Source: Microtetraspora sp. NBRC 16547 (GTDB lineage: Bacteria; Actinomycetota; Actinomycetes; Streptosporangiales; Streptosporangiaceae). From it: a DNA stretch of 64,000 nt. Within the stretch, counting starts at the first letter, position 1, and each line of letters opens with the position of its first letter. Made by a program: the position numbers and the translations under genes. Under the pieces are notes generated by a model. It saw only the letters and a list, made by a program, of their open reading frames with translations, searched no databases and was not told the origin of the DNA. Location: positions 62,001 to 126,000 of the forward strand of contig NZ_BSSE01000007.1 in assembly GCF_030268965.1 (NCBI RefSeq), in the 5' to 3' direction. Below are positions 1 to 64,000 of this stretch, in pieces.

Positions 1-3000
1 ACGGTCGTCTCGGTCGGGCCGTAGTGGACCTGTACCTCCAGGTCGGGCCGTACGTCCGCGATCCGGTCCACCAGCGTCCACGGGACGGCCTCGCCCGCCA
101 GGACGAGCACGCGGCGCGGCAGCACCGCAGACAGGTCACCGTGCGAGGCCAGCAGTTCCAGGTGGCTGGGCACGCACTTGAGGAAGTCGACACCGTGCCC
201 GGTCATGTGAGCGGCGAAGGCGGGCGGGTCGGTGGCCGTGTCCCGGTCGAGCAGGTGCAGCGCCGCGCCCGTCGTCAGCGCGCCGAAGACGTTGAGGATG
301 CCGAGGTCAGCGGCCGCCGTTGACGCCAGCGCCCACGATTCGAGCGGACCCGCCGGGCTGAGCCGGGACAGGATCCCGTCCAGGTAGGTCGTGATATTCC
401 GGTGCTCGACCGCCACGCCCTTGGGGGTTCCGGTCGAGCCGGACGTGAAGATCACGTAGGCGAGGTCCTCGGGCCCGACCACGACGCCGCCCGGTTCTGT
501 GTCGCCCACCGGTTCTGGGTCGCCCGGTTCTACGTCGGCGGCGGCGCTGCCATGTGGAGGGTCTTCGTCGGGGAGCCAGGGGGCGACGGCGGTGACGTCC
601 TCCGGCAGCCGGTCCGCCAGGTCGGCGGCGCAGACCACGATGCGGGCCCCGGCGGTGGCCAGCATCGCCGCGATCCGGTCCGCGGGGGCGGCGTCGTCGA
701 TCGGGACATAGCCCGCCCCCGCCTTCAGCACGCCGAGCATGGCCACCGGCAGGTCCCGCGTCCGCTCCATCAGGACGGCGACCCGGTCCCCGCGCTCCAC
801 TCCCGCCGCGCGCAGGCGGTGGGCGAGCCGTGTCGCGCGCTCCTCCAGTTCCGCGTACGTGAGCGTGCCGTCCGCCGCCACGACCGCCGTCGCCGACGGG
901 GTGCGTACCGCGTGGGCGGAGATCCGCCCGTGCAGCGTCGGCCCGCCGACCGGCGTTCCTCGCGGCCCGGTCAGCAGCGCGTCCACGCCCGGATCGAGGT
1001 CGAGGTCGCCGATCCTGCGGTCGGGATCCGCGGTGAGCTGGTCGAGGACCGCGACGAAGAATCCGGCGATCCGCCGTGCCGTCGCCTCGTCGAACAGCTC
1101 GGGACGGTAGGCGAGGCCACCCCACAGCCCGGCACGGGTGTCCTGGACGGTCCAGCTCAGGTCGAACTTCGCGGTGACCGGTTTCATCTCCACGGCGTGC
1201 GCGTCGAGGCCGGGGAAGCCGGTGATCGGGCCGGGCGCGTCGTACACGTTGAGCAGGACCTGCGGCGAGACCGACCCCAGTGGCTCGCCCGCGTGCGCGA
1301 AGGCGTCCAGCGATTCCGCGCGGGCCCTCTCGACCAGCTCTCTGCCGGTGAGGTCGTCCTCGACCGAGGTACGGATGACCAGCGTCTGGAGGAAGCAGCC
1401 GATGAGGCGCTCGGCCTCGGGGTGCCGTCGGCCGGACTCCGGCACGCCCACGGCGATGTCGGAGCCGCCCGACACTCGCGCGAGCATGGCCTGCAACCCC
1501 GCGAGCAGGACCATGAACACCGTCGCGCCGCTCGTGGAGGCGAGCGCCCGCACCCGGGCGGCCAGCTCGTCCGGCAGTTCCAGGTCGAGCAGGCCCACCC
1601 CGGTTCCGGGGGCGGCGGGCCGTACGCGGTCCACGGGAAGCGCGATCTCGGTCGGCGACCCGTCCAGCTTGGCCGTCCACCAGCCGGGATCCGCGGCCTC
1701 GGCGGCCGACCGCTGCCACTCCACGACGTCCGCGAACTGGCGGTCGAGCGCCGGAGGCGCGGACCGGGCTCCCGTACGCGCCGCGTAGAGATCGGCGAGA
1801 TCCCGGAGGAGGACGCCCCGCGACCAGGCGTCACTGGCGATGTGATGGAGCACGAGGGCGAGCACGTGCGCGTGCGGGCCGAGGGCGAGGATCGCCGCCC
1901 GCAGCGGATACTCCTCCGCCAGCCGGAACGGCAGCCGGGCCAACTCGGCGAGCCGTCTTCCCACCGGGGTCTCGTCAGGCGTTCCCGCCTCGGCGGCGTG
2001 CTCTCCGGCGCCGTGCGTCTGGGGTGCGTGGTCAGCCGCGTGGTCAGCCGCGTGGTCATGCCGGGCGGTGTCCGGTGGGGTTTCCTCCGCAGGCCGGTCC
2101 TTCAGGTCCGTGATCAGCTCCACGACGACCCGGGACGCCGGACCGGTCACCGAGTACGGCTCCGCGTCGTGGACCTCGACGGTCGAGCGCAGCACCTCGT
2201 GCCGCTCGGCCAGGTCCACGACGGCGAGCCGGAGCGCCTCCACGTCCAGCTCGCCGTCGAGCCGGATGACGACCGGCACGTTGTAGGCGGCGCTGTCCGG
2301 GTCCACCTCCCCGGCCAGCCACATCTGGCGCTGGACCGGCGACAGCGGGACCGGACCGGTGCCCTCGCGCGGGGGGATCGTGGCGGGCGCCGGAGCCGCC
2401 CCGCTCCGGGGCAGCGCGTCCAGCGCGGCGGCCAGATCGGCGAGCACCGGACGCTCGAAGAGCAGCCGTAGCGGGACCGTGACCCCGAGCTCGACGGAGA
2501 GCCGCCCGGCCACGCGCACGGCGGCGAAGGAGTCGCCGCCCAGCGCGAAGAAGTCGGCGTTCACACCGATCGTGTCGGTCCCGCTGTCGGAGTGGTCGGA
2601 GTGGCTCGCGCTCGTCACGCCGACAGTACTTCCGCCGATCGTGTCAGTTCCGAGCAGCTCGGCCCAGATCTGGGCGATCAGGCGCTCGGTGACCGTCTGC
2701 GGCGCGGGTCCCGTACCGCCCGCCGGTACGCCTCCGGACGGGTCGGCGGCGAGCAGGTCGAGCAGCCGCCCGCGGTCCACCTTGCCGTTGGCGTTGAGCG
2801 GCAGCGCGTCCACGAAGATGATCGCCGAGGGCACCATGTAGTCGGGCAACACGCGCCGCAGCGCCGCGCGGACGGCATCGACCGTGACGCCGGTGGCCGG
2901 GGGCGTGGGGGAGCGCGGCACGAGCCACGCGACCAGCCGCCGTGCCGTTCCTTCGCCCGCCGGGAGGACGACGGCCTCCGCGACGTCCGGCAGCGCCCGG

Positions 3001-5798
3001 CACACGGCGGCGACCTCGCCCGGTTCGACCCGGTACCCCCGGATTTTCACCTGGTCGTCGACGCGGCCGAGGAACTCCACGAACCCGTCCCGGGTGATCC
3101 GTACGCGGTCACCGGACCGGTAGTAGCGGCCGTCCGCGCGCTCCGCGTAACGTGCGTCGCCGCCGGGATCGCCCAGATATCCGCGGGCGACCTGCGGGCC
3201 GCCGATCCACAGCTCGCCCGCCACGCCGTACGGCACAGCCCGCCCGGCCGGATCGGCGACGAAGCAGCGCACTCCCGCGAAGGGCGTGCCGAGCGGCGCC
3301 ACCGACCCGGCGCGCGGGGCGTCGCGGGCGACGCAGCCGAGCACCGAGACCGTGGTCTCCGTCGGACCGTAGTGGACCTGGACTTCCAGGTCGGGCCGTA
3401 CGCCCGCGATCCGGTCGATCAGTGTCCAGGGCGTGGCCTCGCCGGCGAGCACGAGCAGCCGGCGGGGCAGCACGGCCGCGAGGTCTCCGTGCGCCGCCAG
3501 GAGTTCGAGCTGGCTGGGCACGCACTTCACCGCGTCCACCTCGTGCCGGCCCAGCCAGGCCGCGTACGCCTCCGGATCGACCGCCGTCTCCCGGCCGAGC
3601 ACGTGGAGCGCCGCGCCCGTGGTCAGCGCGCCGAAGACGTTCAGCAGGCCGAGGTCGGCGGCGATCGTCGACATGAGCGCGTACGAGCGGAGCGGCGTGC
3701 CGTCCTGGCCGACCCGGGAGAGTACCGCGTCGAGATAGGCGGTCACCTGACGGTGCTCGACCGCCACGCCCTTCGGCGCGCCGGTCGAACCGGACGTGAA
3801 GACCACGTAGGCGAGGTCGCCGGCGCCCGCCGTGCCGCCCGCGCCGTCGCCGTGCCCGTCATCGCCGTGCCCGTCATCGCCGTGCCCGTCGCCGTCCTGG
3901 CGCCCGCCCGCGGGTCCGTACGCGTGGTCGCCAGAAGAGATCACCGTGACGTCGGCGGGCAGGCGGTCCGCGAGTTCCGCCGCGCAGACCGCGACGCGGA
4001 CCCCGCCACCGGTCACGATGGCGGCGACCCGGTCGGCGGGCGCGGCGTCGTCGATCGGGACGTAGGCCGCCCCGGCCTTGAGCACGCCGAGCAGGGCCAC
4101 GGGCAGGTCCCGGGTCCGTTCCATCAGGAGGGCGACCCGGTCGCCGCGCGCCGCTCCCGCTTCGCGCAGCCGGGCGGCGAGAGCGTTCGCGCGCTCCTCC
4201 AGCTCCGCGTAGGTGAGCGTGCCGTCCGCCGCCACGACGGCCGTGGCCGACGGCGTACGGGCCGCTTGCGCGGAGATCCGTCCGTGCAGGGTCGGCTCGC
4301 CCAGTACGGGCGGCGCCGGCTCGGCGAGGACGAGGTCCGCGCCCGGTTCGAGCTCCAGCTCACCCACCGGGCGCTCCGGGTCGGCCACGAGCTGGGCGAG
4401 CAGGGAGCCGAACCAGCCCGCCAGGCGGACCGCCGTGTCCGGCTCGTACAGGTCGGACCGGTAGGTCAGGCTCCCGCGCAGGGCGGTGCCGTCGTCGACG
4501 AACGTCCACGTCTGATCGAACTTCGCGGCGAACGGCGGCACCTCGACCGTCTCGGCCGTCAGCCCCGGGAAGCCGGTGACCTCGGCGGCGGCGTCGTAGA
4601 CGTTGAGGAGCACGTCGAACAGCGGCGCCGCCGTACCGGACCGCTGCGGGCGCACCCGCTCCACCACGCGGTCGAACGGCACGTCGGCGTGCCCGAACAC
4701 GTCGAGGGCCCGGGCGCGGGCCTGCCCGACCAGGTCCCTGCCGGTGCGGCCGCCGTCGACGGTTCCGCGCATGACCAGGGTCTCGACCAGGCAGCCGACC
4801 AGCGACTCGGTCTCCGGATGTCTCCGGCCGGACTCCGGAACGCCCACGGTCACGTCGGCGCTCACGTCGGCGCTCATGTCCGGGCTCATGTCCGGGCCGC
4901 CGGCCACGCGCGCCAGCGTGACCTGGAGCGCCGCCAGGAGCACCATGAACACGGTCGCGCCGCTCTCCGCGGCCAGGACGCGCAACCGCTCGACGGTCTC
5001 GGGTGCGAGTACGACGTCCACCACGTCGCCACGCCACCCCGGCGCCGCGTCGGGGGTCGGCGGATCCGCCAGGTTCGTACGGTCCGGAAGCAGGCCGGGC
5101 ACGGGCTCCAGCCCGGCCAGATGGTCCTCCCACCAATCCAGGGCCTGCTCCGTCTGCGGGGAGGCGGCACGGGCGACCGACCACGCGGCCACATCGGAGT
5201 AGCGCGTAGCCGGCGGGTCGAGAGCGGGCCCGGTCCCGAGCCGGAAGCGGTACAGCGCTGCGAGGTCGTCGAGGAGCAGCGGCTGCGCCCACGCGTCGAT
5301 CGCGATGTGGTGCATGAGCAGGAGCAGCACGTGCTCGCGGGGGCCGGTCGCGAGAATCGTCGCCCGCAGCGGATACTCCTCCGCCAGCCGGAACGGCACC
5401 CGCGACAGCTCCGTGATGCGCTCCTCCAGCGCCTCCGGATCGACGTCCTCCATCGTGACGTCGATCCCGTCCGCGCGGCCGGTGACCGCGTACGGCTCGC
5501 CGTCGCGAACCTCCACCGTCGAACGCAGCACCTCGTGCCGCTCGACCACGTCCACCACGGCCTGGCGCAGTGCGGCCACGTCCAGCTCGCCGCGCAGCCG
5601 CAGCATCACGGGCACGTTGTAGGCCGGGCTGTCCTGCTCCATCTCGGACGCGAGCCACATCCGCCGCTGCACGGGAGACAGGCGCCAGGGGCCGGTGTCC
5701 GTGCGGCGCGGGATGCCCGCCGGGGCCGTCTGGCGGGCCTGGGCGATGCGCCGGTTCAGCAGTTCGCGCAGCCGGTCTTCGCCGGAGACGACAGTCAT
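1..5798 (-). CDS. Non-ribosomal peptide synthetase, C-A-T-C-A (3' end outside window)
   Basis: Multimodular NRPS that extends a peptidyl chain by two residues. The frame is open from ATG 5798 to the left edge (about 1,932 residues visible). Domain order: C (about 10-440, motif HHIAIDAW near 162), A (YVVFTSGSTGAPKG near 669), carrier (LGGDSFAA near 1083), C (HHIASDAW near 1319), A (YVIFTSGSTGTPKG near 1787). Both C motifs have Ala where HHxxxDG has Gly. By hand alignment to GrsA the first A pocket reads D-L-L-K-V-A-H-V-S and the second D-L-L-K-V-A-H-V, close to the aspartate code DLTKVGHIGK; the substrate is an inference. ATG overlaps the TGA of the upstream NRPS (ATGA) and follows AGGAGG by 7 nt, so the two genes are translationally coupled. 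The product is not recognised. Confidence 0.93.
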   Translation of the reverse strand, partial: MTVVSGEDRLRELLNRRIAQARQTAPAGIPRRTDTGPWRLSPVQRRMWLASEMEQDSPAYNVPVMLRLRGELDVAALRQAVVDVVERHEVLRSTVEVRDGEPYAVTGRADGIDVTMEDVDPEALEERITELSRVPFRLAEEYPLRATILATGPREHVLLLLMHHIAIDAWAQPLLLDDLAALYRFRLGTGPALDPPATRYSDVAAWSVARAASPQTEQALDWWEDHLAGLEPVPGLLPDRTNLADPPTPDAAPGWRGDVVDVVLAPETVERLRVLAAESGATVFMVLLAALQVTLARVAGGPDMSPDMSADVSADVTVGVPESGRRHPETESLVGCLVETLVMRGTVDGGRTGRDLVGQARARALDVFGHADVPFDRVVERVRPQRSGTAAPLFDVLLNVYDAAAEVTGFPGLTAETVEVPPFAAKFDQTWTFVDDGTALRGSLTYRSDLYEPDTAVRLAGWFGSLLAQLVADPERPVGELELEPGADLVLAEPAPPVLGEPTLHGRISAQAARTPSATAVVAADGTLTYAELEERANALAARLREAGAARGDRVALLMERTRDLPVALLGVLKAGAAYVPIDDAAPADRVAAIVTGGGVRVAVCAAELADRLPADVTVISSGDHAYGPAGGRQDGDGHGDDGHGDDGHGDGAGGTAGAGDLAYVVFTSGSTGAPKGVAVEHRQVTAYLDAVLSRVGQDGTPLRSYALMSTIAADLGLLNVFGALTTGAALHVLGRETAVDPEAYAAWLGRHEVDAVKCVPSQLELLAAHGDLAAVLPRRLLVLAGEATPWTLIDRIAGVRPDLEVQVHYGPTETTVSVLGCVARDAPRAGSVAPLGTPFAGVRCFVADPAGRAVPYGVAGELWIGGPQVARGYLGDPGGDARYAERADGRYYRSGDRVRITRDGFVEFLGRVDDQVKIRGYRVEPGEVAAVCRALPDVAEAVVLPAGEGTARRLVAWLVPRSPTPPATGVTVDAVRAALRRVLPDYMVPSAIIFVDALPLNANGKVDRGRLLDLLAADPSGGVPAGGTGPAPQTVTERLIAQIWAELLGTDTIGGSTVGVTSASHSDHSDSGTDTIGVNADFFALGGDSFAAVRVAGRLSVELGVTVPLRLLFERPVLADLAAALDALPRSGAAPAPATIPPREGTGPVPLSPVQRQMWLAGEVDPDSAAYNVPVVIRLDGELDVEALRLAVVDLAERHEVLRSTVEVHDAEPYSVTGPASRVVVELITDLKDRPAEETPPDTARHDHAADHAADHAPQTHGAGEHAAEAGTPDETPVGRRLAELARLPFRLAEEYPLRAAILALGPHAHVLALVLHHIASDAWSRGVLLRDLADLYAARTGARSAPPALDRQFADVVEWQRSAAEAADPGWWTAKLDGSPTEIALPVDRVRPAAPGTGVGLLDLELPDELAARVRALASTSGATVFMVLLAGLQAMLARVSGGSDIAVGVPESGRRHPEAERLIGCFLQTLVIRTSVEDDLTGRELVERARAESLDAFAHAGEPLGSVSPQVLLNVYDAPGPITGFPGLDAHAVEMKPVTAKFDLSWTVQDTRAGLWGGLAYRPELFDEATARRIAGFFVAVLDQLTADPDRRIGDLDLDPGVDALLTGPRGTPVGGPTLHGRISAHAVRTPSATAVVAADGTLTYAELEERATRLAHRLRAAGVERGDRVAVLMERTRDLPVAMLGVLKAGAGYVPIDDAAPADRIAAMLATAGARIVVCAADLADRLPEDVTAVAPWLPDEDPPHGSAAADVEPGDPEPVGDTEPGGVVVGPEDLAYVIFTSGSTGTPKGVAVEHRNITTYLDGILSRLSPAGPLESWALASTAAADLGILNVFGALTTGAALHLLDRDTATDPPAFAAHMTGHGVDFLKCVPSHLELLASHGDLSAVLPRRVLVLAGEAVPWTLVDRIADVRPDLEVQVHYGPTETT

Positions 5799-8700
5799 GA
5801 ACGAGCCTCCTGTCCGGCCATCTCGGCGATGACCAGTCGTTCCACTTCGGCGGCGTAGTCGGCGAGCACGGGATGGTCGAACAGCAGGCGCACGGCCAGG
5901 TCGCAGGCGAGCGCCTCGCGCAACCGGACCGTCACCCGGGTGGCCAGCAGCGACGTGCCGCCGAGCGCGAAGAAGTCGTCACGCGCCCCGACCAGAGGGA
6001 TCCGCAGCACCTCCTGCCAGATCTCGGCGGTGAACTCCTGCATCGGGCCTTCCGGCGGGGTGTGCGGCGCGGAGGCCACCTCGACGCCTTCCAGAGCGCG
6101 CCGGTCGAGCTTGCCGTTGGCCGTGCGGGGGAGCGTGTCGTGCGCGGCCCACCGGCGCGGCACCATGTAGCCGGGCAGCCGGTCCCGGGCGTACTCCTCC
6201 AGCTCGGTGAATCGTGCTTCGCCGCGCCAGACGACGTGGCCGATCAGGTGCGCGTCGGGACCGGTCGTGGCGACGACGGCGAAATCGGCGACGGCCGGGT
6301 GCGCGCGCAGCACGCTGTCGATCTCGCCCAGCTCGACGCGGTATCCGCGTACCTTGACCTGTCCGTCCCTGCGGCCGACGAAGTCGAGCACCAGCCCGCC
6401 CGCGCCGTCCGAGATCCAGCGCACGATGTCGCCGGACCGGTAGCGCCGCGCGGAAGCGGCTTCCGCGCCGACGTCGGCGGCCGAGAGACGAGCGGGCTCG
6501 GCGGCCGTGGCTTCGGGGTCGGGGGCTTCGGGACCGGCGGCTTCGGAATCGGGGACGAACGCGGCGGCGGACAGCTCGGGGCGTCCGCGATAGCCCCGGG
6601 CCACGCCGGGACCGCCCAGCCACAGCTCACCGGGCGCACCGGGCGGGAGCAGCCGGCCGAGCGGATCGACAACATAGAGCCGCTCGCCGGGGATCGGGTG
6701 GCCGATGGGCACGCTGTCCCCGACCGGCCCGGTCACCGGATGGAAGGTGGAGGCCACCGTCACCTCGGCCGGGCCGTACCCGTTCCAGAGCTTCCCGGCC
6801 CGCGCCTGGAGCTCCCGCGCCAGCGTGGAGTCGAGCAGCTCGCCGCCGGTCAGGACTCGCATGCTGGTACGGCCCCGCCAACCCGCCTCCACCATCAGCC
6901 GCATCCGGCTCGGTGTGGTGAACACGAGGGTGACCCCGGCAGAGTCGCAGAGCTCGGCGAGCGCCCGGCCGTCGAAGGAGGTCGCGGTGTCGGCCATGAC
7001 CACGCGGGCCCCGGCCGTCAGCGTGGCCCACAGATCGAACGCGGAGATGTCGAACACCAGCGGAGCCACGGCCAGCACGGCGTCGTCCCCGGTCATCCCC
7101 GGATCGGCCTGGATGGACGCGACGAACGCGGCCAGGCCGCGATGAGTGATCTCGATGCCCTTCGGGCGTCCGGTCGAGCCCGAGGTGAAGATCACGTAGG
7201 CGATGCCGTCGGGATCGACCTCCGGAATCTCGCCGCTCGGCACCGCCGTCAACGCCTCCGCGTCGAGGACCGTCACGCCGTCGAGCGGTGCGATCGCGGC
7301 GTGCGCCTCGTCACCGAGCGCGAGCACCCGCCGTACCCCGCCGTCCTCGGCGATCGCCGCCAGCCGCATGGCCGGCAGGTCGGGGTCCATCGGCACGTAC
7401 GCGGCTCCCGCCCGCAGCACGCCGAGCAGGACAGCGGGCAGGCGGTGGTCGCGGGGCAGGCTCACGCCGACCGGCTCCTGCGCGGTGACACCCGCGGCGA
7501 CGAGTCCCGTGGCGACCTTGGCGGAGTTCTCCTCCAGTTCGCCGTAGGTCAGCCGGTTCCCGGCTGCCTCGACCGCGATCCGGTTCCGGTCCTGCGCGAG
7601 GATCGCCTCCACGATCGTGGCGGGCGGGCGGACCTCCGCTCCGGTCCCCGCCGCGAGCAGGGCCGTACGCTCCTTTTCGGAGATCAGCCGCAGCGCGGAG
7701 ACCGGCGTGCGCGGGTCGTCCAGACCGTGTTCAAGCGCGTGGAGCAGCGCGTCGACGACCCGCTCCGCGTCGGCCGCGCCGAAACGCGAGGTGGCGTACT
7801 CGACCTGCAGCTCCGGCCCCTCCGCGGTGGCGTTGACCAGGACGGTCAGCTCCGCCACCGCGCCGCCGCAGTCCAGCTCGCCGGCCAGTTCGATCCGGAT
7901 GGTCCCGCTTTCCGGGCCGCTCTCCCGGCCGGTGTGGCCGCGCTCCGGGGCGACCTCACGTACGGTGGGCACGTCCTCGGGCTGCACCGACAGCACGATC
8001 GGCAAGGGACTGGCCCCCGGAGGGCGGGGCACCGCGCCGGAGACCGCCGACCCGGCCTGCTCCTGGTGGGCGAGCGCTGCCGTGATCGCCGCGCCCGCCG
8101 CGGTCACCAGGTCTCCGAACGCCGGATCGTCGCCGAACCGCACCGGGATCGGCAGCACGCCGAGCAGCGGTCCCATGATCCGGTCCAGTCCGGGCCGGTC
8201 GCGTTCGGCCGCGGTCAGGCCGATCACCGTCTCGGCGCGGCCGGTCAGGCCGCCGACCACGGTGGAGAGCGCGGCCAGGTGAACCGCCGCCGGGGTGACG
8301 CCATGGCGGGCGGCGACCCGCCGGATCCGCGTTTCGAGCGCGGGGTCGATCGGCCGCCTGAGCCGGCGCCCCTCGTGCGTCGCCGCGTGCTCCGCGCCCA
8401 GCAGGTCGTACGGCACGGCCGCGTCGGCGAGCGCCTCCCGCCAGTGGGCCGTCTCGCGCTCCAGCGCCGCCTCCCGGCGCTCCTCCTCACGCAGTGCGAC
8501 GTCCCCGAGCTGGAGGTCCGGCTCCGGCACCGGCAGCCCGGCGAGTCCGGCCGCGAGCTCGTCGATCAGGACCCGCGTCGACCAGCCGTCGGAAGCGATG
8601 TGATCCGTGATGACGATCAGCTCGGCCTCGGCCGTTCCCGTCCAGGCGAGGACCGCGCGGAGCAACGGCACATCCTCAGTCAGATCGAACGGGGTCGCCG

Positions 8701-10843
8701 CCAGGTCGGCGAGACGCAGGATCTCGGCCTCCCGCGCCGCCGGTTCCAGGCCGCGTAGGTCGTGCTCGTCCACGCGTACGGGTGCGGCGACGCGGACGCG
8801 GGCCACCGGCTCTCCGTCGTGGTGCTCGATCCCGCTGCGCAGCGACTCGTGGCGGCGCACGATGCCGTCGAGAGCGGACCGGAAGGCTCCCGCGCTCGAC
8901 GCCCCGGAGACGCGGAGCCGGATGGCGATCGTCGTGGCGCGCGTCCCCGGCGCGATCTGCCGCAGCGCCCAGAACTGGCGCTGCATGTCGGTGAGCGGGT
9001 AGCGGTCACGCCCGGCGTGTCGGACCAGGGGAGCGCGCCCGCCGTCTCCGGAGCGTACGCGCCGGGCCAGCGCCGCCACCGTGGGCTCGGCGAGGAACTC
9101 GTGCAACGGCACTTCTGTCCCCAGTTCCGAACCCGCCCGCGCCACGACCCGGGCCGCCGCGAGCGAGTGCCCCCCGAGATCGGGGAAACGGTCGTCCACG
9201 CCCACCTGCGCGGCCGCGATCGCCAGCACGTCGGCGACGATCGCGGCGAGCCGCCGTTCGACGTCGTCACGGGGCGCGGTCGTCGCCTCGCGCGCGGCGG
9301 CCCGTACGGCGCCGAGCTCCTGGCGGTCGATCTTGCCGTTCGGGGTCAGCGGGAGGCGGTCGAGCAGGGTCAGGCGGTCGGGCACCATGTATCCGGGCAG
9401 GTGCTCGCGCAGGTAGCCGAGCAGCTCCCGTTCGTCCGCGGCCTCCGCCTGGGCGTAGCCCGCGAGCCGCCGGGTGCCGTCCGCGTCCGGCAGGGCCAGT
9501 ACGGCGGCGGCCGTGACGTGGGGATGTGCGGCGAGGACGCGCTCGACCTCGCCCAGTTCCACCCGGTGGCCGCGGATCTTGACCTGGTCGTCGGCCCGTC
9601 CGACGAAGTGGTAGACGCCTCCGTCGAACCTCACCAGGTCACCGGTCCGGTAGGTCCGACCGGCGGTGGGAAGCTCGACGAAGCGGTCCTCGGGCCGGTC
9701 CTCGGGCCGGGCACCGGTGGGGGAGTCACCGGAAGGGCGGCCGCCGGCGATGCGGGTCCCCTCGGTGAGGCTTTCCGATGGGCGGTTCCGCGCGTGGCGG
9801 TCGCCCGTGAGGCGGTTCAGGTAGCCGCGCGCCACCACGGGGCCGCTCACCCACAGCTCGCCGGTCTCGCCTTCGGCGACCTCGGCGCCGTCGGCGTCCC
9901 TGACGCTCACCACGGCGCCCGCGATGGGCAGCCCGATCGGTGGGACACCGGTCGTCCCGCGTGGGATCTCAAAGGCGAGGCACTGGATCGTGCACTCGGT
10001 CGGTCCGTACAGGTTGAAGACCCGCTCGACCTGCGGATTCCGGTAGATCGCGTCGATCAGCTCGGCCGACGCGACTTCCGCGCCGTAGTGCACCAAGCGC
10101 GTACGTGGCGGCAGCGGGCCCGAGCGCAGCAGCGCCGCCAGCACGGACGGGGGGCCGCCGAGGGCCGTCACCTCGTCGCGCGCGGGCAGATGCGGCAGCG
10201 CGAGCAGGTTGTCCGCCAGGATCACCGTGCCGCCGACCAGCAGCGGAGCGAAGATCTCCATCACCGAGGGGTCGAAACTGACCGACGCGGCGGCCAGCAT
10301 GCCGGCCAGCGCCTCCTGCGTCCAGGTCTCGGTGATCCAGGCGAGCTGGTTCATCACGCTGCGGTGCTCGACGGCCACACCTTTGGGCCGGCCGGTCGAT
10401 CCGGACGTGTAGATGACATAGGCGAGATCGTCCGGAGACACCGCCGTGCCGGGATCGCTATTTGGAGCAGCCGCGTCATCGGTCCCGGCGAGGATCACGC
10501 GCGCATCCAGCGGGTGATCGAGTCCGGGAAGCGTGATCAACGACTTCAGGCCGCTGTCGGCGGCGATCAGCCGGAGCCGGTCCGAGGGATAGGCCGGGTC
10601 CAGCGGCACGTATGCCGCTCCCGCCTTCAGGACGCCGAGCAACGCGGGGATCAGATGTTCGCCCCGGTCAAGCAGCACGCCGACAGGTTCCTCACGGGTC
10701 ACGCCGCTCCGCAGGAGGACGTGCGCGATCCGGTTCGCGCGCCGATCCATCTCCTTGTAGGAGATTCGCAGGTCACCGGCCACATAGGCGATCGCGTCGG
10801 GTGTCCGCTTCGCCTGGGCCGTCACCGCCACATGAATGGTCAC
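5795..10843 (-). CDS. Non-ribosomal peptide synthetase, A-T-C-A-T, probable starter subunit
   Basis: 1,682-residue NRPS beginning directly with an adenylation domain and no N-terminal condensation domain, as in initiating subunits. A1 (core YVIYTSGSTGRPKG near 141-156), carrier (LGGHSLAA near 561), C (starts YPLTDMQRQFWAL near 617; catalytic motif DHIASDGW near 747, first His replaced by Asp but second His kept), A2 (YVIFTSGSTGRPKG near 1220), carrier (LGGTSLLA near 1632). Hand-extracted pockets are roughly D-P-M-G-V-Y-L-I-Q for A1 and D-I-F-F-V-T-G-V-A for A2; I match neither to a known substrate. Start is GTG with no clear Shine-Dalgarno, so a leaderless or weakly initiated message is possible. 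It is first in the operon and overlaps the next NRPS by ATGA. Confidence 0.95.
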   Translation of the reverse strand: MTIHVAVTAQAKRTPDAIAYVAGDLRISYKEMDRRANRIAHVLLRSGVTREEPVGVLLDRGEHLIPALLGVLKAGAAYVPLDPAYPSDRLRLIAADSGLKSLITLPGLDHPLDARVILAGTDDAAAPNSDPGTAVSPDDLAYVIYTSGSTGRPKGVAVEHRSVMNQLAWITETWTQEALAGMLAAASVSFDPSVMEIFAPLLVGGTVILADNLLALPHLPARDEVTALGGPPSVLAALLRSGPLPPRTRLVHYGAEVASAELIDAIYRNPQVERVFNLYGPTECTIQCLAFEIPRGTTGVPPIGLPIAGAVVSVRDADGAEVAEGETGELWVSGPVVARGYLNRLTGDRHARNRPSESLTEGTRIAGGRPSGDSPTGARPEDRPEDRFVELPTAGRTYRTGDLVRFDGGVYHFVGRADDQVKIRGHRVELGEVERVLAAHPHVTAAAVLALPDADGTRRLAGYAQAEAADERELLGYLREHLPGYMVPDRLTLLDRLPLTPNGKIDRQELGAVRAAAREATTAPRDDVERRLAAIVADVLAIAAAQVGVDDRFPDLGGHSLAAARVVARAGSELGTEVPLHEFLAEPTVAALARRVRSGDGGRAPLVRHAGRDRYPLTDMQRQFWALRQIAPGTRATTIAIRLRVSGASSAGAFRSALDGIVRRHESLRSGIEHHDGEPVARVRVAAPVRVDEHDLRGLEPAAREAEILRLADLAATPFDLTEDVPLLRAVLAWTGTAEAELIVITDHIASDGWSTRVLIDELAAGLAGLPVPEPDLQLGDVALREEERREAALERETAHWREALADAAVPYDLLGAEHAATHEGRRLRRPIDPALETRIRRVAARHGVTPAAVHLAALSTVVGGLTGRAETVIGLTAAERDRPGLDRIMGPLLGVLPIPVRFGDDPAFGDLVTAAGAAITAALAHQEQAGSAVSGAVPRPPGASPLPIVLSVQPEDVPTVREVAPERGHTGRESGPESGTIRIELAGELDCGGAVAELTVLVNATAEGPELQVEYATSRFGAADAERVVDALLHALEHGLDDPRTPVSALRLISEKERTALLAAGTGAEVRPPATIVEAILAQDRNRIAVEAAGNRLTYGELEENSAKVATGLVAAGVTAQEPVGVSLPRDHRLPAVLLGVLRAGAAYVPMDPDLPAMRLAAIAEDGGVRRVLALGDEAHAAIAPLDGVTVLDAEALTAVPSGEIPEVDPDGIAYVIFTSGSTGRPKGIEITHRGLAAFVASIQADPGMTGDDAVLAVAPLVFDISAFDLWATLTAGARVVMADTATSFDGRALAELCDSAGVTLVFTTPSRMRLMVEAGWRGRTSMRVLTGGELLDSTLARELQARAGKLWNGYGPAEVTVASTFHPVTGPVGDSVPIGHPIPGERLYVVDPLGRLLPPGAPGELWLGGPGVARGYRGRPELSAAAFVPDSEAAGPEAPDPEATAAEPARLSAADVGAEAASARRYRSGDIVRWISDGAGGLVLDFVGRRDGQVKVRGYRVELGEIDSVLRAHPAVADFAVVATTGPDAHLIGHVVWRGEARFTELEEYARDRLPGYMVPRRWAAHDTLPRTANGKLDRRALEGVEVASAPHTPPEGPMQEFTAEIWQEVLRIPLVGARDDFFALGGTSLLATRVTVRLREALACDLAVRLLFDHPVLADYAAEVERLVIAEMAGQEARS

Positions 10844-11326
10844 GGGGGCTGAGATTAGACAGCAATGATCAACTAGTCGATGATATGTCTCATATCTGGT
10901 GCCGAACCGGTATAAATCTGCCTCACAGGCGCTATTGCGGTTGGCGTGATTTATGTGCTGTCAGCTTCAGGGGCTGCGATTTCGGCTCGCCTGTCCGGGC
11001 GGGAGCGTGTTGGGGCGGACGCGCACGGCACTTCGGGCGGCCTGGCCCCTGGCGGATTGATGGCGGGACCGACTCGGTAGCCCCGTTGCATGCTTGGAAA
11101 TCTACAACGTAAAGGCGCTGCTCCGAATGCCGAGCCGTCGCCACCGGTTCGCCGGCATATCGACAGCCCTTCCCCTCAGCGGACAGCTATGAGGATCGGA
11201 GCCAAACGCCCGTAGACCCACACGAGGGCTGCCGCCACCTTCTTGGCGCCATGGGGATACTTGCCGGGTGAAAGCTGAGGAGAATACTCTCTGTTCGACC
11301 AAAAGGGAAGAATAAGGAGTATTTCC
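10844..11326. other. Divergent intergenic region, NRPS operon / FG-GAP protein
   Basis: 483 bp with no convincing gene. The left part (10850-10930) is AT-rich, holds the paired palindromes and a TATAAAT string at 10911, and probably contains the NRPS promoter. The rest is ordinary GC-rich DNA. The right end carries the AAGGAG at 11314-11319 that serves the next gene. Confidence 0.5.
10868..10896. promoter_or_regulatory. Adjacent palindromes upstream of the NRPS operon
   Basis: A perfect dyad GATATG-TCT-CATATC lies at 10882-10896. Next to it at 10868-10881 is an imperfect palindrome ATCAACTAGTCGAT. Both sit within about 25-55 nt upstream of the NRPS GTG in locally AT-rich DNA. This is where an operator for a dimeric repressor would be expected; the regulator is unknown and none is encoded next to it. 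Confidence 0.45.
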
Positions 11327-12232
11327 GTGAAATACAAGTCGCGTCTGTTGACGCGCTACCGCATCGCGATGGCTCTCGGCCTCGCAGCAACCGCCGTCCT
11401 GGGGTTTCTGGCGCCCGCACGTGCATCCTCTGATGGATTCCAGTACCAAATAGCAGGGGTGGGGGACTATGACGGCGACGGCTACCAGGACATCGTGGCC
11501 AGAGACCTGACTACCGATCTGTTATATGTCTATCCCGGCACAGGCAAGCGCGGTTACGGCTGGTATCCACGCGCACAGATCGGGAACGGGTGGGGGTGGA
11601 ACTATCGCCTCCACGACTCGGTCACGGACTGGGACGGCGACGGCCACCAGGACATCGTGACTTATGAACACAGCACCGATCGGTTGTGGCTCTATCCCGG
11701 CGAAAGCAAGCGCGGCTACAGCAGCCAGCCGCGGGTGGAGATCGGTAGAGGTTTCGCGACCGGCCACACCGCAGACTGGGATGGCGACGGCCACCAAGAC
11801 ATTGTGACCCGGGACAAGAACGGGCTGCTGTGGCTCTATCCCGGCGAAAGCAAGCGCGGCTACAGCAGCCAGCCACGCGTACAGATCGGCAACGGCTGGA
11901 CCGACATCTGGGTCGTCGGTATCGCAGACTGGGACCGCGATGGCCACCAGGACCTCCTGGCCCAGGACAATAGCGGGCTGCTGTGGCTCTATCCCGGCAC
12001 AGGCAAGCGCGGCTACGGCTGGTACCCGCGCGTACAGATCGGCAACGGGTGGAACGCATGGCCAGGAATCGCGGTCTGCGGGGTGACGGACTGGGACCGT
12101 GACGGTCACCAGGACATCCTGGCTGTCGACGGCCAAACCGGCCTGCTGTGGCTCTACCCCGGCGAAAGCAAGCGCGGATACAGCAGCCAGCCACGCGTAC
12201 AGATCGGCAACGGGTGGTGGGGTTGCCTCTGA
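11327..12232 (+). CDS. Secreted FG-GAP/VCBS-like repeat protein
   Basis: 301 aa. A Sec signal peptide (basic start, hydrophobic stretch, likely cleavage after LAPARA near residue 35) precedes five repeats of about 45-50 residues. Each has a Ca2+-binding-like loop (DYDGDGYQD, DWDGDGHQD, DWDRDGHQD) followed by LWLYPG-E/T-KRGY and R-V/A-Q/E-IGxGW. Such repeats form beta-propeller blades in secreted actinobacterial proteins, usually joined to a hydrolase; here no catalytic domain is present, so a binding or structural role is inferred. GTG start chosen because AAGGAG lies 7 nt upstream. The repeats are also highly similar in DNA, with near-identical stretches around ctctatcccggc, which suggests recent duplication or conversion between repeats. 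Confidence 0.85.
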   Translation: MKYKSRLLTRYRIAMALGLAATAVLGFLAPARASSDGFQYQIAGVGDYDGDGYQDIVARDLTTDLLYVYPGTGKRGYGWYPRAQIGNGWGWNYRLHDSVTDWDGDGHQDIVTYEHSTDRLWLYPGESKRGYSSQPRVEIGRGFATGHTADWDGDGHQDIVTRDKNGLLWLYPGESKRGYSSQPRVQIGNGWTDIWVVGIADWDRDGHQDLLAQDNSGLLWLYPGTGKRGYGWYPRVQIGNGWNAWPGIAVCGVTDWDRDGHQDILAVDGQTGLLWLYPGESKRGYSSQPRVQIGNGWWGCL

Positions 12233-12280
12233 ACCGCCCGCCGAAGCGCCCCGATCGGTCCGTGCCGGCACATCGGGGTG

Positions 12281-12620
12281 CGTGCGTCAGCGGGCGTCGC
12301 GTAGTCGAAACCGGCCCGCTTCATGCATGCGCTCCACGAGTGCTCGGCGGCGCGGATCCTCGGGTCCTTCCAGGCGAGGGGCCCTGGAAGTCGACTCGGA
12401 AGCGTCGCATGCAGTCCTTGACCAGCATGAACCGCGCACGCTGGACCCGGGCCTGATCCTCGGGGGCGAGGTGGTAGGCGTCCAGCGGCAGGACGAGATC
12501 GGACGCCACGCGCGGCACGGGCAGGTCGCCCGCCCCGCTCGCGCTGCACCCGATGGCGGCGACGACGCACAGCAGCGTCGCAGCCCGACGGAGATTCCTG
12601 GACGCCGATATGAAGATCAT
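12281..12620 (-). pseudogene. Decayed lipoprotein gene (frameshifted)
   Basis: Starts as a lipoprotein: MIFISASRNLRRAATLLCVVA leads into a lipobox-like AAIGC, then SASGAGDL and a segment ending KDCMRRFRVDFQGP. After that the frame runs into arginine/serine-rich nonsense, while the neighbouring minus frame continues sensibly with LAWKDPRIRAAEHSW, then SACMKRAGFDYATPADA. The paired C-M-x-x-x-G/V-x-D-Y/F motifs in two frames indicate one protein family broken by a frameshift near 12380. The C-terminal part expected of such lipoproteins is also missing. A sequencing error could explain the shift but not the truncation. Confidence 0.5.
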
Positions 12621-12854
12621 CGGCTCTTTGTATCGAATCGAGGCGAATCGCGCCCCGGAAAGCGCAATAAATGCGTAATTCCAGTCTGGACGTGACGGAA
12701 AGCGTGGACGGGACGATCTCGTATACGCCATACCGTATCGGACTGCCGCCCGAGACTCTTGTGAGATCTGCTTCATCGAGGATGGAATCGCTCACGCACG
12801 GCCTTCGCTCGGAAAGTGCTCCACGTCGCCGCAGGACTCCCGGGAGGAGAGAAA

Positions 12855-14987
12855 GTGCCTCTGGAACGGTTTGTGAGCACGACGGTGGAATCACCAGGAT
12901 GGCCGCCGGAGACATTCGCCCAGATGGCGGACGGCCCCCACCAGCTCCCAATCATTTACCGCACAGCCCGCCGGGTGTACCGAGACCTGCTGGCAGTCGG
13001 CGCGATGACTCTCGCCCCCGGCGTGGGATTGCCGCTGATCGTGCTGGTCGCCATGGGACACCGGATCGTCATCGTCAACGGGTCGCCGCATCTGGTCCAC
13101 TACACCCTCGCCGGGATCGGCGCCCTCGCCGCCGCCGGGCTCGCCGCGATCCTGTCCGGACTGCTCTTCCTGGTCGCCGGCAGCCGCGTCGTGCTGGACC
13201 ACATCGGCGGACGGCCCGTGTCGGCCACCCGCGCCCTGTGGGCGATCCTCCGCCGACCGCATTCGTTCCTGCTGCTCGCCGTTCAGTTCGGCGTGGCTTT
13301 CACCGCCCTGGTCGGCGCCGCGTTGTGGCTGTCGGTCACGGTGCGATCCGTCATTCCTGGGCTGATTCTGCTGCTCGGGGTGGGCATCTTCCTCCTGCTG
13401 CCCGCCATGACGGCCTGGGCCACGCTGGCCGACCGGGTCCCTCCGCTGCGTACGGTCGAGAAACTGTTCTCGCGGGACTACGGCGGAGCCGTCTGGATGA
13501 CGGCGCTGGGTTTCGCGGGCCTTCCCGGTCTGGTCCAGTTGGGGCTGTTCTGGGCGAGCGTGGAACTCCCCGCTCCGGCCGGTGCGCCGATCGTCGACGC
13601 GGTCCGGATGATCGCGTCGGTGCTGCTCGCCCCGGTCCAGGCCGCCACGCTGGCGTGCTGCTACGCCTATCTCCGGCAGGCGGGGCAGAAGGATCCCCTG
13701 CCTGAGGCGGCGCCCGTGCAGGACCCGGGTGTCGCTGAGAATCGGCGGCGGGCCGCGCGGTGGCCGATCGCCCTCGTCCTGGCGTGTGCCCTGCTTCCGG
13801 GCCTGCTGTACGGGAGTTACGCGGCGGGCAATCCGCTCGGCCTGGTCAGCGTGCTGGACGACGAGATCGGTGTGATCGGCTTCCATGAGCGCGCCGCGAC
13901 GACCCAGGTCCTTTTCGACCCCGCCGGGCGGCCGGTCGTCTTCCGCGCCTCGGGCTACCCGGAACTGATCTTCTGTGACGACGCCGCCTGCACCGGGCGT
14001 CGAACCACCGAGCTGAGGGAGTACTTCGACATCCATCCGGGCGTCGCCATGGCAGCCGACGGCTCGCTTGCGGTCGCGGGGTGGACGCACAAGCCTGGCT
14101 GGAGGAGGGAGCTGGAGACGTTCTCGTGCCGTCCCGATGGCTGCGCGCGGCGGTCCGGCTCGCCGCTGCGGGTCGCGAAGGATGCCGAGCTCGAGGTGCG
14201 CGCCGCCGCCGTCGCCACGCGGAACGGCATCGTCATCGCCTCGATCGCCCCCGACCCCGATGACCGGGACGGCCGGAATGGCCGGAACGCGCTCGTCGAG
14301 CTGACGACGTGTCCGGAGATCACGTGCGCGCACCCGGCCACCGTCCGGCTGGGCCGTTTGCTGTCGGATGTCACGGACGTGACGGTGGACGAGCGCACCC
14401 TCGCCGTCACCGCGTCACCGGACGGCCGCCCGATCGTCGCGTACGCGGACAGGTACACGCAGAAGACGACCCTGGCGATCTGCGACTCCGCCGCCTGCGC
14501 GCACCCGGTGACCCGTACCTTCGATCCGGCTCAGTGGCGGCAGGGCGCCTGGTCCTGGGGGCCGCTGCGTGTGCAGGTCGCGGTCCGGCCGGACGGCCGG
14601 CCGGTGATCGTGCGCAACGATCCGCACGATCTCTCCACGACGATCGTGGTCTGCCGCGATCGGATGTGCTCGGGGACTCCGCGCGCCGCGCGGGTCACCG
14701 AAGTGGTCGCGCTGGGCACACCCGGGCTCACGCTGGACCCGCGTGGCCGGCTCCTGCTGGTCGGATATGACCGTGTCTATCCGCTTGTGTCCATCCTGGC
14801 CTGCGAGGACGACGCCTGCACGAGCCGGTCGACCGCCCGGCTCGTGCCCGCGTACGGGTTCGGCTATTTCGATCTCGCCACCGGTCCCGACGGCCGGCCG
14901 CGCCTCCTGTGGTATGGCCGCCTCGGTCCTGCCGGCGCTGACGCGTACCACCTGCTGACCTGCGTCGACGCCCGCTGTTCGGCGTGA
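12855..14987 (+). CDS. Polytopic membrane protein with extracellular Cys-hairpin repeat domain
   Basis: About 710 aa, no named family recognised. The N-terminal half holds six or so hydrophobic segments (for example LIVLVAMGHRIVIV, GLILLLGVGIFLLLPAM); one more near residue 310 (IALVLACALLPGLLYGSY) leads into a soluble C-terminal region. That region contains seven CX4C motifs about 45-60 residues apart (CDDAAC, CRPDGC, CPEITC, CDSAAC, CRDRMC, CEDDAC, CVDARC), each followed by a beta-rich segment with PDGRP-type turns, consistent with a beta-propeller with one small disulfide per blade. GTG at 12855 chosen because GGAGGAG lies 5-11 nt upstream; an in-frame ATG exists at 12816 without one. Role unknown. 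Confidence 0.7.
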   Translation: MPLERFVSTTVESPGWPPETFAQMADGPHQLPIIYRTARRVYRDLLAVGAMTLAPGVGLPLIVLVAMGHRIVIVNGSPHLVHYTLAGIGALAAAGLAAILSGLLFLVAGSRVVLDHIGGRPVSATRALWAILRRPHSFLLLAVQFGVAFTALVGAALWLSVTVRSVIPGLILLLGVGIFLLLPAMTAWATLADRVPPLRTVEKLFSRDYGGAVWMTALGFAGLPGLVQLGLFWASVELPAPAGAPIVDAVRMIASVLLAPVQAATLACCYAYLRQAGQKDPLPEAAPVQDPGVAENRRRAARWPIALVLACALLPGLLYGSYAAGNPLGLVSVLDDEIGVIGFHERAATTQVLFDPAGRPVVFRASGYPELIFCDDAACTGRRTTELREYFDIHPGVAMAADGSLAVAGWTHKPGWRRELETFSCRPDGCARRSGSPLRVAKDAELEVRAAAVATRNGIVIASIAPDPDDRDGRNGRNALVELTTCPEITCAHPATVRLGRLLSDVTDVTVDERTLAVTASPDGRPIVAYADRYTQKTTLAICDSAACAHPVTRTFDPAQWRQGAWSWGPLRVQVAVRPDGRPVIVRNDPHDLSTTIVVCRDRMCSGTPRAARVTEVVALGTPGLTLDPRGRLLLVGYDRVYPLVSILACEDDACTSRSTARLVPAYGFGYFDLATGPDGRPRLLWYGRLGPAGADAYHLLTCVDARCSA

Positions 14988-15021
14988 GAGAAGTGCCACC
15001 GCCGTCCGGAGGTCCCACCGT

Positions 15022-15041
15022 CGCCGCCGGCTCCGGCGGCG
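15022..15041. terminator. GC-rich hairpin between convergent genes
   Basis: CGCCGCCGG / CCGGCGGCG, a 9-bp perfect stem with a 2-nt loop, lies in the 127-bp gap between convergent genes. There is no T-tract, as is common for terminators in high-GC actinomycetes. Confidence 0.5.
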
Positions 15042-15055
15042 AGCAGGCGGGCCTT

Positions 15056-15108
15056 CCCCCGGGCTTCCCTCGGGCTTTCCTCGGCCTTTCCTCGGGCTTC
15101 CGTCGGGC
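15056..15108. repeat. Short tandem repeat, about 11 bp unit
   Basis: Four imperfect copies of roughly CTCGGGCTTTC occupy the remaining gap before the end of the minus-strand EEP gene. They look like a replication-slippage tract in non-coding DNA. Confidence 0.5.
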
Positions 15109-15114
15109 GATCGG

Positions 15115-17010
15115 CTACGGAGAGCGCGTGCGCAGAATGGCGGAGATCGGTCGGTGGTCGGAGGCGGCCGACTCGGTGACTCGATAACTCCCGGGCGCGA
15201 GCTCCACCGCCGGGCCGGTGAGGATCCAGTCGATGCGCTTGCCCGTTTCGGGGAAGGTCGCCGGGCCGGCTCCACCGGCGTCCTTGAGCCCTCTGCCGGT
15301 GAGCCGGGCGATCTCCGGGCTTTCGGGTGCGGCGTTGAGGTCGCCGATCAGGAGGGTGGTGTCCCCTACGCGGCCGAGCAGGCCGTCGATCTCGTTGAGT
15401 CGCGCGGCCGAACTGTCGTGGCTGAGGTGCGTGCCGTCGATCACGTACCTCCGCCGGTCCGCGCCGAGCACGGTCACCTGGAGGAGCGCGCGATGCTGCA
15501 GAGCGTCGGGATGACGGGGGAGACGCTCGCCGTGCACGTCCACCACGGGGACGTTGGTCAGCACCGCCAGTCCGAAACAGGTCTCCGCCTCCGGGGTGTA
15601 CGCCATCCGCATGCCCAGCCGGTCGGCGAGCCAGGTCGCGAGGTCGGTGGTGCCCGAGGTCGGCCAACCGCGCCCGACCTCCTGGAGCATGATCACGCTT
15701 GGTCCGTCGGCGAGTCGTTCGAGCGTGGCGGCGATCGCCTCGGGGTTGAAGAGGCCGCCCGGGTCGGCTCCCTCATGGATGTTGTAGGAGATCACCCGCA
15801 GGTCTTCTCCCGGGATCGGCCCGCCGGAACCGGTCAGCGTTCCGTCCTCCGGTGTCGCGAGCAGCACCGGCACCGCGAGGAAGGCCACTCCGAGCGGCCA
15901 CCAGAACCGCGGCCGGATTCCCGCGTCGCCGCGTACCGCTCCGAGGGCGGCCACGCCCGGTACGGCCGCCGCCAACGCGGCGAACGCGGAAGCGGGCAGG
16001 CCGAGCGGGACGAGGTAGGACATCTGGTAGCCGAACACGAGCACTACGAAGGCCAACAGGCCGAACCATGCGCTGGGTACCCCTGATCCTGTGCCGCCCG
16101 GCCGAACCGACATGACGAGCGCCGCTCCCGCGAGCACGCCCCCCAGGACGACCAGCGGGGCGGCGCCCGGTCCCCTGACGCCCTCCGGACCGGTCAGCGT
16201 CCAGGTGATCACCGGTAGCGCGAGCGAGGCGACTCCTGCCACGACGGCTCGCGGTACCGCCGTACGGAGCCCGGCCACCGCGCTCATCGCCACCAGCGTG
16301 ATCACCTGCCCGGACAGCAAGAGTGGTCCCGCGCCCCGCAGCGGCAGTCCCGTCGCCGCGGCCAGCGCCGCCGGATTGGTGAGGATCAGCAGGTGCACGG
16401 CGAGCCAGGGGCCGACGGCGATCAGCCCGCGTCCGGCGACCTCGCCGATTGATCCGGCACCGCCGTCGGCGCACGCCGCGCCGTCGCCGTTCGACACGGA
16501 GGTGTTCGACATGGAGTCGCCGGCGAGCCTGACCGCCGCGAGGGCGAGCACGACCGACACCATGCCGGAGAAGACCAGCGCGGGCGCCGAGCGCTGGCCC
16601 ATCGGATCCCACGTCACGAAGCAGAGCCGGACCGCCAGGTCGATCGCCACGCCGAGTTGCAGGCCGTACGGCAGAGCCGGCGCCGGGGCCGCCGCCAGCA
16701 GGCACGTCAGGGCGAACAGCGCGACCGCTCCGGCCGCCACGCCAAGGGGTACGGCGGGGCCGTGGACGAGCACGGCGAGCCGGACGGCGACCAGCGCGGC
16801 GGCCCCGGTGTACAGCAGACCTCGCCGCCCGGCCAGCCGTCTGACCGGCAGGGCGAGCAGAGGGGTGAGGGCGAGGGCGGCGACCACGCCGCTCAGCGTC
16901 ACGTATCCGGCGGTGTCGGCCAGGTGAGCGAGGCTCGGGAAGGCGAACCGCAGTGTCTCGAACGCGGGCGCGACGATCAGCGCGATCAGGAGGATGGGCT
17001 GGGGGCGCAT
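15115..17010 (-). CDS. Membrane protein with C-terminal endonuclease/exonuclease/phosphatase domain
   Basis: About 631 aa. The first 370 residues are multi-spanning (some ten hydrophobic segments, beginning ILLIALIVAPAFETL). The C-terminal 230 residues form a Mg2+-dependent EEP fold with its landmarks in order: SYNIHEG, MLQEVG, GTHLSHD, IGDLNA, DWIL and a final SDHRPI. EEP domains hydrolyse phosphodiester bonds in DNA, lipids or nucleotides; the membrane fusion suggests a lipid head-group or cell-surface substrate, which is inference. ATG 17010 (MRPQPILL) is taken as start because it puts the hydrophobic region near the N-terminus; an in-frame ATG at 17055 would add a short hydrophilic leader. 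Neither has a strong ribosome binding site. Confidence 0.8.
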   Translation of the reverse strand: MRPQPILLIALIVAPAFETLRFAFPSLAHLADTAGYVTLSGVVAALALTPLLALPVRRLAGRRGLLYTGAAALVAVRLAVLVHGPAVPLGVAAGAVALFALTCLLAAAPAPALPYGLQLGVAIDLAVRLCFVTWDPMGQRSAPALVFSGMVSVVLALAAVRLAGDSMSNTSVSNGDGAACADGGAGSIGEVAGRGLIAVGPWLAVHLLILTNPAALAAATGLPLRGAGPLLLSGQVITLVAMSAVAGLRTAVPRAVVAGVASLALPVITWTLTGPEGVRGPGAAPLVVLGGVLAGAALVMSVRPGGTGSGVPSAWFGLLAFVVLVFGYQMSYLVPLGLPASAFAALAAAVPGVAALGAVRGDAGIRPRFWWPLGVAFLAVPVLLATPEDGTLTGSGGPIPGEDLRVISYNIHEGADPGGLFNPEAIAATLERLADGPSVIMLQEVGRGWPTSGTTDLATWLADRLGMRMAYTPEAETCFGLAVLTNVPVVDVHGERLPRHPDALQHRALLQVTVLGADRRRYVIDGTHLSHDSSAARLNEIDGLLGRVGDTTLLIGDLNAAPESPEIARLTGRGLKDAGGAGPATFPETGKRIDWILTGPAVELAPGSYRVTESAASDHRPISAILRTRSP

Positions 17011-17119
17011 GGCCCAAGAGTAGGAACGATGATCAGAAAAAACATGAGCCATGCTCAAATCGTGACCTGCCGGCGGCGCCGTGGACCACCTGGCGAGCAT
17101 TTGCGACAGAATCGCCGGC

Positions 17120-17602
17120 ATGCTGACCTTGCGGGTTCTCACGATGAATGACTGGCCGTTGTGGAGAGACGTTCGCCTTGCTGCGCTGACCGAGGCGCCG
17201 CATGCGTTCAAGTCTCGGCTCGCCGACTGGCACAGGGGCGGAGAAGAGCGGTGGCATGCCCGCTGGGAGATGCCCGACGCTCACCATGTCGTCGCGTTGC
17301 TGGATGGTCGAGCCGTCGGAATGGCCGACGGCGTTCCTGGCGACGACGGCACAAGGGAGCTGAAGTCCGTGTGGGTCAGTCCCGAAGTGCGAGGCCGCGG
17401 GGTCGGAGAACGGCTGATAGCGGCGGTCGAGACCTGGGCGCTGCAGTCCGGGGCAACGGTGTTGAGACTCACGGTGATCCCGGGGAACGAACCCGCCATC
17501 GCCCTTTACCAGCGCAACGGGTTCGTCGCCTCCGGAGAACTCGGGGACCTGTTGGCCGACGGCGTGACCAGGGAGCACGTGATGAAAAAGGCGCTGCACT
17601 GA
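17120..17602 (+). CDS. GNAT family N-acetyltransferase
   Basis: About 160 aa, a single acetyltransferase domain. The acetyl-CoA pyrophosphate-binding motif A is clear (VWVSPEVRGRGVGERLI, residues about 85-101), followed by the motif B region NEPAIALYQRNGFVASGE that closes the fold. Start set at ATG 17120 (MLTLRVLTMNDW), the normal GNAT N-terminus; an upstream in-frame start at 17081 is possible. Substrate cannot be read from sequence. Divergent from the EEP gene. Confidence 0.85.
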   Translation: MLTLRVLTMNDWPLWRDVRLAALTEAPHAFKSRLADWHRGGEERWHARWEMPDAHHVVALLDGRAVGMADGVPGDDGTRELKSVWVSPEVRGRGVGERLIAAVETWALQSGATVLRLTVIPGNEPAIALYQRNGFVASGELGDLLADGVTREHVMKKALH

Positions 17603-17818
17603 CCTGACGACCAACGGGCTGGTAGATCACCGCACGCACCGCATGTCCTCAGTGACCTGCGGCAGGGAAGGCCGAGCTGCCGGCGGCCCAGCGGCAGTGA
17701 GGCCACCTCGGATCAGGGCGTAGCACGGCCGCATGCAACTGACCGCCGTCACGCACGTCGACGGTAGGGAGGATGGTTCCAGCCAGAGCGAGAAGGTCCT
17801 CCGTCGTCGGAAAGGAGG

Positions 17819-18022
17819 TCATCGCGCCAGGCGATCCAGCAGTTCCCGATCGCGTTGTGCGATTTTCCTGCCCATCGCCTCGTAGCGTTCACGTCGACGC
17901 CGGGCGATGTACTCCTCGATCGCGACGACCATCGCGGAATTCACGCTCTGCGCGTCCCCGCCGGCGATCTGTTTGATCTGCTCGTAAATCTCATCGGGGA
18001 GACACAGCCTGGTCTCAGCCAT
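17819..18022 (-). CDS. Ribbon-helix-helix DNA-binding protein (CopG-like), orphan antitoxin-like
   Basis: 67 aa from ATG 18022. The N-terminal strand TRLCLPDEIYEQIKQIAGG followed by SVNSAMVVAIEEYIARR fits the beta-alpha-alpha RHH fold; a charged helix RRRRERYEAMGRKIAQRDRE forms the tail. RHH proteins dimerise and bind palindromic operators, often as antitoxins that autoregulate. No toxin follows within the 216 bp before the next gene, so it is an orphan. A 9-bp inverted repeat lies directly before the start codon and is the likely self-operator. Confidence 0.7.
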   Translation of the reverse strand: MAETRLCLPDEIYEQIKQIAGGDAQSVNSAMVVAIEEYIARRRRERYEAMGRKIAQRDRELLDRLAR

Positions 18023-18029
18023 ACCCCAT

Positions 18030-18052
18030 GTGGTACCACTTTTTGGTACCAC
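18030..18052. promoter_or_regulatory. Inverted repeat, probable RHH operator
   Basis: GTGGTACCA-CTTTT-TGGTACCAC, perfect 9-bp arms with a 5-nt spacer, ending 7 nt upstream of the RHH start codon on the minus strand. Position and symmetry suit autorepression by the encoded RHH dimer (inference). Confidence 0.6.
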
Positions 18053-18228
18053 CTTCCGGTCGTGATGGCCGCTAGGGCGCGTATCGAGTCGTGATCAATG
18101 TGCGGGATTCGTCCTCACGGCGGGGCTTGGGCTGTTAGATCGTCTTGCGTGACGCGTGTGCGACGATGGCGCCAGGCACCACCTTCGACCATCGCACTGG
18201 CGTGGAGACGTTCCAAGAAGGAGGGGCA

Positions 18229-18591
18229 GTGGCGCGAGTACTGGTAATCGGTCTTGATCCCGCCAAGATCCAGGGCTGGGACCCGGAGCCGGTTCAGGCG
18301 GCGATAGCACGCGGCCAGGCCCGTTTCGACGATCAGGGCATCGAGGCCGACTATTGCCTGGTGGCACTCGACGAGGACCCCGAAGGAGCGATCGTTGAGG
18401 CGCTGACCCGCAAGGACTACGCCTGTGTGGTGATCGGGGGCGGCATCCGCACGCACGAGCCGTTGCTCGAATTCTTCGAGAAGGTGGTCAACCTGGTCCG
18501 GCAGCACGCGCCCGACGCCGCCATCGCCTTCAACAGCAGCCCCGAGGATTGCGCCGACGCCGCTGTGCGGTGGCTGCGCCAGGGCGTGTAG
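18229..18591 (+). CDS. Conserved hypothetical protein, flavodoxin/Rossmann-like
   Basis: 120 aa from GTG 18229, chosen because AAGGAGG lies 4 nt upstream. It begins VARVLVIGLDPAKIQGWDPE and contains CVVIGGGIRTHEPLLEFFEK and HAPDAAIAFNSSPEDCADAA. Alternating hydrophobic strands with GLDP and GGGIR loops suggest a small alpha/beta fold. I recall close homologues across actinobacteria without assigned function, so none is proposed. Confidence 0.75.
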   Translation: MARVLVIGLDPAKIQGWDPEPVQAAIARGQARFDDQGIEADYCLVALDEDPEGAIVEALTRKDYACVVIGGGIRTHEPLLEFFEKVVNLVRQHAPDAAIAFNSSPEDCADAAVRWLRQGV

Positions 18592-18634
18592 CGGGTCGTG
18601 ATCAAGAGACGGCCTGGGTGAGTGCCCCTTCTCG

Positions 18635-18913
18635 TCACGACAGGTCCAGGTCGGCCGTGCCCCCGATCATCGCCTGACGGGAGGTCATCTCCTTGAGCGC
18701 GGCCTGATAAAGGCAATGACTCAGCCTGGCCAGGGCGCGGGCGGCGGCCAGTTCGTCGCCGATCTCCGGAACCAGGTGGTCGTCCGGACTGCGGCGGGCG
18801 TGCCCGGTGCCGGAGACGCTGACGCCTTCCGCGACGGCCAGTTCGGCACGGGCATGCGTGTCGTCGCCGTGCTCGGTGATATCGATGGTGACGTTCCAGC
18901 GTTTGTCGGTCAT
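18635..18913 (-). CDS. DUF1876 domain protein
   Basis: 92 aa matching the DUF1876 pattern: MTDKRWNVTIDITEHGDDTHARA, then the GTGHARRSPDDHLVPEIGDELAAARAL core typical of this dsRBD-like actinobacterial family, and a C-terminal helix ALARLSHCLYQAALKEM. The family is short, cytoplasmic and functionally uncharacterised, and is often found near universal-stress genes, as here (a USP gene lies 4 kb away). GGGAG about 8 nt before the ATG supports the start. Confidence 0.85.
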   Translation of the reverse strand: MTDKRWNVTIDITEHGDDTHARAELAVAEGVSVSGTGHARRSPDDHLVPEIGDELAAARALARLSHCLYQAALKEMTSRQAMIGGTADLDLS

Positions 18914-19302
18914 GCGCGTACTCCCTGGATGGCGGCGAGCCGTCCCGCCGGACGGTGTGCCTCCGCACGACGACGTCACGGCTTCCACGTTCTCCATCCC
19001 ATGCCCGGACGGCCCTGCTTCCCCAGAGGCGAAGGTCCCTTCGACGCGGTCCACTCCCGCACTCCGGTTCCCTCCGCCTCCGGCGGAGGGACTTTCGTCC
19101 CGCCGATCCGGGCCTCTGGTCGGCGGACGGGGCGCTTGTCCCGGCGGAGGATCGATGGAGAAGGTCGGCAGAGAGACGGCATGGAGAGAAGACATCTGGT
19201 CCGCGGCCGAGGAGCCGACCGTGACCGCCGAAACGCCGGTCGGCCGCCGCCCCGCGCGGCCCCGGTCGGTCGAATCACGGGCATGACGGAATCAGGCCTG
19301 CC
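18914..19302. other. Divergent intergenic region, DUF1876 / rtcB
   Basis: 389 bp with no supported gene. It contains one strong hairpin at 19070-19090 (CCCTCCGCC / GGCGGAGGG, 3-nt loop). In a divergent region this could be an attenuator-like structure in the rtcB leader rather than a terminator. Confidence 0.4.
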
Positions 19303-20700
19303 GTGAAACTCATTCAGGAGACACCCTTCCGATTCCGGATCGAGCGGCACGCGTCGATGCGGGTGCCGGGGATCGTTTTCGCCTCGCAGGACCTCCTTCC
19401 TGAGGAGGAGGCCTTGCGGCAGGTCGTCAACGTGGCGACCCTGCCGGGCATCGTCGGGGCGTCGTACGCGATGCCCGACCTGCACTGGGGATACGGCTTC
19501 CCGATCGGTGGCGTGGCCGCCACGGATGTGGCGGCAGGGGGAGTCGTCTCTCCCGGCGGGGTCGGATTCGACATCTCCTGCGGGGTGCGCCTTCTCGCCG
19601 CCGATCTCCAGCGTGATCAGCTCGCGCCCCGGCTGAATCGGCTGATGGACGAGCTCGACCTCGCCACACCGCGCGGGCTCGGCAGGGGCGGTGTATGGCG
19701 GCTGGCGGGGCTCGCCCAGCTCGATCAGGTGCTGCGCGAGGGGGCACGCTACGCCGTGGGACAGGGGCATGGGGTGCCTCGCGATCTGGCTCGCTGCGAA
19801 GATCAGGGGGCGGTTGCCGACGCCGACCCGGCGCAGGTCAGCACACGTGCCGTCGAACGGGGTACGGTCCAGGTCGGCAGCCTCGGCTCGGGAAACCATT
19901 TCCTCGAGGTCCAAGCGGTCGCCGAAATCTACGACTCCGAGGCGGCCGCCGCGTTCGGCCTCCGGCTCGGGCAGGTATGCGTCATGATCCACTGCGGATC
20001 CCGCGGCCTCGGGCATCAGATATGCAGCGATCACGTTCGCAGCATGGACAAGGCCATGGCGCGGTACGGCATCCACGTTCCCGACCGGCAACTGGCCTGC
20101 GCCCCCGTCGATTCACCGGAAGGCCGGGCATATCTGGGTGCGATGGCCGCTGCGGCGAACTACGGCCGGGCCAACCGCCAGCTGCTGTCCCAGGCCGCCC
20201 GGCGCGTTTTCGAGCACGTCACCCACGCTCCTCTGGACCTCGTGTACGACGTGTCACACAACATGGCCAAGCTGGAAGAGCACGACGGCAGACGGCTGTG
20301 CGTGCACCGCAAGGGCGCCACCTTGGCGCTCCCGCCCCACCATCCCGACCTCCCGGCCGACCTGGCGCCCTACGGCCAGCCCGTGTTCATCCCCGGCACC
20401 ATGGGCACCGCCTCCTACGTGCTCACGGGTGTGACCGAGGGCCATGCTTTCCACTCCACCTGCCATGGCGCCGGCCGGGTCCAGAGCCGCCACAAGGCCG
20501 CCCGCTCCGTCAGGGGCCGGGAGTTGCGCGACCGGCTGGAGGCGCAGGGCATCGCCGTACGCGCGTCGTCGTGGCGCGGCCTGACCGAGGAGACCCCCAC
20601 CGCGTACAAGGACGTCGACGCCGTCGTCGCGGCCGGTGTCGGCGCGGGTCTGTGCGGCAACGTCGCCAAGCTGGTGCCGCTCGGCGTGGTGAAGGGCTGA
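19303..20700 (+). CDS. rtcB: RNA-splicing ligase RtcB
   Basis: 465 aa, full length for RtcB, which joins 2',3'-cyclic phosphate (or 3'-phosphate) and 5'-OH RNA ends using GTP and Mn2+. Metal-binding landmarks are present: GFDISCG (D90, C93), [26 protein letters not shown], and HSTCHGAGR near residue 388 with the His that is guanylylated in the family; the C-terminus ends [23 protein letters not shown] start with a weak ribosome binding site. No archease or RtcA neighbour is present, so a role in repair of damaged RNA rather than tRNA splicing is more likely (inference). Confidence 0.95.
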
Positions 20701-20867
20701 TCGGGTGGAACGACCACGGCACCCCGACCCCGGTGATGGACCGACCACGGCCCGAGGCCACACCGCCCTGCTGAGCGCCCCCATGCCCGCAATCCGCTCC
20801 CTACGCGCCGGCGGCATGCCCCGCGCGTTAGGTTCACGTGTCTACGCGAATCGATCAATGGGGAGAT

Positions 20868-21866
20868 ATGGACCGCAGCAGAAGACGTACCAAAGCCCTG
20901 TGGACCGCCGTCGCGCTTGGGGCGGTGGCGCTGCTCGTGGCGGCCTGGGCGACGGTGAACCGGGCGTGGCCGTGGAGCGGCGCGCTGCCGGTCCGGTCGT
21001 GCTGGAACTCCATCGACCGATCATTGCTGTCGGACGCGGCACCACCCGGCGACACGTCCTGGGAGGTCACCGAGGGGGAGGACCGATGGGGTGACGCGGA
21101 GTGCACCGTCAAGACCGGCGACTGGCGGCTCAGCACCACCGTGATGAAGACGCCACTCAAGGCCCATCTGTGGTGGAGGCTCGGCATCGTCCCGCTGGGC
21201 CACGGCCTGCCAGGGATGATCAAGCCCAGCGGCGAGCGCGTCGACGGCTGGCTCTATCTGCCCCCGTGCGGGAACGAACTCGTGAACGTCAACGTCCCCG
21301 GCGCGGCGTCGGAGCGGCGCGGCGCCGCTGACTTCGCCGCGAAGACCCTGCTCGCCGTCGGCAACGCGAGGATCGCCAAGTGTGGCGGCACGCCGTTCCC
21401 CGATCCTGGGACCTTCGACTGGTCCGGGATGGAGTCCGTACGCCTCGCCCCGGGCGAATCACCCTGCGGTGTGGAGCTACCCACGACCGTACGGAAGAAG
21501 AACAGTGAGCTGGCACAGCTCGGCGCCCTCGGCGAGGGCCCTGTCGCCAGGTGCGCCGCCCTCGGCAATGGCGACGACGCGCACGACCTGGGTCTGTTCT
21601 CGGCTGTCGTCCTGCACGACGAGGCGATTCTGAACGCCCTCTCACCGGACGGCGTTCGAGCCACGGTGCGGGTATCGCCTGGCAGGCCCGTGGAGCTGAC
21701 CCGCGAGGACCTCCGCTACGACCGCGACGCCGCGACGCGCCTGGTGTGCGGAGACGGTGGCACCGCCAGATTCGTGCATGTATTCGCCTCAGGTTCCGAC
21801 GCCGAGTACGCGGCGATCAAACGCGCCGTTCTGAACAAGGTCGCGGGCGACATGGGGTGCCACTGA
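20868..21866 (+). CDS. Hypothetical membrane-anchored exported protein
   Basis: 332 aa. A short basic N-terminus (MDRSRRRTKALW) and one hydrophobic helix (TAVALGAVALLVAAWATV) are followed by a soluble extracytoplasmic domain with several cysteines (SCW, ECTV, PPCGNE, AKCGG, SPCGVE, ARCAA, VCGDG, MGCH) that may pair. No known domain recognised. GGGGAG lies immediately before ATG 20868; an in-frame GTG at 20838 is an alternative start. Confidence 0.65.
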   Translation: MDRSRRRTKALWTAVALGAVALLVAAWATVNRAWPWSGALPVRSCWNSIDRSLLSDAAPPGDTSWEVTEGEDRWGDAECTVKTGDWRLSTTVMKTPLKAHLWWRLGIVPLGHGLPGMIKPSGERVDGWLYLPPCGNELVNVNVPGAASERRGAADFAAKTLLAVGNARIAKCGGTPFPDPGTFDWSGMESVRLAPGESPCGVELPTTVRKKNSELAQLGALGEGPVARCAALGNGDDAHDLGLFSAVVLHDEAILNALSPDGVRATVRVSPGRPVELTREDLRYDRDAATRLVCGDGGTARFVHVFASGSDAEYAAIKRAVLNKVAGDMGCH

Positions 21867-22004
21867 CGACAGCGGTGACAGCCCGCGGCGGGCGAGGGCC
21901 TGGCTCGTGTCCGGCGACCGGCCGCCGATCGTGCCGTGACCGGCGGGGGTGGGGCGCGGACGCGAACGTCAACGGTCAATGATCTCGGGCACAGCGCCGG
22001 CCGG

Positions 22005-22439
22005 TCAGTTCCGGTGGCAGACGGCCTCCTGGCCTGTGGTCAGGACCTGGAACGTCACCTCAGGCGGCCTGTACAGGGTGTTGAGCACCGGACAGTGGCC
22101 GACGGCCGCCATGAAGGAGTCCCGCAGCCCCTCCGGGAGGCCGGGAGCCGCGATCTCCATCACGACCGTGCTGAGGTGCGCGGGTTGCAGGCCGAAGTCG
22201 TAACGCACGGTGACCGTGACACCGGCGGGCAGCTGGCATCGGTGCAGGTAGCGCTCGGCGCAGTGCGCGACGCACGCGGCGAGGCTGCCGACGAACAGTT
22301 CGGTCGGTGTGGGACCGGTGTCGCTTCCGCCGAAGTCTTTCGGCTCGTCGACCCGCACGGAGTGCCCGCGCATATGGATGTCGAAGCGGCCACCGCCATG
22401 CCACTCGACACACAGGGTTTCGCTCCGGCTCTCGGCCAT
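22005..22439 (-). CDS. OsmC/Ohr-family peroxiredoxin
   Basis: 144 aa. OsmC proteins reduce organic hydroperoxides with a catalytic Cys pair. Both are in place: the first in the long helix PTELFVGSLAACVAHCAERY and the second in AVGHCPVLNTL. The N-terminal sheet (HMRGHSVRVDEPKDFGGSDTGPTP) is also typical. ATG 22439 chosen because GTGGAG lies about 7 nt upstream; a GTG at 22451 is in frame. It is divergent from a tandem USP gene, a usual stress pairing. Confidence 0.88.
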   Translation of the reverse strand: MAESRSETLCVEWHGGGRFDIHMRGHSVRVDEPKDFGGSDTGPTPTELFVGSLAACVAHCAERYLHRCQLPAGVTVTVRYDFGLQPAHLSTVVMEIAAPGLPEGLRDSFMAAVGHCPVLNTLYRPPEVTFQVLTTGQEAVCHRN

Positions 22440-22938
22440 GGCTGGCTCCACGCTGTTGACTCGTTTGCTCCTGGCCTGTCGGCTCGTGACCCGGCGTACC
22501 CGGCCCGTGCTTCCGGCCCGCCGCTGTCGATCGCGAAATCGTCGGCTCGCTGCCGTTCCTCAACGTCCGCTTATTGTCCGGGTGCCCGCAACTCGCGGTG
22601 AAAAACACCATAAAGCAGGCTATTTCCCCTGGTAGCCGGCGTGGCGTCGATCGAGGTCACCCGTACCTCGGTGAGGCGGCCGTCCTCGGCTGGCCGGGAG
22701 CACTGCCGGCCGGAGTGCTCCCAGACGTTCTCCCGGGGCGTGTCCAGGGGAACACGAGAACACGAGAACACGAGAACACGGTTCGCGGATCGTCGAGGAC
22801 AAATGTCGCCGAACTGGGGGCATGCCCTTCTCGATACGGGGCACGCGGTTCCCGACCGGAGGTATGTGGTTCGGAGCCGGGGCACATGCTCTACGAGCCG
22901 GGGTTTCGGGATGCGGCGCCGGAGGAGAGGTGGGTTCG
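22440..22938. other. Divergent intergenic region, osmC-like / USP
   Basis: 499 bp with no supported gene. The left 150 bp is comparatively AT-rich around 22590-22625 and probably contains a promoter. A short tandem repeat sits at 22751-22780, and GGAGGAGAGG at 22921-22930 is the ribosome binding site of the USP gene. Confidence 0.5.
22751..22780. repeat. Tandem repeat AACACGAG x 3.75
   Basis: Three perfect copies of the 8-bp unit AACACGAG and a partial fourth (AACACG), non-coding, about 160-190 nt upstream of the USP start codon. Confidence 0.85.
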
Positions 22939-23799
22939 ATGAGGGATCCGATCGTGGTCGGCGTCGACGGATCGCAGGTCTCGCTCGAGGCGGCCGAGTG
23001 GGCCGGACGGGAGGCCGCGCTGCGCGGCGCGCCGGTACGGATCGTCCACGTGACCCCGCAGTGGGCCTACCACGTTCCGCTGGCCCCGCAGCCGAGCCGC
23101 TGGAGCCCGGAGCGGGCCGAAGCCGTGGAGGAGCTGCTCCAGCGGGCGGCCAACCAGGTCCGGGCCGGTCACCCGGACGTACGGGTCACCACCGAGATCC
23201 TCGATGGCGGAGCGGGGGAGACACTCGTCGCCAACGCGGAGGGAGCGCAACTGCTGGTCGTCGGAAACCGGGGCCGTGGCGGCTTCGCCGAGCTGCTGCT
23301 CGGCTCCGTGAGCCGGTACGTCGCCTCCCGGGCGCCGTGCCCCGTGGTCATCGTCCGGGAGCCGCACGAGCAGCGGCGTGGGGAGATCGTCGCGGGCATC
23401 ACGGGCCTGGCGGACCAGGACGCCGTCCTGGAGTTCGCGTTCCGCGAGGCGGAGCTGCGCGGAGCGGTCCTGCGCGTCCTCCACGCGTGGACCCATCCCA
23501 CCAGCACCGGTCCAGGTGACATGCTCCCTATCGTGTACGACGTCGAGGCCGTCGGGCAGGAGGAGGAGACCCTGCTCGCCGAGGCCGTCGCCGGGTGGCG
23601 CGAGAGCCGGCCCGACGTCCGTCTGGTGCAGCAGGTCGTGCGCGAGCATCCGGCGAAGGCCCTGATCGAGGCGTCGGCGAAACACGATCTCACGATCGTC
23701 GGAGCGCACGGAGGAGGCCGCTCACTGCTCGGCCTCGGTTTCGTCGCCCACGCCGTCGTGCATCACGCGCGCGGCCCCGTCGCCGTCGTCCGCCTCTGA
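22939..23799 (+). CDS. Tandem universal stress protein (two Usp domains)
   Basis: 286 aa, two Usp domains. Domain 1 (about 1-145) starts DPIVVGVDGSQVSLEAAEWA and ends with the ATP-binding signature GNRGRGGFAELLLGSVS. Domain 2 (about 150-285) ends GAHGGGRSLLGLGFVAHAV, where the final Gly-Ser/Thr of G-2X-G-9X-G(S/T) is lost, so only the first domain is likely to bind ATP. Actinobacterial tandem USPs respond to hypoxia or dormancy signals. ATG 22939 is fixed by the GGAGGAGAGG eight nucleotides upstream; longer in-frame starts lack support. Confidence 0.92.
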   Translation: MRDPIVVGVDGSQVSLEAAEWAGREAALRGAPVRIVHVTPQWAYHVPLAPQPSRWSPERAEAVEELLQRAANQVRAGHPDVRVTTEILDGGAGETLVANAEGAQLLVVGNRGRGGFAELLLGSVSRYVASRAPCPVVIVREPHEQRRGEIVAGITGLADQDAVLEFAFREAELRGAVLRVLHAWTHPTSTGPGDMLPIVYDVEAVGQEEETLLAEAVAGWRESRPDVRLVQQVVREHPAKALIEASAKHDLTIVGAHGGGRSLLGLGFVAHAVVHHARGPVAVVRL

Positions 23800-23832
23800 T
23801 CCGCGGCCGGGTGGTGGAGCGGGGCGCGGGGA

Positions 23833-24993
23833 TTACCGCGCGATGCTCGTCAGATAGTCGGCGAAGCGCTCGTCGATCTCCTCGCCGGTCAGGCCGAAGT
23901 CCGCCGGCTCGTACCGATGCGCCGGCCGGCCCGCGCCCGAGCGGCTGTCATCGTGCAGGCGGGTCATGGCCGTACGCGCGGCGCCGTCGAGAGTCAGTCC
24001 GAAATGGGCGTAGACGGCGTCGATCGTGCCGAGGGGGTCCCGTACGAAATCGTCGTAGTCGACGTCGAAGAACCGCGCCGGATCGTGCTTCGCGCGCTCG
24101 GCGCGGAACCGGTCGAGGCCGCGGCTCCACAGCTCCAGCTGGTCCCGCCCGATCACGGCGCCGGTGAACACCTCCGACCAGCCCGCGGTCGCGTGGGCGG
24201 CGAGGCTGCACATCGACGCCATCGCCGTACGCGGGGAGCGGTGGGTCTGGATGATCAGCGCGTCGGGATAGACCTCCAGCAGTGCGTCGAGGGCGAACAG
24301 GTGGCTGGGGTTCTTCAGCACCCAGCGCCGGTCGGCGTCGTGGAGCCCGATGAGCTGCAGGTTGCGCCGGTGCCGACGGTAGGCCGGTCTCCAGTCCTGC
24401 GTGTCCAGCCATGCGGAGTACGCCGGCAGGTGGGCGAGGCACTCGAAGGAGATCGACCGCATCGACTGGCGCAGCAGTTGCCAGCACTCCTCGACCATGT
24501 CGGCCGACATGTAGTGCACGCCCATGAACTCCGGGTTCCGCACGTTGTGCCGCTCGTAGCCCGCCTGGACGGACTGGAACACCGGGTTCCGCGCCCATGT
24601 CTTCCGCGGCGGGCGAGGCTGGGGCACCTCGGTCAGCCAGACCTCCAGACCCTGGTGCGCGGGGTCGGCGGTGAGCAGCCGGTGCAGCGCCGTGGTGCCG
24701 GTGCGTGGCAGGCCGGTGACGAAGATGGGCCGCTCGACGCGTACGTCCGCGTGCTCGGGGTGCTGTTTCCACGCCGCCTCGGACAGCAGCCGGGCGGTCA
24801 GCGAGCCCCGCAGCAACGCGCGCGTCGCCTTGTTGCCCAGCGGCGTGAGCTCCGCGTCGCGGGCGTAGGACTCCAGCAGCACGTAGAGGCCGTCGCGGTA
24901 GTCGTGCTCGCCGAAATCGGTCAGGCGGGTGATCTTGACGGCCGTGGCGTGGAGATCCTCGGCCGTGCCCACGCTGTCACGTCCTGTGGTCAT
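23833..24993 (-). CDS. PAPS-dependent sulfotransferase family protein
   Basis: 386 aa. Belongs to the Stf-type sulfotransferases that move sulfate from PAPS to small molecules or lipids. The 5'-phosphosulfate loop is PIFVTGLPRTGTTALHRLL (about 90-108) and the 3'-phosphate region is IIQTHRSPRTAMASMCSL (about 248-265); a WVLKNPSHLFALD segment lies between them. Last gene of a minus-strand set with an SDR and a DUF1214-like gene (18-nt gap from the SDR). KstR-like sites upstream point to a sterol or lipid substrate (inference). Confidence 0.88.
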   Translation of the reverse strand: MTTGRDSVGTAEDLHATAVKITRLTDFGEHDYRDGLYVLLESYARDAELTPLGNKATRALLRGSLTARLLSEAAWKQHPEHADVRVERPIFVTGLPRTGTTALHRLLTADPAHQGLEVWLTEVPQPRPPRKTWARNPVFQSVQAGYERHNVRNPEFMGVHYMSADMVEECWQLLRQSMRSISFECLAHLPAYSAWLDTQDWRPAYRRHRRNLQLIGLHDADRRWVLKNPSHLFALDALLEVYPDALIIQTHRSPRTAMASMCSLAAHATAGWSEVFTGAVIGRDQLELWSRGLDRFRAERAKHDPARFFDVDYDDFVRDPLGTIDAVYAHFGLTLDGAARTAMTRLHDDSRSGAGRPAHRYEPADFGLTGEEIDERFADYLTSIAR

Positions 24994-25011
24994 CCCGCAG
25001 CTCCTCCCGGG

Positions 25012-25788
25012 TCAGTGGTGCCACTCGCCGCAGTTGACGTCGAGGCACTGCCCGGTGATCGCCCGGGCGAGCGGGGACAGCAGGAACACCGCGGCGTCGG
25101 CGACCTCGTCCGGCTCGGGCAGCCTGCCCAGATCCAAGGTGGCGGCGGTCTCGTCGTACACCTGCCGGGCCGGGACGCCGCGCTGCTTGCCGAGGAAGTC
25201 GAAGTACCACTTCAGGTTGTCCGCCCAGATGTATCCGGGCGCGACGGAGTTGACCCGGACGCCCCGCGGCCCGAGCTCGGTGGCCAGGCTCTGCGCGAGG
25301 GAGAGCAGCGCCGTCTTGGCCATCTTGTACACGCCGAAGGTGCGCCGCGAGTGCCGCAGCACCGCCGAATTGATCATCACGACGGAGCCGCCGTTCTCGG
25401 CGAGTGCCGGCGTGAGGAGCCGGGTCAGCCGCAGCGCGGCGAGCACGTTGGTCTCGAAGGCGGCGCGTACGGCGTCGAGGTCCACGGCGGTCAGATCGGT
25501 CATCGGCGGCATCGCGAAGGCGTTGTTGACCAGGCCGTCGACCCGACCGAACGACTCCAGCGCCGTCTCGACCAGCCGCTGGGAGGACGCCTCTTCGGTG
25601 ATGTCGGTCGGCACCGGCACCGCGCGACGGCCGAGCTCCGCGACCTCTTTCGCGACCTCGGCCAGCCGCGGCTCGCTCCGCGCCGCGAGCACCACGTCGG
25701 CGCCGGCCTTGGCGCACTGCAGCGCCAGGCCGCGGCCGAGGCCCGGCCCGACGCCGGAGATGACGATGACCCGGTTCTGTAGTGACAT
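25012..25788 (-). CDS. Short-chain dehydrogenase/reductase
   Basis: 258 aa NAD(P)-dependent oxidoreductase. Cofactor loop SGVGPGLGRG (GxxxGxG, residues 11-20), NNAFA in place of NNAG, catalytic Ser in INSAVLRHS and YKMAK (Tyr-x-x-x-Lys), then SVAPGYIW. Start ATG 25788 overlaps the stop of the upstream DUF1214-like gene by one base (TGATG), so the two are coupled. Probably oxidises or reduces an alcohol or ketone on the substrate handled by the neighbouring sulfotransferase (inference). Confidence 0.92.
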   Translation of the reverse strand: MSLQNRVIVISGVGPGLGRGLALQCAKAGADVVLAARSEPRLAEVAKEVAELGRRAVPVPTDITEEASSQRLVETALESFGRVDGLVNNAFAMPPMTDLTAVDLDAVRAAFETNVLAALRLTRLLTPALAENGGSVVMINSAVLRHSRRTFGVYKMAKTALLSLAQSLATELGPRGVRVNSVAPGYIWADNLKWYFDFLGKQRGVPARQVYDETAATLDLGRLPEPDEVADAAVFLLSPLARAITGQCLDVNCGEWHH

Positions 25789-26966
25789 CAGCCCAGCATC
25801 CTTTTCGCGACGGCGGTCTGGCGTGCGGCGATCCGGCTCGCCCACTCTTGTGGGCTCACTCGTTGCCGCTCGTAGTGGGGCAGCCGTTCCGGCAGCTCGT
25901 CGAACGGGAGCACCTCCACCTCGGGACCGTCGTCCGGTTTGAGCTCGCGTGCGAGCCGCTGCCAGCGAATCTGCAGATATCCGCGGCGGTGCCCGGTGCG
26001 CTCGATCCAGTTGGCCAGGCCGGGATCACGCTCGCTGACGATGTAACGGATCTTGCCGTCGGGATCGACGCGCGCTTGGTCGGCGGTGAGGCTGGTCTGG
26101 TGGTTGATGTAGTCGAGCGAGATGTACCACATGCTGCCGAGCTGAAAGCCCTGGTACGGCGCGTCCGAGCGGGCCGCCGCCGGGACCGTGATCACCATGA
26201 CCTGGTCGTCGTCGAGGTCGTAGTGGCCGACGGACGAGTACTGCGTCGCGAGGCCGCCGGGCGTGGGCCGCGGCTCCGTCATCGTGTTGACCGGCAGCGT
26301 GAGGTAGTGCCACTCCGGGAACGCGAGGAAGGTGCGCAGCCGCGAGACCAGCATCTTGCCGGCCACGTCATAGCGCCTGGCCATCCGCTCCGCCGGCACC
26401 GGCGGGGGAGCCGACCCGAGCGTGTCGGCGCGGTGGATGCGGATCTCCCCGGGCCGCTCGGTTTCCCAGTCGCTGAAGACCTCGCGTACGACCAGCATCG
26501 CCGCACCCGGCCCGAGCGTGAAGTGGTTCGGGCCCGCGTCCGGCCGCGCGGGCCCGAAGCGCAGCTCGTACGACCCGTCCGCGGCGATCTCGATGTCGCG
26601 GTCGTCGAACGCCGTGAGGCTGTCGGGCGACCGCGCCGGCGAGTAGTCGCCGTTGAGCACCTGGAAGCTCAGGTCGGCGGTGGTGCCACGGCGGCCCGTG
26701 ACGACGTACTCGGCGTCGTCGCGGATGTACGCGTGGAAGTAGAGCGTGTCGGGATTGTCGAGGCCGAGCTTGGTGTACGGCCCGGTAGAGGCCGCGAAGA
26801 ACGGGAAGTCGCGCTCGTAGGCCCAGACCATGTGCAGCGTGGCCTTGATGCTGCCGGCGAGGTAGTCCAGGCCCTCGGCCAGATCCTGATCGGTCCGCAC
26901 GTGCGGCGCCGAGCGGATGATCCGCTCGGCTTCGGCGATCGCCTCGGCGAATGACTGCGTGGCCAC
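25788..26966 (-). CDS. DUF1214-like protein
   Basis: 392 aa, soluble, no signal peptide. Features include GLDNPDTLYFHAYIRDDAEY, a YELRFGPARPDAG strand pair and LGPGAAMLVVREVFSDW, resembling DUF1214/DUF1254-type proteins that occur in mycobacterial lipid and steroid gene sets. The biochemical role is unknown. First gene of the SDR-sulfotransferase operon; GAGGGAG precedes the ATG. Its promoter region carries two dyads, one matching the KstR consensus. Confidence 0.7.
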   Translation of the reverse strand: MATQSFAEAIAEAERIIRSAPHVRTDQDLAEGLDYLAGSIKATLHMVWAYERDFPFFAASTGPYTKLGLDNPDTLYFHAYIRDDAEYVVTGRRGTTADLSFQVLNGDYSPARSPDSLTAFDDRDIEIAADGSYELRFGPARPDAGPNHFTLGPGAAMLVVREVFSDWETERPGEIRIHRADTLGSAPPPVPAERMARRYDVAGKMLVSRLRTFLAFPEWHYLTLPVNTMTEPRPTPGGLATQYSSVGHYDLDDDQVMVITVPAAARSDAPYQGFQLGSMWYISLDYINHQTSLTADQARVDPDGKIRYIVSERDPGLANWIERTGHRRGYLQIRWQRLARELKPDDGPEVEVLPFDELPERLPHYERQRVSPQEWASRIAARQTAVAKRMLG

Positions 26967-26984
26967 CGGACTCCCTCGGGTTGC

Positions 26985-27000
26985 GGTACAAGTATGTACC
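26985..27000. promoter_or_regulatory. Inverted repeat before the DUF1214-like gene
   Basis: GGTACA-AGTA-TGTACC, perfect 6-bp arms, 19-34 nt upstream of the ATG. It probably overlaps the promoter or leader and could be a second regulator site. Confidence 0.4.
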
Positions 27001-27027
27001 CAAGCGATAGGTTGTCTCCCAGGAGAG

Positions 27028-27041
27028 TAGAACTCGTTCTA
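27028..27041. promoter_or_regulatory. KstR-like TetR operator
   Basis: TAGAACTCGTTCTA is a perfect palindrome matching the KstR consensus TnnAACnnGTTnnA at every fixed position. It lies 62 nt upstream of the first gene of the DUF1214-SDR-sulfotransferase operon. KstR represses sterol catabolism genes in mycobacteria and rhodococci; binding here is inferred. Confidence 0.6.
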
Positions 27042-27113
27042 AGGGATGGTCAATGGCGATGCTCGTCGCGGCCGCCGCCGCCGTCACCGCCGAACTCGGC
27101 GGCGAGGCGCCGG

Positions 27114-27596
27114 TCAGGTCGCGGCCGGCGGCGCCCAGCGGTTCGCGGTGAACGTCAGGCTGGGCAGGTCGTCGAAAGACACGCTGTACTCGTACGTCCG
27201 CCGGTGTCCGGTGCGGCTGACCCGCCACCGCCCGTCGGCGCAGCGCCGGTAACTGTCCTCGTAGTAGGCGGCTCCGCGGATCAGCAGGCGGTACGCCATG
27301 ACGATGACGGTGTCCTCGAGACACCAGGTGCCCGTGGCGTGGTCGCCGTCGACCTCGATCTCGGGGTGGCTGACGAGATGCGCCGTGATCATCCCGGGCC
27401 CCAGGTTGGAGCGCATGTAGTCGACGATGGCGTCGCGCCCGACCAGGCGCAGCGGGTCGCGGAGCATGGGGGTGTCGTACTCCGCCACGGCGTCCTCGGT
27501 GAAGGCCTCGGCGAAGTCGTCCCAGAGCTTGAGGTCCAGGCAGCGCACGTAGCGGTATTTCGCCTGGCGGATCTCTTCCAGGGTGATCAGATCCAT
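27114..27596 (-). CDS. SnoaL/NTF2-like protein
   Basis: 160 aa alpha+beta barrel of the SnoaL_4 type. Start MDLITLEEIRQAKYRYVRCL followed by DFAEAFTEDAVAEYD and GRDAIVDYMRSN, then the sheet TAHLVSHPEIEVDGDHATGTW and YYEDSYRRCADGRWRVSRTGH. Such folds act as isomerases, dehydratases or hydrolases on polyketide and steroid-like ligands. ATG 27596 preferred over 27608 or 27638 on homologue shape; no strong ribosome binding site distinguishes them. It has its own KstR-like palindrome upstream. Confidence 0.8.
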   Translation of the reverse strand: MDLITLEEIRQAKYRYVRCLDLKLWDDFAEAFTEDAVAEYDTPMLRDPLRLVGRDAIVDYMRSNLGPGMITAHLVSHPEIEVDGDHATGTWCLEDTVIVMAYRLLIRGAAYYEDSYRRCADGRWRVSRTGHRRTYEYSVSFDDLPSLTFTANRWAPPAAT

Positions 27597-27630
27597 GCGC
27601 CCCAGCATGCTCGCCCGCCGTACAGTTGGC

Positions 27631-27644
27631 AAGAACATGTTCTA
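27631..27644. promoter_or_regulatory. Second KstR-like operator
   Basis: AAGAACATGTTCTA contains the perfect 12-bp palindrome AGAACATGTTCT and matches TnnAACnnGTTnnA except for the first T. It lies about 35 nt upstream of the SnoaL-like start, where a TetR repressor would block transcription. Confidence 0.55.
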
Positions 27645-27675
27645 TTTTCGCGGGCCGCTGACGGAGAACTCGCCG

Positions 27676-28278
27676 TCAGTCGTCGACGCCGCGGGCGGCG
27701 AGCGCCTCGCCGAGGTTGTCCGCGTACCGCAGGGTGCGCACCAGGAGGGGGACGGCGAACGCGGTGAGACCACCCGTGACCCCGCGGGCGCGCTGGGCCT
27801 CCCGGACCTCTTGCGTCAGCGCCGCCACGACGGGGACGGCCCGGATCGCGAGGGCGAGGACGAGCGCGACCCGTGCCCCGTCCACGCCCACGAAGCGCAG
27901 CGGCCGGCACCCTCGCTCGATCACGTCCAGCAGGTCGGCGCTGCGCGTGGTGAGGGTGACCAGACCGGCGAGGGAAACGGAGAGGACGAGCTGCCCGGCG
28001 ACGACGAGAGCGCGGTCGACTCCCGCGCCGAACATCTGGAACCCGCCCACGAGCAGGGCGATCAGCAGGATGGGCCGTGTCTGCGCCCAGGCGACCCGGA
28101 ACGGGACCCGTGCGAACGCGTACAGACCGGCGACCACGGCGAGGGCGGCTCCGACACTCCACGGTCCGGGCAGCAGCACCGCGCCCGCCTCGGCCAGCGT
28201 CAGGCCGAGGAGCTTGGCTCCGGCGGGGGCCCGGTGCAGTGGGGAGTCACCCGGAAGGTAGACGCCGAGGGCGCTCAT
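27676..28278 (-). CDS. bioN: Energy-coupling factor transporter transmembrane protein (BioN/EcfT)
   Basis: 200 aa, the T component linking the ATPase to the substrate-binding S component. Four to five membrane helices (for example LLGLTLAEAGAVLLPG, ILLIALLVGGF, ALVLALAIRAVPVV) and the EcfT C-terminal coupling motif near EALAARGVDD. Start ATG 28278 overlaps the bioM stop by ATGA. Its place behind bioY and bioM identifies it as part of a dedicated biotin-type ECF transporter. Confidence 0.88.
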   Translation of the reverse strand: MSALGVYLPGDSPLHRAPAGAKLLGLTLAEAGAVLLPGPWSVGAALAVVAGLYAFARVPFRVAWAQTRPILLIALLVGGFQMFGAGVDRALVVAGQLVLSVSLAGLVTLTTRSADLLDVIERGCRPLRFVGVDGARVALVLALAIRAVPVVAALTQEVREAQRARGVTGGLTAFAVPLLVRTLRYADNLGEALAARGVDD

Positions 28279-28949
28279 CGCATGAGCCGCCGGTAGTGGT
28301 CGATCGCCGTGGACGGCGCGGCGTCGCAGACCACCCGCCCCTGGTCGAAGACGAGCACCCGGTCGAAGCCGTCCAGCAGGTGGAGGTGGTGGGTGACGAG
28401 CACGACGCGCTGCGGCAGGGAGGCCAGCAGCTCGCTGACCATTGACGCGTTCCGCAGATCCAGCAGCGTCGTCGGCTCGTCGCAGACGAGGATCGACGGC
28501 TCCATGATGAGGATGGCCGCCAGGGCGAGCAGTTGCTTCTGCCCGCCGGACAGCAGGTGCGCCGAAGCGTCCGCGAAGTCGCTCAGGTCGAACCGCCGCA
28601 GCGTGTCCGTCACCTTGGCGGCGATCTCCGCGCGCGACAGCCCCGACCGGCGCAGGGAGAAGGCCACGTCCTCGGCCACCGTGGGCAGGACGATCTGGGC
28701 GTCCGGGTTGGTGAAGCAGAAGCCGACCCGGCGCCGGATCTCGCGGCCCTTGGTCCGGGTGTCGAGCCCGTCGACGGTGACCCTGCCGGTGGTGGGCACC
28801 ACGAGCCCGTTGAGCAGGCGCGCGAACGTCGACTTGCCCGAGCCGTTGGCTCCGATCACGCCGACCCTCGCCTCGGTCAGCCGCAGCGAGACGTCGCGGA
28901 GCACCGTCCGATCGCCGTACGCGTGACCGACGTCGTCGAGTCTGATCAT
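28275..28949 (-). CDS. bioM: ECF transporter ATPase (BioM/EcfA)
   Basis: 224 aa ABC ATPase. Walker A GANGSGKST (about 33-41), Q-loop region FCFTNPDAQIVLPTVAEDVAF with the FxNPDxQ form typical of EcfA proteins, signature LLSGGQKQLLALA, Walker B ILVCDEPTTLLD and switch His VLVTHHLHLL. It powers uptake with BioN and BioY. ATGA overlaps on both sides (thiolase upstream, bioN downstream) show tight coupling. Confidence 0.93.
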   Translation of the reverse strand: MIRLDDVGHAYGDRTVLRDVSLRLTEARVGVIGANGSGKSTFARLLNGLVVPTTGRVTVDGLDTRTKGREIRRRVGFCFTNPDAQIVLPTVAEDVAFSLRRSGLSRAEIAAKVTDTLRRFDLSDFADASAHLLSGGQKQLLALAAILIMEPSILVCDEPTTLLDLRNASMVSELLASLPQRVVLVTHHLHLLDGFDRVLVFDQGRVVCDAAPSTAIDHYRRLMR

Positions 28950-30091
28950 GCGACCCGCTCCACCAGGAGGGCCACGCCCATGCCGCCGCCGACGGCGATG
29001 GCGGCCAGCCCGGGGCCGGCCTCGCCGTGGACGACCATCTGGCTGAACAGGCGGACCGCGAGCACGGCACCCGACGCGCCCCAGGGGTGCCCCAGCGCCA
29101 GCGCCCCGCCGTCGCGGCACACCCGGTCGGGGTCGAGGCCGAGCGCGTCGTAGCAGGCCAGCACCTGACCGGCGAAGGCCTCGTTGACCTCGATGACCCC
29201 GAGATCGTCCACGCTCAGCCCGCTCCGGCCGAGCAGCCGGCGCACCGCCGGGACCGGCCCGAGCCCGGGGAGGAGGGGACTCACCCCCGCCGTCTCCCAG
29301 CCCAGGATGGCGAGTCCCGGCCAGCCGAACCTGGCACGAACCCGTTCCGGCACGATCACGACGGCGGCCGCTCCGTCGTTCACGCCGCTGGAGTTTCCCG
29401 CGGTGACAGTGCCGTCCGCCGCGAACGCCGGACGCAGCCGGGCCAGGCGCTCCACGGTGATCCCGCGGCGTACCCGCTCGTCCCGTTCGAGACCCGCCAC
29501 GGGCACGAGCTCCGCGGCGAAGCGGCCGGCGTCCTGCGCCGCCGCCGCGCGGGCGTGACTGCGGGCGGCGTAGGCGTCCTGGCGCGCCCGGCCGATGCCG
29601 GCCCGGCGGGCGACCTCCTCGGCGGCCAGCCCCATCTCGGGGTCGCCGACCTCGGGCGGCGCGAACGGCGCCCGCGAGTAACGCCGCGGCGCCTCGCCGT
29701 CCGCCGAAGGGGGCCAGTGCCGCCACGGCGCGGTGCTCGCGCTCTCGACGCCACCGGCGATGTAGACGTCTCCCTGTCCGGCGCGGACGAAGGACGCGGC
29801 GACCGTGATGGCGGTCAGGCCGCTTCCGCACTGCCGGTCCACGGTGAGTCCCGCCACCGTGTCGGGGAGTCCGGCGGCCAGGGCGGACACCCGGGCGACG
29901 TTGCCTCCGGGGCCCATGCAGTTACCGAGCACGACGTCGGCCACCTGGCCGGGATCGAGGTCGAGGTCGCCGAGGACCGACCGCAGCACCGGCGCGGCCA
30001 ACCGCTCGACGGTCACCTCGCGCAGGGCGTGCCCGGCGCTGCCGATCGGGGTGCGCCGGGCCGCGACGATGACGGGTGTCAGGGGATCCAT
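28946..30091 (-). CDS. Thiolase-family protein lacking the second catalytic Cys
   Basis: 381 aa, thiolase fold. The nucleophile is present (C88 in VDRQCGSGLTAI), as are NEAFAGQ and GGALALGHPWGASGA. The C-terminal CxG acid/base motif, normally CIGGGMG, reads AVGGGMG, putting Ala366 where the proton-shuttling Cys belongs. Claisen condensation or cleavage may be impaired or altered. It lies between an acyl-CoA ligase (8-nt gap) and bioM (ATGA overlap). The same bioY-ligase-thiolase grouping occurs in the Bacillus yhfU-yhfT-yhfS operon as I recall it, where the ligase and thiolase also have no firm role. A link to a biotin precursor is inferred. Confidence 0.85.
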   Translation of the reverse strand: MDPLTPVIVAARRTPIGSAGHALREVTVERLAAPVLRSVLGDLDLDPGQVADVVLGNCMGPGGNVARVSALAAGLPDTVAGLTVDRQCGSGLTAITVAASFVRAGQGDVYIAGGVESASTAPWRHWPPSADGEAPRRYSRAPFAPPEVGDPEMGLAAEEVARRAGIGRARQDAYAARSHARAAAAQDAGRFAAELVPVAGLERDERVRRGITVERLARLRPAFAADGTVTAGNSSGVNDGAAAVVIVPERVRARFGWPGLAILGWETAGVSPLLPGLGPVPAVRRLLGRSGLSVDDLGVIEVNEAFAGQVLACYDALGLDPDRVCRDGGALALGHPWGASGAVLAVRLFSQMVVHGEAGPGLAAIAVGGGMGVALLVERVA

Positions 30092-30099
30092 GATGGTCT

Positions 30100-31155
30100 T
30101 CAGGAGAGCGTCCGCGCGCCGAGGGTGCCGTCGGCCAGGCCCTGCCGTACCCGCCCGCGGGCGGGCTTGCCGGCCGGGGTGAGGGGCATCTGGTTCACGC
30201 TGTACCAGCGGCGGGGGCGGTGCGCCGGCGCGAGCCGGGCGGCGGCGTGCTGACGCAGGATCGATCCGGTCGGGGGGAGCTCCGCGTCCGGGACGATGAC
30301 GGCGGTGACGACCTGGCCGAGCGAATGGTGCGGCATGCCGACCACCACGACGCCCGCCACCCCGGGCGCGTCGCCGATCACCCGCTCGACGTCGCCGGGC
30401 AGGACGGACGCGCCGCCGGTCAGCACCAGGTCGTCGCCGCGGCCGAGCACGGTCAGGCCCTCGGCGTCGCTCCAGACGCCGCGGTCGCCGACGCTGGCCC
30501 AGCCCTCCTTGTCCCGCAGCAGCGGGCCGGCCGTCGGCCCGTCGTAACCGTCGGACAGGAACGGGCTCCGCACCCAGATGACCTCGTCCCTCAGCGCGAT
30601 CTCGGCGCCGGGATACGCGCGCATCGCCGCGTCCGGGTGGCGGATCGCGACGAACGACAACTCCGCCGCGCCGTAGTAGTCCACCACCCGTATGCCCGCC
30701 GCCGCCGCGCGCTCGCGCGTGGCCCGCGGGAGGTCCGCCCCGCCGCAGACCACTGTGCGCAGGGGTACGCCGGGTGGGAGGCGGTCCAGCAGCGCGGTGA
30801 GCATCGGGGGAGTCACGTGGGCAATTGTGCACTCCTCGGCCGCGGCGGCCGCCTCCCGGGGGTGCCAGCGGGGCAGGGCCAGGACGGCGGCTCCGGCCGC
30901 CGCCGTGTGCGCGGCCCCGAACGCGAACAGCGAGGAGGACAGCGGCGCCGGGATCAGCACGCGGTCCTGGGGCCGGATCCCGATGATCTCCGAGAAGGAG
31001 TCGAAGCTGTCCACCCACGAGTCGACGGTGCGTACCACGGCGCGCGGAACGTCGGTGCTCCCCGATGTGCGCAGGACCAGGCACTCGCGCCCGTCGCGGA
31101 CCCGCAGCAGGCCCGCCTCGGCGAGAACCGCCAGCGCGCGGTCGCGCGGGGTCAT
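30100..31155 (-). CDS. Short acyl-CoA ligase/AMP-dependent synthetase
   Basis: 351 aa, shorter than the usual 500 or more because the N-terminal subdomain is reduced. ANL motifs: LRTSGSTDVPRAV (P-loop, final Lys replaced by Arg), YYGAAELSF, GDRGVW, and MPLTPAGKPARG with the C-terminal catalytic Lys. It activates a carboxylate as acyl-adenylate or acyl-CoA. Start overlaps the bioY stop (ATGA). Its location within a biotin transporter operon suggests a pimelate-like or fatty-acid precursor substrate, an inference. Confidence 0.85.
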   Translation of the reverse strand: MTPRDRALAVLAEAGLLRVRDGRECLVLRTSGSTDVPRAVVRTVDSWVDSFDSFSEIIGIRPQDRVLIPAPLSSSLFAFGAAHTAAAGAAVLALPRWHPREAAAAAEECTIAHVTPPMLTALLDRLPPGVPLRTVVCGGADLPRATRERAAAAGIRVVDYYGAAELSFVAIRHPDAAMRAYPGAEIALRDEVIWVRSPFLSDGYDGPTAGPLLRDKEGWASVGDRGVWSDAEGLTVLGRGDDLVLTGGASVLPGDVERVIGDAPGVAGVVVVGMPHHSLGQVVTAVIVPDAELPPTGSILRQHAAARLAPAHRPRRWYSVNQMPLTPAGKPARGRVRQGLADGTLGARTLS

Positions 31156-31781
31156 GTCCGATCCGATCCGGTACGGCCCGGCCCGGCCGGCGTGGGAAGG
31201 GCGCGCCGCACGCCGCGGGTCACCAGGGTGGAGACGACGGCCTTGGTCAGGTCGCCCGGCAGATAGACCGCGGCGGCGATGAGGGTGCCGACGAACGTCG
31301 AGGTGGAGATCCGCCACGACTGGACCGGGATGCCGAGGGCGTAGACCACGAGAACGCCGCCGACGACGTTGGCCAGCAACCCCACGGGTATCGAGTAGCG
31401 CCGCGACCGCTCGACGATCCAGCCGGTGACGAAGGCGCCGAGCGGCCAGCCGACGAGGTAGCCGGCGCTCGGTCCCGCGAACACCCCGAGGCCGCCGCGG
31501 CCGCCGGACAGCAACGGGAGGCCGATGGCCACCAGGGCGAGGAACACCAGGCAGGCGAGGAAGCCGCGGCGGGCGCCGAGGACGGACCCGGCGAGCATGA
31601 CGCCGAGCGTCTGCAGGGTGATGGGCACGCTGCCGCCGAAGAGGTAGACCGGCGGGGCGAGGCCCAGAGCGGCGATGAGGCCGGCGAATACGGCGATCAG
31701 CGCCAGGTCCCGGGCGGGCAGGCGACGGCCGGACGGGGTCTGTGGGGAGTCGGCGTGGTTGTCGGACTGGTCAGGTCGCAA
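31152..31781 (-). CDS. bioY: Biotin transporter substrate-binding component BioY
   Basis: 209 aa S component of the ECF family. Six membrane segments; BioY-like features include YLFGGSVPITLQTLGVMLAG, LGARRGFLACLVFLALVAIGLP, GPSAGYLVGWPLGAFV and YLPGDLTKAVV. TTG start at 31781 supported by AAAGGA about 8 nt upstream; no ATG or GTG lies suitably placed. First gene of the bioY-ligase-thiolase-bioM-bioN operon. I found no TetR-type BioQ palindrome or other biotin operator in the 186-bp upstream gap. Confidence 0.9.
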   Translation of the reverse strand: MRPDQSDNHADSPQTPSGRRLPARDLALIAVFAGLIAALGLAPPVYLFGGSVPITLQTLGVMLAGSVLGARRGFLACLVFLALVAIGLPLLSGGRGGLGVFAGPSAGYLVGWPLGAFVTGWIVERSRRYSIPVGLLANVVGGVLVVYALGIPVQSWRISTSTFVGTLIAAAVYLPGDLTKAVVSTLVTRGVRRALPTPAGPGRTGSDRT

Positions 31782-31967
31782 GGGAGATCCTTTCCCGGTT
31801 CGGCGCGGAGCGACGTGGGCCCGGCCTCCGGGTCCCGGCGTGCGGCCCTGGGGGCAAGATTATGGGCCACGACGAAACGGCGCCCCGCGCTGGGGTGCCT
31901 TTTCTCCCAGCAGGACCGCTTCCGTCAGAGCGGCTCAGGCGAGTGCGGGTGCTGTGGGAGAGCGTCT

Positions 31968-33293
31968 CTAGTCCGGGTAAGGCAGGCAGCAGCGGACTCC
32001 GACGGCGAGCGTCGCCACGATCGCGATCTCGGCCCAGACCAGCCCGCCGCTCAGGTACAGGCCGCCGAAGACGGCGACCGCGGTGACCTGGGCGAGCATC
32101 GGCCCGGTCGAGTTGAGCGCGGTCAGCGCCGAGGCGCCCTCGGGACCGACACGGCGGGTCAGCCTCGCGATCAGCGGGGTGTAGCCCGCCGCGTGCCCCG
32201 CCGAGGCGACCAGCAACACCGGCGCCGACCACGCGCCCAGCCAGCCGCCTCCCGCCGCCAGCAGCGCGACGGCCGCGGCGAAGACGGCGGTGCCGACGGC
32301 GGGCAGGTGGCGTCCCGGCAACCGGTGGGCGAGCAGGCTGGTGCCGCCGAACCCGACGGCGTACGGCAGGAAGGCCAGCCCCGCCCCGAGCGGTCCCACC
32401 CCCAGCTCTCCCTGCAGGTGGAGGGTGAGCGAGAAGATCAGGCCCGCGTACGCGGCCGCCACCAGGCAGCAGTTCACCAGCCCCGGCACGATCCCCGCGC
32501 GCAGGACGAGGCGCAGGTCGAGCAGGGGAGCGGCGGCCCCGCTCTCGTGGCGGGCGAAGGCGACCAGCAGCCCGGCCCCGGTCAGGAGGGCCGGCCACGT
32601 CCAGGCCGGCCAGCCGTACTGCCTGCCGAGCATCAGCGGGACGGTGAGGGCGAGCATGGCCGCGGTGAGCAGCGCGACACCCGCGGGGTCCAGCCGCACC
32701 GACCGGTCGCCCTCGTCGGCGGGCAACGTCCGCCGGCCGGAGGCGAACACGAACAGGCCGATGGGCAGGTTGATCAGGAACACGGCTCGCCACCCCAGGC
32801 CGGGCAGATCGGCGCCCGCCAGCAGGCCTCCGAAGAGCTGGCCGACCGCGACGCACAGGCCGAGCACCATCGAGTACAGCCCGACGGCCCGTTCGCGCGC
32901 CCGCCCGGCGAACCGCAGCTGGATCAGCGAGAACACCTGCGGGATGAGCAGCGCGCCCGCGACCGCCTGCGCGACCCGCGCCGCGACCAGGACGGCGACC
33001 GACGGCGCGAGCCCGCACAGCGCGGAGGCCGCGGTGAAGAGGGCGACGCCGGAGAGGAAGGCCCTGCGATGGCCAATCATGTCGCCGAGCCGGGCGCCGG
33101 TGACGATCAGGACGCCCAGCGTCAGCCCGTATCCGGTGGCGATCAGCTGCACGGTCGCGCCGTCGGCGCCGTAGGCGCGCTGGATGGAGGGGAGCACGAC
33201 CGTGACGACGTTGGCGTCCAGGGACGCCATGGCCTGCCCGGCGAGGAGGATCGGCAGAACGGTCCGTTGGGCGGTTCTCATGGCGGCCACCAT
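31968..33293 (-). CDS. MFS transporter, DHA2-type drug exporter
   Basis: About 441 aa with 12-14 membrane helices. The N-terminal region has the DHA2 pattern SLDANVVTVVLPSIQRAYG and motif A GARLGDMIGHRR; motif C-like LGLCVAVGQLFGGLLAG follows. Proton-driven export of small lipophilic compounds is the family role. Start ATG 33293 (MVAAMRTAQ), with 33281 as alternative. Divergent from an AraC regulator 46 nt away, which likely controls it. Confidence 0.88.
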   Translation of the reverse strand: MVAAMRTAQRTVLPILLAGQAMASLDANVVTVVLPSIQRAYGADGATVQLIATGYGLTLGVLIVTGARLGDMIGHRRAFLSGVALFTAASALCGLAPSVAVLVAARVAQAVAGALLIPQVFSLIQLRFAGRARERAVGLYSMVLGLCVAVGQLFGGLLAGADLPGLGWRAVFLINLPIGLFVFASGRRTLPADEGDRSVRLDPAGVALLTAAMLALTVPLMLGRQYGWPAWTWPALLTGAGLLVAFARHESGAAAPLLDLRLVLRAGIVPGLVNCCLVAAAYAGLIFSLTLHLQGELGVGPLGAGLAFLPYAVGFGGTSLLAHRLPGRHLPAVGTAVFAAAVALLAAGGGWLGAWSAPVLLVASAGHAAGYTPLIARLTRRVGPEGASALTALNSTGPMLAQVTAVAVFGGLYLSGGLVWAEIAIVATLAVGVRCCLPYPD

Positions 33294-33339
33294 CCCCCGC
33301 CGGGATCCGGGCCGTCTTGAACGAATATGATCCCCGGCC

Positions 33340-34107
33340 GTGGAGTTCGCCGTACGCGTGGTCACCTGCGCCGACACGGGCCCCGGGTGGTCGCCGCCCC
33401 GGCCGATCGACGTCCACCAGATCGTCTTCGTCAGGAGCGGCGGCTTCCGCGTGCACAGCGACGGCGAGCGGCTGACCGCCGACCCCAGCCTGGGCTACCT
33501 GCTGATCCCCGGCCGCGACCACCGCGTCTCCCACCCGATGGGGGGAGACGTCTGCACCACGATCGCCGTCGGCGAGCGGCTGTGGCACGAGGTCACTGGC
33601 GGCCGGCCGGTGCGCGCGGGCGTCCCCGTGGACGGCCGCCTGGAACTGGCCCACCGGCTGCTGTTATGCGGCGCCGACCCCGAGCCGCTGGTGCTGCGCG
33701 CGCTTGAGATCGTCGCCGCCGTGCCCGCCGTCCAGGGGCGGCCGGAGCTGGCCGCGCTGGCACGCGAGGCGGTGCTGTCCGGCGACCCCGAGGCCGCCGA
33801 CCAGGTACGGCTGGCGCGTGCGCTCGGCGTCTCTCCCGGCCACCTCAGCCGCACCTTCCGCTTCCACTGCGGCATGACGTTCAGCCGCTACCGCAACCGG
33901 GTGCGGGTGAGCAGGGCGCTGGCCGGGATAGAGGAGGGCGAGACCGACCTGGCCCGGCTGGCGGCCGAACTCGGTTTCGCCGACCAGGCTCACATGGCCA
34001 GGACGGTGCGCCGGGAGACGGGCTGCCCGCCGGGCCGCGTACGGGCCCTGTTCGCAGCCGCCGGCATGGGAGGCGCCGCGAGAGCGAGCGTGCCGTTCGG
34101 CTTCTGA
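33340..34107 (+). CDS. AraC-family transcriptional regulator
   Basis: 255 aa. N-terminal cupin-like sensing region (YLLIPGRDHRVSHPMGGD) and C-terminal double helix-turn-helix: LARALGVSPGHLSRTFRFHCGMTFSRYRNRVRVSRAL and LARLAAELGFADQAHMARTVRRETGCPPGRVR. GTG start. Divergent from the MFS exporter with a 46-bp promoter gap, so the pair is probably a regulator-exporter unit. Confidence 0.9.
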   Translation: MEFAVRVVTCADTGPGWSPPRPIDVHQIVFVRSGGFRVHSDGERLTADPSLGYLLIPGRDHRVSHPMGGDVCTTIAVGERLWHEVTGGRPVRAGVPVDGRLELAHRLLLCGADPEPLVLRALEIVAAVPAVQGRPELAALAREAVLSGDPEAADQVRLARALGVSPGHLSRTFRFHCGMTFSRYRNRVRVSRALAGIEEGETDLARLAAELGFADQAHMARTVRRETGCPPGRVRALFAAAGMGGAARASVPFGF

Positions 34108-34118
34108 CCCCTGGCCCG

Positions 34119-34523
34119 CTATACCGATGAGGGGGACCCGGCTGGTGGCGTGCCGGTCAGCGCGTCGAGTCTCCGTTCGAGGTCGGCGATGCGGCGGTGC
34201 AGGGCCTGGATGGACACCAGGGCGACGCCGCTGGCGTCGACGCCGTAGATCAGGGTGTCGGTGTCGCCCAGGCCGAAGGTGGCAGACCAGTCTTGGGCCA
34301 TGGGCCCGAGGTGCCGGACGTGGCCGGGCTCCCACTCGTACCGCCAGGTGCTGATGGGCAGGCCGGCGACCTTGTCCAGGATGTCGTATCCGTTGACCGG
34401 ATCGGCGGGCACCGTCTGTTCCGGAGCCGGGCCGATGGGGGGCGGGGGCGGTGCGTAAGCCGGAGTCGCCGGTGGGGCCGTCCGGCCCCACCGGCGACTC
34501 CGCCAGGCGCGGGGCGCTCTCAC
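34119..34523 (-). CDS. C-terminal half of a split S74 (intramolecular chaperone-like) domain
   Basis: 134 aa. A proline-rich start (YAPPPPPIGPAPEQT) leads into GYDILDKVAGLPISTWRYEW, HLGPMAQDWSATFGL, YGVDASGVALVSIQALHRRI and ADLERRLDALTG, the core of S74-type tail-fibre chaperone domains found at the ends of secreted actinobacterial proteins. Its ATG overlaps the stop of the upstream signal-peptide gene (ATGA), which ends in the S74 opening motif SDRNIKTAVTPI. The two frames differ by -1. It is either the second half of a broken gene or a translationally coupled unit; as a free protein it would lack a signal peptide. Confidence 0.6.
   Translation of the reverse strand: MRAPRAWRSRRWGRTAPPATPAYAPPPPPIGPAPEQTVPADPVNGYDILDKVAGLPISTWRYEWEPGHVRHLGPMAQDWSATFGLGDTDTLIYGVDASGVALVSIQALHRRIADLERRLDALTGTPPAGSPSSV
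34461..34502. repeat. Perfect 20-bp inverted repeat, 2-nt loop
   Basis: Arms 34461-34480 and 34483-34502 are perfectly complementary (CGGAGTCGCC... / ...GGCGACTCCG). The structure begins about 18 nt downstream of the stop of the small secreted protein, inside the start of the next reading frame. As RNA it would be a very stable hairpin, a terminator, or a remnant of an inserted palindrome. Confidence 0.85.
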
Positions 34524-34711
34524 CGGTCCCAGCGGATGGGGGTGACAGCGGTCTTGATGTTGCGGTCGCTCAGCAGTCCACCGACCAGCGGCAGGCCACC
34601 GAGCAGGTTGCCAACCGTGTCAGCGTGAGCGGGGGCGGCGGTCAGGGCTGCCGTCCCGGTGGCGGTCAGGACGCCGGACAGCAGGGTGATGATCCGGGTT
34701 CGCTTGGACAT
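34520..34711 (-). CDS. Small secreted protein ending in an S74 start motif
   Basis: 63 aa. Sec signal peptide MSKRTRIITLLSGVLTATG with cleavage after APAHA, then DTVGNLLGGLPLVGGLLSDR and NIKTAVTPIRWDR. SDRNIK is the usual opening of an S74 chaperone domain, whose remainder lies in the next gene in the -1 frame. AAGGA about 12 nt upstream of the ATG. Could be the 5' part of a frameshifted gene or a stand-alone exported peptide. Confidence 0.6.
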   Translation of the reverse strand: MSKRTRIITLLSGVLTATGTAALTAAPAHADTVGNLLGGLPLVGGLLSDRNIKTAVTPIRWDR

Positions 34712-34861
34712 GAGATCACTGGTCCTTGTCGATCTGCGCCGGGCTTGGGCGCTACAGCAGGAAGCCCGCCAAAAACCTACCGTAACCAATTGGCTACTGA
34801 ACGTAATTGGTTGTGGGTGCGGGCGTGTGCCCGCCACGTGGGCACCGGGCAGAATGAGGAG

Positions 34862-35275
34862 ATGTCCCGAAGCCGCGCACGCTCCCAGCTCCGTCCCGCC
34901 GCCGCTTCCGCATGCCCCTGCGGGACGGCCGCGCCGTACCGCGACTGCTGCGGGCGGCTGCACCGGGGAGAGGCCGCCGCGACCACCGCGGAGGCGCTGA
35001 TGCGGTCGCGGTTCAGCGCCTTCAGCGTCGGGGACGCCGACTATCTCCTGCGCACCTGGCATCCCTCGACCCGCCCGGAACGGGTCGACCTCGACGGCGG
35101 GCCGCGATGGGTCCGCCTGGAGATCCTGGAGACGACCGGCGGCAGCGCCTTCCACGCCGAGGGCACCGTGCGGTTCCGTGCTCACTACCGGGACCACGGG
35201 ACCCCGGGGGAGATGGAGGAGCACAGCCATTTCGTCCGGCACGCCGGAGCCTGGACGTACACCGGAACGATCTGA
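34862..35275 (+). CDS. YchJ-family protein (UPF0225), SEC-C zinc motif
   Basis: 137 aa. N-terminal CPCGTAAPYRDCCGRLHRGE provides the C-x-C...C-C zinc site of the SEC-C motif, followed by an NTF2-like fold (ALMRSRFSAFSVGDADYLLRTWHPSTRP, GTVRFRAHYRD, HSHFVRHAGAWTYTGTI). Length is right for YchJ. Function in the family is uncharacterised. GAGGAG abuts the ATG; the real start could be the in-frame GTG at 34838. Confidence 0.88.
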   Translation: MSRSRARSQLRPAAASACPCGTAAPYRDCCGRLHRGEAAATTAEALMRSRFSAFSVGDADYLLRTWHPSTRPERVDLDGGPRWVRLEILETTGGSAFHAEGTVRFRAHYRDHGTPGEMEEHSHFVRHAGAWTYTGTI

Positions 35276-35758
35276 CCGCCTTCCGCCTACGTGGCCCCGG
35301 CCACGCGGACGTGTTCACGTATCGGTCCGCTCGACGGCAAGGACGTGGTCCGCCTCGGTCGCCGTGGCGGCGCGTGCGCAACGCTGCACTTAATGGAATA
35401 GAACGTGTCATCTGGGATGAATTGCGTCAGTTGGGGTATCTGAGATGTGGGCGGCTTCCTCACGCATCGCGATACTGGGAAGCCGCCCCTCGTGTGCTGG
35501 TGCCCCTCCCGTCAATCCGGGCAAACCTTGCCGGTCACGGCATTAGGGATGACCGGGGATGTCAGTGGTCGTGGTCGCAGGAGACGCGGGCTCTCTCCAA
35601 CTCGGCAGGATTGTTCCACCAGAAGCCCGCGGTGCTCGGGTGGGCCGGGACGCGGGCCTTGACCTTGCCGCGAGGTGCCGGGGCACCGGGAGCGGCCTGG
35701 TCGGTGGTCGTGGAGGACGGGTACGGCGCGAGCAGCTGCTCGACCGTGTGGTGGCGCC
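35276..35758. other. Degenerate region downstream of ychJ-like gene
   Basis: 483 bp with no gene I can name. On the minus strand an open stretch ending at 35562 reads TVEQLLAPYPSSTTTDQ and then FWWNNPAELERARVSCDHDH, which looks like real protein but has no start of its own and follows frame-broken amidohydrolase sequence. It is probably the tail of another decayed gene. Confidence 0.35.
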
Positions 35759-36428
35759 GTCTGGTCGGTGGTCTGCGCGGAGGTGACCGACTCCTGTAGC
35801 TTCGCCATCCGCCGGTTCGGGTAGAGCCGACGGACCCATTCGTCGGTGACGAGCGAGGTGTCCTCCTTGTAGAGGGTGCTGGAGACGTCGCGAGGTTGGC
35901 GGCCCGTTCGAGTTCGAGTCGCAGCTGGTCGTGGGAGAACGTCGGGCGCATAAAGTTGTAGTAGATGCGCGGCCCGTCGACGGCCTGGCCGGTGCCCAGG
36001 TAGCGGGGCGCGAGCCGGGCGCCAGACTGGACCGACTCCCGCTCTTCGACCATGTGGTAGGCGGGCGAGCCGGGTGAACGGGTCGTTGTGATGCCGAGGG
36101 CGAGCCACAGCGGCCCCTGCCGGGACCCGTAGGCGTAGCCCTGCATTTCGCGGTGGTGGTGGATGTCGATCATGCTGGGCATGACGAACTTGTCGCTGGC
36201 GTCGATCAGGGTGCCGGGCCGTCCCTCCCTGTGCGGCTCGACCGCGGCGATGCGCTGGCCACGCACGACGATGTCGACGTCGCGGGCGACGGTCGCGGAG
36301 ACGCCGTCCCACATACGGCCGGCGTGGACGACGATCTGGTCGGGGCCGGGGTCGTTCCGCCAGGACAGCTGGACGGGGATGGACCGGCCGGACTTGCCGT
36401 CGACGCGGACGGTCTTCAGCGGTGTATA
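35759..36428 (-). pseudogene. Amidohydrolase, central and C-terminal remnants
   Basis: From the IS left end the minus frame reads YTPLKTVRVDGKS, WRNDPGPDQIVVHAGRMWDG, then the metal-site region FVMPSMIDIHHHREMQGYAY and LGITTTRSPGSPAYHMVEER up to FSHDQLRLELERAANL. Near 35890 the sense jumps to another frame (VSSTLYKEDTSLVTDEWVRR). In intact TolB-propeller amidohydrolases these segments are separated by roughly 150 residues, so an internal deletion plus frameshift is inferred. Continues the N-terminal piece at 37934-38491 across the inserted IS element. Confidence 0.75.
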
Positions 36429-36487
36429 GCGAGGAACCCCGGGCGTTCACGCCCGGGAGGAATCGCTTCCCTCTCCCCACCAGGACG

Positions 36488-36625
36488 CTAGTCCGGGCGT
36501 TTCTGGTTCTCGATGTACTCCTTGATGATCGACAGTGGGCCATCGCCGCAGGACGCCGCGAAGGGCGACGGTGACCAGAAACGGCCGCCTCCGCTACTTG
36601 GTAGGGAAGACCGAATGCGCGTGGA
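36488..36625 (-). pseudogene. tnpA (IS200-type Y1 transposase) C-terminal remnant
   Basis: The minus frame ends GGGRFWSPSPFAASCGDG and PLSIIKEYIENQKRPD, the characteristic C-terminus of IS200/IS605 TnpA. Nothing upstream in any frame gives the HUH motif or the catalytic Tyr, so about two thirds of the gene is missing. Orientation is divergent from tnpB, as in IS605. Confidence 0.75.
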
Positions 36626-36710
36626 GGCTGTAGACCTATAGACCACACCGCGACCTTGGCGGATATCCGGTTTTCGGTTTCCATCACGGCGACATGAACC
36701 AACCGATAAT

Positions 36711-37871
36711 GTGTTCGATGTGAAGCTGGTGGTGCAGGTGAGGCTCCGGCCGACGCCCGAGCAGGCGGCGGCGCTGGAGGCGACGCTGCGCGCCTGCAAC
36801 GACGCCGCCAACTTCGCCTCGATGACCGCGTTCACAACCGGCGACCGGCGCGAGTACGCGCTGCGCAAGCACACCTATCGCGAGGTGAAAGCGCGCGGGT
36901 TGGGGGCGCAGGCCGCCCAGCATGTGATCAAGAAGGTCGCCGACGCCTACACCACACTGAAAGCCAACATCCGGGCCGGGAACCTGGGACCGGGAGGCTC
37001 CCGGCGCCGTACGCGGGCCGAGAGTAAACCGATCGCCTTCCGCGCCGATGCCGCGCAGCCGTTCGATGACCGGTGCCTGTCCTGGGACCACACCGCCCAC
37101 ACGGTGTCGATCTGGACCACGGCCGGCCGGGTGCGCAATGTCGCGTTCACGGGGTCGGCCGACCAGCTCAAGACGCTCGCCTTCCACCGGAAGGGCGAAT
37201 CCGACCTGGTCTGCCGGGACGGCATGTGGTTCCTGTACGCGACCTGCGAGATCCCTGATGTTCCGGTCACCGAACCCGACGGGTTCATAGGGGTGGATCT
37301 GGGCATCGCCAACATCGCCACCACCAGCGACGGCGCCCGCCACTGCGGTAAGGGCCTGAACGCGGTCCGCCACCGCAACCGGGAGCTACGCCGCCGGTTG
37401 CAGGCCAAGGCCACCAGGTCCGCCAAACGGCTGCTGAAGAAGCGCCGCCGCAAGGAGGCGCGGTTCGCCGCCGACACTAATCATCGCATCGCCAAACGCA
37501 TCGTGACCGAGGCAGAACGCACCGGACGCGGCATCGCCCTGGAAGACCTGGGCGGCATCCGTGACCGGGTACGGCTCCGCAAGCCCCAGCGGGTCACGCT
37601 GCACTCGTGGAGTTTCCACCAGTTGGGGAGCTTCATCGTCTACAAGGCGGCCCGGCACGGGGTCGCCGTGATCCATGTGGATCCGGCCTACACCTCCCAA
37701 ACCTGCTCGGCCTGCGGGCATGTGGACAAGGCCAACCGGCCGGGCCAGGCAACCTTCTCCTGTACGTCGTGCGGCTTCGCTGAGCACGCCGACGTCAACG
37801 CGGCCCGCAACATCGCCTCGCGCGGTGTCGCGGGTTGGGCAGTGAGTCACGCTGCCGACGACGCGGCCTGA
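36711..37871 (+). CDS. tnpB: TnpB, RNA-guided transposon endonuclease
   Basis: 386 aa. RuvC residues are all present: D196 in GFIGVDLGIANIATTSDG, E278 in GIALEDLGGI and D361 in HADVNAARNIA. The zinc ribbon is CSAC (332-335) and CTSC (351-354). The N-terminal half has the wedge/REC-like LRPTPEQAAALEATLRACND. TnpB cleaves DNA matching a guide transcribed from the element's right end next to a short transposon-adjacent motif, promoting retention of the element. GTG start at 36711. With no lesion seen it is probably active. Confidence 0.93.
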   Translation: MFDVKLVVQVRLRPTPEQAAALEATLRACNDAANFASMTAFTTGDRREYALRKHTYREVKARGLGAQAAQHVIKKVADAYTTLKANIRAGNLGPGGSRRRTRAESKPIAFRADAAQPFDDRCLSWDHTAHTVSIWTTAGRVRNVAFTGSADQLKTLAFHRKGESDLVCRDGMWFLYATCEIPDVPVTEPDGFIGVDLGIANIATTSDGARHCGKGLNAVRHRNRELRRRLQAKATRSAKRLLKKRRRKEARFAADTNHRIAKRIVTEAERTGRGIALEDLGGIRDRVRLRKPQRVTLHSWSFHQLGSFIVYKAARHGVAVIHVDPAYTSQTCSACGHVDKANRPGQATFSCTSCGFAEHADVNAARNIASRGVAGWAVSHAADDAA

Positions 37872-37933
37872 CCTGTACCTGCCAGGTACGGCGAGGAGCT
37901 GCAAGCTCGGTCCTTCAGGGCCGAGAAGCTGAC
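37760..37933 (+). ncRNA. Predicted TnpB omega/re-RNA scaffold
   Basis: In IS200/IS605 elements the guide RNA scaffold overlaps the 3' end of tnpB and the right end. Here that interval includes two stem-loops (37875-37889 and 37906-37925) ending 8 nt before the inferred boundary. The guide would be the flanking bases from 37934. The 5' limit is approximate and the call rests on family knowledge and position. Confidence 0.4.
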
Positions 37934-38491
37934 CCTCCCGCCGTTCAAGTAGAGCAGGGTGGCGGAGTCGCCGGCCCAGGTCGGGGCGTCGGACAGCTCT
38001 CGGGTGACCTGACGGGCCGGGCCGGTGGGCCGTCCGGTCTTGTCGACCGGCAGGACCCACAGGAGCGACTCCATGGCGAAGGCGAGCATGGTGCCGTCTG
38101 GTGACCAGACGGGGCCGTCGTCGCCACGGGTCTGCAGAGACCAGTGCGGGGTCGGGTCGACGTACGTACCGGCACCTGTTGCCCGGTCAACGAGAAGGAT
38201 CTTGGACAGGCCCTCGCGGTAGCGTCGCGAGTACGGGACGACCGCGGCCAAGGCGATCGTCTTCCCATCCGGCGACCAGGTCGGCCGCCCTGGTTCGAAG
38301 GTCGCGTCGAAGATCTTCTGGATGTCGCCGGTGGTGACGTTGAGGACCCACAGCGCGCCGTCCTGATCCAGGTAGGCCATCTCCTTCCCGTCCGGGGTGA
38401 ACCGTGCCCGGAACGGAAAGACCTCCTCGCCGGTGCGATGGGCGGCAGGCCATCGTGGGACCGGCTCACCGTGCCGACGGAGGGAGACTTG
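37934..38491 (-). pseudogene. Amidohydrolase, N-terminal TolB-like propeller remnant
   Basis: Open minus frame from 38491 to the IS right end. Contains WD40/TolB-like blades: RARFTPDGKEMAYLDQDG, PGRPTWSPDGKTIALAA, GPVWSPDGTMLAFAME, APTWAGDSATLLYLNGGR. No start codon or signal peptide precedes it: a TAG lies at 38492-38494, so the 5' end of the gene is lost. It joins in frame to YTPLKTVRV on the other side of the IS. The box-cluster promoter now abuts this truncated end. Confidence 0.78.
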
Positions 38492-38509
38492 CTACATTTG
38501 TCTTCCGAT

Positions 38510-38528
38510 ACGCAATAGAAGTGTGGCA
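38510..38528 (+). promoter_or_regulatory. Box-cluster motif, copy 1
   Basis: ACGCAATAGAAGTGTGGCA, identical at 16 of 19 positions to a site 60 nt upstream of boxB. It starts 64 nt before the SDR start codon. ACTTGCTACA (38488-38497) and TGTGGCAAGT (38522-38531) also form a wide dyad around it. Candidate operator for the PaaX-type regulator or a shared promoter element. Confidence 0.55.
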
Positions 38529-38573
38529 AGTTTAGGGCGGGTCCACGTTCACGCATCGAGATGAGGAATCGTC

Positions 38574-39299
38574 ATGACGGCATCCAGTGCGCTGGTGCTC
38601 GGAGGAGCCGGAGGAATCGGCGCGGCGGTGAGTGGTCGGCTCGCGGAGACACACGCGCTGGCCATCGGCTACCTCCATCACGTCGACCGCGCCGAGTCCC
38701 TCGCGGAGCGGCTCCGGGCGGCGGGCCGGACGGTCGCCCTCGTGAAGTCCGACGCCACCACGGATGAGGGCGTCGTGGAGGCATTCGACGCCGCGGAGGC
38801 GCTCGGCCCGCTGCGTGTGGTGGTGCACTGCGTCGGCGGCTGGGACTACCCCCGCGTCACCGAGCTCACGCAGGAGTCCATCGACGCCACGCTGGCCCTG
38901 AACCTCCGCTCCGCGCTGCTGACCCTGCGCGAGGCCGCGCGCCGGATCGTCGATGGGGGCCGGGTCGTCCTGCTCTCCAGCGCCGCCGCCGCGGTCGCCC
39001 CCGCCAGGCAGAGCACGTACGCCGCCGCCAAGGCCGGCCTGGAGGCCGCGGCCAGAGTCGCCGCCAAGGAGGTCGCCGGCAGGGGCGTCACCGTCAACGT
39101 CGTACGCCCCGGCGCGACGGACACGCCGCTACTGCACGAGACCACATCACCCCGCGCCATCGAGGCGATGGCCGGGTCCAACGCCATGAAGCGGCTCGGG
39201 ACCCCCGACGACATCGCCGGCGCCGTGCTCATGCTCTGCGCCGAGGAGTCCGGTTGGGTCACCGGGACGGTCATCGACGCCACAGGAGGACTGCGATGA
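38574..39299 (+). CDS. Short-chain dehydrogenase/reductase of the box cluster
   Basis: 241 aa SDR. Cofactor loop LGGAGGIGAAV (GxxxGIG), NLRSALLTLREAARR helix, catalytic Ser in VVLLSSAAAAV, YAAAKAG (Tyr, Lys), RPGATDTPLL and C-terminal GTVIDATGG. The usual NNAG is VGGWD. First gene of a four-base-overlap operon with a 3-hydroxyacyl-CoA dehydrogenase and the BoxD-type dehydrogenase, so action on a ring-cleavage CoA thioester is likely (inference). ATGAGGAATCGTC precedes the ATG and includes a GAGGA ribosome binding site. Confidence 0.88.
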   Translation: MTASSALVLGGAGGIGAAVSGRLAETHALAIGYLHHVDRAESLAERLRAAGRTVALVKSDATTDEGVVEAFDAAEALGPLRVVVHCVGGWDYPRVTELTQESIDATLALNLRSALLTLREAARRIVDGGRVVLLSSAAAAVAPARQSTYAAAKAGLEAAARVAAKEVAGRGVTVNVVRPGATDTPLLHETTSPRAIEAMAGSNAMKRLGTPDDIAGAVLMLCAEESGWVTGTVIDATGGLR

Positions 39300-40192
39300 C
39301 CGATGCCGACAGCACGGGCGCCGTCACGGGAAGCCCCCGGCTGCCCGTCCGCTGCGGCGTGGTGGGCGGCGGCCGGATGGGCGCCGGCATCGCGCACGCC
39401 CTGCTCCTCGCCGGGTGCGACGTCACCCTCGTGGAGCGGGACGCCCAGTCCGTGACGGCCGCCAGGGGCCGGGTGGAGCGCGCCGTCGAGGGCAGTGCGA
39501 AGCGGGGCCAGGTCGACGACGCGGGGACGGTGATGGCCCGGTTGGCCGCCGTGGCCGACTACGGAGATCTCGCCGGGTCCGGCCTCGTGGTCGAGGCGGT
39601 GCCCGAGGACCTCGACCTCAAGCTCGTCACCCTGCGCGCCGTCGAGGACGCGGTGTCCCCCGACGCGGTCATCGCTTCCAACACCAGCAGCATCTCGCTC
39701 GACACGCTCGCCCAGGCGCTCGCCCGGCCCGAGCGGCTCCTCGGGTTCCATTTCTTCAACCCCGTACCCGCGAGCAAGCTCGTCGAGGTGGTCATCGCCG
39801 GTGCCACCGACCCCGCACTGCGTGCGCGGGCCGTCGCCTGGGTCGAGCAGATCAAGAAGACCGCGGTGGTCGTCAAGGACGCGCCCGGCTTCGCCAGCAG
39901 CAGGCTCGGAGTCGCCCTCGGGCTCGAGGCGATCCGCATGGTCGAAGCCGGCGTCGCCTCCGCCGCGGACATCGACGCCGCGATGACGCTCGGCTACGGC
40001 CATCCGACCGGGCCGCTGCGGCTCACCGACCTCGTGGGCCTTGACGTCCGCCTTGGCATCGCGAGGTACCTGGAGCGCGAGCTCGGCCCGCGGTTCGCGC
40101 CGCCGAAGCTGCTCGTCGAGCTCGTCGAGCAGGGGCATCTGGGGCGTAAGACCGGCAAGGGCTTCTACGACTGGAGCGAGGATCAGGCATGA
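39296..40192 (+). CDS. 3-hydroxyacyl-CoA dehydrogenase
   Basis: 298 aa, PaaH/HbdA type. NAD-binding GVVGGGRMGAGIAHALLLAG (about 18-37), the SNTSSISLDTLA loop, catalytic H-E pair in LLGFHFFNPVPASKLVEVV with the downstream VKDAPGFASSRLG, and C-terminal GYGHPTGPLRLTDLVGLD. Oxidises 3-hydroxyadipyl-CoA-like intermediates to the 3-oxo form in the lower box pathway. ATG overlaps the SDR stop (ATGA) behind AGGAGG. Confidence 0.93.
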   Translation: MTDADSTGAVTGSPRLPVRCGVVGGGRMGAGIAHALLLAGCDVTLVERDAQSVTAARGRVERAVEGSAKRGQVDDAGTVMARLAAVADYGDLAGSGLVVEAVPEDLDLKLVTLRAVEDAVSPDAVIASNTSSISLDTLAQALARPERLLGFHFFNPVPASKLVEVVIAGATDPALRARAVAWVEQIKKTAVVVKDAPGFASSRLGVALGLEAIRMVEAGVASAADIDAAMTLGYGHPTGPLRLTDLVGLDVRLGIARYLERELGPRFAPPKLLVELVEQGHLGRKTGKGFYDWSEDQA

Positions 40193-41757
40193 GCACCGAG
40201 ATTCTGCAGAGCTACCTGGCAGGCGCCTGGCGGGCCGGCGACGGCCACGGCGTCCCGGTTGCCGACGCGGTGACCGGGGAGACCGTCACCCGGGTGACCA
40301 GCGACGGGCTCGACCTCGGCAGGGCGGTCGACTTCGCGCGCCAGACCGGCGGTGCCGCGCTACGTGAGCTGACCTTTCCGCAGCGGGCCGCCGCGCTCAA
40401 GGCGGCCGCGTTGGCGCTGGAGGCGCGCAAGCAGGAGTTGTACGACCTCTCCACGCGGGCCGGCGCGACCCGGCGCGACGCCAAGGTCGACGTCGACGGT
40501 GGCATCGGCACCGCGCTGGTCTACGCCGGCCTCGGCCGCAGGGGCCTCCCCGACAGCACGGTCATCGTCGAGGACGACCCGGTGCCGCTGGGCAAGGGGG
40601 GCACTTTCGCGGGTCAGCACATCCTCACCACCCCGCGCGGCATCTCCCTGCAGATCAACGCGTTCAACTTCCCGGTCTGGGGCATGCTCGAGAAGCTCGC
40701 GCCCGCCCTGCTCGCCGGCCTGCCGACGATCGTGAAGCCGGCGACGCCCACGGCGTACATCGCCGCGCGCGCGGTGCGCATCATCGAGGAGTCCGGCGCC
40801 CTGCCGCCGGGGGCGATTCAGCTGGTCTGCGGCGGCATCCCCGGCCTCTTCGACCTCCTCGGCGGACAGGACCACATCGGGTTCACGGGTTCGGCGGCCA
40901 CGGCCGCCCGGCTGCGGGCCGACGCGGCCGTCACCCGGCGCTCGGCGCGGTTCAACGCCGAGGCCGACTCGCTCAACTGCTCGGTACTCGGTCCGGACGC
41001 CGTTCCGGGGCAGCCGGAGTTCGACCTGTTCGTCGGCGCGCTGGTCACCGAGATGACGGTCAAGGCGGGGCAGAAGTGCACGGCCATCCGCCGCGCGTTC
41101 GTCCCGGCGGCCCGGATCGACGCGGTGTCGGAGGCGATCGAGGCCAGGCTCGCCGAGGTCGTCGTGGGGGCCCCGGGCGCGGACGGCGTGACCATGGGCG
41201 CGCTCGTCGGCCTCCCGCAGCGTGAGGACGTCCGCGCGGCCGCCGCGCGCCTCGCCTCGGCCGGGCGCGTCGTCCATGGCGATCCGGACGCGGTCGAAGT
41301 GGTGGGAGCGGACGCCGAGCGCGGCGCCTTCCTCTCGCCGCTGCTGCTGCGCGTCGACGACGTGGACCGGCCGGAGCCCCACGAGGTGGAGGCGTTCGGC
41401 CCGGTGAGCACACTCATGCCGTACGGCGACACCGCGCGGCTGCACGATCTGATCGCCCGTGGAGAGGGGTCCCTGGCCGGCTCCGTGGTCTCCTACGACA
41501 CGGATTTCGTCTGTGAGGTCGTGCTCGGGGCGGCCGCGCATCACGGCCGCATCCTCGTCCTGGACCGCGACAGCGCCGTGGAGTCCACTGGCCACGGCAC
41601 GCCCATGCCCCAGCTCGTCCACGGCGGCCCCGGCCGTGCCGGGGGTGGCGAGGAGGAGGGCGGTCTGCGTGCCGTTCATGCCCACCTGCGGCGTACCGCC
41701 GTACAGGGCGGCCCTGCCGTCCTGGAGGCGATCGTGGGCGCCCGGTCGCGGAAATAG
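40189..41757 (+). CDS. boxD: 3,4-dehydroadipyl-CoA semialdehyde dehydrogenase (BoxD-type)
   Basis: 522 aa aldehyde dehydrogenase of the PaaZ-N/BoxD type. Key parts: [22 protein letters not shown], the IVKPATPTA Lys, [28 protein letters not shown] (Glu) and catalytic Cys in [15 protein letters not shown]. Oxidises the ring-opened semialdehyde made by BoxC to the CoA-bound acid. There is no hydratase (MaoC) domain, which separates it from full-length PaaZ. ATGA overlap with the upstream gene. The substrate follows from gene context. Confidence 0.88.
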
Positions 41758-41777
41758 TCGACAGAATATATGCAAGA

Positions 41778-41796
41778 ACGCAAAAGAAGTGTAGAA
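41778..41796 (+). promoter_or_regulatory. Box-cluster motif, copy 2
   Basis: ACGCAAAAGAAGTGTAGAA, 60 nt upstream of boxB, within an 80-bp gap that is markedly AT-richer than its surroundings. Matches copy 1 at 16 of 19 bases. boxB is therefore likely to have its own promoter in addition to read-through from boxD. Confidence 0.55.
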
Positions 41797-41837
41797 CGTC
41801 AAAGAGTAGCAGTATCCCTAGCGACAGGAGAGCAGTG

Positions 41838-43316
41838 ATGAGCACCGACTCTCGTACCGGCACCGCACCCTTGCCCACCGGACCGCTCAGCCAGATCGAC
41901 TACAGCGAGCGGATCCCCAACAATGTCGACCTGGCCAGTGACCGCCGCCTGCAGCGCGCGCTCGAGGGATGGCAGCCGAAGTTCCTCGAGTGGTGGAAAC
42001 AGCTCGGCCCGGCCTTGCCGACCAAGGACGTCTACCTGCGCACCGCGATCGCCGTGGGCCGCGACGGCTGGGCGCATTTCGACCACGTGCCCATGGACCA
42101 GTACCGCTGGGGCATCTTCCTCGCGGAGCGGGACCCCGACCGGAAGGTCAACTTCGGCAAGCACAAGGGGGAGCCGGCCTGGCAGGAGGTGCCGGGCGAG
42201 CACCGCGCCGACCTGATGCGTCTCATCGTCGTCCAGGGCGACACCGAGCCGGCCTCGGTGGAGCAGCAGCGCACCCTCGGCAACACCGCCCCGAGCATCT
42301 ACGACCTGCGCAACCTGTTCCAGGTCAACGTCGAGGAGGGCCGCCACCTCTGGGCGATGGTCTACCTTCTGCACGCCTACTTCGGCAGGGAGGGGCGCGA
42401 GGAGGCGGAGCAGCTGCTCAAGCGCAACTCCGGCGACCTCGACGCTCCGCGCATCCTCGGCGCGTTCAACGAGGAGACCACTGACTGGCTGCAGTTCTTC
42501 ATGTTCACGTACTTCACCGACCGTGACGGGAAGTACCAGCTCGGCACCCTCAAGGAGTCGGCCTTCGACCCGCTGGCCCGCACCTGTGAGTTCATGCTCA
42601 AGGAGGAGGCCCACCACATGTTCGTCGGCACCACGGGTGTCCAGCGGACCGTGGAGCGCACTGCCGAGCTGATGAAGCAGCACGACACCAAGGACATCTT
42701 TCCGCACGGCGGCATCCCGCTGGAGGTGATCCAGAAGTACCTCAACTTCCAGTTCTCGGTCTCCATGGACCTGTTCGGCTCGGAGCAGTCGACCAATGCC
42801 GGCAACTACTACTCCTCGGGCCTGAAGGGCCGCTGGATGGAGGCCCGGCGTAAGGACGACCATGTCCTGCTCGACGCCACCCGCGAGATGAACTACGTCG
42901 AAGACGGCCAGATCAGGACCAAGACGGTGCCGCTGCTGAGCGCGCTCAACCTCGACCTGCGGGACGAGTACGTCGCCGACTGCGCCAACGGCGTCCGCCG
43001 CTGGAACCAGGCGCTCGAGGACGCCGGACTGCCGGAGCGTCTGTACCTGCCGCACGAGGGCTTCAACCGCAAGGTCGGCGTGTACGCGGGCCATCGCGTG
43101 AGCCCGCACGGCGAGGTCGTCGACGAGGCCACCTGGGTGGCCCGTGTCGACGAGTGGCTCCCCAGCGCCCAGGACCGCGAAGACGTGCGGGCGCTCATGA
43201 TCCCGGAGTACGAGTACGGCAAGTTCGCCGGCTGGATCGCCCCGCCGCTGACGGGCACCAACGAGCAGCCGGTCGAGTTCGACTACGTGCACCTGGCAGA
43301 CGAAGGACTCGCCTGA
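41838..43316 (+). CDS. boxB: Benzoyl-CoA 2,3-epoxidase, BoxB
   Basis: 492 aa, full length. BoxB is the di-iron oxygenase that converts benzoyl-CoA to 2,3-epoxybenzoyl-CoA with O2 and reduced ferredoxin. All six iron ligands I recall for Azoarcus BoxB (E120, E150, H153, D211, E240, H243) are met with a constant offset of 17: E137, E167 and H170 (VNVEEGRHLW), D228 (YFTDRD), E257 and H260 (LKEEAHHMF). ATG 41838 follows ACAGGAGAG by 5 nt. Divergent arrangement follows: the PaaX-type regulator is convergent with it downstream. Confidence 0.97.
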   Translation: MSTDSRTGTAPLPTGPLSQIDYSERIPNNVDLASDRRLQRALEGWQPKFLEWWKQLGPALPTKDVYLRTAIAVGRDGWAHFDHVPMDQYRWGIFLAERDPDRKVNFGKHKGEPAWQEVPGEHRADLMRLIVVQGDTEPASVEQQRTLGNTAPSIYDLRNLFQVNVEEGRHLWAMVYLLHAYFGREGREEAEQLLKRNSGDLDAPRILGAFNEETTDWLQFFMFTYFTDRDGKYQLGTLKESAFDPLARTCEFMLKEEAHHMFVGTTGVQRTVERTAELMKQHDTKDIFPHGGIPLEVIQKYLNFQFSVSMDLFGSEQSTNAGNYYSSGLKGRWMEARRKDDHVLLDATREMNYVEDGQIRTKTVPLLSALNLDLRDEYVADCANGVRRWNQALEDAGLPERLYLPHEGFNRKVGVYAGHRVSPHGEVVDEATWVARVDEWLPSAQDREDVRALMIPEYEYGKFAGWIAPPLTGTNEQPVEFDYVHLADEGLA

Positions 43317-43422
43317 CCGCCCGCGTGGCGGTGCCGGGCGCGCGTCTGTTCACCGCCGCGCTCGCGCTGGATCTGGAACTGAGGAGCGGGGCGGCCGTAC
43401 GCCCATCGGGCGGGCGAGGTGC

Positions 43423-44322
43423 TCAGCTGCGGGCGCCGGCCTCGGCACTCATGCGATCCCATTCGTCCTGTGCCCGCCGATGCCAGCGGTCGTGCTGATC
43501 GTGGAACGTGGCGGCCGCTCGCGGGCCGGGCCAATCGTGCTGGAGCAGCTCGGCGGGGAGGTCGGGGTCCAGGAACGGGAAACGCCGCCATTCCTGGATG
43601 AGCTGAACCTGGTTGACGAACGCCTCCCGGTCTGACGCGGCCGACAGCCCCTCGAAGCGGTCGATGAAGCCGACATAGCGCTGCTCGACGTCGTCGAGGT
43701 CCCAGGCTGACATGAGCAGCTTGGCGGGGTCGCCGATCCCCGCCGACGGGCCGGTCCACCCGAAGGCCCGGTCGTCGAGGTCGAGCTCGGTGATGATCGC
43801 GCGGACGGCGTCCTCCTTCGAAGCGTCAGGGATGATCCACAGACCGGGGGCGGGAGAGCCGAGGCCGAGCCAGGTCAGCCTGGTGCGCAGGCGGTGCCGC
43901 AGCTGGCGCTGGGTCTCCGGCACTCCCACCGTGACGACGAGCCAACGGCCGTCCCATCCGTGTGGCTTGCGCATGAAGCCGTAGATGCGCTCGGTGCCCT
44001 CCTGGAGCAGGCGTTCCCCGGCCCGCGTCAGATTCCAGCGCACCTTTCGGCCGTGCCGGGTCGAGGTGAGCAGCCCCTCGGCGGCGGTCCGGGACAGCGC
44101 CTGGCGCGCGGACTTCTCCTCGACGCCGAGCGCGCCCAGCGCGTCGACGAGGGTGCCCGTCCAGACCTCGCCCTGGCGGGGGAGGACGAACTCGCCGAGG
44201 ATCGTCAGCAGGAGCGAGCGCGCGCTCGGGGACGTCTCCCGATGGCGCTCGGAAGGCTCCCGCCGCCCCTCGGAAGGTTCGGCCGCCGGACCGGCCGGCT
44301 TGCGCCTCTCGCGCGTGGCCAC
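43423..44322 (-). CDS. PaaX-family transcriptional regulator
   Basis: 299 aa. A charged 35-residue leader precedes the winged helix SARSLLLTILGEFVLPRQGEVWTGTLVDALGALGVEEKSARQALSR, ending TSTRHGRKVRWNLTRAG; the central PaaX domain has PHGWDGRWLVVTVGVPETQR and LGLGSPAPGLWIIPDA; the C-terminal part contains WDLDDVEQRYVGFIDRF. PaaX represses phenylacetyl-CoA catabolism in other bacteria; here the effector is probably benzoyl-CoA or a later CoA ester (inference). GTG 44322 chosen for AGGAGAG five nucleotides upstream. Confidence 0.9.
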   Translation of the reverse strand: MATRERRKPAGPAAEPSEGRREPSERHRETSPSARSLLLTILGEFVLPRQGEVWTGTLVDALGALGVEEKSARQALSRTAAEGLLTSTRHGRKVRWNLTRAGERLLQEGTERIYGFMRKPHGWDGRWLVVTVGVPETQRQLRHRLRTRLTWLGLGSPAPGLWIIPDASKEDAVRAIITELDLDDRAFGWTGPSAGIGDPAKLLMSAWDLDDVEQRYVGFIDRFEGLSAASDREAFVNQVQLIQEWRRFPFLDPDLPAELLQHDWPGPRAAATFHDQHDRWHRRAQDEWDRMSAEAGARS

Positions 44323-44419
44323 ATCACTCTCCTGTCGCTCGACACCCTCGGTGAGGCGCATTCTCCCAGGTGGGAACCTCTGCGCGGTAACCGTTGGCAA
44401 GGCGTGCGGGATCCGCCTC

Positions 44420-44452
44420 ACGTCGAGAATAAGTACTACAAATACTTGACGT
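44420..44452. promoter_or_regulatory. Composite dyad between paaX-like gene and boxC
   Basis: Within the 195-bp divergent gap, AAGTA-CTACAAA-TACTT (44431-44447) is nested in ACGTC/GACGT (44420-44424 and 44448-44452), the left arm interrupted by six bases. The gap is AT-rich and must hold promoters for both directions. Candidate binding site for the PaaX-type regulator. Confidence 0.45.
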
Positions 44453-44517
44453 AAGACTCTGAATGCGTCGACTATTGTTCGATATAAGGTCCCTCCCCAA
44501 CCCCCACGGAGTGCGCA

Positions 44518-46248
44518 TTGACCGTCACCGAGAACGTTGAAACCGTGCACAGCAGGGCGGATGCCGAGCCGGCTACGACGGTGACGCCTCCGGTGGTCGG
44601 CTTCGTGACATCCCCTGAGCGGTACCGTCACTGGAAGCTCGAGGTGGACGGAGAGGTGGCCACCGCCACGCTGACCGTCGACGAGCAGGGCAGCCTCGTC
44701 CCCGGCTACGAGCTCAAGATGAACTCCTACGACCTCGGCGTCGACATCGAGCTCTACGACCTCGTGCAGCGGCTCCGCTTCGAGCATCCCGAGGTCAAGT
44801 CGGTCGTCATGACCGGCGGCCTCGAGCGCATGTTCTGCGCCGGGGCCAACATCCGCATGCTGGCCCAGTCCACCCACGCGTGGAAGGTGAACTTCTGCAA
44901 GTTCACCAACGAAACCCGCAACGGGATCGAGGACGCGACCGCCAACTCCGGCCAGACCTGGATCGCCGCGCTCAACGGGACCGCGGCCGGCGGAGGCTAC
45001 GAGCTCGCGCTCGCCTGCGACCAGATCGTCCTCGTCGACGACGGCTCATCCGCCGTCTCCCTCCCCGAGGTTCCGCTCCTCGGCGTGCTCCCCGGCACCG
45101 GTGGCCTGACCCGCGTCGTCGACAAGCGCCACGTCCGCAAGGACCGCGCCGACCTCTTCGCCACCAAGTCCGAGGGCTACCGCGGCCGCACCGCCGTCGA
45201 GTGGGGCCTGGTGGACGCCGCCGTGCCGCGCAACGCCTGGAACGAGGAGATCGGCAGGCGTGCGCGGGAGGCGGCGGCCCTGTCGAAGCGCCCGTCCGCC
45301 GCCAAGGGCGTACGGCTGACGCCCCTCGACCGCACGGACGACGCCGACACCATCACCTACCCGTACGTGTCGGCGAAGATCGACCGCGCGGGCCGCCGCG
45401 TCGAGATCACGGTCGAAGGCCCGAAGGACGCCCCGCCCGCCGACGCCGCGGCCGTGCTGGCGCAGGGTGTCGACTACTGGCCGCTGGCCCTGACCCGCGC
45501 GCTGGACGACCTGATCCTGCACCTGCGCACCAACGAGCTGGAGCTCGGCATCTGGGTGTTCCGTGCCGTCGGCGACACCGAGAAGGTCCTGGCTTACGAC
45601 GCCCAGCTCCGCGAACTCGCCGACGACTGGTTCGTGAACGAGGTGTCCCAGTTCTACAAGCGCACGCTCAAGCGTCTCGACGTCACGAGCCGCAGCCTCA
45701 TCGCCGTCATCGAGCCCGGCACCGCCTTCGCCGGCCTGCTGCTCGAGCTCGCCCTCGCGTCCGACCGTCAGTACATGCTCGAGGGCATCTACGAGGACCG
45801 CGATCCCGACGCCGCGCCGGCCGCCATCCAGCTGAGCGAGTCGAACAACGGCGCCTTCCCGATGGGCAACGGCCTCTCCCGCCTGGAGTCCCGTTTCTGG
45901 GGCAAGCAGGACGACCTCGACACCGCCCGCGGCAGGATCGGTCAGCCGCTCGACGCCGCCGCCGCCGTCGACGTCGGTCTGGTCACCCTGGCCCTCGACG
46001 ACATCGACTTCGAGGACGAGTTGCGGATCGTGCTCGAAGAGCGGGCCTCACTGTCGCCCGACGCGCTGACCGGCATGGAGGCCAACCACCGTTTCGTCGG
46101 TCCGGAGTCCGTGGAGACCAAGATCTTCGGCCGGCTGACCGCCTGGCAGAACTGGATCTTCATCCGTCCCAACGCCTCCGGCCCGAATGGCGCCCTGCCA
46201 CGCTACGGCTCCGGCCGCAAGGGCGACTACGACCTGAAGCGAGTGTGA
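44518..46248 (+). CDS. boxC: 2,3-epoxybenzoyl-CoA dihydrolase, BoxC
   Basis: 576 aa, the long crotonase-type enzyme that hydrolyses epoxybenzoyl-CoA to the C6 semialdehyde CoA plus formate. N-terminal crotonase region with GLERMFCAGANIRMLAQS and AALNGTAAGGGYELALACDQ (oxyanion glycines), VPLLGVLPGTGGLTRVVDKR, then a second region with FYKRTLKRLDVTSRSLIAVI, AGLLLELALASDRQYML and the C-terminal FGRLTAWQNWIFIRPNA. TTG start at 44518 with CGGAG about 7 nt upstream. Confidence 0.96.
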   Translation: MTVTENVETVHSRADAEPATTVTPPVVGFVTSPERYRHWKLEVDGEVATATLTVDEQGSLVPGYELKMNSYDLGVDIELYDLVQRLRFEHPEVKSVVMTGGLERMFCAGANIRMLAQSTHAWKVNFCKFTNETRNGIEDATANSGQTWIAALNGTAAGGGYELALACDQIVLVDDGSSAVSLPEVPLLGVLPGTGGLTRVVDKRHVRKDRADLFATKSEGYRGRTAVEWGLVDAAVPRNAWNEEIGRRAREAAALSKRPSAAKGVRLTPLDRTDDADTITYPYVSAKIDRAGRRVEITVEGPKDAPPADAAAVLAQGVDYWPLALTRALDDLILHLRTNELELGIWVFRAVGDTEKVLAYDAQLRELADDWFVNEVSQFYKRTLKRLDVTSRSLIAVIEPGTAFAGLLLELALASDRQYMLEGIYEDRDPDAAPAAIQLSESNNGAFPMGNGLSRLESRFWGKQDDLDTARGRIGQPLDAAAAVDVGLVTLALDDIDFEDELRIVLEERASLSPDALTGMEANHRFVGPESVETKIFGRLTAWQNWIFIRPNASGPNGALPRYGSGRKGDYDLKRV

Positions 46249-46251
46249 TCC

Positions 46252-47871
46252 ATGAGCGCCGTGGAGTTCAACGCGGGTTCCTGGCTGACCCACCGCCACG
46301 TCGAGGAGGGACGTGGCGACCGGGCCGCGGTTCGCGGCGGCGCCGGGCTCACCTATGCCGAGCTGTCGGACCTCGTCGGGATCGTCACCGCCGGCCTGCG
46401 CTCTCTCGGGTTACGGCGCGACGACCGCGTCGTGTTCGTCACCAACGACGACGTGCCCATGTTCACCGGGATCCTCGCCGCCTTCTGCGGCGGGTTCGTG
46501 GCCGTACCGGTGTCGACCATGCTCGGGGCCAGGGAGCTCGGTGAGATCATCGCCGACTCCGGCGCCTCGGTGGTCGTGGTGAGCGCCGAATACGAACCCC
46601 AGATCGAGCAGGCGGTCGCCATGGCGCCTGAGCTGCGCCACCTGGTGTGCGACGGGGACGCCGCGTTGACCGCTCCGGCCTGGGCCACGTCGAGCACGTG
46701 GGCCGAGCTCGTCGCGGCGGGGGAGCGGGAGTCCGTCGAGGGGCGGGCGCCCGCCGCCACGTCGGAGGACTCGTGGGCCCTGTGGCTCTACACCTCCGGC
46801 ACCACCGGATCGCCCAAGGGCGCCATGCACCGCCACGCCAACATCCGGCACGTCTGCGAGACCTACGGCGACCAGGTGCTGGGCATCCGGCCGGACGACG
46901 TCTGCTTCTCAATCGCGAAGCTCTTCTTCGCGTACGGCATCGGCAACTCGATGTTCTTCCCGCTCTCGGTCGGCGCGGCGACCGTTCTCGAACCGCGCCG
47001 TCCCAGCCCCGCGGTGGTGGCCGAGCGGGTGGCCGCCGACCGGCCGACGCTGTTCTTCGGCGTCCCGACCTTCTACGCGGCGCTGGTCGTCAGCGACCTC
47101 CCCGACGACGCTTTCGCGCCGGTGCGGCTCGGCGCGTCGGCTGGAGAGGCGCTGCCGGCGGCGCTCCAGGAGAGGTTCACCCGGCGCTTCGGCGTGGAGA
47201 TCATCGACGGCATCGGCTCCACCGAGGCGCTGCACATCTTCCTGTCCAACCGGCCCGGCGAGATCCGTCCGGGCACCACGGGCCGCCCCGTGCCGGGCTA
47301 CGACATCGAGCTGCGCGACGCCGACGGCCAGAAGGTGCCCGACGGCGAGCCGGGATCGCTCTACGTCCGCGGCGAATCCATCGCCCTGGGCTACTGGCGC
47401 CGAGCGGACGCCAGCCGCACCGTCTTCGCGGGGGAGTGGCTCAGCACCGGTGACACCTACGTGCGGACCGTGGACGGGTTCTACGCCTGCATGGGCCGCA
47501 GCAACGACCTGCTCAAGGCGGGCGGCATCTGGGTCTCGCCGGCCGAGGTCGAGAGCCGGTTGCTGGAGCACGACGCCGTCGCGGAGGCCGCGGTGGTCGG
47601 CGTCTCCGACGCCCACGGGCTCGACAAGCCGGTCGCGTGCGTCGTCACCAGTGGCGAGGTCACGGCCGAGGAGCTCGTCCAGTGGTGCCGCGACGGCCTC
47701 GCCTCGTTCAAGCGTCCCCGCGAGATCGTCTTCGTCGACGCGTTGCCCAAGACCGCCACCGGCAAGATGCAGCGCTTCAAGGTCCGTCAGATGGTGGCGG
47801 ACATCACCGCGGCACCGTCCGCGGACCACACCGCCGAGGCGGCACCCACCAGCGAAGGAGCGCACCAGTGA
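46252..47871 (+). CDS. Benzoate-CoA ligase
   Basis: 539 aa of the benzoate-CoA ligase group (BclA/BadA-like). ATP loop LWLYTSGTTGSPKGAMHRH, family-specific FSIAKLFFAYGIGNSMFFPL and GIGSTEALHIFLSNRPGEIRPGTTG, GDTYVR, and the C-terminal lysine in LPKTATGKMQRFKVR. Commits benzoate to the pathway as benzoyl-CoA. It starts 3 nt after the boxC stop and its own stop overlaps the next gene (GTGA). Confidence 0.95.
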   Translation: MSAVEFNAGSWLTHRHVEEGRGDRAAVRGGAGLTYAELSDLVGIVTAGLRSLGLRRDDRVVFVTNDDVPMFTGILAAFCGGFVAVPVSTMLGARELGEIIADSGASVVVVSAEYEPQIEQAVAMAPELRHLVCDGDAALTAPAWATSSTWAELVAAGERESVEGRAPAATSEDSWALWLYTSGTTGSPKGAMHRHANIRHVCETYGDQVLGIRPDDVCFSIAKLFFAYGIGNSMFFPLSVGAATVLEPRRPSPAVVAERVAADRPTLFFGVPTFYAALVVSDLPDDAFAPVRLGASAGEALPAALQERFTRRFGVEIIDGIGSTEALHIFLSNRPGEIRPGTTGRPVPGYDIELRDADGQKVPDGEPGSLYVRGESIALGYWRRADASRTVFAGEWLSTGDTYVRTVDGFYACMGRSNDLLKAGGIWVSPAEVESRLLEHDAVAEAAVVGVSDAHGLDKPVACVVTSGEVTAEELVQWCRDGLASFKRPREIVFVDALPKTATGKMQRFKVRQMVADITAAPSADHTAEAAPTSEGAHQ

Positions 47872-48890
47872 GCGCCCCCGAAGTCGACCTCCTCATCATC
47901 GGGGCCGGGCCCGTCGGCCTGTTCGGCGCCTATTACGCCGGCGTGCGCGGCCTCAGGACCGCCGTCGTCGACTCCCTGAGCCAGGTCGGCGGCCAGGTCA
48001 GCGCGATGTACCCGGAGAAGCAGATCTTCGACATCGCCGGCTTCCCCGCCGTCTCCGGCCGCCGGCTCGTCGCCAACCTGGTGGAGCAGGCCGCGCAGTA
48101 CGACCCGACGTACCTGCTCGGCCAGGAGGCGCAACGGCTCGACCGTGTCCCCCGCGACGGCGGGCCCGACCTGCTCGTCGTCAAGACCAGCGCCGGAACC
48201 GAGATCGCCGCCGGAGCCGTCGTCGTCACCGGCGGGATCGGCACCTTCACGCCGCGACCGCTGCCGGCCGGGGAGGAATTCCTCGGCAACGGCCTGGAGT
48301 ACTTCGTGCCGGACAGCGCGGAGTACGCCGGAAAGGACGTCGTCATCGTCGGCGGGGGCGACAGCGCGGTGGACTGGGCGCTGATGCTCCACCCCGTCGC
48401 CAGAAGCGTGACGCTCGTGCACCGCCGCGCGGCGTTCCGGGCCCACCGCGGCTCGGTGGAGCGGCTCAGGGCCTCGCCCGTCGAGGTCATCGTCAACGCT
48501 CAGGTCACCGCCACCACCGGCGACGGCCGGCTGGAGCGGATCGAGGTCGCCGTCACCGGCGAGGAGGGAAAGCGCACCCTGCCGTGCGAGAAACTCGTCG
48601 CGGCCCTGGGCTTCACCGCCAACCTCGGGCCGCTGCGCGAGTGGGGCATCGACCTGCACGACAACCGCCACCTCGTGGTCGACTCCGCGATGCGGACCAA
48701 TGTGCCCGGCATCTACGCGGCCGGTGACATCACCGACTACGACGGCAAAGTCCGTCTGATCGCGGTCGGTTTCGGTGAGGTGGCGACCGCGGTCAACAAC
48801 GCCGCGGTGCACATCGATCCGAATGCCCAGCTATTCCCGGGCCACTCGACTGACAACCCGGCATCGGCGCCGCAGCCGGTCCCCGTCTGA
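47868..48890 (+). CDS. Thioredoxin-reductase-like ferredoxin-NADP+ reductase
   Basis: 340 aa flavoprotein. FAD motif LLIIGAGPVGLFGAYYAGVRG (about 8-28), NADP motif VVIVGGGDSAVDWALML (about 157-173), and C-terminal FAD contact GIYAAGDITDYDGK with GFGEVATAVNNAAVHI. The redox-active CxxC of thioredoxin reductase is absent, which fits the TrxR-like FNR class. It feeds electrons to the adjacent ferredoxin and so to BoxB, taking the place of BoxA (inference from context). GTGA overlap with the ligase behind GAAGGAG. Confidence 0.9.
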   Translation: MSAPEVDLLIIGAGPVGLFGAYYAGVRGLRTAVVDSLSQVGGQVSAMYPEKQIFDIAGFPAVSGRRLVANLVEQAAQYDPTYLLGQEAQRLDRVPRDGGPDLLVVKTSAGTEIAAGAVVVTGGIGTFTPRPLPAGEEFLGNGLEYFVPDSAEYAGKDVVIVGGGDSAVDWALMLHPVARSVTLVHRRAAFRAHRGSVERLRASPVEVIVNAQVTATTGDGRLERIEVAVTGEEGKRTLPCEKLVAALGFTANLGPLREWGIDLHDNRHLVVDSAMRTNVPGIYAAGDITDYDGKVRLIAVGFGEVATAVNNAAVHIDPNAQLFPGHSTDNPASAPQPVPV

Positions 48891-48935
48891 GGCGGCAGCC
48901 CGACAGCTCCGAGTTCTCGCACATCAGGAGATCCA

Positions 48936-49274
48936 ATGCCGTACGTCATCGCCGCCCCGTGCATCGACGTCATGGACCAGTCATGCGTGGAGGAATGCCC
49001 GGTCGACTGCATCTACGAGGGGGACAGGAAGCTTTACATCAACCCCAAGGAGTGCATCGACTGCGGTGCCTGCGAGCCGGTGTGCCCCGTTGAGGCGATC
49101 AGCCAGGACAGGCGCGTCGCCGCGGAGCACGTCGACTTCGTCGAGGACAACCGCCGGTTCTTCGTCGAGACGCTGGCGGGCCGCGACGTGCCGCTCGGCG
49201 CGCCCGGAGGCGCGCACAAGACGGGGCGCATCGGCGTGGACACCCCCATGGTCGCGGACCGTCAGGAGACGTGA
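48936..49274 (+). CDS. fdxA: 7Fe (3Fe-4S/4Fe-4S) ferredoxin
   Basis: 112 aa FdxA-type ferredoxin. Cluster ligands: C9, C17 and C21 in APCIDVMDQSCVEECPVDC and the second set in KECIDCGACEPVCPVEAI. A 40-residue C-terminal extension (FVEDNRRFFVETLAG...) is as usual for actinobacterial FdxA. Placed directly after the reductase, it is the likely electron donor to BoxB. AGGAG about 8 nt before the ATG. Confidence 0.95.
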   Translation: MPYVIAAPCIDVMDQSCVEECPVDCIYEGDRKLYINPKECIDCGACEPVCPVEAISQDRRVAAEHVDFVEDNRRFFVETLAGRDVPLGAPGGAHKTGRIGVDTPMVADRQET

Positions 49275-49276
49275 GC

Positions 49277-50161
49277 ATGCTCGACGGCACCCCGCTCATC
49301 GACGCGCACGTCCATGTGCCGCTGCTGGAGACGCTGCGTCCCGCCTGGCTCCAGTGGGCGCGCGACTTCGGAGTCGACGGGATCATGGAGGACGCCTGGG
49401 ACGAGGACGGCAGGCCGCTGCCGGCGCGCCTCGACGAGATCTTCGCCGCCCAGGGCGTCGACGTCGCACTCCTGTTCTGCGAATACAGCCCGAAGGCGAC
49501 GGGCATGCAGGCCTTCGAGGACCTGCTGTCGATCGTCGAGTACAACCCGGCGCGGTTCCGTCCGGTCGCCAACGTCAACCCGCACCTGCACTTCCCGATC
49601 GCGGCCGAGGTACGGCGGCAGCTTGACCTCGGGGCCGCCGCGCTGAAGCTCCACCCGGTGCACGGCGGGTTCCGCTGCGACGACGCGGCGCTCTACCCCG
49701 CCTACCACGTGCTCGAGGAGCGGGGCGTGCCGCTCGTCGTGCACTGCGGCACGAGCTCGTTCCCCGGTTCGGCGAACGAGAACGCCGACCCGCGCTTCCT
49801 CATCCCGGTCGTGCGGGACTTCCCGGGGCTCAACGTCGTGCTGGCCCACGGCGGGCGCGGCTGGTGGTACGACTCGGCCGCCTTCCTGGCGCTGTCGAAC
49901 GACACGGTGTGGCTGGAACTTTCCGGGCTGCCGCCGAAGCGGCTCCCCGAGTACTACGCGAACTATGACCTCGTCCGCCTTGCCCGCCGGTGGATCTTCG
50001 GCACCGACTGGCCCGGTGTGCCGGGCACGGCCGCCAACGCGCGAGCCGTCGCCGGCCTGCTGCCGGACGACGTCGCCGCCGCCGTGCTCGGCGGGAACGC
50101 GATGCGGGTGTACGCCGGGTTGCCGCCGATTCCGTCCGCGGCCCCGTTCACGCGCGGGTGA
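49277..50161 (+). CDS. Amidohydrolase-2 family metal-dependent hydrolase
   Basis: 294 aa TIM-barrel protein. The HxH metal site is in LIDAHVHVPLLE (about residues 8-19), later ligands in LKLHPVHGG, PLVVHCGTS, VVLAHGGRGWWYD and IFGTDWPG. The family includes decarboxylases and ring or lactone hydrolases. Co-transcription with the box genes suggests removal of a pathway by-product, not shown by sequence. ATG 49277 chosen because AGGAGA lies 7 nt upstream; the GTG at 49271 is too close. Confidence 0.85.
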   Translation: MLDGTPLIDAHVHVPLLETLRPAWLQWARDFGVDGIMEDAWDEDGRPLPARLDEIFAAQGVDVALLFCEYSPKATGMQAFEDLLSIVEYNPARFRPVANVNPHLHFPIAAEVRRQLDLGAAALKLHPVHGGFRCDDAALYPAYHVLEERGVPLVVHCGTSSFPGSANENADPRFLIPVVRDFPGLNVVLAHGGRGWWYDSAAFLALSNDTVWLELSGLPPKRLPEYYANYDLVRLARRWIFGTDWPGVPGTAANARAVAGLLPDDVAAAVLGGNAMRVYAGLPPIPSAAPFTRG

Positions 50162-50164
50162 CCG

Positions 50165-50737
50165 ATGGCCGTCTACGCGCTTGGGCCCAAGGTGCCCCGA
50201 ATCCATCCGGACGCCTACGTGCACCCGGATGCCGTCGTCATCGGCGACGTCACCATCGGCGCCGAGTCGTCGGTATGGCCGACCGCGGTGCTGCGAGCAG
50301 ACTTCGGGCGCATCGAGATCGGTGAACGCACCTCCATCCAGGACGGCACGATCCTGCACACCACCGAGGAGTGGCCGACAGTGATCGGCAGCGACTGCGT
50401 GGTCGGGCACAACGCGCATCTCGAGGGCTGCACGGTCGAGGACCGCTGCCTCATCGGCTCCGGCTCGGTGGTCCTCAACCGAGCCGTGGTGCGCGCGGGA
50501 TCCGTCGTCGGCGCCCAGGCGCTCGTGCCCGAGGACCTGGAGGTCCCCACGCACCACATGGCGCTCGGCGTGCCCGCCCGGACCCGGCCGATGGACAGCG
50601 CGGTGCAGGCCGAGTGGATCGACTACGGCGTACGCGAGTACCTCGGCAACGCCAAGCGCTATCGGCTCGAACTGCGCCGGATCGACCCGGGCAGGGATGA
50701 CCCGGGCAGGATCGACGCGGACGGAACGAGACGATGA
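50165..50737 (+). CDS. Gamma-carbonic anhydrase-like hexapeptide protein (PaaY-like)
   Basis: 190 aa left-handed beta-helix: hexapeptide turns such as VVIGDVTIGAESSVWPTAVLRAD, IEIGERTSIQDGTILHTT, VIGSDCVVGHNAHLEGC, VEDRCLIGSGSVVLNRAVV. Zinc His are H65 and H82; the third ligand position (H82+5) is Glu87, with a His instead at 85. PaaY in the phenylacetate pathway is a related thioesterase that clears dead-end CoA adducts; a similar rescue role here is inferred. It starts 3 nt after the amidohydrolase. Confidence 0.87.
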   Translation: MAVYALGPKVPRIHPDAYVHPDAVVIGDVTIGAESSVWPTAVLRADFGRIEIGERTSIQDGTILHTTEEWPTVIGSDCVVGHNAHLEGCTVEDRCLIGSGSVVLNRAVVRAGSVVGAQALVPEDLEVPTHHMALGVPARTRPMDSAVQAEWIDYGVREYLGNAKRYRLELRRIDPGRDDPGRIDADGTRR

Positions 50738-50770
50738 GTGACGACGGGCCCGCCGTCCGTCCGCCCGGTG

Positions 50771-51505
50771 TCAGCGGCGGCGCTCCAGGAACGCGGTCAT
50801 GCGGTCATGCTTCTCCTCGGTCTCGAACAGTACGGCCTGTGCCACGTCGTCGAAGCGGGGATGCGCGCCAGGCGGAGCGGCGAGGGCGAGCTTCGTCAGG
50901 CGCAACGCCAGCGGCGCGTTCTTGCCGATGCGGTCGGCCAACCGATCCGCGGCGGCCAACAGGTCCTCCTCGGGGACCAGCTCGTTCACCAGCCGGAAGG
51001 CCAGCGCCTCCTCGGCCGACACGACCCGTCCGGCGAGCAGGATCTCCTTGGCGAGCGGTTCGCCGACCAGCTCACGCAGTCGCCAGCATGCTCCGGCCGC
51101 GGCCATGATGCCGAGCCCCGCCTCCGGATTGCCGAAGCGGGCCCGTGGCGTGGCGATGCGGAAGTCGCAAGCGTAGGCCAGCTCGGCTCCACCCCCGAAG
51201 GCCGGACCGTCGACGGCGGCGATCGTGGGCATCGGCAGCTTGGCGATCCGGTCGAACAGGCCGCTGTTGATGCCCGCGAGCGCGTCCTCGCGGCGGCGCT
51301 CGCGCAGCTCGCGGATGTCCGCGCCGGCGGCGAAGACTCCGTCGGCCCCGGTGAGCACCAGCAGCCGGGGCCGCCTCTCGAGCTCGGCGCACACCTCGTG
51401 AAGATCGGCCACCATGGCCGCGTCGATCGCGTTGCGCACGTGAGGACGGTCCAGCCGGACCAGCATCCGACCCTGCCCCTCATCGATCTTCAATGTCTCG
51501 TTCAG
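50771..51505 (-). CDS. Enoyl-CoA hydratase/isomerase family protein
   Basis: About 244 aa crotonase. Oxyanion segments [14 protein letters not shown] and [20 protein letters not shown], then [20 protein letters not shown], where Glu is retained (NPEAGLG). Probably hydrates dehydroadipyl-CoA-type intermediates in beta-oxidation. The annotated start is unusual: TTG at 51493 is 18 nt from the AAGGAG at 51512-51517, while an in-frame CTG at 51503-51505 lies 6 nt from it and gives the more normal N-terminus [20 protein letters not shown]. Transcribed opposite to the rest of the box cluster. Confidence 0.88.
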
Positions 51506-51652
51506 GGGACTCTCCTTCGCCTAACATGCTACGAATGCGCACCGTCGCGTCATGATTGTGTCAATAATAGCCGCGGGTATTTACGGTCGGGGCCCGGCGC
51601 GGTGCCGGCACCGCCGTCCTCGTTTGTCGGTCGGGCACGGCACTATGTGCGC

Positions 51653-53749
51653 ATGACCGACGCACTCCACGCCACGCCCCTCGCCGACCAGGCCGAATAC
51701 GCCCAGGCCGTGCGGGTGGCGGTCGACGCGGCCGCCGCGTACTACGGCGCCGGCGACTCCGCTCTGGACGACGACGCCTACGACCGCCTGGTGCGCGGCA
51801 TCGAGGCGTACGAGACCGCCCACCCTGAGCACGTGCTGCCCGGCTCACCCACGGGAAAGGTGGCGGGCGGTGCCGTGACCGGAGACGTCCCGCACACCGT
51901 CCCGATGCTGAGCCTGGACAACGTGTTCTCCGCCGAGGATCTGGCCGGGTGGGCGGCCGGCCTGGAGCGGCGGCTGGGCCGCCCGGTCGAGATGTGGAGC
52001 GTCGAGCCCAAGCTCGACGGGCTGGCGGTGTCGGCCCGCTACCACGGCGGGCGGCTGGTGCAGCTCGTGACCCGCGGCGACGGCGTGGCCGGCGAGGACG
52101 TGTCACACGCGATCGGCACCGTCGAGGGCCTGCCCGAGGCGCTGCCGGAGCCGGTGACGGTGGAGATCCGCGGCGAGGTGCTGATGACCGCCGCCCAGTT
52201 CGAGGAGGCGTGCGCCAAGCGCACCGCCCACGACGGCACCACGTTCGCCAACCCGCGCAGCGCCGCCGCCGGCACACTGCGCGCCAAGGACCGGCCATAC
52301 CGCTGCGAGATGACGTTCTTCGGATACGGCGCGCTGCCGTTGCCGCCCGACGACGACGGCGACCTGGCCGGTCGGCTGCGGGAGCTGCCGCACAGCCGGA
52401 TCATGGACCTGGTCGCCGACCTCGGTGTGCAGACCACAGGCGCGACGCCCGTCGGCGTGATCGCCGTCGCCACGGTCGAGCAGGTTCAGGCCCGTGTCGA
52501 GGAGATCGCCGCGGTCCGCGCGGAGCTGCCGTTCGGCATCGACGGCATCGTCGTCAAGGCCGACCTGGCCGCCGACCAGGAGCAGGCCGGTTTCAGTTCC
52601 CGGGCGCCCCGGTGGGCCATCGCGTACAAGCTGCCCGCGGTTGAGAAGGTCACCAAGCTGGTCGGCGTGGAGTGGAACGTCGGCCGCACCGGCGTCATCG
52701 CGCCGCGCGCGGTGCTCGAACCGGTGCGACTGGACGGCAGCGTGGTCACCTACGCCACGCTGCACAACCCGGCGGACATCACCCGGCGCGGCCTCATGCT
52801 CGGCGACCACGTGACCGTCTACAAGGCGGGCGATGTGATCCCGCGAGTGGAGGCGCCGGTGGTGCATCTGCGGACCGGAGCCGAGCGGATGATCACCTTC
52901 CCGGACGCCTGCCCGAGATGCGGAGGCGACATCGACACCACGCAGCAGCGCTGGCGGTGCGCCCGCGGCCGGGCCTGCCACGCGGTCGCCTCGGTCAGTT
53001 ACGCCGTGGGCCGCGACCAGCTCGACATCGAGGGCCTGGGGGAGACTCGCATCGTCCAGCTCGTCGACGCCGGGCTGATCGCCGACTTCGCCGACCTGTT
53101 CACCCTGACCCGCGAGCAGATCCTCGGCTTGGACCGGATGGGCGAGACCAGCACCGACAACCTGCTGGCCGCCATCGAGCGGGCCAAGGCGAAGCCGCTG
53201 AACAAGGTGTTCTGCGCGCTGGGCGTCCGGGGGACCGGCCGGTCGATGTCGCGGCGGATCGCCCGCCACTTCGGCTCGATGGACGCGATCCGCGCCGCCG
53301 ACGCCGAGGCGCTGCAGGCCGTGGACGGCATCGGACCGGAGAAGGCGGCCGCGGTGGTGGAGGAGCTGGCCGAGCTCGCGCCCCTGATCGACCGGCTCGT
53401 GGCGGCCGGAGTGACGATGACCGAGCCGGGCGCGACCGCACCGGGGGCGACCGGGGCCGGCGGCGCGACGGAGACGGACGCCGGGCAACCCGCCGTCGAT
53501 CTCCCGCTCACGGGGATGGCCGTCGTCGTGACCGGCGCGATGACCGGCCCTCTTGAGGCGTTGTCCCGGACCGAGATGAACGAGCTGATCGAGCGCGCCG
53601 GAGGCAAGGCGTCCTCCAGTGTCTCGGCCCGTACCTCCCTGCTCGTGGCCGGTGAGAAGGCCGGTTCCAAGCGGTCCAAGGCGGAGAGCTTGGGGGTACG
53701 GATCGCCACCCCTGAGGAGTTCGCCGCAACAGTCCACGACTTCATCTGA
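51653..53749 (+). CDS. ligA: NAD+-dependent DNA ligase LigA
   Basis: 698 aa. Order: Ia domain ([23 protein letters not shown]), adenylation domain with [11 protein letters not shown] (Lys near 120) and [18 protein letters not shown] fold ([16 protein letters not shown]), Cys4 zinc finger CPRCGGD...CARGRAC, helix-hairpin-helix repeats ([35 protein letters not shown]) and C-terminal BRCT ([19 protein letters not shown]). Seals nicks with NAD+. A longer upstream frame is non-coding. The Ia region departs from the standard form ([10 protein letters not shown] rather than SPTQKVG), so it could be a second ligase copy. Confidence 0.95.
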
Positions 53750-53759
53750 GCCTCCGCCG

Positions 53760-54031
53760 ATCAGGACTCCGGGCTCGGCTGGCGGGGGTTCGGCGGCTTC
53801 CACGCGGTGCTGCTGTGTGTGGTCGTCGCACCGCTGACCCTGCGCACCGCCCGGCCCGCGGTTGCGCAGGCCACCACGGCGCGGGCATGATCTCGCCGGT
53901 CCTGCTCGGCTGGCTGGCCGACTCCGTCGGGCTCGCCCGCGCGTTCATGGTCGTGCCCCGTCGTGGGCGCCCTCGCCGGCGGCTCGCGGCCGGTCTCCTC
54001 CGGGGCCCGTGGCACCGCCGGAGAGGACTGA
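53760..54031 (+). pseudogene. MFS transporter C-terminal remnant
   Basis: Three short pieces in different plus frames make one MFS tail: GWRGFGGFHAVLLCVVVAPL, then GAGMISPVLLGWLADSVGLARAFMVVP, then VVGALAGGSRPVSSGARGTAGED and a stop at 54029-54031. At least two frameshifts and no N-terminal half. A non-functional leftover directly after ligA. Confidence 0.65.
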
Positions 54032-54074
54032 CAGACCCGACCCTTCAGCCGGTTGTCGGTGCGGCCCCGGGTTT

Positions 54075-54740
54075 TCAGGACTCCTGCTTCGCCATGAACT
54101 CGCGGAAGGTAGCCACCGTGCCCGCCCGATGCTCGCTCAGGCGGCGTATGAGATCGTCGGTGTCCCGCGCGCGGACCGCGTCGATGATGCCCTTGTGCTC
54201 GCGGTCCACCCTCTCCCGATTGCTCTCTTCGCTGTAGTAGAGGGAGCGGTAGACGTCGCTGGCATCCCACAGGATGCTCAGGAACCGCCGGAGGCGGGGC
54301 ATTCCCGCCGCGTCGATCAGGGTGAAGTGGAAGCGCCGGTTGGCCGCGGCCATCGCGGTGATCTCCCCGGCCTGTCCTGCGGCGACGACGTCGGCATGGG
54401 CGTCCTGCAGCCGCTGGATGTCCTCGTCGGTGATCCGCTCGACGGCGCGTCGCACCGCCTCGTCCTCAAGGATCTGCCTGATCCGGTAGACCTCGAGGAA
54501 ATCCTCCAGGGCGAGCTCTGCCACCATGTAGCCACGCCGGGGCCGGTAGATCACCTGCCCCTCGCCCTCGAGGATCTTCAGCGCCTCGCGGATCGGGACC
54601 CTGCTCACGCCGAGCTGGTCGGCCAGCGCGTCCTGCCGTATCGCCGAGCCAGGGGCCAACTGCCCGGTGAGGATGGCCCTGCGCAGTTGGTCCAGCACAT
54701 ATTGCTGGGTCGTCTGCGGGGGTCTGGCCTCGATGTCCAC
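54075..54740 (-). CDS. GntR-family regulator (FadR/FCD subfamily)
   Basis: 221 aa. Winged helix TTQQYVLDQLRRAILTGQL, ALADQLGVSRVPIREALKILEGEGQV, then a helical FCD effector domain with metal-ligand-like residues (RRFHFTLIDAAG, REHKGIIDAVRARD, LSEHRAGT). GTG 54740 taken as start (GGAG 9 nt upstream). Divergent from the CoA-transferase/glutaryl-CoA dehydrogenase pair, which it probably represses; a TTGGATCCAA palindrome lies between them. Confidence 0.9.
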   Translation of the reverse strand: MDIEARPPQTTQQYVLDQLRRAILTGQLAPGSAIRQDALADQLGVSRVPIREALKILEGEGQVIYRPRRGYMVAELALEDFLEVYRIRQILEDEAVRRAVERITDEDIQRLQDAHADVVAAGQAGEITAMAAANRRFHFTLIDAAGMPRLRRFLSILWDASDVYRSLYYSEESNRERVDREHKGIIDAVRARDTDDLIRRLSEHRAGTVATFREFMAKQES

Positions 54741-55152
54741 CGTTTCTACTCCGCCTCGTGGTCTCGCCTGACCGGCCCATCGGCGCTCGTCGGCACCGTC
54801 CGCTGCCCGCCGCGACCAGCCACGACCAGCCACGATTCGCCGTGATCGGCCGCGATGAGCCACGACCACCGGAGCCGGGGCGCGGCGAGGGCCGCTGCAC
54901 ACCCATGACTCTAGGGGGTCGAGTGGTGGGTGACTCCGAGGCTAGGCACCTAGGATCGTACAATCAATATTGGATCCAAAATAAAATCTTGGGCCGAAGG
55001 TCTTGCGGATGACGGCTCGGTTGGCCGAGCATCCATTCCGATCCCTCCGAGACTTCTCCGAACCCCAACCCCCCTCCCCGACCCCTCCGAACCCCGACCA
55101 TGGAGCAGATCATCAGCATGAGACTCCGACACCGGCCGCAGGAGGAACCCCG
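54741..55152. promoter_or_regulatory. Divergent regulatory region with GntR-type operator
   Basis: 412 bp without a gene. TTGGATCCAA at 54970-54979 is a perfect palindrome in an AT-rich pocket (54955-54990), and a related half-site ATTGTAC (minus strand, about 54956-54963) sits just upstream. Both resemble TTGnATnCAA-type FCD-GntR operators. The left part (54780-54900) is repetitive GC-rich DNA with CACGAxCAGCCACGA copies. AGGAGG at about 55140 serves the CoA-transferase. Confidence 0.5.
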
Positions 55153-56364
55153 ATGAGTGGACCGCTCGCCGGGGTCCTGGTGGCCGACTTCTCCCGCGTG
55201 CTCGCCGGGCCGTACGCGACGATGCTGCTCGCCGAGATGGGCGCCGATGTTGTCAAGGTGGAGCATCCCGGGCACGGAGACGAGACCCGCGCATGGGGGC
55301 CGCCGTACGCGGGCGGCGAGGCCGCCTACTATCTGTCGGTCAACCGCAACAAGCGCGACATCGCCCTCGACCTGAAACACCCGGAGGGCCGCCGGATCGC
55401 CACCCTGCTGTGCGAGCGCGCAGATGTGATCATCGAGAACTTCCGTCCGGGTGTCGCCGACCGCCTCGGCATCGGGTACGAGTCCGTGCGGCCGCGCAAC
55501 CCCGGCGTCGTCTACTGCTCGATCACCGGCTTCGGCAGGCAGGACCGGCCGGGCTTCGACGCCGCCGTCCAGGCCGAGAGCGGGCTGATGCACATCACCG
55601 GCGACTCCCCGAGCAAGGTCGGCGTCGCCATCGTCGACGTCCTCGCCGGGCTCAACGCGGCGGTGGCCATCCTCGGCCCCCTCTATCGGCGGGCGCTCAC
55701 CGGGACCGGGGCGCGGGTGGAGGTGTCCCTGCTGCACTCCGCCCTGTCGGCGCTGACCAACGTCGGGCAGAGCGCGCTCATCTCGGGCCAGGAGGCGAAG
55801 CCGTACGGCAACGCGCATCCGACGATCGTGCCGTACCAGACCTTCGAGGCGGCCGACGGCGGCGTCACCGTCGCGGTCGGGAACGACGCGCTCTACCGCG
55901 CCATGTGCGCGGCGATCGGACGCGACGACCTCGCCGCCGACCCCCGCTTCGCCACCAACCCGCTGCGGGTTCAGCACAGGGAGGCGCTGGTCGCCGAACT
56001 GAGCGCGGTCTTCCGCACCCGCCCAGCCGCCGAATGGACCCAGGTGCTGCTCGACGCGGGCGTGCCCGTCGGCAAGATCCGCGGCGTGCTTGAGGGCATC
56101 CGGGCCGCGGAGGATCCTGCGACCGTCACGGTCGAGCATCCGACGGCAGGGCTCCTGGAGCTGCTGCGCACCGGCTTCACGCTGACCGGCGACGTTCCGC
56201 CGACCCAGCCCCCGCCCCTGCACGGCGAGCACACCAGGGAACTGCTGGCCGAACTCGGCCTGACCGACGACGAGATCCGCCGTCTGGAGGCGGACGGCGT
56301 GGTCCGCCAACACCCCCATGACCGCGACGCCGCGTACCCCGCCCAGAAAGGTATAAACCAGTGA
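55153..56364 (+). CDS. Class III CoA-transferase (CaiB/BaiF), probable glutarate CoA-transferase
   Basis: 403 aa. Family landmarks: VLVADFSRVLAGPYATMLLAEMGADVVKVE, NRNKRDIALDLKHPEGR, VIIENFRPGV, SITGFG and catalytic Asp near residue 136 in RPGFDAAVQAESG. Such enzymes move CoA between acyl-CoA and a free acid. Pairing with glutaryl-CoA dehydrogenase by a GTGA overlap suggests succinyl-CoA:glutarate transfer, as for human SUGCT (inference). AGGAGG lies 7 nt before the ATG. Confidence 0.9.
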   Translation: MSGPLAGVLVADFSRVLAGPYATMLLAEMGADVVKVEHPGHGDETRAWGPPYAGGEAAYYLSVNRNKRDIALDLKHPEGRRIATLLCERADVIIENFRPGVADRLGIGYESVRPRNPGVVYCSITGFGRQDRPGFDAAVQAESGLMHITGDSPSKVGVAIVDVLAGLNAAVAILGPLYRRALTGTGARVEVSLLHSALSALTNVGQSALISGQEAKPYGNAHPTIVPYQTFEAADGGVTVAVGNDALYRAMCAAIGRDDLAADPRFATNPLRVQHREALVAELSAVFRTRPAAEWTQVLLDAGVPVGKIRGVLEGIRAAEDPATVTVEHPTAGLLELLRTGFTLTGDVPPTQPPPLHGEHTRELLAELGLTDDEIRRLEADGVVRQHPHDRDAAYPAQKGINQ

Positions 56365-57536
56365 AGACCCCCGACCCTCACGACTTTCTCGCCGTCGACC
56401 GCGATCTCACCGAGGAGGAACGCGCGATCCGCGACACGGTGCGCGCCTATGCCGACGCCGAGTTGCTTCCGCATGTCGCCGACTGGTTCGAGGCCGGCAC
56501 GATCCCGGACCCGCGTGGGCTCGCCAAGGGCCTGGGCGCGCTCGGCGTGTTCGGCATGCACCTGGAGGGGTACGGCTGCGCCGGCACGAACGCGGTCAGC
56601 TACGGCCTGGCCTGCCGCGAGCTGGAAGCGGTCGACAGCGGGTTGCGCAGTTTCGTGTCCGTCCAGGGTTCGCTGGCGATGACGGCGATCCACCGGTACG
56701 GCAGCGAGGCCCAGCGGGAGGAGTGGCTGCCTTCGATGGCGGCCGGCGACGCCATCGGCTGCTTCGGCCTGACCGAGCCTGATTCGGGCAGCGACCCTGG
56801 ATCGATGCGGACCAGGGCCCGGCGCGACGGCTCTGACTGGGTGCTCAACGGCGCCAAGATGTGGATCACCAACGGCTCCGTCGCCGATGTCGCCGTCGTG
56901 TGGGCCGCCACGGACGAGGGCATCCGCGGCTTCCTCGTGCCTCGCGGTACCCCCGGCTTCTCGGCGAACGTGATTCACAAGAAGCTTTCCCTGCGCGCCT
57001 CGATCACCTCCGAGCTGGTCCTGCAGGACGTCCGCCTGCCCGCCGACGCGCTGCTGCCCGGCGCCGAGGGGCTCAAGGCCCCGCTGTCGTGCCTGTCGGA
57101 GGCCAGGTACGGGATCGTCTGGGGAGCGGCGGGCGCGGCACGTGCCTGCTACGAGTCGGCGCTCGACTACGCCGGCAGCCGCGTGCAGTTCGGGCGGCCG
57201 GTCGCCGGCTTCCAGCTCACCCAGCGCAAGCTCGCCGACATGCTCATCGACGTCAACCACGCCATGCTGACGGCCCTACGGATCGGCCGCCTCAAGGACG
57301 ACGGTCAGAGCCACCACTCTCACATCAGCTTCGGCAAACTCGCCAACGTACGCGCCGCCCAGCGCGTGGCCGCCCTCGCCCGTGGCATCCACGGCGCCAA
57401 CGGCATCACGCTGGAGTACCCGGTCATGCGGCACATGGTGAACCTCGAATCGGTCGCCACGTACGAGGGCACGGAGGAGGTCCACGCTCTGAACCTCGGC
57501 CAGGTCCTGACCGGTACCCCCGCCTTCCGCCAGTAG
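56361..57536 (+). CDS. gcdH: Glutaryl-CoA dehydrogenase
   Basis: 391 aa acyl-CoA dehydrogenase. The N-terminus DFLAVDRDLTEEERAIRDTVRAYA is typical of GCDH. FAD and substrate motifs: GCFGLTEPDSGSDPGSM, WITNGSVADVAVVWA, FGRPVAGFQLTQRKLADM; catalytic Glu near residue 369 in ATYEGTEEVHALNLG. Oxidatively decarboxylates glutaryl-CoA to crotonyl-CoA, feeding lysine/tryptophan or glutarate carbon to acetyl-CoA. GTG start overlaps the CoA-transferase stop. Confidence 0.93.
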   Translation: MKTPDPHDFLAVDRDLTEEERAIRDTVRAYADAELLPHVADWFEAGTIPDPRGLAKGLGALGVFGMHLEGYGCAGTNAVSYGLACRELEAVDSGLRSFVSVQGSLAMTAIHRYGSEAQREEWLPSMAAGDAIGCFGLTEPDSGSDPGSMRTRARRDGSDWVLNGAKMWITNGSVADVAVVWAATDEGIRGFLVPRGTPGFSANVIHKKLSLRASITSELVLQDVRLPADALLPGAEGLKAPLSCLSEARYGIVWGAAGAARACYESALDYAGSRVQFGRPVAGFQLTQRKLADMLIDVNHAMLTALRIGRLKDDGQSHHSHISFGKLANVRAAQRVAALARGIHGANGITLEYPVMRHMVNLESVATYEGTEEVHALNLGQVLTGTPAFRQ

Positions 57537-57623
57537 TCGGCGGACGCGCACATCGTGAATGACCTGCGATAGGGGCCTGATGTTCGCGGTCTCGCTCCTT
57601 CAGGAGCTGGACCGACGAACGGA

Positions 57624-57661
57624 TGCCGGGCCGTTCCGCGACAACCGAGAACGGCCCGGCA
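57624..57661. terminator. Bidirectional terminator-like hairpin
   Basis: TGCCGGGCCGTTC / GAACGGCCCGGCA, a perfect 13-bp stem with a 12-nt loop, between the convergent gcdH and marR-type genes. Confidence 0.7.
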
Positions 57662-57724
57662 CCACAAGCAGATCGCCCCCGTACGGGTTGGGATGGGCCA
57701 CGCGCCACGCGGCGCGGTGAAAGG

Positions 57725-58228
57725 TCATCTGTCCGTGGTCTCCAGGTGCTGGACGACCTTCCTGAGGGAGTCGGCGAGTCCGCGGCGCTGCTCGCTGTCC
57801 AGCTCCTTGACCACGAAGGCCTCCTGCCGGTTGAAGTCGGGGAACAGTGTGCGCATCAGCCGTTCCCCCGACGAGGTCAGCTCCAACATGACCCGGCGCC
57901 CGTCCGTCGGGTGAGGGAATCGGCGCAGGTGCCGGTAGGACTCCAGGGTCTTGAGGACGCCGGTGAGCGTGCTCTTGGAGATGCCCGCCTCGGCCGCCAC
58001 GTTCCGGGTCTCGCTCTCACCCCATATCCACACGACCCACATGACGACGAAGCCGGTCCACGTGAGCCCGGTGTCGCGGAGCACGGTCTGCTCCAGGTGG
58101 TTGCGGATCGCCGAGGAAGCCCGGTAAATGTTCGACACCGCCCACATCGCCTCGAAGTCGATATTGAGTCCGCCGAGCCGGTCGCCGATGGCGTCCTCGG
58201 TCTGGCGCAGGGTGTGGTGTCCGGTCAT
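57725..58228 (-). CDS. MarR-family transcriptional regulator
   Basis: 167 aa. Dimer helices flank a winged helix: ETRNVAAEAGISKSTLTGVLKTLESYRHLRRFPHPTDGRRVMLELTSSGERL, the standard MarR recognition helix and wing (DGRR). ATG 58228 chosen; a GTG at 58237 is in frame, and neither has a clear ribosome binding site. Ligand and targets unknown; it is convergent with gcdH. Confidence 0.9.
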   Translation of the reverse strand: MTGHHTLRQTEDAIGDRLGGLNIDFEAMWAVSNIYRASSAIRNHLEQTVLRDTGLTWTGFVVMWVVWIWGESETRNVAAEAGISKSTLTGVLKTLESYRHLRRFPHPTDGRRVMLELTSSGERLMRTLFPDFNRQEAFVVKELDSEQRRGLADSLRKVVQHLETTDR

Positions 58229-58307
58229 GGTCTGCACGTTACGGCCCGTCGGCTCATTCGGCGAAATGTGTGATCACCCGGTACGGTGACCTGGCGCGTC
58301 CCCCGAC

Positions 58308-59000
58308 TCAGACCGATCGGGCGAGCCGGAACCCGAGGTCGTCGACGCGGAAGGTCGGGTGACTCTTCCGGCGGCACGACGCCCGGCACCCTCGGGGTCG
58401 ATCGAACCCGCCTCCGCCACGGAACACGCGGTACGGACCGTAGACCCCGGGATCATAGAGATCCCAACACCACTCCCACACGTTGCCGATCATGTCGTAG
58501 AGGCCCCACGCGTTCGGTGCCTTGGTCGCGACATCGTGCACCTCGCCGCCGGAGTTGTCGCGATACCAGGCGATCTCGTCCAGCTCTCCGTAGCGGACGC
58601 CGGAGGTCCCGGCCCTGCACGCGTACTCCCACTCCGCTTCGGACGGGAGGCGATAGCCGCCGGCCTCCCAGTCGCAGACCACGTCTTGCCCGTCGGGGTC
58701 GTCGCCTATCGAATAGCAGGGGTCCAGCCCGGTCGCTTCCGAGAGCAGGTTGCAGAACCGGACGGCATCGTTCCAGGAGACCTCGGTCACCGGCGTCCGC
58801 GGCCCCGCCGAGCTCGCGGGCGCCTCGCCTCGAACGGCGTGGTACAGCTTGCGGGTCACGGGACACGACGCCAGCCGGAAGGCTCCAACCTCGACCTTCC
58901 AGTTCGTCTTCGTGCCTTCGTCCCGCAGGACGATCTCTCCGGCAGGAATTCCGATCATGTGCTCGGCGACCGCATGGCGCAGTGTGGATTCAAGACTCAT
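58308..59000 (-). CDS. SUMF1/FGE-sulfatase-domain protein
   Basis: 230 aa C-type-lectin-like fold seen in formylglycine-generating and related enzymes: RLASCPVTRKLYHAV, PVTEVSWNDAVRFCNLLSEATGL, GYRLPSEAEWEYACRAGT, GLYDMIGNVWEWCWD, RVFRGGGGFDRPRGCRASCR and GFRLARS. The catalytic Cys pair of true FGE (CxxxxC in the GGSYLC... loop) is not in its usual place, and no sulfatase is nearby, so a different or non-catalytic role is more likely. Start ATG 59000 (MSLESTLRHAV). Confidence 0.85.
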   Translation of the reverse strand: MSLESTLRHAVAEHMIGIPAGEIVLRDEGTKTNWKVEVGAFRLASCPVTRKLYHAVRGEAPASSAGPRTPVTEVSWNDAVRFCNLLSEATGLDPCYSIGDDPDGQDVVCDWEAGGYRLPSEAEWEYACRAGTSGVRYGELDEIAWYRDNSGGEVHDVATKAPNAWGLYDMIGNVWEWCWDLYDPGVYGPYRVFRGGGGFDRPRGCRASCRRKSHPTFRVDDLGFRLARSV

Positions 59001-59115
59001 CGCGGACCCGATCCTATGCCGATCATGCAGAACACGGCTGTTCGCGAACGCGACCACACGCGCCAAGGGCTTGGAGGCGCCGCGAGTGCGGTGCGACAAG
59101 GCTTCGGTCAACCGG

Positions 59116-59358
59116 TCACCCCTCCGCGAGGGTCACCAGCTTGGTGACCGTGTTCCAGTTGCGTGCGGTGGCGGGGACGCCCAGACGCTTGTCCAGCAGC
59201 GGTTGCAGCCGGGTGCGCCGCAGGCCGTCGGGGAAGTACATGTACAGCTCACGCCTCCCGACGCGCATCTCCTCGGGCGCGCAGGCCGCCGGGTCGATGC
59301 CCTCCAGCGTCGCCCGGTCGGGCGCGCCGGCGAGGAACAACACCGTGAACCTGGCCGG
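59116..59358 (-). pseudogene. DUF1697 protein, C-terminal fragment
   Basis: Minus frame reads RFTVLFLAGAPDRATLEGID, APEEMRVGRRELYMYFPDG, LGVPATARNWNTVTKLVTLA, the end of DUF1697 proteins. The N-terminal 90-100 residues (with the usual GINVGG motif) are missing; DUF4259 coding sequence ends only 14 bp upstream. It has a TTG that could start a 75-aa peptide, but a deletion remnant is more likely. Confidence 0.7.
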
Positions 59359-59371
59359 AGAGGGGTCGCCG

Positions 59372-59779
59372 TCATGGCTTCGTGGTGAGGGCCTGCCGGT
59401 ACGGCGCGAGCGTGTCCAGCCACTGCGCCACTGCGCCGGACTCGTCCCACAGGTCGTACAGCTCGTTGTCGTCGGGACGCGCCGCTCGGTCGAGCGTGGC
59501 GAGGGCCAGGTCGCGCAGCGAGTCGGTCACGGTGAAGGGATGGCGGTCGAGCCATTTGGTGGCGATCATGTTCGGCTCGGAACCGATCAGCCGCGCGCCG
59601 ACGAGGCAGGCCGCGGCCACGGCCTCGGACAGTTCAGGCGCCTCGACGTAATCCTCCTGGGCGAGAATCTCGCGCATGGTCAGGGCGAGCCCGCCGGGCA
59701 CGTCCTCCATCTGGTCGAGGTCGCCGAGAGCGTCGAGCGCCCCGTCGTTGTCGAACGGCCCGATGTCCCACGCGCCCAT
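59372..59779 (-). CDS. DUF4259 protein
   Basis: 135 aa. Starts MGAWDIGPFDNDGALDALGDL, the hallmark opening of DUF4259, and continues with a helical body (EAVAAACLVGARLIGSEPN, DLALATLDRAARPDDNELYDLWDESG). Cytoplasmic, function unknown. The ribosome binding site is probably GGAGG (59784-59788 on the plus strand as cctcc). Confidence 0.88.
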   Translation of the reverse strand: MGAWDIGPFDNDGALDALGDLDQMEDVPGGLALTMREILAQEDYVEAPELSEAVAAACLVGARLIGSEPNMIATKWLDRHPFTVTDSLRDLALATLDRAARPDDNELYDLWDESGAVAQWLDTLAPYRQALTTKP

Positions 59780-59929
59780 GTCAAACCTCCGGTATGTGAT
59801 CGGTCGAGCGTGATCGTAGTGACCGCCTCCGACAATTCCCCCGCTCGCTCTCGTAGCGCCGGCCGGAGTGCCGCGCCTGGCAGGCGATCACGTTGGTCCG
59901 GCCCTCGTCGAGCCCGCACCGTATACCCC

Positions 59930-60904
59930 TCATAGGTATTCCTGAAAGGAGTGCCGGTCGGGCCGGGGCGACAGGGTGCTCTTGCGGTACTCCCGCGGGC
60001 TGATGCCGCGCACCCGTTTGAAGGCGGTGCTCAGCGCGAAGGCGCTGCCGTACCCGACCTGCCCGGCCACCGCGCCGATGGTGGCGTCGGAGTCCTGGAG
60101 CAGGTCGGCGGCTATCGCCAGCCGCCAGCCCGTCAGGTACGCCATGGGCGGCTCGCCGACCAGCTCGGTGAACCGCCGGTAGAGCGCGGCCCGGGAGGCG
60201 CCCACCTCCGAAGCCAGGGTGGACACCGTCCACGGGCGCGCCGGATCGTCGTGCAGCAGCCGCAGTGCCGGTCCCACCAGCGGATCGCCGGACGCGTGGT
60301 ACCACCCGGGGGTACCCGCTTCCGGCCGGAAGAACCAGGCCCGCAGCACGGTGACCAGAAGCAGGTCCAGCAGCCGGTCCAGGACGACCTCCTGGCCGGG
60401 ATCGTCTCGGGAGATCTCCTGCTCCAGCAGCGCGATCAGCGGGCTCTCCCATGCGTCGCCGGGCAGCGCCAGCAGCGGCGGGAGCGCGTCAAGCAGCCGC
60501 CGGCTGATCTCGGAACGTGGCCGGTAGGTGCCGATCAGCAGCACGACCGGACCGTCCAGGCTGTCACCCCAGGTGCGTACGCCCAGGTGCATCGCCTCGG
60601 ATACGTCCTCGCCGTCGGGCGTGGTGCAGCGCTGTCCCGGGTGGATCACCACCCGTGGTGGTGTGGCCGGATCGCCGGCGAAGGTGTACGCGTCCGGACC
60701 GCGCGTGATCGTGACGTCGCCCGGGCGGAGCCGTAGCGGATCGCCGTGGTCGGGGATCACCCACGCCTCGCCGCGCACGATGGTGACCAGGGAGAGCGGG
60801 GCCCGGTCCTCGATCCGCACCGACCACGGCGGGGTCATGATCGTCTGGAGCAGGAAGGCGCCCTGGGCCCTGGGGCCGTCCACGAGTCTCGCGAGTGCGT
60901 CCAT
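59930..60904 (-). CDS. AraC-family regulator with cupin sensor
   Basis: 324 aa. N-terminal cupin_6-type domain (SLVTIVRGEAWVIPDHGDPLRLRPGDVTI), helical linker, and C-terminal AraC double HTH: VSTLASEVGASRAALYRRFTELVGEPPMAYLTGWRLAIAADLL and IGAVAGQVGYGSAFALSTAFKRVRGISPREYRKS. Divergent from a DUF1772 membrane protein, sharing a 134-bp gap with a long inverted repeat, so it probably controls that gene and itself. Confidence 0.92.
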   Translation of the reverse strand: MDALARLVDGPRAQGAFLLQTIMTPPWSVRIEDRAPLSLVTIVRGEAWVIPDHGDPLRLRPGDVTITRGPDAYTFAGDPATPPRVVIHPGQRCTTPDGEDVSEAMHLGVRTWGDSLDGPVVLLIGTYRPRSEISRRLLDALPPLLALPGDAWESPLIALLEQEISRDDPGQEVVLDRLLDLLLVTVLRAWFFRPEAGTPGWYHASGDPLVGPALRLLHDDPARPWTVSTLASEVGASRAALYRRFTELVGEPPMAYLTGWRLAIAADLLQDSDATIGAVAGQVGYGSAFALSTAFKRVRGISPREYRKSTLSPRPDRHSFQEYL

Positions 60905-60916
60905 GGGTGAAAGCCT

Positions 60917-60944
60917 AGACGCTCGAACATGAAACCGAGCGTCT
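60917..60944. promoter_or_regulatory. Inverted repeat between araC-type and DUF1772 genes
   Basis: AGACGCTCG - 10 nt - CGAGCGTCT, perfect 9-bp arms, starting 13 nt upstream of the araC-type start codon. The position suits autoregulation or a shared operator of the divergent pair. Confidence 0.6.
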
Positions 60945-61038
60945 CAACCATGTTCCGTCTCGCGGCACTACGGTTCACTGAGATCACCGCGAGGAGGAGG
61001 ATCGAGATCCGGCTCCCCGCACGACTGAAGGAGTCTCG

Positions 61039-61539
61039 ATGTTGTTCGCGCTGACGGCCGTCTCCGCCGCCGTGGCCCTCCTCCTGACCGGCGCGATCGC
61101 CGGTCTCTTCTACGGCTACTCGGTGTCGGTGATGCCGGGCCTGGACGGGATCGCCGCCGAGCACGCCATTCCGGCGATGCGCCGGATCAACGAGAAGATC
61201 CTCAACCCGCGGTTCTTCGCGTCCTTCCTCGGCACGCCGGTCGCGTCCGCGGTGACGGGCGGGCTGCTCCTCGCCCTCGGCGAGCCAGCGGCGGCCGTCC
61301 TCTTCTTCGCCGCCGCGGCGACCTACGTGCTGGGCGCCTTCGTGCCCACCGCCGCCGTCAACGTGCCGATGAACCAGGCGCTCGCGGTGGCGACCGTACC
61401 CGCGGACCCGGCCGAGGCCGCGCGCCTCTGGTCGGAGTTCTCCGGGCGGTGGACCCGCTGGAACACCTCGCGCGCGGTGTTCTGCCTGATCAGCCTCCTC
61501 CTCGCCGGCCTCGGCCTCTACGTCTGGGCGCGACCCTGA
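61039..61539 (+). CDS. DUF1772 (anthrone oxygenase-like) membrane protein
   Basis: 166 aa with four membrane helices (AVSAAVALLLTGAIAGLFYGY, GTPVASAVTGGLLLALG, AAAVLFFAAAATYVLGAFV, AVFCLISLLLAGLGLYVW). The conserved VPMNQALA segment is typical of DUF1772, related to anthrone/noranthrone monooxygenases. Substrate unknown. GAAGGAG lies 7 nt before the ATG. Likely regulated by the divergent AraC protein. Confidence 0.88.
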   Translation: MLFALTAVSAAVALLLTGAIAGLFYGYSVSVMPGLDGIAAEHAIPAMRRINEKILNPRFFASFLGTPVASAVTGGLLLALGEPAAAVLFFAAAATYVLGAFVPTAAVNVPMNQALAVATVPADPAEAARLWSEFSGRWTRWNTSRAVFCLISLLLAGLGLYVWARP

Positions 61540-61631
61540 CCGGCCGACACCGACTACGCGCGGGACACCGCCGCCACCGGCATCTGGAAGTAGAGCGACC
61601 GATGACCCGACCGATGACCGTGAACCCGACG

Positions 61632-62321
61632 TCAGCCCTGGGAAGGCTGCCCCGGACGATCCGACGTCCCCGGCATGACCAGTCCCGACTCGTACGCGAA
61701 GACGACGAGCTGGGCGCGGTCGCGCGCGCCCAGCTTGGTCATCGACCGGCTGACATGTGTCTTGACGGTGGCGTGGCTGATGACCAGATGCGCGGCGATC
61801 TCCTCGTTGGACCTCCCGGACGCGACCAGGGCCACGACTTCGCGCTCCCGATCCGTCAGTCGCTCCAGCCCGGGGACGGCCACGGGCCGGGGCGGCGTGG
61901 AGACGTACTCCTCGATCAGCCGCCGGGTCACCGAGGGCGACAGCAGCGCCTCCCCCTGGGCGGCCACCCGTATCGACCGGAGCAGTTCGGCGGGCTCGAT
62001 GTCCTTGACCAGGAAGCCGCTGGCCCCGGCGCGCAGCGCGGCGAAGACGTACTCGTCGAGCGCGTAGTTGGTGAGGATCACCACGCGCACGCCGTCGAGC
62101 TGGGGATCGGAGCCGATGCTCCTGGTCGCCTGGATTCCGTCGAGGAAGGGCATCCTGACGTCCAGCAGCGCCACGTCCGGCCGCAGCGTGCGGGCCAGCT
62201 CGACCGCGGCGCCGCCGTCGCCCGCCTCGCCCACGACCACGATGTCCTCGGCCAGTTCGAGCAGCGCGCGGAAGCCCGCGCGGATCAGCGGCTGGTCGTC
62301 GGCGAGGAGGACCCGGATCAC
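61632..62321 (-). CDS. NarL/LuxR-type response regulator
   Basis: 229 aa. Receiver domain: LLADDQPLIRAG (acidic pair), phospho-acceptor Asp in VALLDVRMPFLDG, Thr in VVILTNYALDEYV and Lys in GFLVKDIEP. C-terminal LuxR HTH LTDREREVVALVASGRSNEEIAAHLVISHATVKTHVSRSMTKLG. GTG start overlaps the sensor kinase stop (GTGA). Controls unknown genes with its partner kinase. Confidence 0.94.
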   Translation of the reverse strand: MIRVLLADDQPLIRAGFRALLELAEDIVVVGEAGDGGAAVELARTLRPDVALLDVRMPFLDGIQATRSIGSDPQLDGVRVVILTNYALDEYVFAALRAGASGFLVKDIEPAELLRSIRVAAQGEALLSPSVTRRLIEEYVSTPPRPVAVPGLERLTDREREVVALVASGRSNEEIAAHLVISHATVKTHVSRSMTKLGARDRAQLVVFAYESGLVMPGTSDRPGQPSQG

Positions 62322-63454
62322 GGCCGTTCCCCCAAGGGCAGCTCGGCGTGAACACCGAACCCGCCCTCCGGGCGCGGCCCGGCCGAGAGCGACCCGCCGA
62401 GAGCGACCACGCGCTCGCGCATCCCGATCAGCCCCATCCCGTGACCGGCGGCACCGCCGCCGGAGTGTCCGTCGTCCACCACCCGTACGACGATCTTCTC
62501 CGGATGGTATTCGGTCGTCAGGGTGATCGTCGCCGGGCCCGCGTGGCGCAGGACGTTCGTGAACGCCTCCTGCACGATGCGGTAGGCCGTCCTGTCGATC
62601 TCCTCGGGCAGGTCCCGCCGGTCTCCGACGATGGAGCTGCGCACCGGAAGCCCCGCCGCCTCGGCCCTGGACACCAGCCGGGGGAGCCGCGCGAGACCCG
62701 CCTGCGGGGCGTCCAGCTCGGCCTGCCTGAGCACGCCGAGCGTGGCGCGCAGCTCGCGCATCGCCTCGTGACCGGACTCCTTGATCGCGACCAGCGCCTC
62801 CCGGGCGCGCTCGGGCCGCTGGTCCAGGAGCTGCATGGCGACGGACACCTGGACGTTGATCACGGAGATGCTGTGCGTGAGCGAGTCGTGCAGCTCCTGC
62901 GCGATCCACAGGCGCTCCTCGCCCGCCCGGCGGAGCGCGGCCTCCTCACGGGTGCGTTCGGCCTCGATCGCCCGCTGCTCCACCTCGTGCAGGTAGGCGC
63001 GCCGGTTCCGCGTCACCTCGCCGAGCACCACCATCGCCACCAGCCACCCGCCGAGCAGGTTGAAGCCGTCGCTCGGCGAGGGGTCGGTATCCGAGAGCGC
63101 GATGAGGCCGTAGATGCCCATGTCCATCGCGACGGCGAGAACGATCGCCAGGCGGCGCCGGCCGAGGGTCGCGGCCGTGTAGATCGACACCAAAGCGGGC
63201 GCGGCGGCGAACACCCCCGGATAGTGACAGGCGTAGTAGACCACCGCGCAGACCACCGTGACCACACCGACCGCCAGCGGAGCGCGCCGCCGGAAGACCA
63301 GCGCGGGCGCGGCCACGGTGATCAGCGCGAGGCCGAGGGGGTCCAAGGGGCGCTCGAACGCCCCCGAGCTCGACAACCCGCCGTACGTGCCCGCGACGAT
63401 CCCCGTCAGCGCGCCCAGGGCCATCAGTGCGTCGATCTTCCGGGCTTCCACCAT
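62318..63454 (-). CDS. HisKA_3 sensor histidine kinase
   Basis: About 378 aa. Four to five membrane helices in the first 150 residues, then a coiled segment (AYLHEVEQRAIEAERTREEAALRRAGEER), the phospho-His in WIAQELHDSLTHSISVINVQ, and an HATPase with RIVQEAFTNVLRHAG (N box) and GHGMGLIGMRERV (G box). Pairs with the overlapping NarL-type regulator. ATG 63454 taken as start; a GTG two codons upstream is equally possible. Confidence 0.92.
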   Translation of the reverse strand: MVEARKIDALMALGALTGIVAGTYGGLSSSGAFERPLDPLGLALITVAAPALVFRRRAPLAVGVVTVVCAVVYYACHYPGVFAAAPALVSIYTAATLGRRRLAIVLAVAMDMGIYGLIALSDTDPSPSDGFNLLGGWLVAMVVLGEVTRNRRAYLHEVEQRAIEAERTREEAALRRAGEERLWIAQELHDSLTHSISVINVQVSVAMQLLDQRPERAREALVAIKESGHEAMRELRATLGVLRQAELDAPQAGLARLPRLVSRAEAAGLPVRSSIVGDRRDLPEEIDRTAYRIVQEAFTNVLRHAGPATITLTTEYHPEKIVVRVVDDGHSGGGAAGHGMGLIGMRERVVALGGSLSAGPRPEGGFGVHAELPLGERP

Positions 63455-63607
63455 CGACACAGTAGGTCACCGGTTCCGGCCGGCCGACACCCGCGCGACG
63501 GAGACCGCGCGTACATCCCCGGTGGTACGCGCGGCACGGCCTACCGCCTACGAAGTACGCGAAATACCGTCCGAGGAAGGACGATCTTGCAGCTCCCCGG
63601 CGGAAAC

Positions 63608-64000
63608 ATGACCCGTATGGACACCCCACCCCTCGTGGCCGGCCGACCGGCCGGTGCCCCTCGCACGCGCCCGCCGGGCTGGATCGTCTGGTGGCTGCGG
63701 ATCGCCACCACCGCGCATCTGGCCGGGGTGCTCGGGCAGGCCGTGCTGGCCGGGCTGTTCGTCACCGGCAACGTGGACATGCTGGTCCAGCACCGTGACA
63801 ACGCCGGATTGACGCACACCATGCTGTACCTCCAGCTCGTCGCCGCGATCCTGCTGTGGCGTCCCGGCAGGGGCCCGAGCTGGCCCGCCTGGGCGAGCGC
63901 GGCGCTCGTCGCCCTGGAGACGGTGCAGGTCATGCTCGGCCTGAACCGCGTCCTCGCGGGACATTTCCCCCTCGGCGTGACGATCTTCGGCGTCTCCGCC
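63608..64000 (+). CDS. Hypothetical integral membrane protein (3' end outside window)
   Basis: 131 codons visible, open at the right edge. Four hydrophobic segments (LRIATTAHLAGVLGQAVLAGLFVTG, MLYLQLVAAILLW, AWASAALVALETVQVMLGL, FPLGVTIFGVSA). Resembles small uncharacterised actinobacterial membrane proteins of about 140-150 aa, so only the last few residues should be missing. Divergent from the histidine kinase. Confidence 0.7.
   Translation, partial: MTRMDTPPLVAGRPAGAPRTRPPGWIVWWLRIATTAHLAGVLGQAVLAGLFVTGNVDMLVQHRDNAGLTHTMLYLQLVAAILLWRPGRGPSWPAWASAALVALETVQVMLGLNRVLAGHFPLGVTIFGVSA

Follow-up and report, generated by a model that had tools for sequence, protein, structure and literature searches.

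We find that the box cluster of Microtetraspora sp. NBRC 16547, an actinobacterial cluster that lacks BoxA, encodes BoxD, BoxB, BoxC, a benzoate-CoA ligase, a TrxR-type ferredoxin-NADP(+) reductase (FNR) and a 7Fe ferredoxin (FdxA), and that the electrons for BoxB are likely to be supplied from NADPH through FNR and then FdxA. Such an alternative electron chain, proposed in an earlier note on this DNA, is supported by the absence of BoxA, the recurrence of the FNR-FdxA pair next to BoxB genes, the trees of both proteins and the presence of similar pairs near other oxygenases, from which we infer the transfer itself. The cluster appears to be a moderately surprising variant of the known box pathway.

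Gene content of the box cluster

The DNA analyzed here (the window, 64,000 nt) comprises positions 62,001-126,000 of the forward strand of contig NZ_BSSE01000007.1 (assembly GCF_030268965.1), and the box region occupies window positions 38,574-51,505, with the following features:

38574..39299, + strand, FabG-like short-chain dehydrogenase, at the start of the upstream row (Pfam adh_short_C2, 146.8 bits)
39296..40192, + strand, 3-hydroxyacyl-CoA dehydrogenase (3HCDH_N, 179.3 bits; 3HCDH, 106.0 bits)
40189..41757, + strand, BoxD-type dehydrogenase (NF008868, 608.2 bits, cut-off 444)
41838..43316, + strand, BoxB, predicted diiron benzoyl-CoA 2,3-epoxidase (TIGR03225, 744.9 bits, cut-off 499.1)
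43423..44361, - strand, PaaX-family transcriptional regulator (PaaX, PaaX_M and PaaX_C all above cut-off)
44436..44451, + strand, conserved element CTACAAATACTTGACG upstream of boxC (pattern CTACAAANNCTTGACG recurs in related loci)
44518..46248, + strand, BoxC (TIGR03222, 871.4 bits, cut-off 712.3)
46252..47871, + strand, benzoate-CoA ligase (TIGR02262, 550.7 bits, cut-off 375.25)
47868..48890, + strand, TrxR-type FNR (299 bits to the solved FNR 3lzw; motifs)
48936..49274, + strand, FdxA, 7Fe [3Fe-4S][4Fe-4S] ferredoxin (NF045480, FdxA_Actino, 150.2 bits, cut-off 125)
49271..50161, + strand, amidohydrolase_2 family protein (PF04909, 112.3 bits)
50165..50737, + strand, PaaY-like left-handed beta-helix protein (best NCBIfam match PaaY TIGR02287, 136.8 bits, below the cut-off of 319.6)
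50771..51493, - strand, enoyl-CoA hydratase/isomerase, convergent (ECH_1, 164.9 bits)

The four box proteins named in the earlier note (BoxB, BoxC, the ligase and the BoxD-type dehydrogenase) all exceed the cut-offs of curated models, and every gene that it named lies where it had placed it. BoxB matches the solved BoxB 3per with 613 bits, and the six iron ligands that the note had recognized (E, E, H, D, E, H) are present in all 88 rows of an alignment restricted to BoxB sequences longer than 400 aa and free of stops; the ligand numbering of the solved BoxB was transferred to the rows through the alignment with 3per. The equivalog score and the diiron ligands identify the product of 41838..43316 as a predicted benzoyl-CoA 2,3-epoxidase. 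The BoxD-type dehydrogenase also scores above the cut-off of the PaaZ model TIGR02278 (688.5 bits, cut-off 562.8), although the alignment covers only positions 1-506 of 664, so that the C-terminal part is missing, as in BoxD. The 3-hydroxyacyl-CoA dehydrogenase gene overlaps by 4 nt the short-chain dehydrogenase gene, whose product stayed below the cut-offs of all 25 NCBIfam families shown; roles in the lower pathway are proposed for the former enzyme and for the convergent enoyl-CoA hydratase/isomerase.

The genes for BoxC, the ligase, FNR and FdxA form one tightly packed row, in which the FNR and ligase genes overlap by 4 nt. The TrxR-like FNR and the separate 7Fe ferredoxin of the earlier note are both confirmed. 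The closest solved relative of FNR is 3lzw, 'Ferredoxin--NADP reductase 2' (299 bits); 2zbw, which was deposited as thioredoxin reductase, scores 290 bits, and the next chain so named 106 bits. The protein carries GAGPVG, GGGDSA and HRR motifs, including the glycine motifs for FAD and NADPH; the redox CxxC motif is absent from it and from all 67 aligned FNR rows. Judged by its sequence, it is nearer to FNRs than to thioredoxin reductases. FdxA passes the FdxA_Actino model and matches 2v2k with 111.5 bits, and its [3Fe-4S] and [4Fe-4S] cysteine pattern is found in all 59 FdxA rows from box clusters.

Further to the earlier account, we observed the minus-strand PaaX-type regulator gene between boxB and boxC, and the amidohydrolase and PaaY-like genes downstream of FdxA. 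The amidohydrolase is recurrent in box clusters, and its sole solved relative, 3irs, is uncharacterised.

Absence of BoxA and recurrence of the FNR-FdxA pair

The genome search proposed in the earlier note detected no BoxA above the cut-off: the best match to TIGR03224 in this genome scores 63.5 bits (cut-off 459.2), whereas a proteobacterial plasmid used as a positive control scores 682.4 bits. No BoxA above the cut-off was detected in 77 further genomes with BoxB (0 of 49 and 0 of 28; all actinobacterial except that of locus L059, titled Melainabacteria), in which all first-look candidates were scored. A search of 396 genomes of the phylum likewise produced no match at E<=1e-50; this search is weaker than the former because the rows listed represent only four first-look candidates scored per genome.

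To survey the neighborhoods, we used 80 BoxB loci, the best 80 of 367 relatives, so that the sample leans towards this BoxB clade. In 50 of the 80, FNR and FdxA both lie inside the fetched flanks, always on the same strand and in 49 cases less than 200 nt apart, and five further pairs are located at or just beyond the fetched edge. The cluster end is visible in 69 loci, the remaining 11 having been set aside as cut before it by a contig end (L020, L036, L044, L049, L059, L066, L067, L072 and L082) or by the edge of the fetched stretch (L030 and L039). Both genes are present in 55 of the 69, adjacent to each other in 54 of these 55, FdxA alone in 7 and neither in 7. In 48 of the 50 loci with both genes, FNR is found within 200 nt of the ligase gene on the same strand, also where boxC precedes boxB (e.g., L061 and L062). 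Loci from 11 named families show the pair as a repeated companion of BoxB, BoxC and the ligase.

Since some loci lack the pair, our reading applies to the majority of the actinobacterial BoxB loci seen rather than to every one. FNR is missing (no match at E<=1e-50) from 15 of the 38 BoxB genomes examined, 22 of which were picked because they had no FNR near BoxB and 3 of which carry a divergent BoxB; the genomes of the set-aside loci L067 and L072 also lack this FNR. No FNR, FdxA or BoxA match was found near the divergent BoxB genes (L102-L104). Genomes without FNR, or without both cluster genes, must use another donor, and the pair is therefore not strictly required. Nonomuraea and Blastococcus each include members with the pair and members without FNR.

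For phylogenetic analysis, 67 FNR and 67 FdxA sequences were kept after removal of pieces with a stop or with a query coverage of at most 85%, and 20 FdxA were added to the latter. A single clade of the 55 cluster FNRs was not rejected (p-AU 0.536, the tree constrained to this clade being the better one), which is compatible with one cluster lineage. In the FdxA tree, the 59 cluster rows lie together to one side of a branch whose SH-aLRT is 84 (unstarred), and 16 rows that we labeled housekeeping, L106 by context and L126-L140 by similarity level alone, fall on one side of another (SH-aLRT 90). By this tree, the cluster FdxA lineage stands apart from the copies so labeled. The longer C-terminal stretch of the cluster FdxA is unspecific, being common to 11 of the 12 other non-housekeeping copies. 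Besides the cluster pair, the genome of Microtetraspora sp. NBRC 16547 encodes two more FdxA, one of them paired with another FNR, which counts against our reading.

Proposed electron supply to BoxB

The cluster would serve aerobic actinobacterial benzoate breakdown via benzoyl-CoA. In the proposed chain, NADPH would reduce the FAD of FNR, the reduced FNR would pass electrons to FdxA, and FdxA would feed them to the diiron center of BoxB, which, so reduced, would epoxidise benzoyl-CoA. The remaining steps would follow the established box pathway, with ring opening by BoxC and oxidation of the semialdehyde by BoxD. If this transfer takes place, BoxA is functionally replaced by FNR, an unrelated flavoprotein, together with FdxA, a ferredoxin encoded separately.

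The cluster shares the ligase, BoxB, BoxC, BoxD and the predicted chemistry with the proteobacterial box pathway (boxABC and BoxD; Azoarcus/Aromatoleum evansii, Mycetohabitans), and its BoxB, with conserved iron ligands, is 62% identical to that of Mycetohabitans. It differs in the lack of BoxA, in the additional amidohydrolase and PaaY-like genes and in the PaaX-type regulator, in place of which the known pathway has the XRE-type BoxR, according to the accessible part of PMC10803450. BoxA itself resembles the FNR-FdxA pair in the proposed job, from NADPH through flavin and Fe-S clusters to BoxB. However, BoxA is a single chain in which Fer4 motifs are joined to a plant-type reductase that binds FAD/NAD, as opposed to two separate genes here. 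FdxA is similar to the N-terminal ferredoxin part of BoxA (E 2e-7), whereas the cluster FNR and BoxA are dissimilar (best E 3.3). Among TrxR-type FNRs, such as 3lzw, to which it belongs by sequence and with which it shares the FAD and NADPH motifs and the lack of CxxC, the cluster FNR represents a group linked to box clusters. A mycobacterial 7Fe-like FdxA studied as a P450 redox partner is comparable as a ferredoxin in an oxygenase electron chain, although with other reductases and with P450s rather than a diiron epoxidase: it takes electrons from FdrA and FprA in vitro, and the accessible part of the study reports no productive transfer to a P450 (PMC6208970).

The main alternative, which we consider unlikely, is that FNR and FdxA are general redox proteins co-expressed with the box genes, useful to BoxB without being specific for it, and that a housekeeping ferredoxin and reductase reduce BoxB. 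The BoxB genomes that lack FNR or both cluster genes fit this explanation, as do the presence of at least one FdxA-like protein in 37 of the 38 BoxB genomes and the transient nature of the BoxA-BoxB contact described in the accessible part of PMC4498308. Against it speak the position of the pair next to the ligase gene throughout the 11 families, the grouping of the cluster FdxA copies into one lineage, and the gene row itself, in which NCBIfam and Pfam profile searches identified no other oxygenase.

A PaaE-type reductase of phenylacetate metabolism is a far less probable donor. PaaE scores above the cut-off in 14 of the 27 BoxB genomes tested, eight of which lack this FNR (G015, G017, G019, G021, G022, G050, G066 and G134), and just below it in G048 (416.7 of 420.8 bits). 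However, the best match of this family in the Microtetraspora genome reaches 246 bits against the cut-off of 420.8, four FNR-lacking genomes (G054, G067, G119 and G346) have no PaaE match at E<=1e-40, and two others (G057 and G061) have lower matches only; we therefore reject PaaE as a general donor to BoxB. That a divergent or unassembled BoxA resides elsewhere in the genome is scarcely credible and was rejected: the assembly consists of 151 contigs, but its completeness is 100%, and BoxA was found neither here nor in the 77 BoxB genomes above the cut-off, nor in the phylum survey at E<=1e-50.

Returning to the FNR-FdxA chain, in its favor other such pairs occur beside or a few kb from Rieske oxygenase genes (L109, L110, L112 and L113; 5 kb off in L105), whereas the FNR genes of L108, L111, L117 and L118, which have no recognized oxygenase alongside, count against it; L107 was left out of the analysis. 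We give roughly even chances to the broader idea that Actinomycetota possess in FNR-FdxA a portable cassette for electron supply and that unrelated oxygenases (diiron BoxB, Rieske enzymes and perhaps an epoxidase of the PaaABCD-like kind) have adopted related copies of it; in the box pathway it would occupy the position of the proteobacterial BoxA, and BoxB would accept several donors. These chances are slightly lowered by L105, where the pair is merely near a Rieske gene, and by L114, where FdxA and FNR are apart and the genome has a near-cut-off PaaE.

Our literature search, to which subscription papers were mostly inaccessible, did not turn up any description of an electron chain for an actinobacterial box pathway that lacks BoxA. 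In their accessible parts, PMC10803450 takes further degradation to be impeded where a box cluster lacks BoxA, and PMC12008989 names boxBC alone in actinobacteria and leaves boxA unmentioned. The absence of BoxA can thus be taken for a broken pathway; should the FNR-FdxA pair serve as donor, the breakdown of benzoate via benzoyl-CoA may be under-called in actinobacteria, and the electron donors of BoxB in different lineages would differ by two unrelated flavoproteins.

The element upstream of boxC

The element CTACAAATACTTGACG is a possible promoter or operator of the row from boxC to FdxA. The window contains no second exact copy, and with 3 mismatches allowed there are 3 matches in all, a number reached in 14 of 100 shuffles. 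Of 145 loci, 21 contain the exact pattern CTACAAANNCTTGACG; 18 of these belong to the 80 BoxB loci, the other 62 of which lack it. In all 20 cases measured, the pattern shares its strand with the boxC match and ends 11-113 nt upstream of it.

The box gene row and BoxA

The row occupies positions 38574-51493 of the window:

First part of 38574-51493, plus strand: SDR, 3-hydroxyacyl-CoA dehydrogenase, BoxD, BoxB
Between BoxB and BoxC, minus strand: PaaX-type regulator
Then, in this order, plus strand: BoxC, benzoate-CoA ligase, FNR (TrxR-type ferredoxin-NADP reductase), FdxA (7Fe ferredoxin), amidohydrolase, PaaY-like protein
End of 38574-51493, after the PaaY-like gene, convergent: enoyl-CoA hydratase

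The profile scores of BoxB, BoxC, the ligase, BoxD and FdxA all pass the curated cut-offs, which bears out the earlier note's reading of these box genes, and FNR and a separate FdxA are indeed encoded in the BoxC-ligase row. According to the coordinates, boxC and the ligase gene are separated by 3 nt, the ligase and FNR genes overlap by 4 nt, FNR and FdxA are 45 nt apart, FdxA and the amidohydrolase gene overlap by 4 nt (taking the first possible start of the latter), and the PaaY-like gene follows after 3 nt, a layout suggestive of a single transcript. FNR matches the TrxR-type ferredoxin-NADP reductase family and no CxxC motif was found in it; FdxA produced a score of 111.5 bits against the 7Fe ferredoxin 2v2k, and the 7Fe cysteine pattern is present in all 59 FdxA copies from box clusters.

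BoxA itself consists of two Fer4 stretches and a plant-type reductase part. The lack of BoxA proposed in the earlier note holds for the genome of this strain (completeness 100 %, 151 contigs), where the best match to TIGR03224 reaches 63.5 bits against a cut-off of 459.2. No BoxA over this cut-off was found in the genomes of related BoxB loci (0/49 and 0/28; 79 of the 80 loci, L057 left out, represent 77 distinct genomes, all actinobacterial save that of L059, titled Melainabacteria), with the Mycetohabitans plasmid included in the same run as a BoxA control scoring 682.4 bits. Among 396 sampled genomes of the phylum, 4, this one counted, encode BoxB and none BoxA at E<=1e-50. The plasmid collection includes 13 records with BoxA (Mycetohabitans 9, Cupriavidus 2, Rhizobium 1, Sulfitobacter 1), all of them non-actinobacterial, and 11 with BoxB (Mycetohabitans 9, Nonomuraea 1, Embleya 1); BoxB was not seen on the four non-Mycetohabitans BoxA records.

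FNR and FdxA beside BoxB in other genomes

Within the fetched flanks of the best 80 of 367 BoxB loci, at minimum identities of 50 % for FNR and 60 % for FdxA, both genes are encoded at 50, FdxA only at 7, FNR only at 3 and neither at 20, nine of which stop at a contig edge. Taxonomically, these 50 loci with both genes are spread over 11 named families and 20 named genera; Frankiaceae/Frankia is also in the taxon list, from a record titled Nocardia alni (L051). In four of the 20 loci with neither gene, L037, L042, L043 and L056, the pair lies just beyond the flank (visible in L119, L122, L121 and L123, respectively), and FdxA of L041 appears in the extended stretch L120. With 11 loci ending before the cluster end set aside, both genes are present in 55 of 69, a proportion slightly flattered because two of the set-aside loci, L067 and L072, belong to genomes lacking this FNR; FdxA only is found in 7 (L028, L032, L040, L052, L055, L060, L073) and neither gene in another 7 (L019, L021, L023, L025, L026, L053, L063). 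FNR and FdxA lie next to each other in all but one of the 55 loci with both genes (54), the exception being Kribbella L022.

This linkage, the absence of BoxA and cofactor types like those of BoxA make FNR-FdxA the probable donor chain of BoxB, in BoxA's place: NADPH would reduce the FAD of FNR, which would pass electrons to FdxA for delivery to the BoxB diiron centre. According to PMC6208970, an FdxA resembling the M. smegmatis 7Fe ferredoxin can be reduced in vitro by FdrA and FprA; the literature searched yielded no account of a BoxA-less actinobacterial box electron chain. Because some BoxB loci lack FNR or both genes, the donor of BoxB can vary. PaaE passes its cut-off in 14 of 27 BoxB genomes tested and stays below it in this one. 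The Geodermatophilaceae clusters L055, L060 and L073, with FdxA and without FNR (no match at E<=1e-50 in their genomes), are naturally suited to testing which reductase can substitute.

Divergent BoxB proteins (about 60 % identity to that of the window) occur in other lineages of the phylum, in a boxC-boxB arrangement (L102, L103, L104), with no BoxA, FNR or FdxA matches nearby.

Lineages of the pair and its occurrence near other oxygenases

In a quick FNR tree (n=67), the 55 cluster copies require 2 label changes compared to a shuffled mean of 11.3, and a single clade, when enforced, is not rejected. In the FdxA quick tree (n=87), one branch sets off the 59 cluster copies (SH-aLRT 84, not starred) and another 16 copies labelled as housekeeping (90), a separation partly built in because that label has a basis in context only for L106, the rest having been picked by lower similarity. 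The stretch ahead of the conserved PGG is about 8 residues longer in cluster FdxA than in housekeeping FdxA; it was rejected as a box-cluster signature, since it also occurs in 11 of 12 other copies, L105 lacking it. This lack of specificity, together with the partly assumed label, slightly lowers confidence in FNR-FdxA as the donor and in the portable-cassette reading given below, and slightly raises that in the rival view, still an unlikely one, that both are general redox proteins and that BoxB is reduced by a housekeeping ferredoxin and reductase.

The genome of this strain encodes a third FdxA and a second pair of FdxA and FNR (57 % and 60 % identity; L105, C3:158000-174000), located between genes that by eye resemble IclR-type regulators. 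The distance of this pair to a Rieske oxygenase alpha subunit is 5 kb, and that to a P450 carrying fused reductase domains 3 kb. In other genomes, such pairs adjoin Rieske oxygenases (L109, L110) or are separated from them by one or two genes (L112, L113), the assignment resting on Pfam for L109, L110 and L112 and on likeness to L112 for L113. One contig (L114, G071:C135, 1013-4606 and 11740-12744) combines a PaaA-PaaB-PaaC-PaaD-like set, a box-type FdxA (68 %) directly after the hydratase gene of this set and a TrxR-type FNR about 7 kb past it; no PaaE matches this contig at E<=1e-20, and a match of 416.6 bits, slightly below the cut-off, lies on a different contig of that genome. Near the FNRs of L108, L111, L117 and L118, no oxygenase was recognised by eye. 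It is an evenly balanced possibility that FNR-FdxA is a portable Actinomycetota cassette used by unrelated oxygenases, with BoxB accepting several donors.

A small protein, assigned to DUF6158 by Pfam in L124 and without a match in the window, recurs in 25 of the 80 box loci and in L112, L113 and L119-L124, that is, around box clusters and two Rieske loci with FNR-FdxA.

The element upstream of boxC and neighbouring genes

The element CTACAAANNCTTGACG (44436..44451, plus strand), conserved upstream of boxC, was found exactly in 21 of 145 loci, namely 18 of the 80 BoxB loci (its exact form is missing from the other 62), L086, L103 and L090, which duplicates the locus in the window. In all 20 measured cases, the divergent L103 included, it ends 11-113 nt ahead of the boxC match on the same strand, and by its sequence it may correspond to a -35 region flanked by an operator.

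The amidohydrolase_2 gene (49271-50161) is retained in clusters without FNR and FdxA (L019, L021, L023, L053), three of which (L019, L021, L023) also lack the ligase, and thus may catalyse a step of its own in the box pathway. Upstream of the cluster, a TnpB/OrfB-type gene (36711-37871) hints at past mobility. Elsewhere, the window encodes a nonribosomal peptide synthetase (5795-10831) with two adenylation, one condensation and two carrier stretches.
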